From positions 1 through 49,148 of the IMG/VR virus record IMGVR_UViG_3300020406_000006: DNA of 49,148 nucleotides. One strand, written 5' to 3'. This stretch comes from a virus. Shown here in pieces: positions 1-49,148 of the stretch (positions are counted from its first letter, which is position 1; every line of letters begins with the position of its first letter). Made by a program: the position numbers and the translations under genes. The notes below the pieces were generated by a model that was not told the DNA's origin, made no database searches, and saw only the letters and a program-made list of their open reading frames with translations.

Positions 1-6529: not shown

Positions 6530-9043
6530 ATGGCAATACCTAATAGGATAACAGTTGACCTAGACAGAGCTGGCAAACTAGAAAGCGAAATAGAAAAGAA
6601 ATTACAAAGTGGTCAGTCCATTGGAAGTGTCATGGACGAATCACTCGCAGTCGTAAAAAATGAAATTTTTCAAGCAGAGGAACTAGGCGGATCAGCAACA
6701 ATAGATGTTGATACACTTGGAGATGGTACAACAAGCTCTTACACTGGAGCAACTTCTACACCTAATAAAGTAGTTGCCAAACAAGGCACAGACGAAGTAG
6801 TGCTTGATGACATAGATTATAACAACACATTTAGCAGAACACGTGATCACAAGGTTGACTCAATACACGAGATAGAAAATGTTTTAGAAAAATACAGATC
6901 ATTTAATACCATATGGTCAATGTTTTGTCTTACTCCGGAAGAGATGGCTGATCCAGACAACACCTACATGACCAGTGAACCACAAACTGTTTTAATCAAA
7001 GGTGCTGGTGGTATACAAAATTACCAAAGTGAAAGGCGACCTAAAACAAGATTAGAAAGACAAGGCGGCAAGGTTGAATATTACATAGAAAATGTAAGTA
7101 TCAAATCAATCATAGGATCAAGTGGTCCAACAAGGATGCCTCCAGTACACAATTTTAATTTTACAGTCAAAGAACCATACAGCATGGGGCAGTTTCTTGA
7201 ACTTTTACAGATAGCGGCCATGCAGGCAGGATATGAAAGTTATATTGGTTCACCTTTTTGTTTGATGTGTGAATTTATTGGACACACAGACAAAGATAAA
7301 ACAGAAAGGGCTGGCAAAAGATTCTTTCCTATTCTTTTAAGTCAATCAAACATGACTGTTGATGCGGGAGGTTGTGTGTATGAGATACCAGCCATATCAA
7401 CATCAATGGGAACAAATGGTGATAGTGTACAAACAATTAAACAAGATATCACTATAATAGGTGGAACAGTTGAAGAAGCACTACAAAGTGGATCACAAAG
7501 TTTAACCAGAGTCATTAATAGTGCATTACTAGACAGAGAATCAAAAGAAGAAACTACTTTCTCAGATGAATACATTATATTATTTCCTAAATCCAAGGAT
7601 TTATCAAGTAGAAAATTCAAGGGAGAACAACAAGGAGACACTGAATCTTCAGCAACTTATGATCCTGAAAAAGAATATGCTTCAAGATATGGAGAAACAA
7701 CTAGTGTAAGGCAGGTTGATTATGAGACATGGGTCAAAAACGTAACAGGATTTGCTGTAAAGAGATCCAAGACTTCAGATGCACTCAAGGCCAATTCTTT
7801 GAAACAAGAAAACATAAATCAAATTGGACAAGGAAAATTGCTAACAGACAAGCTAGGCAAGGGTGGCATACGTCCTGGAAATTATTATGCAAGTTATGAC
7901 AAAGAAAAAAATGTTTTTGAACAAGGTGCAATAAGCATTCCTCAAGACAAGAGAGCATTCAAGTTTGAAAAAGGAACTAAAGTAAATCAGATAATTGAAG
8001 AGATGGTTGTAGCCAGTGAATGGGCCAAGGGTGTAACTGACAGAGCAACTGATCCTGAAGGCTTTAGAGATTGGTTCACAATACAAAGCAAGATGTTTTT
8101 TGTGCCTGTCAAAGACACAGCAGTTAAAAAAGGAAGAATGCCACGCATTTATGTTTTCCAAGTAATTCCTTTCAAGGTACACAGTTCAATTTGGCAGGCG
8201 CCAACTGATGTAGCAAAAGGCACCAAAGAAATATATAGAAAAGTTTCCAAGATATACAATTATCTTTACACAGGAAGAAACAAAAATGTTTTAGAATTTG
8301 ACATAAGATATAACACAAGATTTTTAACAAACGTTCCGCTTACCAAAGGTAAAGACACACCACAGCAACAAGAAAAGGGCGGTGATGGAGTAACAAGTAA
8401 CTACAACCCCAATGAACAAAACATAGATCAAAAAGAAGGTAAGAAGGAAGAAGAAAGATTATATCCTATTAAAAACGTACAGGACAGTGACATACAAGTG
8501 ATCACTTCAGGTATGCGTGGTACAGATGCCAGCACAAAGGATATCATTGCAAGAGAGTTTCACCAAGCATTGATCAATTCAAATGTTGACTTGGTAAGAT
8601 GTAGATTAAAGATCATGGGAGATCCTTGGTTTTTGTCTGACAGTGGCATGGGTAATTATCAATCAGAAAGCAGTCCTATCATCTTTAACACAAAAGATAG
8701 AACCATGGATTATGTAAGAGGGTTTGTGTACATAGTGGTTAATTTTAGAACACCTTACGATTACAGCAATAGAGGATTGCTTGAGGGCGGAATGGTTGGA
8801 AACGCATCGCTCAAAGTTCCACAGTTCAGTGGCTTGTATAGGGTAACTAAAGTAGAGCATGATTTTAGTGAAGGCCAGTTTACACAGGTGCTTGAAATAC
8901 TTAGACAAACAAATCAAGAAGGTATTGATACTAAACAAAAATCAGATTCAGCTCAGGACATAGGTGGAACAACAAAACAAGAAGATGAAAGCAAAAAACA
9001 AGGAGCACCAGCTGAAAATAATGAAACATCGAGTTACACATAA
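6530..9043 (+). CDS. Baseplate hub-like structural protein, 837 aa
   Basis: This large protein lies between gp53 and gp5, where a hub protein that holds gp5 is expected. Residues about 580-605 (IYNYLYTGRNKNVLEFDIRY) resemble a segment of gp27-type hub proteins. The C-terminal region near 760-790 (SGLYRVTKVEHDFSEGQFTQ) looks like the end of a tail-hub domain of the late-control family. The N-terminal 120 residues and last 40 residues are polar and probably disordered. No enzyme motif is seen. It is coupled to gp5 by a TAATG overlap. Assigning it as the gp27 equivalent is inference from order and these two segments. A conserved marine-phage virion protein without a T4 counterpart is the alternative. 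Confidence 0.6.
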   Translation: MAIPNRITVDLDRAGKLESEIEKKLQSGQSIGSVMDESLAVVKNEIFQAEELGGSATIDVDTLGDGTTSSYTGATSTPNKVVAKQGTDEVVLDDIDYNNTFSRTRDHKVDSIHEIENVLEKYRSFNTIWSMFCLTPEEMADPDNTYMTSEPQTVLIKGAGGIQNYQSERRPKTRLERQGGKVEYYIENVSIKSIIGSSGPTRMPPVHNFNFTVKEPYSMGQFLELLQIAAMQAGYESYIGSPFCLMCEFIGHTDKDKTERAGKRFFPILLSQSNMTVDAGGCVYEIPAISTSMGTNGDSVQTIKQDITIIGGTVEEALQSGSQSLTRVINSALLDRESKEETTFSDEYIILFPKSKDLSSRKFKGEQQGDTESSATYDPEKEYASRYGETTSVRQVDYETWVKNVTGFAVKRSKTSDALKANSLKQENINQIGQGKLLTDKLGKGGIRPGNYYASYDKEKNVFEQGAISIPQDKRAFKFEKGTKVNQIIEEMVVASEWAKGVTDRATDPEGFRDWFTIQSKMFFVPVKDTAVKKGRMPRIYVFQVIPFKVHSSIWQAPTDVAKGTKEIYRKVSKIYNYLYTGRNKNVLEFDIRYNTRFLTNVPLTKGKDTPQQQEKGGDGVTSNYNPNEQNIDQKEGKKEEERLYPIKNVQDSDIQVITSGMRGTDASTKDIIAREFHQALINSNVDLVRCRLKIMGDPWFLSDSGMGNYQSESSPIIFNTKDRTMDYVRGFVYIVVNFRTPYDYSNRGLLEGGMVGNASLKVPQFSGLYRVTKVEHDFSEGQFTQVLEILRQTNQEGIDTKQKSDSAQDIGGTTKQEDESKKQGAPAENNETSSYT

Positions 9044-10608
9044 TGAGTGATCTTCCACAAAAGAATACCAACATAGATAGAAACTCCAAGCACACAGCCG
9101 TGGTTGCAAAACCAGGACCGTATGAAGCAAGAGTCATAAACAATCTTGATCCTGAATACCAAGGAGCTCTCACTGTACAGCTTTTAAAAACCAACACCAG
9201 TGGTAACGTCAACTTTGCAGAAGGTCAAGTTTACATTGCCAGATATCTTTCACCCTTTGCAGGACAGACTCCAATATGGGGAAACACCAAGAACGATGGA
9301 TACAAGGAAGGACAACAAAGTTATGGTATGTGGTTTGTACCACCAGATGTAGGCACAAAGGTATTGGTTATATTTGCGGAAGGTAATCCTAATCTGTGTT
9401 ACTGGTTGGGTTGTGTCAATGACAAGTTCATGAACCATTCCATTCCGGATCATGCGGCATCAACTTTTACAACTGACGGTACACCAGACGATCTCAAAGG
9501 TAAAAAGTTACCAGTCACTGAATACAACAAACAGATTGAAACTGCGGCAGGCATTGATCCTACAAAATTTAAAAAGCCATATCAAAAATTAATCACTGAC
9601 ATACTGCAAGGACAGGGCTTGTTGGAAGATGAAACACGTGGTATAACAACATCAAGTGCAAGAAGAGAAGTTCCAAGTGCGGTGTTTGGCATTTCAACTC
9701 CAGGACCTGTTGACAAGACCAGCGGCTCACCAAAGGTAAGGGTTGGTACAAATGAAAACTTCAACAACATATTCAAAGCAAGACTGGGTGGCACGTCATT
9801 GACTTTTGATGACGGTAATGATAAATTTTTAAGAAAGAAATCTCCAAGTGAAGAATCACCAGACTATGCAAATGTAAACGTTGGTGAAACTGATGGTGAT
9901 GTAACAAGACCACACAACGAATTGGTGCGTTTGCGTACACGTACAGGACATCAAATACTTTTACACAACACAGAAGATCTCATATACTTGGGCAACAGCA
10001 GAGGAACTGCTTGGATTGAATTAAGTTCAGATGGCAAGATTGATATATTTGCAGAAGACTCAATCAGTATGCACACCAAGAATGATTTCAATTTAACAGC
10101 AGACAGAAACTTCACAATAGAAGCTGGAGCAAATTTAAGTTTGAAAGCATCTGGTGATTATGTTGGAGACAAGATCCTCAAAGGAAGGGTACAGATAGAA
10201 TCCAACAAGAACACAAACATATTGGTAGGAGGTAGCACAAAGATCACAACAACTTCAGACTTTGATGTTAACACAGGCGGAGCAAACAAATTAACAGCAG
10301 GATCCACAACTGATATACTCAGCGGAGGCAACCATACAGAAACCGCTTCCGAAATCCATATGAATGGACCGCAGGCGGCTACGGCCGCTGTCGCGTCCGC
10401 TCTGTCTACGCACCGCGTACCGGGTCATACGACCTACGGTATTCTTTCACAACGTTCTCCACAAGCTGAACCTTGGACACATCACGAGAACTTGAACCCA
10501 TTAGCATTTAAAGTTGCTGTAACTGATAGAGATTTGGTCACAACAGTGGCAAATCCGTTACCAACACCAACTACTCCAGATGTATTCAAGAAGGAGTTTA
10601 AAGCATAG
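9043..10608 (+). CDS. 5: gp5-like central spike/hub protein without lysozyme domain
   Basis: The N-terminal 15-130 form the OB-fold of gp5/VgrG proteins (GPYEARVINNLDPEYQGALT, then VPPDVGTKVLVIFAEGNPN and the YWLGCV strand). Residues about 290-430 have the short-period polar repeats of a beta-helix spike (LTADRNFTIEAGANLSLKAS). T4 gp5 has a lysozyme domain between these parts. Here that stretch has no recognisable lysozyme catalytic segment, so the spike should puncture without digesting peptidoglycan, as I recall for other marine T4-like phages. Residues about 426-466 are encoded by a stretch of very different base composition (see 10321-10440), although the protein there (IHMNGPQAATAAV, then EPWTHHENLNP) looks like normal gp5 C-terminus. 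The stop lies 12 bases before gp25. Confidence 0.85.
   Translation: MSDLPQKNTNIDRNSKHTAVVAKPGPYEARVINNLDPEYQGALTVQLLKTNTSGNVNFAEGQVYIARYLSPFAGQTPIWGNTKNDGYKEGQQSYGMWFVPPDVGTKVLVIFAEGNPNLCYWLGCVNDKFMNHSIPDHAASTFTTDGTPDDLKGKKLPVTEYNKQIETAAGIDPTKFKKPYQKLITDILQGQGLLEDETRGITTSSARREVPSAVFGISTPGPVDKTSGSPKVRVGTNENFNNIFKARLGGTSLTFDDGNDKFLRKKSPSEESPDYANVNVGETDGDVTRPHNELVRLRTRTGHQILLHNTEDLIYLGNSRGTAWIELSSDGKIDIFAEDSISMHTKNDFNLTADRNFTIEAGANLSLKASGDYVGDKILKGRVQIESNKNTNILVGGSTKITTTSDFDVNTGGANKLTAGSTTDILSGGNHTETASEIHMNGPQAATAAVASALSTHRVPGHTTYGILSQRSPQAEPWTHHENLNPLAFKVAVTDRDLVTTVANPLPTPTTPDVFKKEFKA
10321..10440 (+). other. GC-rich hairpin-forming element inside the gp5 gene
   Basis: Bases 10381-10440 are about 67% G+C (my hand count) in a gene otherwise strongly AT-biased. 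On the plus strand GCGGC-TACG-GCCGC (10375-10388) forms a stem with a C(UACG)G tetraloop, extendable to CAG/CTG with one bulge. ACCGGGTC-ATAC-GACC-TA-CGGT (10419-10440) forms an 8-bp stem with a 2-base bulge. TACGC-ACC-GCGTA (10407-10419) and AGCGG/CCGCT (10321-10347) can also pair. The UNCG-type loop arises only on the plus strand, in the mRNA. It could be an internal RNA element, a translation pause or a recombination scar. Confidence 0.6.
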
Positions 10609-10615
10609 GTAAATA
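10608..10615 (+). promoter_or_regulatory. Late-type box GGTAAATA directly before gp25
   Basis: The box ends 5 bases before the gp25 ATG, which would place the transcription start on the A of the ATG. It repeats the arrangement at 210-223. No Shine-Dalgarno sequence lies close to this start; the nearest AAGGAG (10590s) is about 25 bases away. Confidence 0.4.
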
Positions 10616-10620
10616 TTGAT

Positions 10621-11052
10621 ATGGCAGATTTATATAAAAAAATTACAGTTCCTTCAGGTGAAAACAAACAACCAATTACAACCAACCGTGCCTATAAAGG
10701 TATAAGCACAGTAAATCCTGAAAACAACAGCAAATCATTGTTTGATATTGCATTGATAAAACAAGACATCATTAACAGTTTTCACATCAAACAGGGTGAA
10801 AAGCTAATGAATCCAGAATTTGGAACCATTATATGGGATGCCATACATGAGCCACTAACAGAAGATTTGAAAGAAGCAATAGCAAAGAACGTTAGTGATA
10901 TTATTAATAATGACCCTCGTGTAGTTGCAGGAACCATAGAGTGTGACAGTTATGAGAGCGGAATACTGATTGACGTAGATTTGACATATCTACCATACAA
11001 TATTTCGGAACGTTTGAGACTTAAATTTGACGAAGATGCTGGACAGTTTTAA
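10621..11052 (+). CDS. 25: gp25-like baseplate wedge protein
   Basis: This GPW/gp25 family wedge subunit forms the core wedge with gp6 and gp53 and nucleates the sheath. The family core is plain: FDIALIKQDIINSFHIKQGE near 41-60, then NPEFGTIIWDAIHEPL near 65-80 and DPRVVAGTIE near 100. Length is 143 aa against 132 in T4. It lies between gp5 and gp6 as in other marine T4-like phages. The start lacks a near ribosome binding site and may be leaderless or coupled to gp5. Confidence 0.93.
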   Translation: MADLYKKITVPSGENKQPITTNRAYKGISTVNPENNSKSLFDIALIKQDIINSFHIKQGEKLMNPEFGTIIWDAIHEPLTEDLKEAIAKNVSDIINNDPRVVAGTIECDSYESGILIDVDLTYLPYNISERLRLKFDEDAGQF

Positions 11053-11072
11053 GTACGCACTTAATGGATTAA

Positions 11073-11080
11073 AATAAATA
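11073..11080 (+). promoter_or_regulatory. Late-type promoter AATAAATA before gp6
   Basis: The box ends 19 bases before the gp6 ATG, in a 47-base gap after gp25. The predicted leader of about 14 bases begins just ahead of an AAGGAAA ribosome binding site. Confidence 0.65.
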
Positions 11081-11099
11081 CTTTATATAAGGAAAGCAA

Positions 11100-14000
11100 A
11101 TGTCATCGACAAATAGACAAAATAGATTATTGTTAGCTGAAGACTGGAAAAAGGTCTATCAGTCATTTAGAAATGCGGAATTTAAGTCATATGACTTTGA
11201 TAATCTTCGCAGAACAATGATCAACTATTTGCGTCAGAATTATCCAGAAGATTTTAACGATTATATCGAATCAAGTGAGTACCTAGCATTAATTGATCTT
11301 ATCGCTTTCCTCGGTCAGAACATTTCATATAGAATTGACTTAAATGCAAGAGAAAACTTTTTAGAGTTAGCTGAACGTAGAGAGTCGATACTGCGTTTAG
11401 CTAGACTTCTTTCATACAATCCAAAAAGGAATCAAACAGCAAACGGATTATTAAAGTTTGAATCGATTGCAACTAGTGAAGACATTGTAGACAGCAATGG
11501 AACAAATTTATCAAACCAAACAGTTTTATGGAACGATCCAGCAAACAGCAACTGGCGTGAACAGTTTGAAAAAGTTTTAAATTCTGCTTTGCCTTCAAAC
11601 AGCATAGTAGGTAAGCCAATCAAATCAGACACAGTTGAAGGTGTGCCAACATTTCAATATAGATTTGATGCTAGTAACTCAGACGTTCCTGTTTATACAT
11701 TTAGTAAAAACGTCGATGGAAAAAATATGCAGTTTCAAGTTGTGTCAACTGATGTTGAGTCAGGTGTTATTTCAGAAGAAGCACCATTGCCAGGAAACAG
11801 TTTAGGATTTTTATACAGAGACGATGGTAGAGGACCAGGCAGTTCAAACTCAGGATATTTTGTGCATTTCAGACAAGGTGTTTTAGACACTGGTACTTTC
11901 CAGATTGATGCTCCTAGCACAAATCAGTCAGTAGGTTTAGAAGCAACAAACATCAATAACACAGACATATGGCTTTATAAATTAAATTCAATTGGCACTG
12001 AAGACCAGTTATGGACCAAGGTTGATTCTGTGGAAGGCAACAACATTGTTTACAACAGTTTGCGTAAGAGTGTTAGAAACATTTATGGAGTGTTAAGTAA
12101 AACACAGGACAAAGTAGATTTAATTTTTAGTGATGGTACTTTTGGAAATTTACCACAAGGGGCATTTAGAACTTACTACAGAACTTCATTAAATGATCAA
12201 TATAATATAGTACCTTCCGATCTTGTTTCAATTAGTGTAAACATTCCTTATACAAGCAAAGCAGGAAACAGTGAAACAATAAGTTTGACTCTTGAATTAA
12301 AATACACAGTTGATAATTCTACAGTTTCTGAAAGTAATGCAAGTATAAGAGAAAATGCTCCTGCAACTTATTACACACAAAATAGAATGGTTACTGGAGA
12401 AGACTATCAAGTAAGTCCATTAAGCATAAGCCAAGAAATTATTAAAGTTAAAAGTGTTAACAGAACATCATCTGGTATTTCAAGATACTATGATCTTTTA
12501 GATGCAACAGGAAAATATTCAAGCACAAACTTGTACGGTGCTGATGGAGTATTGTACAAAGATAGCTTTACAGAAAAAACAAGTTTTACTTTTGTTACTA
12601 AAACTGATATCCAAGGAACTATTGCAAATACAGTAACACCATTGTTAAGCAAAAAGTCAATGGTAAATTATTTCTTAACTAATTTTCCTAAAACTTTAGT
12701 CGCAGACCTTGGTGCTAAATGGTCACAGACAAGCAATAAAACAAATATGTCAACAGGAAAATTTGTTGATTCTAATAGCACAGCTTTACAAGTAGGATCA
12801 TTTACTGCAAGTGCTTTAAAATATATTGAAGCAGGAACTTTAATTAAATTTACTGCTCCTACAGGTTATCATTTTATGGCAGACAACTCACATAAATTAA
12901 TGGTTGGAGCCGCAGATCATAAAAATTCTGTAACTTACAAATGGATGAAAGTGGTCAGTGTAGTTGGAGATGGCACAACCGACAATGCAGACGGAACAGG
13001 ACCAATCATATTAAATGACATAATGGATTCAAATGCAATACTTTCTGAGCTTAAACCTAAGTTTAGTAAAACATTATTAGCTGACGTGCAATCACAAATG
13101 ACTGATCAAATATTTGCTTACAAAACTTTTGGACTTAGATATGATAGTGCATTAAGGCAATGGAGAATGATCACTGAAAACAACCTAGATATTTCAAGTG
13201 CATTTAGCACAGGTAAGACAGGCGATGTAACTGACCAACAACTTGATTCAAGTTGGTTATTGTTATTCGAAACTGATGGTGAGAAGTACACAATTACTAC
13301 AAGAGGACAAAGATATATTTTTGAAAGTAATGAAGAAATAAGATTTTATTATGACAGTACACAAAAAATTTATGATAACAGAACAGGACAAATAATTAAA
13401 GATAAAATAAAAGTGTTAAACATTAACACACAACCAGATTCAACTTCACCATTCAATGTGGATTATCCTTGGGAAATATCTGCGGAGTATAGAGATGGTG
13501 ATGGATATATTGACAGTAAAAAAGTTGAAGTAACTTTCTTTGATTCAGACGATGATGGAGTTGTTGATGATCCAGAAACTTTTGTTACATTAATTGATGA
13601 AACAACTAATGCACTTACAAAATATGTATTCCTAAAAAAATACACAACAAGTGATGGAATTGAAGATTACAAGTACATGGATAATTCAACAGGTACAGTA
13701 ATAATAAAACAAAATGAAAGTTTTGTTGGTGCATTAAGCCAATACACAGATGGACAAGTATTTTATCTTGTTACAGAAGGTGTGTTTAAAATTTATAGTT
13801 CAGCATCAGCATCTATTGTTTTAACAACAGATTACAGAGCATACATTGGCAGAGATGGATTAAAGTTCCATTACATTCATTCTGCAGATGATGACAGCAG
13901 AATAGATCCAAGTTCAAGTAACATAGTGGACACATATCTTTTGACAAGAACTTATGATACAAACTTTAGACAATACCTTGATGGTGTTATTGAAACTTTA

Positions 14001-14654
14001 CCATTGCCACCAAGCAGTGATAACTTGTTTAATAACTATGGATCTTCAATCAACAAAATTAAATCAATCAGTGATGATGTAATTTATCATCCTGTAAAAT
14101 ACAAAATATTATTTGGAGCAAAAGCAGATGCTCGATTACAGGCAAGTATAAAAATTGTTAAAAACCCAGACCAAGTTGTTAATGACAATGACATTAAAGC
14201 AAGAGTTGTATCTGCAATGAATCAATACTTTGCTTTAGAAAATTGGGATTTTGGTGATACTTTTCATTTCTCAGAGATGGCTACGTATGTAATGAACAAA
14301 ACAGCGCCTGATCTTGTAAATCTTGTAATTGTTCCAAATCAAGAAAGTCAAGCATTTGGAAGTTTATACGAGATTAAATCAGAAGCAGACGAAATCTTTA
14401 TAAGTGCGGCAACAGTAGATGACATAGCAATCATTGATGCCATTACAGCAAGTAAACTTAAAGCGTCAGGCAATGTAGTTACAACAACTACTAGTGCTAC
14501 AACAGGCGTAACAAGTGGTGCAACTTATACATCTGGCACAGTTTCAAGTTCATACAGCAATTCAAGTTCTACAAGTTCTAGTTCTTCAAGTTCAAGTTCA
14601 AGTTCAAGTTCTTCTAGTTCAGGTGGTGGCGGATCCTCTGGGAGTGGGTACTAA
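11100..14654 (+). CDS. 6: gp6-like baseplate wedge protein, long form
   Basis: gp6 forms the ring that holds the baseplate wedges together. The N-terminus (residues 10-110, LLLAEDWKKVYQSFRNAEF then SSEYLALIDLIAFLGQNISY) and the conserved block near 425-480 (QNRMVTGEDYQVSPLSISQ, then RTSSGISRYYDLLDATGKY) align in type with T4 gp6. The C-terminal wedge region is near 970-1100 (YHPVKYKILFGAKADARLQA). At 1184 aa it is nearly twice T4 gp6 (660). The extra length is mainly an insertion at about 490-960 with beta-rich segments and one Asp-rich stretch (VTFFDSDDDGVVDDPETF near 810). The last 40 residues are a Ser/Gly tail. The stop overlaps the start of the giant gene (TAATG). Confidence 0.9.
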   Translation: MSSTNRQNRLLLAEDWKKVYQSFRNAEFKSYDFDNLRRTMINYLRQNYPEDFNDYIESSEYLALIDLIAFLGQNISYRIDLNARENFLELAERRESILRLARLLSYNPKRNQTANGLLKFESIATSEDIVDSNGTNLSNQTVLWNDPANSNWREQFEKVLNSALPSNSIVGKPIKSDTVEGVPTFQYRFDASNSDVPVYTFSKNVDGKNMQFQVVSTDVESGVISEEAPLPGNSLGFLYRDDGRGPGSSNSGYFVHFRQGVLDTGTFQIDAPSTNQSVGLEATNINNTDIWLYKLNSIGTEDQLWTKVDSVEGNNIVYNSLRKSVRNIYGVLSKTQDKVDLIFSDGTFGNLPQGAFRTYYRTSLNDQYNIVPSDLVSISVNIPYTSKAGNSETISLTLELKYTVDNSTVSESNASIRENAPATYYTQNRMVTGEDYQVSPLSISQEIIKVKSVNRTSSGISRYYDLLDATGKYSSTNLYGADGVLYKDSFTEKTSFTFVTKTDIQGTIANTVTPLLSKKSMVNYFLTNFPKTLVADLGAKWSQTSNKTNMSTGKFVDSNSTALQVGSFTASALKYIEAGTLIKFTAPTGYHFMADNSHKLMVGAADHKNSVTYKWMKVVSVVGDGTTDNADGTGPIILNDIMDSNAILSELKPKFSKTLLADVQSQMTDQIFAYKTFGLRYDSALRQWRMITENNLDISSAFSTGKTGDVTDQQLDSSWLLLFETDGEKYTITTRGQRYIFESNEEIRFYYDSTQKIYDNRTGQIIKDKIKVLNINTQPDSTSPFNVDYPWEISAEYRDGDGYIDSKKVEVTFFDSDDDGVVDDPETFVTLIDETTNALTKYVFLKKYTTSDGIEDYKYMDNSTGTVIIKQNESFVGALSQYTDGQVFYLVTEGVFKIYSSASASIVLTTDYRAYIGRDGLKFHYIHSADDDSRIDPSSSNIVDTYLLTRTYDTNFRQYLDGVIETLPLPPSSDNLFNNYGSSINKIKSISDDVIYHPVKYKILFGAKADARLQASIKIVKNPDQVVNDNDIKARVVSAMNQYFALENWDFGDTFHFSEMATYVMNKTAPDLVNLVIVPNQESQAFGSLYEIKSEADEIFISAATVDDIAIIDAITASKLKASGNVVTTTTSATTGVTSGATYTSGTVSSSYSNSSSTSSSSSSSSSSSSSSSSGGGGSSGSGY
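14562..14650 (+). repeat. AGTTCN hexamer repeat encoding a poly-Ser tail
   Basis: Near-perfect 6-base units (AGTTCA, AGTTCT) encode about 20 serines, followed by GGGGSSGSGY, at the very end of gp6. The unit is two codons long, so slippage would change tail length without shifting frame. Confidence 0.85.
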
Positions 14655-17600
14655 TGGCCTATAATGCAAACCAAGAAGAATATCCATTACCGGCAGGAGA
14701 TCAAGACAAAGCTCAGCACACAAGAACTAGTGCGGAGCACTTACCTAAATATTTTAGAACTGCACATAACAAAAAGTTCTTAAGTGCAACACTTGATCAA
14801 TTATTAAATCCTGGCGTTGCAGAAAAAATAAGTGCATATTATGGTAGAAGGATAGCAACTGCCCGTAAGGCAAATGATACCTATGTCACTGATGTAACAG
14901 CTGAAAGAGAAGAATATCAATTTGAACCAGCAACTGTAATTAAAGATAATTTAAACAATGTAACTTTTTACAAAGATTACAATGATTTGAAAAATCAAAT
15001 AAAAGCATTCAACGGTACAGTTGATGATGACAGCAAAGCATTTAGACAAGAATATTATGCTTGGAATCCTCATATCGATTGGGACAAATTTACAAACTTT
15101 AGAGATTACTACTGGTTACCAAACGGTCCTTTATCTATTCCTGTTGTAGGACAAGCAAGAGGAATCACTAGCACATACACAGTCACAAGCATTGACAATC
15201 TAGACAACAAAGCATACGTTTTTACTCCTGATGGAAAAACAAATAATCCTACACTAAAACTTTACAGAGGACAGACATACAGATTTGAAGTTAATACTCC
15301 TGGAATGCCTTTGAGCTTTAGAACTGCTAGAACTTTAGATAACGACTATCTATACAGTTCAGGCATAAGCGATAGCACACATACAACTGATGTAGGTACA
15401 ATAGAATTTACAGTTGATTTACTTGCACCAGACACTTTATATTATGTAAACAACAATGATATAAATGCAAGTGGACTTATACAAATTTATGATGTGTTAG
15501 AAAACACAGCCATAGATGTTGAAGCAGAAATATTAGGTAAGAAAACTTACAAGATGACCAATGGCTACGAAATGTCAAATGGTATGAAAGTTGATTTCCA
15601 AGGATCAGTGACCCCTACAAAATATGCTGAAGGCAACTGGTATGTAGAAGGTGTAGGAGATGAAATAAAACTTATACCTGAACAAGATGTTATGATACCT
15701 GGAACATATTCAACAACCAGAGCAAACCCTTTTGATTCGGAAGGATTTGATAGAAGCCCATTTAGTACTGCAAGTGCTTATGCAGATGCACACGACTACA
15801 TTGTTCAGAATAGATCAGCTACAAGCAGAAGTCCATGGTCAAGATACAATAAATGGTTCCATAAAAGTGTACTAGAAACTATTGCAACAATACTTGACGA
15901 ACCAGCAGACATAAATCAAACAGGTAGAGCCGCTAGACCTATTATTGAATTTGATCCACAGTTAAAACTATATGGTTTTGGGACACAGGCAAAAGATGAC
16001 GTTGAGTTATTAGACACATTTACAACTGATGTGTTCAGCACAATAGAAGGTGCAATAGGTTACAACATTGACGGAGTTGATGTTGGTGACAATATGAGAA
16101 TATTGTTTACAGCAGATCCTGACACAAGAGTAGCAGGTAAAATTTTTAAAGTAAAATTTATTACACACAACAACGTTAGACAAATTAGTTTAATTGAAGA
16201 AACAGACACAACACCTTTAGAAAATGAATGTGTACTTGTACAACAAGGAGACACTTACAAAGGTAAGATGTGGTATTACAATGGAACTAAATGGGTAGCT
16301 GGACAGGACAAAACATCAGTTAACCAGAGTCCAACTTTTGATCTATATGACGTAAATGGAAATGATTTCAAAGATGCAACAACTTATCCAAGTTCTACTT
16401 TTACTGGTACAAAACTTTTTAGTTATAAAAAAGGAACAGGAGCCAATGATAATATTTTAGGCTTTCCTCTTTCTTATAGAGCATTAGTAAACACAGGAGA
16501 TATTGTATTTGACTTTAATCTTCTAACAGATAGTTTTACATACCAACAAATGAATGCAACATTTTCTTTGAAAACAGATGTAGGACTATTAAGAAGATAT
16601 ACAGACAGAACAACATTTACATACGCATCTGGTTGGACAAAAGGATACGAAGATAGCAAACAGCTTGTACGTAGGCAGTATGTTGTTAATACACAGCTCA
16701 ATGACTTTGCCATTGACGTTTATAATAGAAGTGGCGATATAAATGATTTATGGGCAAGAGTATACGTTAATAATAAAGCAAAATCTAGTGGAGTTGATTA
16801 CACAATCAATAGACTCAACGGAATTGCTTATGTAAGATTTGTAAATGATTTAGCAGTTGACGACATCTTAGTGATAAAAACAAAAAGTGGTACAGTCAAG
16901 AATACAAATGGTGTTTATGAAATTGCAGGAAATTTAGAACGTAATCCTTTGAATGATAACATAGGAAGTTTTACTTTAGGTGAAGTAAATGATCATGTAT
17001 CTAGCATTGTTGAAATGCGTGATGATTTTGCAGGAGTATTTCCAGGTACAGGAAACCTAAGAGACCTTGGAAACTTATCTGCATACGGAACAAAATTTAT
17101 TCAATCAAGTGGACCATTTAATTTAGCAAATTATCATGTCACAAGCAAAGATGCAAACATTGTGCATTCATTAAGATTTGCAAGAAAAGAATATGGTAAA
17201 TTTAGAAAGCTATTTTTACAAACTGCAACTGGTTTAGGATTTGACGGAGCAACAAAAATACACTTCGACAAAGTGATGGAACACTTAAACAAAAATAAAA
17301 CAAATGATATGCCATTCTATTTCAGTGATATGATTGGTTACGGAACGTTTAAAAAATCTACACACGTTGTTGAAAATACATCTACTGAATATTATGCTTT
17401 GGCAACAAATTTTGATTTAACAGCTTTATCAAATAGAGCTGTGGGCATTTACATCAACGGAGTACAGTTGATACATGGCACTGATTACAAATTTGAATCC
17501 GCTTACGCAGGCTTTGTTACAATTACAAAAACAAAAGTTATTAATGATGTAATTGAAATATATGAATATGAAAATACCGATGGTAGTTATATTCCACCTA

Positions 17601-20600
17601 CTCCTACTAAACTAGGATTGTATCCTAAATTTAAGCCAGAGATTTTTACAGACAACACTTACCAAACTCCTACAAAAGTTATACAAGGTCATGACGGAAG
17701 TATCTTTGTTGCTTATAATGACTTTAGAGATGAATTGCTTTTAGAACTTGAAAAAAGAATTTATAATAATATTAAAGTACAATATGATGTTGACATAATA
17801 AACATACACGACTTTATTGGAGGAGAATCAAGAGATACTGGGTTTACTAGAAGTGCCAGAGACAAAGCATTACTATCTGACTTTGTTGAATGGAACAGAG
17901 CAGTTGGTGATCCTGATTATACTGACTTTTCATTTTGGTCAAGAACAAACAGTTTTACTTTCAATTATAAAAATACCAGTTCGCCCACACAAAAAACTAA
18001 TCCGGGATACTGGAGAGCAGTATATAAAGAAGCATATGATACTGATCGTCCACATAGTCATCCTTGGGAAATATTAGGGTACAGCGAAGAACCAACTTGG
18101 TGGCAAACGGTTTATGGTGCGGCTCCTTATACAAGTGAAAACAAGATACTTTGGCAAGATATTGAAAAGGGTGCATATAGAATACCTAACGTGCCTGTTG
18201 TATACAATGAAAAATATGCAAGACCTAATATTACAAAACACATTCCTGTTGATGACGGTGGTAATTTATTAAGTCCTTTAGATTCTAACTATGCTAAGAA
18301 TTATATTAGTAACAGAACACAAGAACCTTTTGTGTTTGGTGATCAAGCACCAACTGAAAATGCTTGGCGTAGAAGTTCAGAATATCCTTTTAGTTTAGTT
18401 AATGCTTGGATATTAAACCAGCCTACAAAAATAATAGGATTGGGTTTTGATAGATCAAGATTACAAAGGAATTTAGCAAAAGAAGTAATCTACACAGTCA
18501 CTAGTAAAAGATTAAGATTAAAAGACATAGTATTTCCTAATACAACATCAGATACAACTCGTGTGCAAACAGCAGGACTTGTAAACTATGTTGCTGAGTA
18601 TATGAACAGCAAGACTGTAAAATATTACAACAAGTATCAAGATGATTTGAAAAACATTACAAACCAATTAGGATTAAAAATAGGTGGCTTTACAGACAAA
18701 GCTAAATTTAAACTCATACTAGATAGTAGAACTCCTTACAATGAAGGGAATGTATTTGTTCCCGAAGAAAACTATCAAGTATTTTTAAACAAGAGTAGTG
18801 TAGTTGATCTTGTACCATACAGTGGTGTAATAGTTGAGAAGGTCGCAAGTGGATTTATTATAAAAGGATACGATTACGATAATCCTTACTTTAAATATGT
18901 AACACCAATTGAACTTGCTGACGATCCGTTGATAAGTGTTGGCGGAGTAAGTGAAGACTTTGTGCAGTGGACATCTGGACAGACTTATTCACCAGGATTT
19001 ATTGTAAAATTTGCAGACGAGTTTTACATGACACAAACTTTACATACTGCTGGAGATAGTTTTGAACAAGCAAACTTTGTAAGATTAGCAGAACTTCCTG
19101 TAAAAGGAGGTAGACAAGCATATTTCAGACGCCAATGGAATGAAGGAATTAATCAAGAACCTACTGAACTTGCATATGGTACACAAATTAAAACTATACA
19201 AGGCGTTGTTGACTTCTTGTTAGGATATGAAAAATATTTAAAATCACAAGGATTTATCTTTGAAAATTACAACAAAGAAATTAATGAAGTAGAAGATTGG
19301 TCTTTAAGTGCAAGAGAATTTATGTTTTGGACTACACAAAATTGGCAAGCCAATAGTGTTATCACTTTAAGTCCAGGAGCAATTGATTTACAATTTTACA
19401 GAAAGCATCATGTTGCTGACAACCTGTTTGATAACTTTTATGGTTACAACTTGTTTAAAGCAGACGGTAAAAAACTATTACAAGCCAATGTAAATGTTTA
19501 CAGAGATAACGACAACAACTTAGGTATTTCAACAAAGAATACAACAGATGGGATATTTGCTGTAAAGATACCTTTGGTACAAATTGAACACGTTTGTTTG
19601 ATAGATAACAGAACAGTATTCAGTGATTACATTTATGATTTAGAGCCTGGATATAGACAAGAACGTATCAAGGTGTTAGGTTACAGAACCGACGGTTGGA
19701 CAGGCGGATTAAACATTCCTGGATTTGTTTATGATGACGTAAACATAGGTGAATGGGAATCATGGAAAGATTATGCCATTGGTGACACAGTAAAATACAA
19801 AGAATTTTATTATGTTGCAAAACAAAAAATATCAGGCAAAGAAGTATTTACTGATTTAGATTGGCAAAGACTAAATGGAGCACCACAGTCTGGATTGAAA
19901 GCAAACTTAGATTATAAAGCAAAACAATTTGCAGACTTTTATGATCTTGACACAGATAATTTTGATACTGATCAACAAAGGGTTGCACAACATTTAATTG
20001 GATATCAAAAAAGAAAATATTTAGAAAACATTATCAATGATGATGTAAGTCAATACAAGTTCTATCAAGGATTTATCCAGGACAAAGGAACACTCAACAG
20101 TTTAACTAAATTGTTTGATGCATTATCTAATACTGAAAATGATAGTGTAAACTTTTATGAAGAATGGGCAGTGAGACTAGGACAGTTAGGATCCTCGCAA
20201 TCATTTGAAGAAGTTGAATATAAACTTGATGAAAGTAGATTTAGATTAAGTCCACAACCAATTGAGTTGGTACAAACAGTCACAGGCGACGAAACAGATT
20301 TAATTTATAGACAGCGACCATTTGAAACTTATTTAAAACCAGATGGTTATGACCATACACCGTTTCCAACCAAGTACAAAGACGATGATTATGTAGAAAC
20401 TGCTGGTTATGTAAATTCAGCTGATGTAAAACAAACTGTTGCCAAGTATGACGATATTTTAAATTTAACTCTCACAACTTTAAATGTAGGAGATTATATA
20501 TGGACTGGTACAAGTAAAACAGATAACTGGGACGTTCTTAAATATGTTAGAACAAATGATAAGGTTATCAAAGTTACTAAAAATGGAACTACAAACGAAG

Positions 20601-23600
20601 TTGAAATACAACTTAACAACCAAGCCAATTACACAAAAGATGATATCATAGGTATAGTTGATGTTGCAGATACTGAAAAGTTTTTCAAGGTATTAAGATC
20701 AGAACTTGACACAATATTTTGTACAGACAACGGAACAACAGCAGACGTTGATCCTGCAAATGGATTTGTCACAGCATTTACTTCAGCAAGGGTTTCAAAC
20801 TTAGAAGAAGCAAACACAAGATTGTTTGCAGGTGAATTCCAAGTAGGCGAGTTGCTTTGGGTAGACAATGACAGTACGAATCGTTGGATTGTTTTAAGAA
20901 ATACTCCACAACACAGTGAGTTACAGGTTATTAGTAATGTTGAAACCGGAGATGCAAGTACAAACTTCGGAAAAGTAATTGGTGCTGATGATAGAAACAC
21001 AACACTTGTTGTAGGTGCTAGTGAATCGAACAAGGTATACATATTCCAAAGAACAAATGATAATACTACCTATAACCATGCACAAACAATTGATGCTCCA
21101 ACAGGCTTATACACCGGTGACGGTAAGTTTGGTACAGGATTAGATTTAAGTTCAGATGCTAAATGGCTTGTAATTGGAGCACCTAATGCCAGCACAGCAA
21201 AAACAAAATTCAAAGGTGCGTTTGCAAGTAATGTAAGTTATGTAGAAAAAGATATTATACAGTACCAAGAAAACTTCTGGGAGGCACAGTTTCCTATATC
21301 AGCGGCACAAGGTACACTTACATTTAACAGCTTCTATGATCCTACGCAATTAGCAAAAGCGTCATGGACAGGTACAGCTTATCCAGAGATTGTTTATGCA
21401 ATTAGAGGAAACTACAATTTTAATCTTCCTACTGATCATATATTAGTCAGGGCACCTACCACACAGTATGAAGGATCAGCAGTTGGTGATACTTTAGTAT
21501 TCAACTGGAAACAATATTCACAGAATTATCCTAATGGTGTTTTACCTTTTGGTGCATCAGGACCTGCAATAAGCGAACTTGAAGGCAACAAAGTTATACA
21601 AGCAAAAGTTGATGCAGTATTATATTTTGATAATCTTTTAAGAACTCCACAGGTAGGAGATTTAATAAGCACAGGTTCAGCTATTGGAACTGTAAATGCA
21701 ATTAGTGTTCAGAATGTAAACCAAGCAAACATTTACATCAGCAATATGAATGGACAATTTTTAGCAAGTGATACTGCAACACTAGGCGGTGTATCAATGG
21801 GAACTTACACATTAATACAGCCAGTCAATTCACAGGCATCATTTGGTGGTTGGTGGAAAATTGATGTTACAACATCTTTCAACACAACAGTTAAATCTAT
21901 TATTGCACCACAGTTTGTAATACAAGATATTATTACTCAAAACGAAAGCAAGTCTGCAGAAATTTATTACAATACTATGGACGATGCTTATGCGTTGAAT
22001 CAAGTTACTGATCCAACCAAAGGCGGAAGATTAGGACATTTAAGTTTCTACAATAAACAAGGACAGTCAGACATGAGTCCATTCTGGTTCTTCAGAGGAC
22101 CTAAGGCTTGGACGGATACACTTAATACAAGTAATACATTTACAATGAGGGTGAACGAAATCAGAGGCGGAGCAGGATTAACATTATTTGACCCAGGCAC
22201 ACTTGGACTTTCTTTTACATATTTGAATGATACCTTACATACTGTTTATGATATATGGGACGGTTTCGTAGATGTTACATTTACAAATTTTGACAATGCC
22301 GGTAATCCTTTTATTCCACAAGTAGGCGACATCATAGTTGATCAACAATCAGGAGCAACTGCCACAGTTGCATACTTGCAAGAACAATTATTAGATTGTA
22401 GATTGTATGTAAAAAATAGAAGCGGGTCATTTAAATTTGGTAATTTACATAGTGATACAAGCACCATTGCAATCAAAGATGGTGTAAGTGCAGGAGTTGA
22501 TAGACTTTCAGGTAGACTAGACAATGCAAATATGTCTGGAAGTATTGCAGGTAAACTTGTGGTTGTTAAAAACACAGATAGTACAATGTTGCCTGTAACT
22601 TCACCAACTTTTAGAGATGAATTAGAAATTTACATTTACAACGATAGAACAGTTAACGGAGTTGCAAGAACACCTAATACTCCAAATCCTTTGAACAAAG
22701 ATTGGGCACAGGTATCTGCATTAAAATTAGATACCACTGGAACTGCAAGTTCATTTACAAATGAAGGAGCATATTTTGTTTACGAAAGAATGGGCACAGG
22801 ATTATACAGTTTCCAACATGGTTACACAAATCCTCAAAGAGAATCAAACAGATTCTTAGGAACCATTATAAAACTTACGAAATCTAATCAAAGCGAATTA
22901 TATAGATTGTTTGTTTCTGCTCCAGGAAATAACACAACAAGTAACAGTGGCAGAATACATTTAATTACACACGGAATAGATACAGACGGTACAACATATG
23001 ACTGGGCAAGAAGTAAAAACTATTACTTCAAGGGTGAATTCAGTGACTCAATTGATTACTACACAAATGATATTGTGTTGTACAATGGTGCATTTTATGA
23101 AGCGAAAACAAACTTAACAGCAGGTGCTTGGAATGTAACTTACTGGACACTCATAGATGCTTTCATTGATTACATAGGATATCTTCCAAATGATACAAAT
23201 TTAGCTGTTACTGATGACAGTACATTTGAAAAAACAAATTTAACAAATTATGCACACCCATTTGCAGTTGCAAAATTTGGTGATGTAATTGCAACAGTGG
23301 CTGACTTTGATAACAGTGATCCTAAAATTATAATTTACAGATTTATTAGAGGACATTATGGATTCTCACAAATGATTCCTGCACCAAAGAATGGCATAGG
23401 ATTTGGTTCAAGTGTTGCTGTAAGCGATGACGGTTCAATGATTGCCGTTGGCGCTCCTTTGGCAGATGATAGAGCAAATGACAATGGTAAAGTTTTTGTA
23501 TACACTAACGACCTAGGAACATTTTCATTAACACAAACATTGTACAGTCCGGAAATAGATGTTGCTGAAAGATTTGGTGCCGCTATTGATTTCAATGGCA

Positions 23601-26600
23601 ATGATTTAGTTGTAAGTTCTAAAGGTGGAGACCTTGTTACAAGCACTACATTTGATACAATAACTACAACGTTTGATAATAACTTAACACAATTTGAAAA
23701 AGTAAACAGTGATAGCGGACAGGTGTTTATGTATCAACAGGTTAAAAACAAACTATTATATGCAGAAAAATTTAATTACAAAAATCCTGCAACTGAAAGA
23801 TTTGGAGAATTTTTATTATTCAATGAAAACCATGTGTATGTACCTATGCCAGAACTTTCAATCACAGATGACAACTTCATAGGTACTTTAATTGATTTCA
23901 AGAGAACACGTGGCATTATGCCTTGGGCAACTTTACATAGTCCATTGGATCAAGTTGATCTAACAAAATTCAAAGGTGTGTTCATATATAACATTTCAGA
24001 AAATCCTGTTGCAAGAGCAATAGATTATATTGATCCTATTCAAGGAAAGATAGCAGGTGCGGCAGAAGAAGAATTAACATTTAAAACGCATTATGATCCA
24101 GCTGTATACACAAACGGAACAGCATCACCAACGACTGTTATTGACCCAGAAAACTATTGGAATGACAAATGGGTTGGTAGATTATGGTGGGATCTAAGCA
24201 CAGCTAAATTTGTTAATCCTTACCAAGGCAATATTATCTACAATACTGCAAACTGGAATAAATTATTTACAGGAGCATCAATAGATGTTTACGAATGGGT
24301 AGAAACAACCATTACTCCAACTCAGTGGGCCGCACAGGCAGATACTGAAGAAGGACTTACAAAAGGAATAAGTGGTACTCCTAAGGATACTACAACATTT
24401 GTTCAGGTACAAAAATTTGATAATGTTGCAAAAAGTTTCTTTAACAAATATTATTATTGGGTAAAAAATACAAAAATTATTCCACAAGTAACATTTAGAA
24501 AAACTTCAGCCTATGACGTTGCCCAACTAATACAAGATCCAGCAGGACAAGGACAAAGATTTGTTGCACTTTACTCTAATGCTAGGTTTGGTTTATACAA
24601 CTGTGAAACACTTGTAAATGGACCTGACAATGCAATCAACTTTAGATATTGGACTATTGATAACAAAGAAATTAATACGCACAATCAATATCAGTTAATT
24701 ACTGAAGGCCTGGATACAAGTAGACCAAACAAAGATTTAGAACGTAAATGGTATGACAGCTTAATTGGTGTTGATACAAATGAAAGACCGGTACCTGATA
24801 CAATATTAAGTCCTAAACAAGCATACGGTATATTAGATAGACCAAGACAAAGTATGTTTAAAAATAAAACTGAGGCTTTAAAACAAACTATTGAAAGAGC
24901 TAACAGAGTTTTATTACAAAATTTAATTGTTGATGAATATAACCTAACACAATTTTTAAGCAAAGACCCAACACCTACTTTGTTAAGTAGAAAGTTTGAT
25001 AAAGCAATAGATACCTATGCTGAAATAGGCCTTGTAGGAGTTTCAAATGTTATTCCAGCAGTACTTACTCCAGTATTTGTAAACGGAAAACTTACAAGAG
25101 TTGATATTACTAACGGTGGTAAAGGTTACATAACAGTTCCAACATATGAGTTTGGTAACGTTGGTAATGGAAGTAATGCAGAAATAACGTTGGCCATGGA
25201 TGCTAATGGAACAATAACAAGTGCAACTGTTAAGAATGAAGGACAAGACTATGGTCCAAACACAACACTGGAAGTTAGAAAATATAGTGTATTGGTTAGA
25301 ACTGATGAGAGTGTAAATTCAAGATGGTCAATATACGCATATCAGAGTGTGTCAAAAACTTGGGCAAGGACAACTAGTTCAGCCTATGATGTTACACAAT
25401 GGTGGAGTTATACTGACTGGTATGATGTAGGATATAGCGAATTTACTGAAACTGATTACCTGATAGACTTCTCATATGAACTTGATTCATTGACTGATCA
25501 GGTAGGTGACATCGTTAAGATTTCAACTATAGGCGCAGGTGGTTGGTTACTGTTAGAAAAAATTAGTAATGATGGTTCTGATTACACAACGAAATACAAA
25601 ACTATTGGTAGAGAAAATGGAACTATTAGATTAAGCAATAGCTTATACGATAGTGCAAACAGTAACATAGGTTATGACGGTTTAAGTTATGATACTTCAT
25701 TCTACGACAATCAACCTACTAGAGAATTAAGAATTATCTTACAATCATTAAGAGATGATATTTTCATTAATGATCTAGCTGTTGAATATAACAAAATGTT
25801 TTTTGCAAGTGTTAGATATGCTTTCTCAGAACAAGCAAACGTTGATTGGGCATTTAAAACAAGTTTCATAAAAGCAAAACACAATGCAGGAGATTTACAA
25901 CAAAAAGTAACTTTCCAAAATGATAGTTTACCAAGTTATGAGGATTTTGTTAAAGAAACAAAACCATACAAAACAAAAATAAGAGAATATGTCAGTAACT
26001 ACACCAAGACTGAATTAACAAACAGTGGAGTAAGTGACTTTGATATTCCGCCAGCATACAGCATTAATGATGGTAAGATAGTTCCTGCAAGTCTTAAAGT
26101 TAATAATGATTTAATTGTAGGTCAAGATGCTTCTATTACAACTTACCCTAACAAATATTGGGCTGACAATGTTGGATTTGAAGTATTAAGAGTAAACATT
26201 AAAAATGGTGGTACACTATATTTAGAAACTCCTTTGGTCAAATTTGTTGGCGGAGGAGGCACTGGTGCAACAGCAAAAGCAACACTTGGTACCAATGGCA
26301 CAATAAAATACATTACAGTTACAAATCCTGGAAGAGGATATCTTTCTGCTCCTACCGTAAACATTGAAGGTACACAAGATTCAGCTGGTGTTCCGGCAGT
26401 GGTATCAGCACAACTTGGAAACAGCAAAGTTAGATCAAATCATATTGTAAGCAAATTTGATAGAGTCACAGGCACTTTTTTAATTACAACTTTAACAGAA
26501 ACAGAAAACTTTACTGGCACAGGAACGCAAACTATTTTTGATCTTAAGTTTCCTATGGATTTAAGAACAACAACAATTAATGTTACAGTTGCTGGAATAG

Positions 26601-29377
26601 AATCACTGCAAAGTGAATACAGTATTACAAATATAGAGGACACTACAAAGTCTTATCTTAGAACTAAAGGGCGTGTTACGTTTACAGAACCACCTGCCAA
26701 CAATAGTGCAATAGTGATAACGTACAGTAAATCAATCACAATGTTGCAAGGACAAGATAGAATTAATTTATTTTACAGTCCTTCAACAGGTATGCTTGGA
26801 AATGACGTATCACAGTTGATGGATGGAATAGATTATGGTGGAGTGGAAGTTAAAAGTTTCACATTTGGTGCAGGTACTGGTTGGTCAAGTGAACCGTATT
26901 ACACAACAAGCTATGACACATATGACAACACATACGAAGACGAAGTGTTTACACTTGATGGAAGTACAAACCTATTTACATTGGCTCAACCTTTAACCAA
27001 CGGTGTTGTGTATAATGTTTACAAAAATGGTGTAAGAATAGATGATGCAAACTATGACGGAAGTACAATAGGTACTACTGGTAATCCAAATGCAGTCATG
27101 TTACCTATAACAGGTTCTGGACAAACGACTATACAACTTGACGAAACTAAAGTACCAACAGTAGCAAATGATGTAATTGTAATTAGAAAAGCAACAAGCG
27201 ATGGATCATTTATTCCTGATCCAGATGGCTATGACACATTACTACAAGGTGGAGATCTTGCTTATGCAACTGCACGTGGATTAGCGGCGGAAGAAATTGT
27301 TGTGGACGGTGATGGATTTGTTACTCCATTAACTTCAAAAGGACCTGAGGAACTTGTTCCAGGTCAAGTATTAGATACATTAGATATTAAAGTGTACGAC
27401 AGAACAGGTGATGGTTCAAGCATACTACACAGTTACAATTATCTTGGTGACGGAACTAATAAAGAATTTGATATTAATTATGTGCCAATGAGTCAAAAAG
27501 ATGTATGGATTAAGGTAAACGGAACAATCTACGGTGACAGTCAATTTAGTGTAGATTATCAAAACAAAAAAATCAAATTTACAACTGCTCCAGGGCTTAA
27601 CCATCCAGTACATATTATTACAATGAGCAACAATGGTGAGAAAATACTTGACATTGATACTTTTGTAGGAGATGGATCAACAGCACAATTTGTTGTGCCT
27701 GTAAAATACAAATCAACGTTAAGTCATTATTTGACAGTAGATGGAGAAACTGTCAATGTTACATTAGCAGAAACCGATACAACTTACACAGGACAAAAAG
27801 GAATGAGTGTGTTTAAGCTAGGTACTGCTCCAACTAACGGTGCTGTGATACAGTATGCTATATTTGATAGTGCAAGTACAAGTTTCTCACAAATAACAAC
27901 AGATACATTTACTGGAGATGGAAACACAAAAGCATTTACATTAGCACAGGCTCCGTTTACACAGGAACCTTTAGAACATAACGTAATTGTAAAAACTGGA
28001 AATAATATTTTAAATGCAGGATATAATCAAAGATTTGTTGTAAGTGCTACTAGAGAATATAAACTAAAAGACTATCAAATTCCACAAGCTGGTATAGATG
28101 CAAACAAAGTTAGAGTATTCCTTAACGGAACAGAAATTACAATTACACAAAGTTGGAGTTGGAATACTTTCAATGCCACTGTAAACTTGTTTAGTGATGT
28201 TGGTGTTGCAGGAGATATTTTAAATGTTTACATAAGAAATGATGGAGATTACGCATTTGGATATTTTGATAACAATGGACTATGGGTAGCTACTCCTAAT
28301 CAAATACATTTTGATACTGCACCAGCAAACAGTTCACAGGTAACAGTTTATCAGTTTAGTAAACATGACATTAGAAAAATAGAAAGAATTAATCTTGATG
28401 TTGTAACAAGAAATCCAATTACAGTTGGTACAGATAATTATGCTGAATATCATCAGTTGACAAATGGTATAATTAAATTACGCAAAATAGCCATTGATGC
28501 TGAATATGTTTGGATAGTGGTTAATGGCACATTGTTAACACCAAGTGTTGATTATTACTTACAAGATGATAGACAGACTGTTAGAATTGTTACAGACATA
28601 AATGCAAATGATGTTGTTGAGCTTATACACTTCTCAAACGATATAATAGTTCCTAAATTTGGATACAGACAATTTAAAGATATGTTGAACAGAACACACT
28701 TTAAACGTTTGGGCGATGATGTTGAATACACATTAGCTGAAGACTTAAATTGGTATGACACAAAAATATTTGTTACAAACTATGATGACTTGCCTAGTCC
28801 TAATAAAAATAAGCAATTACCAGGAATTGTGTTTATAGGCGGAGAACGTATAGAATATTACTTGAAAGAAGATGGAGTATTAAGACAGCTTAGAAGAGGA
28901 ACACTTGGTACAGGTGTAAAAACTAAACATACTAAAGGCAGTATTGTATTGGATCAAAGCAGAGAACAAACAGTACCTTACAAAGACGAGGTATTGACAT
29001 TGAATTTTACTTCAGATGGGTCTACAAAATCATACACATTAGACTTTGTACCACAGGATCCAGGAGGATCAGGTACAGTAATGGATTTAGTTGAAGTATT
29101 TGTTGGAGGCAAGAGGTTACGCAAGAATACAGTAAGTTCATTCAATCCAGTAACTAATTTGGACAGTCCTGAGGCAGATACTACACTTCCAGCAGAATTT
29201 AGTATGACAGCTGGCAGTACTACCCTAACATTAACTAATCAACCTCCTATTAACACCAAGATTATGGTGGTTAGACGTATAGGAAAAAGATGGACTGACC
29301 CAGGAACTCCACTAAGATCAGCGGAAAATAACATTGGAAGGTTCTTAAGAAACAAAGAGGTGGCGTTACCTAAATAA
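14654..29377 (+). CDS. Giant modular virion protein in the gp7 position, 4907 aa
   Basis: One unbroken frame covers 30% of the window. The start (MAYNANQEEYPLPAGDQD, TAATG overlap with gp6) leads into a conserved-looking head near 25-160, including YYAWNPHIDWDKFTNFRDYY. Lying after gp6, it occupies the place of T4 gp7 (1032 aa), the wedge initiator; homology to gp7 is not shown. Modules I can see: carbohydrate-binding-like Y..GD.V.Y...FY.A units near 1437, 1705, 2195 and 2803; FG-GAP propeller-like repeats near 2095-2180 and 2900-3070 (FGSSVAVSDDGSMIAVGAP); two GGKGY...P-type beta units near 3476 and 3842; and at least six F.GDGST..F repeats from 3953 to 4790. Near 4880 it ends TPLRSAENNIGRFLRNK. 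No protease or glycanase motif was recognised. A baseplate-anchored, surface-binding role is inferred. Confidence 0.8.
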   Translation: MAYNANQEEYPLPAGDQDKAQHTRTSAEHLPKYFRTAHNKKFLSATLDQLLNPGVAEKISAYYGRRIATARKANDTYVTDVTAEREEYQFEPATVIKDNLNNVTFYKDYNDLKNQIKAFNGTVDDDSKAFRQEYYAWNPHIDWDKFTNFRDYYWLPNGPLSIPVVGQARGITSTYTVTSIDNLDNKAYVFTPDGKTNNPTLKLYRGQTYRFEVNTPGMPLSFRTARTLDNDYLYSSGISDSTHTTDVGTIEFTVDLLAPDTLYYVNNNDINASGLIQIYDVLENTAIDVEAEILGKKTYKMTNGYEMSNGMKVDFQGSVTPTKYAEGNWYVEGVGDEIKLIPEQDVMIPGTYSTTRANPFDSEGFDRSPFSTASAYADAHDYIVQNRSATSRSPWSRYNKWFHKSVLETIATILDEPADINQTGRAARPIIEFDPQLKLYGFGTQAKDDVELLDTFTTDVFSTIEGAIGYNIDGVDVGDNMRILFTADPDTRVAGKIFKVKFITHNNVRQISLIEETDTTPLENECVLVQQGDTYKGKMWYYNGTKWVAGQDKTSVNQSPTFDLYDVNGNDFKDATTYPSSTFTGTKLFSYKKGTGANDNILGFPLSYRALVNTGDIVFDFNLLTDSFTYQQMNATFSLKTDVGLLRRYTDRTTFTYASGWTKGYEDSKQLVRRQYVVNTQLNDFAIDVYNRSGDINDLWARVYVNNKAKSSGVDYTINRLNGIAYVRFVNDLAVDDILVIKTKSGTVKNTNGVYEIAGNLERNPLNDNIGSFTLGEVNDHVSSIVEMRDDFAGVFPGTGNLRDLGNLSAYGTKFIQSSGPFNLANYHVTSKDANIVHSLRFARKEYGKFRKLFLQTATGLGFDGATKIHFDKVMEHLNKNKTNDMPFYFSDMIGYGTFKKSTHVVENTSTEYYALATNFDLTALSNRAVGIYINGVQLIHGTDYKFESAYAGFVTITKTKVINDVIEIYEYENTDGSYIPPTPTKLGLYPKFKPEIFTDNTYQTPTKVIQGHDGSIFVAYNDFRDELLLELEKRIYNNIKVQYDVDIINIHDFIGGESRDTGFTRSARDKALLSDFVEWNRAVGDPDYTDFSFWSRTNSFTFNYKNTSSPTQKTNPGYWRAVYKEAYDTDRPHSHPWEILGYSEEPTWWQTVYGAAPYTSENKILWQDIEKGAYRIPNVPVVYNEKYARPNITKHIPVDDGGNLLSPLDSNYAKNYISNRTQEPFVFGDQAPTENAWRRSSEYPFSLVNAWILNQPTKIIGLGFDRSRLQRNLAKEVIYTVTSKRLRLKDIVFPNTTSDTTRVQTAGLVNYVAEYMNSKTVKYYNKYQDDLKNITNQLGLKIGGFTDKAKFKLILDSRTPYNEGNVFVPEENYQVFLNKSSVVDLVPYSGVIVEKVASGFIIKGYDYDNPYFKYVTPIELADDPLISVGGVSEDFVQWTSGQTYSPGFIVKFADEFYMTQTLHTAGDSFEQANFVRLAELPVKGGRQAYFRRQWNEGINQEPTELAYGTQIKTIQGVVDFLLGYEKYLKSQGFIFENYNKEINEVEDWSLSAREFMFWTTQNWQANSVITLSPGAIDLQFYRKHHVADNLFDNFYGYNLFKADGKKLLQANVNVYRDNDNNLGISTKNTTDGIFAVKIPLVQIEHVCLIDNRTVFSDYIYDLEPGYRQERIKVLGYRTDGWTGGLNIPGFVYDDVNIGEWESWKDYAIGDTVKYKEFYYVAKQKISGKEVFTDLDWQRLNGAPQSGLKANLDYKAKQFADFYDLDTDNFDTDQQRVAQHLIGYQKRKYLENIINDDVSQYKFYQGFIQDKGTLNSLTKLFDALSNTENDSVNFYEEWAVRLGQLGSSQSFEEVEYKLDESRFRLSPQPIELVQTVTGDETDLIYRQRPFETYLKPDGYDHTPFPTKYKDDDYVETAGYVNSADVKQTVAKYDDILNLTLTTLNVGDYIWTGTSKTDNWDVLKYVRTNDKVIKVTKNGTTNEVEIQLNNQANYTKDDIIGIVDVADTEKFFKVLRSELDTIFCTDNGTTADVDPANGFVTAFTSARVSNLEEANTRLFAGEFQVGELLWVDNDSTNRWIVLRNTPQHSELQVISNVETGDASTNFGKVIGADDRNTTLVVGASESNKVYIFQRTNDNTTYNHAQTIDAPTGLYTGDGKFGTGLDLSSDAKWLVIGAPNASTAKTKFKGAFASNVSYVEKDIIQYQENFWEAQFPISAAQGTLTFNSFYDPTQLAKASWTGTAYPEIVYAIRGNYNFNLPTDHILVRAPTTQYEGSAVGDTLVFNWKQYSQNYPNGVLPFGASGPAISELEGNKVIQAKVDAVLYFDNLLRTPQVGDLISTGSAIGTVNAISVQNVNQANIYISNMNGQFLASDTATLGGVSMGTYTLIQPVNSQASFGGWWKIDVTTSFNTTVKSIIAPQFVIQDIITQNESKSAEIYYNTMDDAYALNQVTDPTKGGRLGHLSFYNKQGQSDMSPFWFFRGPKAWTDTLNTSNTFTMRVNEIRGGAGLTLFDPGTLGLSFTYLNDTLHTVYDIWDGFVDVTFTNFDNAGNPFIPQVGDIIVDQQSGATATVAYLQEQLLDCRLYVKNRSGSFKFGNLHSDTSTIAIKDGVSAGVDRLSGRLDNANMSGSIAGKLVVVKNTDSTMLPVTSPTFRDELEIYIYNDRTVNGVARTPNTPNPLNKDWAQVSALKLDTTGTASSFTNEGAYFVYERMGTGLYSFQHGYTNPQRESNRFLGTIIKLTKSNQSELYRLFVSAPGNNTTSNSGRIHLITHGIDTDGTTYDWARSKNYYFKGEFSDSIDYYTNDIVLYNGAFYEAKTNLTAGAWNVTYWTLIDAFIDYIGYLPNDTNLAVTDDSTFEKTNLTNYAHPFAVAKFGDVIATVADFDNSDPKIIIYRFIRGHYGFSQMIPAPKNGIGFGSSVAVSDDGSMIAVGAPLADDRANDNGKVFVYTNDLGTFSLTQTLYSPEIDVAERFGAAIDFNGNDLVVSSKGGDLVTSTTFDTITTTFDNNLTQFEKVNSDSGQVFMYQQVKNKLLYAEKFNYKNPATERFGEFLLFNENHVYVPMPELSITDDNFIGTLIDFKRTRGIMPWATLHSPLDQVDLTKFKGVFIYNISENPVARAIDYIDPIQGKIAGAAEEELTFKTHYDPAVYTNGTASPTTVIDPENYWNDKWVGRLWWDLSTAKFVNPYQGNIIYNTANWNKLFTGASIDVYEWVETTITPTQWAAQADTEEGLTKGISGTPKDTTTFVQVQKFDNVAKSFFNKYYYWVKNTKIIPQVTFRKTSAYDVAQLIQDPAGQGQRFVALYSNARFGLYNCETLVNGPDNAINFRYWTIDNKEINTHNQYQLITEGLDTSRPNKDLERKWYDSLIGVDTNERPVPDTILSPKQAYGILDRPRQSMFKNKTEALKQTIERANRVLLQNLIVDEYNLTQFLSKDPTPTLLSRKFDKAIDTYAEIGLVGVSNVIPAVLTPVFVNGKLTRVDITNGGKGYITVPTYEFGNVGNGSNAEITLAMDANGTITSATVKNEGQDYGPNTTLEVRKYSVLVRTDESVNSRWSIYAYQSVSKTWARTTSSAYDVTQWWSYTDWYDVGYSEFTETDYLIDFSYELDSLTDQVGDIVKISTIGAGGWLLLEKISNDGSDYTTKYKTIGRENGTIRLSNSLYDSANSNIGYDGLSYDTSFYDNQPTRELRIILQSLRDDIFINDLAVEYNKMFFASVRYAFSEQANVDWAFKTSFIKAKHNAGDLQQKVTFQNDSLPSYEDFVKETKPYKTKIREYVSNYTKTELTNSGVSDFDIPPAYSINDGKIVPASLKVNNDLIVGQDASITTYPNKYWADNVGFEVLRVNIKNGGTLYLETPLVKFVGGGGTGATAKATLGTNGTIKYITVTNPGRGYLSAPTVNIEGTQDSAGVPAVVSAQLGNSKVRSNHIVSKFDRVTGTFLITTLTETENFTGTGTQTIFDLKFPMDLRTTTINVTVAGIESLQSEYSITNIEDTTKSYLRTKGRVTFTEPPANNSAIVITYSKSITMLQGQDRINLFYSPSTGMLGNDVSQLMDGIDYGGVEVKSFTFGAGTGWSSEPYYTTSYDTYDNTYEDEVFTLDGSTNLFTLAQPLTNGVVYNVYKNGVRIDDANYDGSTIGTTGNPNAVMLPITGSGQTTIQLDETKVPTVANDVIVIRKATSDGSFIPDPDGYDTLLQGGDLAYATARGLAAEEIVVDGDGFVTPLTSKGPEELVPGQVLDTLDIKVYDRTGDGSSILHSYNYLGDGTNKEFDINYVPMSQKDVWIKVNGTIYGDSQFSVDYQNKKIKFTTAPGLNHPVHIITMSNNGEKILDIDTFVGDGSTAQFVVPVKYKSTLSHYLTVDGETVNVTLAETDTTYTGQKGMSVFKLGTAPTNGAVIQYAIFDSASTSFSQITTDTFTGDGNTKAFTLAQAPFTQEPLEHNVIVKTGNNILNAGYNQRFVVSATREYKLKDYQIPQAGIDANKVRVFLNGTEITITQSWSWNTFNATVNLFSDVGVAGDILNVYIRNDGDYAFGYFDNNGLWVATPNQIHFDTAPANSSQVTVYQFSKHDIRKIERINLDVVTRNPITVGTDNYAEYHQLTNGIIKLRKIAIDAEYVWIVVNGTLLTPSVDYYLQDDRQTVRIVTDINANDVVELIHFSNDIIVPKFGYRQFKDMLNRTHFKRLGDDVEYTLAEDLNWYDTKIFVTNYDDLPSPNKNKQLPGIVFIGGERIEYYLKEDGVLRQLRRGTLGTGVKTKHTKGSIVLDQSREQTVPYKDEVLTLNFTSDGSTKSYTLDFVPQDPGGSGTVMDLVEVFVGGKRLRKNTVSSFNPVTNLDSPEADTTLPAEFSMTAGSTTLTLTNQPPINTKIMVVRRIGKRWTDPGTPLRSAENNIGRFLRNKEVALPK
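26510..29130 (+). repeat. Coding repeats of the F-x-GDG-x-T module
   Basis: Diverged beta modules of roughly 75-100 residues each start with a variant of FTGDGNTKAFTL. Examples begin near 26510 (FTGTGTQTIFDL), 26946 (FTLDGSTNLFTL), 27440 (YLGDGTNKEFDI), 27663 (FVGDGSTAQFVV), 27908 (FTGDGNTKAFTL) and 29008 (FTSDGSTKSYTL). Most are followed by a V.VNG-type strand. The DNA itself has diverged, so this is a protein-level repeat. Confidence 0.75.
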
Positions 29378-29380
29378 ATA
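29373..29380 (+). promoter_or_regulatory. Late-type promoter AATAAATA
   Basis: The box overlaps the stop of the giant gene and ends 18 bases before the ATG at 29399. A GTAGGA ribosome binding site lies between. It would start transcription of the adhesin block. Confidence 0.65.
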
Positions 29381-29398
29381 CACTTGTAGGATATTAAT

Positions 29399-30013
29399 AT
29401 GATAGACAATTTAAATGACAAATCAGGAGTTCTTTTGCAAGGACACATAAAGATACACAATCCAGAATCTGGAGAAATTCTGGTTGATAAACGTAATGCT
29501 ATTCACTATGAAAACATGAGTATTTCATTAGCTGAATCATTAGCAAACCAAGGACAAGGAATGGTATATTCCATGGCTTTTGGTAATGGTGGAACATCCG
29601 TCGATCCAACGGGTATAATTACATACCTTTCACCCAACTCAACAGGAACAAATGCTAGTTTATACAACCAAACATACACTAAGGTAATTGACGATAATTC
29701 AATCAACAACACAGATCCTACAAGAAACAAGATTGAAACACGTCACGTTAGTGGTACAAACTATACAGATATCATTGCAACTTGTTTGCTTGATTATGGT
29801 GAACCTTCAGGACAAGATGCATTAGACAATGCAACAGGTTCAGACAGTTTATATGTGTTTGACGAACTAGGTTTAGTAAGTTATGCAACATCAGGTACAG
29901 GTAGATTACTTACACACGTAATATTTCACCCAGTACAAAAAAGTTTAAACAGATTAATACAAATAGACTACACAGTTAGAGTACAAAGTTTAACTGGTTT
30001 TAACGAGGCGTAA
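29399..30013 (+). CDS. Virion structural protein, 204 aa
   Basis: This soluble beta-rich protein begins MIDNLNDKSGVLLQGHIKIH, with a segment DKRNAIHYENMSISLAESLA (30-50) and a Gly-rich MAFGNGGTSVDPTG near 59-72. The C-terminal region (RLIQIDYTVRVQSLTGF) resembles an end strand of baseplate or fibre-connecting proteins. It stands between the giant protein and the fibres, follows a late box, and is 3 bases from the next gene. I believe it matches a conserved marine T4-like virion protein without a T4 name. It is not gp8 by sequence. A role in joining fibres to the baseplate is a guess from position. Confidence 0.65.
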   Translation: MIDNLNDKSGVLLQGHIKIHNPESGEILVDKRNAIHYENMSISLAESLANQGQGMVYSMAFGNGGTSVDPTGIITYLSPNSTGTNASLYNQTYTKVIDDNSINNTDPTRNKIETRHVSGTNYTDIIATCLLDYGEPSGQDALDNATGSDSLYVFDELGLVSYATSGTGRLLTHVIFHPVQKSLNRLIQIDYTVRVQSLTGFNEA

Positions 30014-30016
30014 TAG

Positions 30017-32050
30017 ATGGCTTATACTGTAAATTATACAGACGTTGCTAATAAAGGTAGCATTAGTGTTGAAGATAATACTATCAACCAACAAACGTCT
30101 CTGTCCATACCAGGTAGAAATACCACAGCATACGGAACAGCCATTGCAGAAAACTTTTTACATCTTTTAGAAAATTTTACAAACAGTACAGCACCAGGTA
30201 ATCCAGTTGAAGGACAACTTTGGTATGATAACACACCAGGAGTTGATCAATTAAAATTATATGATGGTACTACATGGATAAGTGCATCAGGATTAAAGAA
30301 GGCAACAAATGCTCCAGGAGCCGCACAATCAGTTACAGGTGATCTTTGGGTAGATACAGATAACCAACAATTATATTTGTACACTGGTTCGGGATGGGTG
30401 TTGGTTGGTCCTTCATTCAGTGACGGACTTTCAACAGGAGTAAGAGCAACTTCTATCACAGGTACAAACAACGTTTCATATACTTGTTTGATAGTTGAAG
30501 TAAGTGCAAAAACTTTAGCAATATATTCAACGGCAACATTTACACCAAAAACAACTATATCCGGTTTTACACAAATTAATCCAGGATTTAATTTAAGCAC
30601 AGCAGATATCACAGGTGCTGGTGCAGGAAAATATTATGGGGTAGCTGAAAAGGCCGAAGCACTTGTAATAGGTAACGAAACTATTCCAGCAACAAACTTT
30701 ATACGTAACGATGCATCATCACAAAGTTTATTTCCTATCACTGTAAAAAATAACGGTGGTATTACAGTTGGTGCTTCAAGTTTTATGACAGTAGGCGTTG
30801 AAGGACAAGCAGGTATTATAAGTCACCAAACTTCTGGATCAAACATTGATGTAAGAGTAAACAACAACGGAACTACACAAACAGTAATGAGAATAGATTC
30901 AACTGCAAAGGTTGGAATTAATAATCTATCACCAGACCAAGCATTAGATGTAACAGGAAACATACAAGTTTCTAATTCAATGTTGGTAGATGGTACTACT
31001 GATGCAACTACAATAAACACAGGAAGTTTAATTACTAAAGGTGGAGTAGGAATTGCAAAAAGATTATTTGTTGGCAGTGATGCCAACATAGCAGGACTAA
31101 CAACAACAGGTAACATTGTTCCTAATGCTACAACAACAAGAAACTTAGGTACAAACAATGAACAATGGTTGAATGTTTATGCACAAAACTTTGTAGGTAA
31201 CTTAACAGGAAACGTAACTGGTACAGTATCAGGACGTTCTGGATCAACAGACAAACTTGCAAGTGCAACAACATTTAGAATGACTGGAGATGTAACAGCA
31301 CCAGACTTTACATTTGACGGACAAGATTCTGCAACAAAGACTTTTACAACATCAATTTCAAACGCATTTATAAGTGCAAAAACAGAAGTTTCAGCATCAG
31401 CTTCAACTGATGAAATATTAATTAACAGACCAGCTGGTGATACTGGGGTGTTTAAAATATCAAGAACTAATTTATTCAAAGCAATTCCAACTTTACCAGT
31501 GGGTATGATAACACCATTTGGTGGAATAACTGAACCAACTAATTGGTTATTTTGTTATGGACAAGAAGTTAATATTGCTGACTATCAAAATTTATTTAAT
31601 GTAATAGGATATCAGTTTAAAGATCAATCATTGGTATCAGCAGGAAAATTTGCTATTCCTGATTTCAGAGGCAGAATGCCATTAGGTAAAGATAACATGG
31701 GTGGCGGAAGTGCAAACGTTGTTACTGATTCATCAGCTGACACACTAGGTAGTGTAAACGGACAACAAACACAAACATTATCAACAAGCAATCTTCCAGA
31801 ACACGAACACGATTTAAGAGGACCAAGCGGAGATCAATATTACACAATTAGAGACGTAACAGGAACTCCAAACGATTCACAGGGTATAACTTATGATGCT
31901 CCAACAGGTACAGGAGCAGGCCAGGCATATCCTACTTCAGGTGGTGTGTTGACTAACAGTAGTTTAGGTAATTCATTTAACATTATGAATCCTTACATGA
32001 CTGTGAACTACATTATATACGCAGGGGAAAACACATTTCTAGCAAGTTAA
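30017..32050 (+). CDS. Tail fibre protein with C-terminal tail-collar domain, 677 aa
   Basis: Residues 1-130 form an N-terminal module shared with the next two fibres: ENFLHLLENF, then VEGQLWYD, LYDGTTW and GDLWVDTDNQQLYLY. The middle (about 230-480) is a run of polar beta repeats with DALDVTGNIQVSNSM and LVTGGVG-like steps (ITKGGVGIAKRLFVGSDANI). Residues about 494-560 form a phage tail-collar domain (PVGMITPFGG, then WLFCYGQ and FAIPDFRGRMPLGKD), as in T4 gp12 and many receptor-binding fibres. His residues in LPEHEHD near 595 may bind metal, as gp12 His residues do. The likely role is a trimeric fibre contacting the host surface. The start follows the upstream stop by 3 bases with a GAGG site. 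Confidence 0.85.
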   Translation: MAYTVNYTDVANKGSISVEDNTINQQTSLSIPGRNTTAYGTAIAENFLHLLENFTNSTAPGNPVEGQLWYDNTPGVDQLKLYDGTTWISASGLKKATNAPGAAQSVTGDLWVDTDNQQLYLYTGSGWVLVGPSFSDGLSTGVRATSITGTNNVSYTCLIVEVSAKTLAIYSTATFTPKTTISGFTQINPGFNLSTADITGAGAGKYYGVAEKAEALVIGNETIPATNFIRNDASSQSLFPITVKNNGGITVGASSFMTVGVEGQAGIISHQTSGSNIDVRVNNNGTTQTVMRIDSTAKVGINNLSPDQALDVTGNIQVSNSMLVDGTTDATTINTGSLITKGGVGIAKRLFVGSDANIAGLTTTGNIVPNATTTRNLGTNNEQWLNVYAQNFVGNLTGNVTGTVSGRSGSTDKLASATTFRMTGDVTAPDFTFDGQDSATKTFTTSISNAFISAKTEVSASASTDEILINRPAGDTGVFKISRTNLFKAIPTLPVGMITPFGGITEPTNWLFCYGQEVNIADYQNLFNVIGYQFKDQSLVSAGKFAIPDFRGRMPLGKDNMGGGSANVVTDSSADTLGSVNGQQTQTLSTSNLPEHEHDLRGPSGDQYYTIRDVTGTPNDSQGITYDAPTGTGAGQAYPTSGGVLTNSSLGNSFNIMNPYMTVNYIIYAGENTFLAS

Positions 32051-32059
32051 GGATAAACT

Positions 32060-33871
32060 ATGGGATATAAATTAAACAAAACAGACGGAACATTATTAGT
32101 AGATCTAGTTGACGGACAATTAGATACAACTACTTCTTCAATTGGTCTGATTGGAAAAAATTATACAGGATTTGGTGAAACCCTAAACGAAAACATGATT
32201 AAGATGTTGGAAAATTTTGCCAACACTTCTGCACCATCTGTTCCATTAAAAGGACAGCTTTGGTACGATACATCTACTGCAAGAATTAAAGTTTATGACG
32301 GAACTTCATTTAAAGAAAGTGGAGGACCTATTGTTTCTACTTCTGAACCAAACAACATGGTATCAGGAGATTTATGGTTAAACAGTTTAACAAATCAGTT
32401 ATACTTTTATGATGGCACTGACCTAACTTTAGCAGGGCCAGTATACACAGCACAGCAAGGCAAATCAGGGTTTGAAACTGTAACAGCATTAGATACACAG
32501 AACAATAGTAAAACAACTGTTAGATTTTTTATAGGTGGCACACTTGTAGGAGTATTTGCAAATGAAGAATTTACTCCAGCAGTAGGATACACAGTTCCAG
32601 GTATAACTGGAAATATTAAAAAAGGTTTTAACTTAATAGACGGAGTAAACTTTGTTTATAGAGGTACAGCAGATTCGGCCTTATCATTAACAGACAGTCA
32701 AGGAAACGTTAGAACGCCAGCACAGCTTTTACCAGCAGATTCAAATGGTGTTACAATAGGAACTTTAACAGTAAGTAACTCAGGTGGACTTACAATAGGA
32801 ACAGCACAAAATAACATACAAAAAATTGTTGGTACTAGTTATGTTACAGAAAACCAACTTTCAAATCACGACTGGAAAGTTAGAGTAAGAAAAACAACAG
32901 GTTACGTAGATGCAATAGTGGTTGATACTGATCTTTCTAATGTAGGAATATTTAAGTCACAGCCATTACACACTTTGCACGTAGGTGGTGATGTAAAAGT
33001 TGACGGACAATTAATTGTTACTGGTACAACAACAAGCATTGATACACAAAATTTAAGAGTTGAAGATAAAAATATAGAACTTGCAATACAATCAGACAGT
33101 ACTGTAGGCAACAATGCCGCGGTAGACAGTGGTGGTATTATACTTAAATCATCAGACTTAGACAAAGAATTTATTTGGAGAAACAGTACACAATCTTGGA
33201 CATCAAGTGAAAACATAGATATTGCATCAACAAAAGGTTACAAGGTAAACGGAAATGAAGTATTAAACGAAACAGCATTAGGTTCTCAAGTTACAAGTGC
33301 ATTAGGTTTAACACAGATAGGCACACTTACAACTTTAAGTGTAGACAACATTACATTAAATGATTATGCTATATCAACATCGGGTGGTGGATTGCAGATC
33401 ACAAGTGATGGTTCAATTACAATCACTAACAATCAAAAGATTACAGGACTTGCAAATCCAACAGTTGATACTGATGCTAGTACAAAGTTTTATGTTGATG
33501 ATTCAATTGATAATGAACCCGTAATTGTTCCTTTAGATATTACAGGACTATCAAACGCCAATATTGCAACAATAATAGAAGACATTTATCCAGCCGCCAA
33601 TAAGAAAAATGGTTCATATGCTTATGTGCCAACATCAACATTAACTGGAGCAACAGTAAGTGGTATTGATGTAAACTCTGTTGCTAACAAATCATTCATA
33701 GCAGTTGATGCCAATGGTGTGCAAAATGAGAGTGTTTTACAGGATATTGCGTTTAATAATGCATCAGGTACAGTAAGTTCATCTGTTGCTAGAGGCCTTA
33801 AAAGGTATAAAGTACAAGCAGGAACATGGGTATTTGACACAGATCTAGGTAGTAGCGGTGGACTGTGGTAA
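32060..33871 (+). CDS. Tail fibre-like protein, 603 aa
   Basis: The first 130 residues repeat the shared module (KMLENFANTSAPSVPLKGQL, then WYDTSTARIKVYDGTSF and SGDLWLNSLTNQLYFYDG). A beta-structured shaft follows. It includes a VTGTTTSIDTQNLRVEDKN step near 321-339, a form I recall from marine T4-like fibres, and a TGLANPTVDTDASTKFYVD motif near 469-487. The C-terminal 110 residues have no collar domain and end GTWVFDTDLGSSGGLW. The different tip suggests it binds another target or is a proximal shaft. AAGGA precedes the start by 6 bases. It lies in the same transcription unit as the collar fibre. Confidence 0.8.
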   Translation: MGYKLNKTDGTLLVDLVDGQLDTTTSSIGLIGKNYTGFGETLNENMIKMLENFANTSAPSVPLKGQLWYDTSTARIKVYDGTSFKESGGPIVSTSEPNNMVSGDLWLNSLTNQLYFYDGTDLTLAGPVYTAQQGKSGFETVTALDTQNNSKTTVRFFIGGTLVGVFANEEFTPAVGYTVPGITGNIKKGFNLIDGVNFVYRGTADSALSLTDSQGNVRTPAQLLPADSNGVTIGTLTVSNSGGLTIGTAQNNIQKIVGTSYVTENQLSNHDWKVRVRKTTGYVDAIVVDTDLSNVGIFKSQPLHTLHVGGDVKVDGQLIVTGTTTSIDTQNLRVEDKNIELAIQSDSTVGNNAAVDSGGIILKSSDLDKEFIWRNSTQSWTSSENIDIASTKGYKVNGNEVLNETALGSQVTSALGLTQIGTLTTLSVDNITLNDYAISTSGGGLQITSDGSITITNNQKITGLANPTVDTDASTKFYVDDSIDNEPVIVPLDITGLSNANIATIIEDIYPAANKKNGSYAYVPTSTLTGATVSGIDVNSVANKSFIAVDANGVQNESVLQDIAFNNASGTVSSSVARGLKRYKVQAGTWVFDTDLGSSGGLW

Positions 33872-33873
33872 AA

Positions 33874-33881
33874 GATAAATA
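33874..33881 (+). promoter_or_regulatory. Late-type promoter GATAAATA
   Basis: The box ends 19 bases before the ATG at 33901, in a 29-base gap. A TAGGGG ribosome binding site lies in the predicted 14-base leader. Confidence 0.65.
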
Positions 33882-33900
33882 GTTACATAGGGGTTATAGA

Positions 33901-35388
33901 ATGGCATATACTATAGATAGATACAGCGGATTGACACTTACAACAGTGGAAGACGGTACAGTTGATCAAACTACCGATATTAAACTGGTTGGTAAGAATT
34001 ACGCTGGATATGGTGAAATACAAAACGAGAATTTTTTACATTTATTAGAAAATTTTAGCGGAACATCACAACCACCGAAAGCAATTTCAGGGCAAATTTG
34101 GTTTGATCAAACTGCAAGTAAATTAAAATTCTATGATGGTTCAAGATTTAGAACAACAGGTGGTGCTGAAGTAAGTGCTACACAACCAGCTGGTTTAGCC
34201 ACTGGTGATCTATGGTGGGATTCTACTAACCAACAATTATATGCTTATAGCGGATCAGGATATATTTTAATTGGACCACAAGGTGCTGGTGCAACTGTAA
34301 CACAGATGAAATCTGCAACAATCAGAGACACTACAAGCACAAACAGATTAGTTATTAAAGCGATTGTCAATGATGAAGTAATATTCATAATAAGTGGCGT
34401 ATCATTTACTATTGATAGCACAGATCCATCAAATGCTGTAACAGGTTTTGATGTAATCAAAAAAGGACTTACTTTAAGAAATACAATGAACGCAACAGGA
34501 GGTGTAACAAGCACCACTGATTACTATTGGGGTACAGCAAGTAACTCATTGAAACTAGGCGGATATACTGCATCAGATTTTGCTTTAGCAGGATCAGGAG
34601 CATTTAATAGTTTAGTTACATTTGCAGATGCTGGTATCGCCATTGGTAATTCAAGCGATTTAAAAATTTATGTTGAAAATGACAATCAAGGAGTAATTCA
34701 AAACCAAGTTGGACAAATGATTAAGTTCAAGGTTGATGATGCACAAGGAACTGTGCATGAGCCTGTACGTTTAGAAGCAACAGGTTTAAATCCATCAGCT
34801 AACTTACAATATAATTTAGGAACATCTACTTTACAGTACAACTCCGTGTATGCAAGTTCTTTTAACGGAACTGCAACTAGAGCCGCTACTTTACAAGTAG
34901 GTTCAAATTACCGTTCAGGATCAACTGCGGCAACAAATAATACGGTTGCAGTTAGAGACGGGTCAGGTAACTTGGTAGCAAACTTATTCACAGGTACAGC
35001 TACACAGGCACAATACGCTGACTTGGCAGAGAAATATACAACTGACCAAGAACATCCAGTAGGAACAATTATGACTATTCCTACTTTAAGAGATGGCGAT
35101 ATGGGTGATGCCGAAATGATAGCTTGTGATTTAGATGGAATACCAACAGGTGTTATATCCGACAAACCAGCATACTTAATGAATGCTGAAGCAGAAGGTC
35201 AAGCAGTAGCACTTAAAGGTAAAGTTCCAGTTAGAGTCACAGGTCCAGTATTCAAAGGTGATCCGATTTATTCAAACATCGACGGTGTGGGTTCACAAAT
35301 TATCCAAGATGGTAAAATGATTGGTATTGCACTTGAAACAAACGAAGGCGAAGAAGAAAAATTAGTCGAAGTATTTTTGAAGGTGTAA
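33901..35388 (+). CDS. Tail fibre-like protein with DLAEKY C-terminal domain, 495 aa
   Basis: This is the third copy of the N-terminal module (ENFLHLLENFSGTSQPPKAI, then SGQIWFDQTASKLKFYDGS and GDLWWDSTNQQLYAYSG). The shaft is shorter than in its neighbours. From about 370 a distinct domain begins YADLAEKYTTDQEHPVGTIM and continues to the end (KGDPIYSNIDGVG, then EEEKLVEVFLKV). DLAE-type domains close many phage fibres. Some of these are self-cleaving chaperones, but I see no catalytic pair that I can vouch for here. It has its own late box, so it may be made at a different level from the other two fibres. Confidence 0.8.
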   Translation: MAYTIDRYSGLTLTTVEDGTVDQTTDIKLVGKNYAGYGEIQNENFLHLLENFSGTSQPPKAISGQIWFDQTASKLKFYDGSRFRTTGGAEVSATQPAGLATGDLWWDSTNQQLYAYSGSGYILIGPQGAGATVTQMKSATIRDTTSTNRLVIKAIVNDEVIFIISGVSFTIDSTDPSNAVTGFDVIKKGLTLRNTMNATGGVTSTTDYYWGTASNSLKLGGYTASDFALAGSGAFNSLVTFADAGIAIGNSSDLKIYVENDNQGVIQNQVGQMIKFKVDDAQGTVHEPVRLEATGLNPSANLQYNLGTSTLQYNSVYASSFNGTATRAATLQVGSNYRSGSTAATNNTVAVRDGSGNLVANLFTGTATQAQYADLAEKYTTDQEHPVGTIMTIPTLRDGDMGDAEMIACDLDGIPTGVISDKPAYLMNAEAEGQAVALKGKVPVRVTGPVFKGDPIYSNIDGVGSQIIQDGKMIGIALETNEGEEEKLVEVFLKV

Positions 35389-35392
35389 TTAA

Positions 35393-36283
35393 ATGGCAAT
35401 AGGTGATATTATCACAGCGGCAAGGTACAACAACTTGCAATCAAGAGTAGCAACGGTAATGGGAACAGGGTCAGGAGACGATGGCTACGGTCAAACTCTT
35501 AATTCTGCTCAAGTTGCCGCAAGTGCAACAGTTAACGCAACTGATATGTCCACCCTCTACACAGATATTGCAAACGGAAGAGTACACCAAACAGGAGTAA
35601 CACCAACAGAGATAGCTATTATTTCACAATCAGATGTTGTGTTAGATAGTGATACAATCAATAAAAAAGGTGTTGCACAATTTGAAAACTTAACTACTAC
35701 CTTAGAAAATGAAAAGTTTCAAATACATTCATCTCAAGGTACAGCAGAAGCGGCCATTTCCGCTCAATACACATCAAACTGGAATGGAACATTAGCACAC
35801 TTATTTGATGTTACATTTACTGATGCTGATCATAGAAGACAGTTTTTTAATGCTGGTGGAGAAATCCGTACAGCGGCAAATATTGCAAAAAACAGTCCAC
35901 CTGCTAAAACACTTGACTGGATGACCATGCTTTCAAACATGGGTACAATTAAAATGGGGTACACTTCAACAAGTGCTACTGGATCAGGTTCTGGTACAAC
36001 TGTTGGATTTCATGATCTTACTACATCTTTTCAAAACTTATTTGTCAAAAATGGTACTGGATTGTATGCGGCCAACAACTATACACTTAAAGGCAGAATA
36101 GTTGGAACCAATCAAATTCAGTTAAGAGCTGAATTCAATGATGCAAACACAGGTAATCCAAACTATGATGAAGATGTTGAAGGTACTTTAACAAGTACAA
36201 TCACTCAATTTAGAGCAACAGGCGTTTACGTTGCTGTACCAACACCAACTTACCAAACAAACGCTGGTTCAAACTTAACGTAA
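35393..36283 (+). CDS. Probable virion/fibre-associated protein, 296 aa
   Basis: Begins MAIGDIITAARYNNLQSRVA, a helical start of a kind seen in phage neck and fibre proteins. Residues about 100-190 include YTSNWNGTLAHLFDVTFTDA and RRQFFNAGGEIR, with a TLDWMTMLSNMGTIKMGYTS stretch. A Ser/Gly linker follows, and the end is a beta-rich Thr-rich domain. No enzyme motif is seen. It starts 4 bases after the third fibre and belongs to that late unit. It resembles a virion protein found after fibre genes in marine T4-like phages, but I have no name for it. Confidence 0.65.
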   Translation: MAIGDIITAARYNNLQSRVATVMGTGSGDDGYGQTLNSAQVAASATVNATDMSTLYTDIANGRVHQTGVTPTEIAIISQSDVVLDSDTINKKGVAQFENLTTTLENEKFQIHSSQGTAEAAISAQYTSNWNGTLAHLFDVTFTDADHRRQFFNAGGEIRTAANIAKNSPPAKTLDWMTMLSNMGTIKMGYTSTSATGSGSGTTVGFHDLTTSFQNLFVKNGTGLYAANNYTLKGRIVGTNQIQLRAEFNDANTGNPNYDEDVEGTLTSTITQFRATGVYVAVPTPTYQTNAGSNLT

Positions 36284-36298
36284 CCAATCACTTTTTTA

Positions 36299-36306
36299 TT
36301 TAAATA
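36299..36306 (+). promoter_or_regulatory. Late-type promoter TTTAAATA
   Basis: The box lies in the 46-base gap after the 296-aa gene and ends 23 bases before the ATG at 36330. It would also serve the accessory cluster downstream, which is joined by overlaps as far as 43621. Confidence 0.55.
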
Positions 36307-36329
36307 GTAGTAGCAACTGGATTACTACT

Positions 36330-36692
36330 ATGGATGAACGATTACAAAAAGCATTAGATTTTTCAAACTACATGGTTACTCTTAATAACCAAAAGAGAGT
36401 GCTAAAAGAACAGTATTTTGAAAACAGAATTCATTACTTTAATGGTGGACAATTTTCTGTCACAAATGAATTGTTATCTTTTGTAGGATTGCTATGCGAA
36501 AAAGGTGACACAACTAATATCCCTATCATTGACGATAACGATGTTCCTGTGAAAATACCTGATCTCAATGTGTTCTTTGATGACATCATGGATGTCTACT
36601 TTCAATCTTCAAATGAATATCACGCAGAGTATGAAAAAATTAGAACTAAGAGAAAAGTTTCTGGGTTGGTAGACTATGACGAAGACAAATAA
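36330..36692 (+). CDS. Conserved-type small phage protein, 120 aa
   Basis: This acidic, largely helical protein begins MDERLQKALDFSNYMVTLNN. It has a central VTNELLSFVGLLCEKG, then an Asp-rich VFFDDIMDVYFQSSNEY. It has no membrane segment. I recall similar MDERLQKALDF proteins beside fibre genes in cyanophages, with unknown function. It overlaps the next gene by 17 bases, so it is tied to the accessory cluster. A fibre-assembly role is possible from position only. Confidence 0.7.
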   Translation: MDERLQKALDFSNYMVTLNNQKRVLKEQYFENRIHYFNGGQFSVTNELLSFVGLLCEKGDTTNIPIIDDNDVPVKIPDLNVFFDDIMDVYFQSSNEYHAEYEKIRTKRKVSGLVDYDEDK

Positions 36693-37536
36693 AGGTGCAT
36701 TAATCTTTGCTAGAAACAATGCTCAGATTGATTATATAAAACAAGCACGTTTTTCTGCACAAAGAATAAGAAAACATTTAGATATCCCAACTAGTATTGT
36801 TACTGATAGTGTTGAATATTTGCAAAACACTTACAAAGACTACAATGAAGTATTTGATCAAGTAATAGAAGTACCATACAAAACAGAATTTACAAATAAA
36901 AAATATTTTGACGGTAGTGGAGTGTTCAAACACCTACAATTTAAAAACGATCTGCGTACAAAAGCATACGAACTTACTCCTTATGATGAAACTATATTAC
37001 TAGACAGTGATTATGTCATTGCAAATGATCTATTTAAAAATTGTTTTGCACAAGAACATGATTTCTTAATATACAAAGATGCAAAGGACCTAACAAATTT
37101 TAGAGACACAGATGAATTTCAGAAAATCAGTGATACAAGTGTTGACTTTTATTGGGCAACTGTAATATATTTCAAAAAAACAGAACAAACCAAGATATTT
37201 TTTGACCTTACACAACACATACAAGAAAACTGGGATCACTATAACAGCATATTTCAAGTCAACAGGGGCATATTTAGAAATGATCATGTGTTTAGTATAG
37301 CAATACACATAATGAATGGTTATCAAAAGGGTGACTTTGCACATAAGTTGCCTGGAATAAAATATTATACAGCAGATAGAGATATCTTATGGGATCTTGA
37401 AGATGATAATTTTTTCTTTTTGTTAGAGAAACAAAATCATCTGGGAGAATATACACCTTTGCGTATCAAAGGTAGTAGTGTTCATGTAATGAACAAGTTT
37501 AGTTTAAACAGAATCATAGATAAAGGAGAAGTGTAA
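36676..37536 (+). CDS. GT-A glycosyltransferase-like protein (GT8 type), 286 aa
   Basis: The N-terminal strand GALIFARNNAQIDYIKQARF (7-26) and the metal/nucleotide-sugar motif DSD (110-112, in ETILLDSDYVIAND) follow the layout of GT8-like retaining transferases, which bind Mn2+ and a nucleotide sugar through DxD. Residues 145-215 hold a conserved-looking block (DFYWATVIYFKKTEQTKIFF). It is a diverged paralogue of the protein at 37856-38689. The start lies inside the end of the 120-aa gene. The acceptor and sugar are unknown; cluster context suggests virion or cell-surface glycans. Confidence 0.75.
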   Translation: MTKTNKGALIFARNNAQIDYIKQARFSAQRIRKHLDIPTSIVTDSVEYLQNTYKDYNEVFDQVIEVPYKTEFTNKKYFDGSGVFKHLQFKNDLRTKAYELTPYDETILLDSDYVIANDLFKNCFAQEHDFLIYKDAKDLTNFRDTDEFQKISDTSVDFYWATVIYFKKTEQTKIFFDLTQHIQENWDHYNSIFQVNRGIFRNDHVFSIAIHIMNGYQKGDFAHKLPGIKYYTADRDILWDLEDDNFFFLLEKQNHLGEYTPLRIKGSSVHVMNKFSLNRIIDKGEV

Positions 37537-37724
37537 TGGAAATAATATGGGCTTTGATGTTGCAGGTATGCAGTTCGTTCGGATGCCAAGATCAAATGGT
37601 TGCAGAATTCAACACACAAGATAATTGCCACATAGCACAATGGCAACATGAACAAATTCCAACTGACGGTGATTGGAAAAGTGTTGAGTATATATGTATA
37701 CCAAAAGGGAGCATAGGTGCATAA
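37536..37724 (+). CDS. Small Cys-containing protein, 62 aa
   Basis: It begins with a hydrophobic stretch (EIIWALMLQV, 2-11) and has cysteines at 12, 17, 31 and 54, so it may be exported or membrane-linked with disulfides, or bind metal. The start forms a TAATG overlap with the upstream gene, with AAAGGAG as ribosome binding site, which supports a real gene. The stop is overlapped by the GTG start of the zinc-finger gene. No family is recognised. Confidence 0.65.
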   Translation: MEIIWALMLQVCSSFGCQDQMVAEFNTQDNCHIAQWQHEQIPTDGDWKSVEYICIPKGSIGA

Positions 37725-37863
37725 GATAGTTTACGTTACTGAGGAACATATTTCCTGTACAGGTGAGAATGATGATCACCCTAAGGTATATTACACACTC
37801 AAGAGTGGAGAAGCAGTATGTATGTACTGCAATATTAAATTTGTATTGAAAAAAGATGACTAA
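37717..37863 (+). CDS. CHCC zinc-finger mini-protein, 48 aa
   Basis: A GTG start at 37717, preceded by AGGGAG at 5 bases, opens a 48-codon frame that overlaps both neighbours: 8 bases of the previous gene and 8 of the next. The product has Cys14, His21, Cys35 and Cys38 in SCTGENDDHPKVYYTL and AVCMYCNIKF. This matches the CHCC zinc-finger family (zf-CHCC) found in NDUFS6 of respiratory complex I and in small bacterial proteins. Its job in a phage sugar cluster is unknown. Zinc binding is expected from the motif. Confidence 0.75.
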   Translation: MHKIVYVTEEHISCTGENDDHPKVYYTLKSGEAVCMYCNIKFVLKKDD

Positions 37864-38689
37864 AGGATTTGTATTAATAGCACAAAACAGCGAATATGAC
37901 TACGTACAACAGGCGTGTGCGTTGGCAATGAGTATACAAGCTACTAATGAAGCAAAGATTTGTTTAATAACCAACGATAAAGTGCCATCTAGGTATGAAA
38001 AATTGTTCGATATCATTAAACCTATACCATGGTCTGATGATGCTGAAAGCAAAGATTGGAAAGTAGACAACAGATGGAAGTTGTATCATGCAAGTCCATA
38101 TGATCAAACCATTGTGTTGGATACAGATATGCTTGTATTACAAAATTTAGATAGTTGGTGGAAGTTTTTAGAGAACTATGAAGTGTTTTATGTAAGTAAC
38201 GTGCAAACATATCGCGGAGATACAGTGGTTGACAACTATTATAGAAAAACATACAAAGCAAACAACCTACCAAACATTTATGCAGGATTTCATTACTTTA
38301 AAAAATGTGCTTTTGCAAAAGAATTTTACACAATGTTAGAAATTGTAATGAACAACTGGGAAATGTTTTATGGCAAATATGCAAAGGAACAATATCAAAA
38401 GTTTTTAAGTGTTGATACAAGCACAGCCATTGTAACAAAAATATTAGACTGTGAAGATAAGATTACTAACAGCAGAGTTACATTTCCTACTTTTACTCAT
38501 ATGAAAACACACATACAAGGTTGGAAGAATGCCAGTGCAACATGGCGCAGTAGAGTAGGCTCTTATCTAACAGACAACTTAGAACTTAAAATAGGCAACC
38601 ATTTACAATCAGGAATATTTCATTACACAGAAAAAGAATTTTTAGATGACAATAAAATTAAAAAATACGAAAGATACCTAAATATATGA
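37856..38689 (+). CDS. GT-A glycosyltransferase-like protein (GT8 type), 277 aa
   Basis: The opening TKGFVLIAQNSEYDYVQQAC (2-21) and the DTD motif at 89-91 (QTIVLDTDMLVLQNL) give the nucleotide-sugar fold of GT8-like enzymes. PNIYAGFHYFKK near 140-151 resembles the region after DxD where a second conserved segment contacts the donor. It shares layout with the 36676 protein, which suggests an old duplication. The gene overlaps the zinc-finger gene at its start and the 196-aa gene at its end (ATGA). Substrates are unknown. Confidence 0.78.
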   Translation: MTKGFVLIAQNSEYDYVQQACALAMSIQATNEAKICLITNDKVPSRYEKLFDIIKPIPWSDDAESKDWKVDNRWKLYHASPYDQTIVLDTDMLVLQNLDSWWKFLENYEVFYVSNVQTYRGDTVVDNYYRKTYKANNLPNIYAGFHYFKKCAFAKEFYTMLEIVMNNWEMFYGKYAKEQYQKFLSVDTSTAIVTKILDCEDKITNSRVTFPTFTHMKTHIQGWKNASATWRSRVGSYLTDNLELKIGNHLQSGIFHYTEKEFLDDNKIKKYERYLNI

Positions 38690-39276
38690 AACTTTCGATA
38701 ACATTAAAGAATGAGAGATTCGCTGTGTTCAATCCAGACACAGGGGAGCTACTGTCTTTGCCCAATGAAAAACCAACCCAAGGGTCTTACATACCAGTTG
38801 CTGAAGAAGATGTAAAACCTATTTTAGAGGGCAGAGACAGTATGCAATTTTATTATGTGCATTACATAAAGAGAGCAAAAACATATGAGCTAAGACAAAG
38901 AGCAAATCATGACATTGATAGTTATTTTGTTGATGACATGATCTATGAAGTACCAACAAGCCAACAAGACAATGCAGATATCACAATTACAAAAAATGTA
39001 AAAGATACTTGTTGGAAAATTGCAGTAGGAGGTGAATTGTACGAAAACATACTTGCACAAAAAATAAGTTTAGGCAATAGTAGATTTAGTTTTAGTTGTA
39101 CCAAGAAGGATGATCCTAATATTTTGTATAAAACAATTAAATTTACATTTGATAAATTAATAGACGGTAAGTACATTGTTGTTCCTTTCAGCGAAAAGTT
39201 TGAATTTGATAACGATCCTATTGGTGTGTATACAATTAAAAAGTTTGAAAAATATGCGTATGAGGTGATAGAATGA
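38686..39276 (+). CDS. Unrecognised 196-aa protein
   Basis: This soluble, mixed alpha/beta protein begins MKLSITLKNERFAVFNPDTG. It has an acidic middle (VAEEDVKPILEGRDSMQFYY) and a C-terminal beta region (IKFTFDKLIDGKYIVVPFSE). It has two cysteines, at about 109 and 135, and no signal peptide. It is coupled on both sides by ATGA overlaps to glycosyltransferase genes, so it probably works with them. No family is recognised. Confidence 0.65.
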   Translation: MKLSITLKNERFAVFNPDTGELLSLPNEKPTQGSYIPVAEEDVKPILEGRDSMQFYYVHYIKRAKTYELRQRANHDIDSYFVDDMIYEVPTSQQDNADITITKNVKDTCWKIAVGGELYENILAQKISLGNSRFSFSCTKKDDPNILYKTIKFTFDKLIDGKYIVVPFSEKFEFDNDPIGVYTIKKFEKYAYEVIE

Positions 39277-40166
39277 AACTAAACATAGCAGAACAAGATA
39301 TTATATTTTTAAGTTACGATGAGCCTAACTGTGAAAAAAATTATGTTGACCTTGTATCTAAATGCCCATGGGCTAAAAGAGTGCATGGTGTAGAAGGATC
39401 TGATGCGGCACATAAGGCCTGTGCTGAATTATCAGAAACTAAACATTTTGTTACAGTAGATGGTGATACGATTATTGATCCTAATTTTTTAAATGTTGTT
39501 TTAGATTTAGAGGAAATGGGAGTGGATGATGATTTCCAGTTTAGTTGGTGTGGTAAAATAAACATAAATGGACTAAAATACGGTAACGGCAGTTTAAAAA
39601 TGTGGACAAAAGATTTTGTTAAAAATATGAAAACACATGAAAACACAGATGGCAGTGACGATACGCAAATAGAATTTTGTTACTTTGATAATTATTATCA
39701 AATGAATGACAACTTTAGTGAAAGTATTATTAACGCAACACCGCATCAAGCCTGGAGAGCAGGATTTAGAGAAGGTGTAAAGATGTCTTTGAATAGAGGA
39801 GCAAAAGTTCAAGACGTTGCAAATGAAACATGGTGGCAAAATTATCATAGATTGTTGATATGGATGAATGTTGGTATGGACATAACAAATGGTGAGTACG
39901 CAATACTTGGAGCAAGAGAAGGTTGTTACAAGGTGTTAGGCACTGATTGGGATCACAGTCAAACCAGAGACTTTACAATACTAAACAAGCTATGGGAAGA
40001 AAAATGTTTTAAGGAATCTCCGGCAATAGAACGCATTACGCATCTTGGACAAAAATTACAAGAGCTAGAATTACCTATTAGCAAACAACCACTTGATGAT
40101 AAGCAAAGTGAGTTTTTCAAAACGGTTTACATCAACACCGAAAGGGTGCTTGGTAGAAAGTTTTAA
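39273..40166 (+). CDS. Glycosyltransferase-like protein (GT2-type N-terminus), 297 aa
   Basis: The N-terminal part has an IIFLSYDEPNCEKNY strand, WAKRVHGVEGSDAAHKAC (33-50) and a DGD motif at 63-65 (HFVTVDGDTIIDPNF), as in GT-A transferases where this motif binds the metal-sugar complex. It then has a GNGSLKMWTKDFV block near 104. Its first 110 residues are clearly paralogous to the protein at 47866-48549. The remainder is Trp/Asn-rich and helical, ending in a leucine-rich segment. The stop overlaps the following radical SAM gene (TAATG). Confidence 0.72.
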   Translation: MKLNIAEQDIIFLSYDEPNCEKNYVDLVSKCPWAKRVHGVEGSDAAHKACAELSETKHFVTVDGDTIIDPNFLNVVLDLEEMGVDDDFQFSWCGKININGLKYGNGSLKMWTKDFVKNMKTHENTDGSDDTQIEFCYFDNYYQMNDNFSESIINATPHQAWRAGFREGVKMSLNRGAKVQDVANETWWQNYHRLLIWMNVGMDITNGEYAILGAREGCYKVLGTDWDHSQTRDFTILNKLWEEKCFKESPAIERITHLGQKLQELELPISKQPLDDKQSEFFKTVYINTERVLGRKF

Positions 40167-41545
40167 TGAGTGAACTAGATAAAATTAAACAGTTGATGCC
40201 TTTTATCGAAGATCAAACTTCGAAAACATTCTGTTTGGCCAAATGGCATCACACAACAATTTATCTTGCAACAGGTGAAACGCATAGTTGTTATCATCCT
40301 GCTCCGCACAAAATACCTTTAGAAGAACTTAAAAATAATCCAAGTGCGTTGCACAACACAATAGAAAAGAAAGCACAACGTAAGATGATGCTTGACGGTC
40401 ATAAGCCAGACGGTTGTAGCTATTGTTGGAACATAGAATCAATGGGTAAAGACTTTGTAAGTGATAGACACATAAAAACAACAAGCATTTACACAGAAGA
40501 AAGATTAGAAGAAATAAAAACAAAAGCCGCAGACTTTAATGTTAATCCAGAATACATTGAGATAAGTTTTAGTAACGAATGCAATTTTAAATGCGGATAT
40601 TGTCACCCCAAAGCATCTAGTAGGTATTGGAATGAAATAAAACAACACGGACCTTACTCAAAATCAACTGTCCATAGACAAGACATTGATTGGTTTAAGG
40701 TATATGCAAAGGAAGAAGAAAATCCTTACGTAGATGCATGGTGGGAATGGTGGCCAGAAGTAAGCAAAACTTTAAATATTTTACGTATCACTGGCGGTGA
40801 ACCTTTGATGCACAAAAGTTTATGGGAATTGTTTGATAGATTAGACAAAGATCCCAAGCCTCACTTACAAATAGAAGTGAACAGTAACATGGGTGTTAAG
40901 CCTAAACTGGTACAAAAGTTAACTGATACTGTTAAGAATTTAAAGAAAGATGGCAAAATTCGAAGTTTTAAATTGTACACTAGCATTGATACTTGGGGAC
41001 CTAAGGCTGAATATGCCAGAACAGGGTTGGATATTGCTTTGTGGGAAAAGAATCTTGATTACTATCTAAGCAATACAGGTTGGCCAGTAACGTTTATGAT
41101 TACATTTAATATTTTTAGTGTCACAAGTTTTCATTTGTTATTGGAAAAGATACTTGAATGGAGACGCAAGTATAACAGTGATAATAACAGCACTCAATGG
41201 CAACGCATAAGATTTGACACACCTCATTTAAAGGAACCAACTATATATGACATGAACATACTGCCAAAGGAAAAGTTTATGCCATTCATGTATAAGCATT
41301 TAAAATTTATGGAGGCACATCAGGATGATGCTGACAGAACAAAATTTAGTTCATTGGAAGTAGAAAAATTTAGGCGTGTTGTTGTTTATATGGCATCAAC
41401 ACATTACGAGCCATTGAAGTTAGAACAAGCACACAAAGACTTTTATAATTGGTTTACTGAATTTGATAAACGTAGGAATTGTAGTTTGCCTAACACCTTT
41501 CCCGAACTTAAAGGATTTTATGATGATTGTTCCAAAATGGTATAA
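40166..41545 (+). CDS. Radical SAM protein with N-terminal twitch-like domain, 459 aa
   Basis: The CX3CX2C cluster site is C139-N-F-K-C143-G-Y-C146, with the SAM-binding GGEP at 210-213 (LRITGGEPLMH). Before the barrel are cysteines at 23, 42, 84 and 87 (FCLAKWHHTTIYL, CSYCWNIE) arranged like the twitch domain of twitch-domain radical SAM proteins, which may hold a second Fe-S cluster. Such enzymes often modify peptides, but others act on sugars and cofactors. The gene sits between a glycosyltransferase and an SGNH protein and overlaps both. The substrate is unknown. Confidence 0.88.
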   Translation: MSELDKIKQLMPFIEDQTSKTFCLAKWHHTTIYLATGETHSCYHPAPHKIPLEELKNNPSALHNTIEKKAQRKMMLDGHKPDGCSYCWNIESMGKDFVSDRHIKTTSIYTEERLEEIKTKAADFNVNPEYIEISFSNECNFKCGYCHPKASSRYWNEIKQHGPYSKSTVHRQDIDWFKVYAKEEENPYVDAWWEWWPEVSKTLNILRITGGEPLMHKSLWELFDRLDKDPKPHLQIEVNSNMGVKPKLVQKLTDTVKNLKKDGKIRSFKLYTSIDTWGPKAEYARTGLDIALWEKNLDYYLSNTGWPVTFMITFNIFSVTSFHLLLEKILEWRRKYNSDNNSTQWQRIRFDTPHLKEPTIYDMNILPKEKFMPFMYKHLKFMEAHQDDADRTKFSSLEVEKFRRVVVYMASTHYEPLKLEQAHKDFYNWFTEFDKRRNCSLPNTFPELKGFYDDCSKMV

Positions 41546-42446
41546 GTTTACACCACATCATAGTCATAAGGACGGATTGTTTGTTGACTGTAGAAAAATT
41601 GTAGTTAATCATCACAATATACGACCTCCACACATAAACCCAAATGTACAGAACACGGAGTTCTGGATCAAACGTAAAAAGCAAACTTGCACAGTGGTAC
41701 TAGGAGAGAGTTGGACCTATGGCGAAAGTTTAATGAATCTTGTTTCATCTAATCAACATAAATTTGATTTGGAAACACAGATTAATCATTGTTGGGGGCC
41801 TACCACAGCAACTTTACTTGATACGGACTATTATCAGTATGCAGTTCCAGGTAACAACAATGTTACTATCTTTGGAGCAGTTGAAAGGATTTTAGAAACT
41901 GTAAGTCCTTTGTATGATACTGTGTATTTGTTGATACAGATGACAGAACCAGCCCGTGAAGAGATCATTGTCAATGAACTGCATGAACAAAAACATCCAC
42001 TTGCAAAACTATACGACCAAGATTATATAAAAGGAATGACAGTAAAGGAATGGTGTGTACAAAACGAAGATATCTTGTTTACCCAGCTTAAAGAAATTGT
42101 CGCAAAGTACAACAATGTTAAAACAACTGCATGGAAAAACTTTTGCACATTACAAAATGAAAAGGATTATAATTTTAAAATTTTAGAAGAAACATGGATT
42201 GAATTTAGTGCAAGGGTCAACGGACACAAAATAAAAAGTCCAGACTTCTATGTCGCAGGATGGTTAAAGAATTTTCTAAAAATATTTCCTGGCATAGAGC
42301 ATACTATGGAATATTTTAATCAACAACTAGATTTAATTGAAGCATCAAACAAGTTTTTAAGTGACTGCCATGAGCATATACCACACCCTGGAGCAGGAGC
42401 ACACAAACTTTGGGGTTACAACATATTTCAACTAATGGACAAGTAA
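41520..42446 (+). CDS. SGNH/GDSL hydrolase-like protein, 308 aa
   Basis: Block I appears as VVLGESWTYGESL (59-71), where the Ser64 in GES is the expected nucleophile. The C-terminus has DCHEHIPHPGAGAHKLWG from about 282, giving the Asp/His of block V. An oxyanion Asn can be proposed in VPGNNNVTIFG near 116. I chose ATG 41520 (or 41523), preceded by AAAGGA, over an upstream TTG at 41463 inside the previous gene. SGNH enzymes remove or move acyl groups on sugars and lipids. Here O-acetyl editing of a glycan is a reasonable guess. It overlaps the upstream radical SAM gene by 26 bases and the next by 1. Confidence 0.7.
   Translation: MMIVPKWYKFTPHHSHKDGLFVDCRKIVVNHHNIRPPHINPNVQNTEFWIKRKKQTCTVVLGESWTYGESLMNLVSSNQHKFDLETQINHCWGPTTATLLDTDYYQYAVPGNNNVTIFGAVERILETVSPLYDTVYLLIQMTEPAREEIIVNELHEQKHPLAKLYDQDYIKGMTVKEWCVQNEDILFTQLKEIVAKYNNVKTTAWKNFCTLQNEKDYNFKILEETWIEFSARVNGHKIKSPDFYVAGWLKNFLKIFPGIEHTMEYFNQQLDLIEASNKFLSDCHEHIPHPGAGAHKLWGYNIFQLMDK

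Positions 42447-49148: not shown

Follow-up and report, generated by a model that had tools for sequence, protein, structure and literature searches.

A short island of rare, GC-ending codons in the gp5 gene of two related marine phage clades

Why would a phage gene with an ordinary protein product contain a short patch of codons that are rare in the rest of the genome? The question arises from an IMG/VR contig of 49,148 bases with a mean G+C of 35%, the whole of which was analysed and is called the window below. An earlier note on this DNA had described a GC-rich hairpin cluster within the gp5 coding sequence, and had suggested that the nucleotide sequence rather than the protein is under special constraint, or that the patch was imported. 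In two related marine phage clades, gp5 contains a short island of rare codons that end in G or C and are rich in CpG. Silent positions in the island are strongly constrained, its place in gp5 differs by lineage, and the block surrounding it has been exchanged by recombination.

The gene containing the island is located as follows.

9043..10608, plus strand: gp5 gene, baseplate hub / tail needle, 521 amino acids (assigned by PHROG 13211 and gene order)

To the earlier note the encoded protein looked like ordinary gp5. The gene is otherwise an ordinary open frame, and with E 1.8e-53 its product matches PHROG 13211 (baseplate hub subunit and tail lysozyme). The gene order in the window is SbcC/SbcD, gp55-like, gp53, gp5, gp25, gp6 and a gene of 4,907 codons. 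Since the order around gp5 is that found in PA5oct, RaK2, PBECO4 and GAP32, the window phage appears from synteny to be a relative of those jumbo T4-type phages, presumably from a marine source. The 4,907-codon gene is a single open frame in the baseplate region (14654-29377), followed by tail-fibre-like genes; at its place PA5oct and RaK2 have genes of 3,300-3,900 codons. Further along (40166-43621) lie two radical-SAM genes with QueE-like matches, a short distance apart.

The composition of the island is the most visible part of the anomaly.

10363..10440, plus strand: GC-rich, CpG-dense rare-codon island, holding the contig's top GC, GC3, rare-codon and CpG windows

A sharp rise to about 67% G+C over 60 bases had been noted within 10321-10440. 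The rise is real and even stronger, with 73% at 10365-10424, the highest 60-mer of the 49,148 bases (z 6.2), but the GC-rich part begins at about 10363 rather than at 10321. In the codon usage of the window, GCG, ACG, ACC, CCG, GTC, TCC, CTG and CGC each make up 3-6% of their own amino acid, which agrees with the earlier observation that GCG, CCG, CTG and CGC are otherwise rare here. The amino acids account for only half of the GC excess: the 27 codons of the island have 64% G+C against 49% expected for the same amino acids with ordinary codon usage. Likewise, 16 of the 27 third positions are G or C where 5.1 would be expected (GC3 z 5.6), and the GC3 excess in the neighbouring segment at 10342 is the top of 14,581 (z 5.95). 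The 15-codon core of the island is both the most GC3-rich and the rarest-codon stretch among all genes compared. Its codons are rarer than the same amino acids predict (z -7.7 in the window), rarity being scored against the phage's own usage and not against the host tRNA pool. The rare codons are the GC-ending ones, which makes rarity and GC content inseparable here. The CpG content of the islands is consistently but slightly above that of GC-matched synonymous sequences (best P 0.03), and selection specifically on CpG was rejected on this ground. At positions 18-136 the window has a second GC-rich patch (63%) with an apparent antisense Ala/Gly-rich small protein; a GC-rich, Ala-rich tract akin to it recurs in three other contigs (G001, G007 and G020).

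The silent positions of this part of gp5 were compared with those of the rest of the gene, as the earlier note had recommended.

10309..10401, plus strand: block with sharp edges in which synonymous variation is low, covering gp5 codons ~423-453 (silent diversity and exact matches)

In 19 representative gp5 genes, 66-100% identical to that of the window, silent differences at residues 424-453 are 15-20% of the gene average, and none of 5,000 column permutations reached so low a minimum. The claim of a constraint on the nucleotides over and above that on the protein is thus upheld. Relatives with gp5 at 66-80% identity have the same silent bases as the window in codons 425-453. Against three genomes (66-78% gp5 identity) the window shows 0 silent differences where 16.9 are expected, the most extreme of 5,503 segments over the genes compared, and an exact match of 81 bp (10309-10389) is shared with relatives of 78% gp5 identity. 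Variation is low within close groups too: silent differences amount to 0-4% in the island and 5-20% elsewhere in six informative groups, and one diverged pair per group gives, summed, 8 differing codons in the island against ~30 expected from the rest of gp5. The L128-type group, in the far clade, has no such reduction. The 24-mer GGACCGCAGGCGGCTACGGCCGCT is present in 43 IMG/VR contigs, mostly ones already identified through their gp5 match. In the seven outside that set it again lies within gp5, and among 84,980 genomes of bacteria and archaea it has no match.

Third codon positions can also be constrained by a small gene that overlaps gp5, either antisense to it or in a different reading frame. 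In the window, a 43-codon frame (+1) and a 45-codon antisense frame cross the island, both encoding basic peptides.

10291..10428, minus strand: antisense open frame of 45 codons over the island, rejected as a gene (not conserved)

These frames are not kept among the island-bearing relatives, where they shrink to 10-27 codons or vanish. The constraint begins before the ATG of the +1 frame, and Arg-rich peptides follow from GC-rich codons in any case. An overlapping gene is therefore a very improbable explanation and is largely refuted.

The earlier note had described strong plus-strand hairpins, one with a UNCG tetraloop.

10366..10398, plus strand: predicted hairpin with a cUACGg loop at 10380-10383 (fold prediction)
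10323..10351, plus strand: second predicted stem, AGCGGAGG / CCGCTTCC region (fold prediction; the pairing partners vary in relatives and are not kept)

A hairpin with a UACG loop is indeed predicted, but its strength is barely above that of GC-matched synonymous sequences. The 120-nt region folds moderately better than dinucleotide shuffles (z -2.1), and when the 39-nt hairpin is compared with synonymous sequences of matched GC, P is 0.02 for the window and 0.007-0.02 across the near clade, where the stem is invariant. Together with the stability of the 33-nt structure and the identity of its core 24-mer in the 43 contigs, these values would suit a functional RNA hairpin in the gp5 message, such as a terminator, a pause or a protein-binding site. 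Such a role is nonetheless quite improbable. The search for covariation proposed in the earlier note found no compensatory changes in the stem among the carriers, no common fold was found in the far clade or in the L033 contig, and in distant island carriers the fold is not stronger than in synonymous shuffles. An Rfam search gave no match, and a scan gave 0 terminator-like sites. With no covariation, no conservation beyond one clade and little excess over GC-matched sequences, the hairpin cannot be upheld as the object of the constraint, and is probably a by-product of GC content.

What is kept across relatives is the property of the island, not one particular sequence. The comparison set consists of 17 contigs of 12-60 kb each, which are metagenomic fragments from about ten lineages and not 17 independent cases. 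The densest CpG 60-mer lies in gp5 in all 17 (7-11 CpG against a mean of ~0.9-1.4), and the top GC3 window does so in 16 of the 17. The rarest 15-codon window of all conserved genes is in gp5 in 15 of the contigs and ranks second in the other two; the rarity persists after correction for amino acids. The near clade has its island at the window's aligned place, and so do the L113 group and some members of the far clade. The islands follow the residues MNGPQ, LSTHVVPG (G013 and G022) or VATAIAD (G020); those of G013, G022 and G020 are 15-25 codons beyond the place of the MNGP motif. Relatives at ~50% gp5 identity have a different GC-rich stretch with GCTACC repeats, which lies immediately behind MNGPQ, at the place 15-25 codons beyond it or, in some, at both. 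ACCGC/GCGGT was considered as a motif common to the islands, since each of the 13 island sequences contains it; it was rejected, being expected in GC-rich sequence. No island is present in T4, PA5oct, RaK2, PBECO4, GAP32 or Vibrio 2.275.O, or in most other IMG/VR gp5 lineages.

The most informative relative is L033 (77% identity). Its tip amino acids are nearly the same as those of the window, but they are encoded by AT-rich codons with no hairpin. The earlier note had named relatives with free silent variation and no hairpin at this place as evidence against its claim, and at the tip L033 is such a relative. Elsewhere in gp5, however, it has a GC-rich rare-codon island of its own. The patch is sharply bounded and lies at residues 188-207 in L033, L032 and L176 (77% identity), 250 codons from the tip place; all other sequences shown have AT-rich codons at these residues. 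In L226 (G005) this patch occupies 6135-6200. The three contigs L033, L032 and L176 represent one lineage, and L176 ends before the tip, so that the AT-rich tip codons are read in L033 and L032. The relocation suggests that how the DNA or RNA is spelled is under selection, probably for translation speed and not for a hairpin.

Selection on spelling could also concern a control element embedded in the DNA or RNA, for instance a gene-5 origin or a site of antisense transcription. A precedent is found in T4, whose annotation places oriE and the antisense genes repEA and repEB inside gene 5; oriE has iterons and is close to a transcription switch (PMC3016281). The gp5 island is similarly a nucleotide-level element within gene 5 of a T4-type phage near a strand switch, gene 5 of the window being 4 kb from the switch and skew minimum at 5170. 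In addition, the sense strand of most islands is rich in C, and an antisense RNA would therefore be G-rich. The likeness ends there, for oriE is not GC-rich, and neither evenly spaced iterons nor antisense early genes were found at the island. Gene 5 of T4 lacks any GC or CpG island, skew is absent from the island of L033, the antisense frames are not conserved, and a scan found no minus-strand promoter near the island. One plus-strand promoter candidate was considered.

10291..10319, plus strand: sigma70-like match TTAACA-17-TATACT on the left boundary of the low-variation block (7 such matches found, 6.2 expected by chance)

It was rejected, since such matches are no commoner than chance predicts. 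A control element of the oriE kind is improbable on balance. A broader proposal is that gp5 must carry one GC/CpG-rich nucleotide island anywhere along its length, serving something other than the protein (replication start, packaging or message control), and that the island is regained elsewhere in the gene after its loss at the tip; this is unlikely. If the island were a true DNA or RNA element, it would be the second case, after T4 oriE, of a nucleic-acid function in gene 5.

The main rival to selection is that the tracts were imported from a GC-richer relative and spread by recombination, with no function of their own. Exchange between lineages is well documented. Recombination within gp5 is significant (clustering of compatible sites, 0 of 300 permutations), the block alleles occur in all four combinations, L082 has a window-like tract inside an L121-like gene, and in the gp5 tree carriers are intermingled with non-carriers. 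Two contigs whose gp5 is ~50% identical (G001 and G014, L121-type and L129-type) share 65 identical bp that overlap the left part of the block. The L113 group, at 66% identity, has the block in common at ~94% with abrupt edges: between the window and L113, identity is 56-69% before the block, 94% in it and 47% after it. Also in favour of import, GC3 over the entire gp5 is 0.35 in the window lineage, as opposed to 0.24 over the genes compared. Other near-identical tracts of 40-80 bp occur elsewhere in the genomes, which indicates that exchange is general.

As to the suggestion that the patch was imported, exchange between lineages is upheld, but searches of the IMG/VR, phage and genome collections yielded no GC-rich donor; they gave a single unrelated gene on a contig with 64% GC, and otherwise AT-rich homologues or nothing, and a DNA similarity search of the phage collection gave no real match. 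The silent sites of the island are fixed in groups whose other silent sites differ by 5-20%, whereas a single old import would have drifted, which makes a one-time neutral import unlikely. Import also leaves unexplained why the top outlier sits in gp5, at varying places, in nearly every contig. Taken as a whole, spread without function is somewhat unlikely. A sharply bounded, near-identical tract in a conserved gene of diverged phages also resembles the target of a homing endonuclease with co-converted flanks. Unlike such targets, gp5 of the window has baseplate genes as neighbours, with no nuclease gene adjoining. Among the matches listed, half-site searches showed neither an intron or intein in this place nor any copy that was interrupted, and an intron or intein there was rejected on this scope.

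The tentatively preferred explanation is that selection acting on the nucleotides of gp5 maintains the island, whose likeliest role would be that of a translational speed bump. Selection is favoured over functionless, continual gene conversion because the island is the top outlier in gp5 nearly everywhere and reappears elsewhere when the tip patch is lost. The cluster of phage-rare codons would slow ribosomes on the needle gene. The slowing might give one portion of the trimeric beta-helix time for folding or assembly while the remainder is still to be made. Recombination between co-circulating phages could then spread good versions, which would account for the identical tracts. The counts for rarest codons (15/17), GC3 (16/17) and CpG (17/17) support a speed bump, and so do the differing places of the island, its low silent variation within close groups and the absence of tRNA genes from the contig stretches scanned. 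Against it, the exact codons are kept in the window's clade, which rarity alone would not demand; an island 250 codons away, as in L033, fits a position-specific pause badly; and silent variation is not reduced in the L128-type group.

Conserved clusters of rare codons are an established phenomenon (Chaney et al. 2017, PMC5438181). Like those clusters, the gp5 island is a synonymous rare-codon cluster beyond the effect of amino acids and is kept across homologous genes. It differs in outranking, in nearly all contigs, any cluster in the other genes compared, in having its exact codons kept in one clade while the cluster lies elsewhere in other lineages, and in having a codon rarity that is inseparable from GC content. 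Codon-usage landscapes of phages (Lucks et al. 2008, PMC2266997) also show non-random GC3 and codon patterns, but these are long-range, whereas here there is a single island of 60-75 bp in one gene. Selection on silent codons in phage structural genes is rarely so clearly visible. Since the strongest codon anomaly appears repeatedly in one gene at varying places, the persistence of rare-codon clusters can be tested by synonymous swaps.

Elsewhere in the window, 64-66 bp at 45774-45840 are identical to relatives. They lie between divergent open reading frames at 44474-45763 (minus strand) and from 45826 (plus strand), and are probably a shared bidirectional promoter region. Near the start of the contig, a non-coding stretch of ~430 nt (415-845, minus strand) matches no Rfam family, tRNA or tmRNA. 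Its predicted fold greatly exceeds that of shuffled sequences (z -5.6), and 31 of 90 predicted pairs have double-sided compensatory changes. Eight relatives conserve the stretch, including some whose gp5 is only ~50% identical. This stretch is probably an undescribed structured RNA of these phages.
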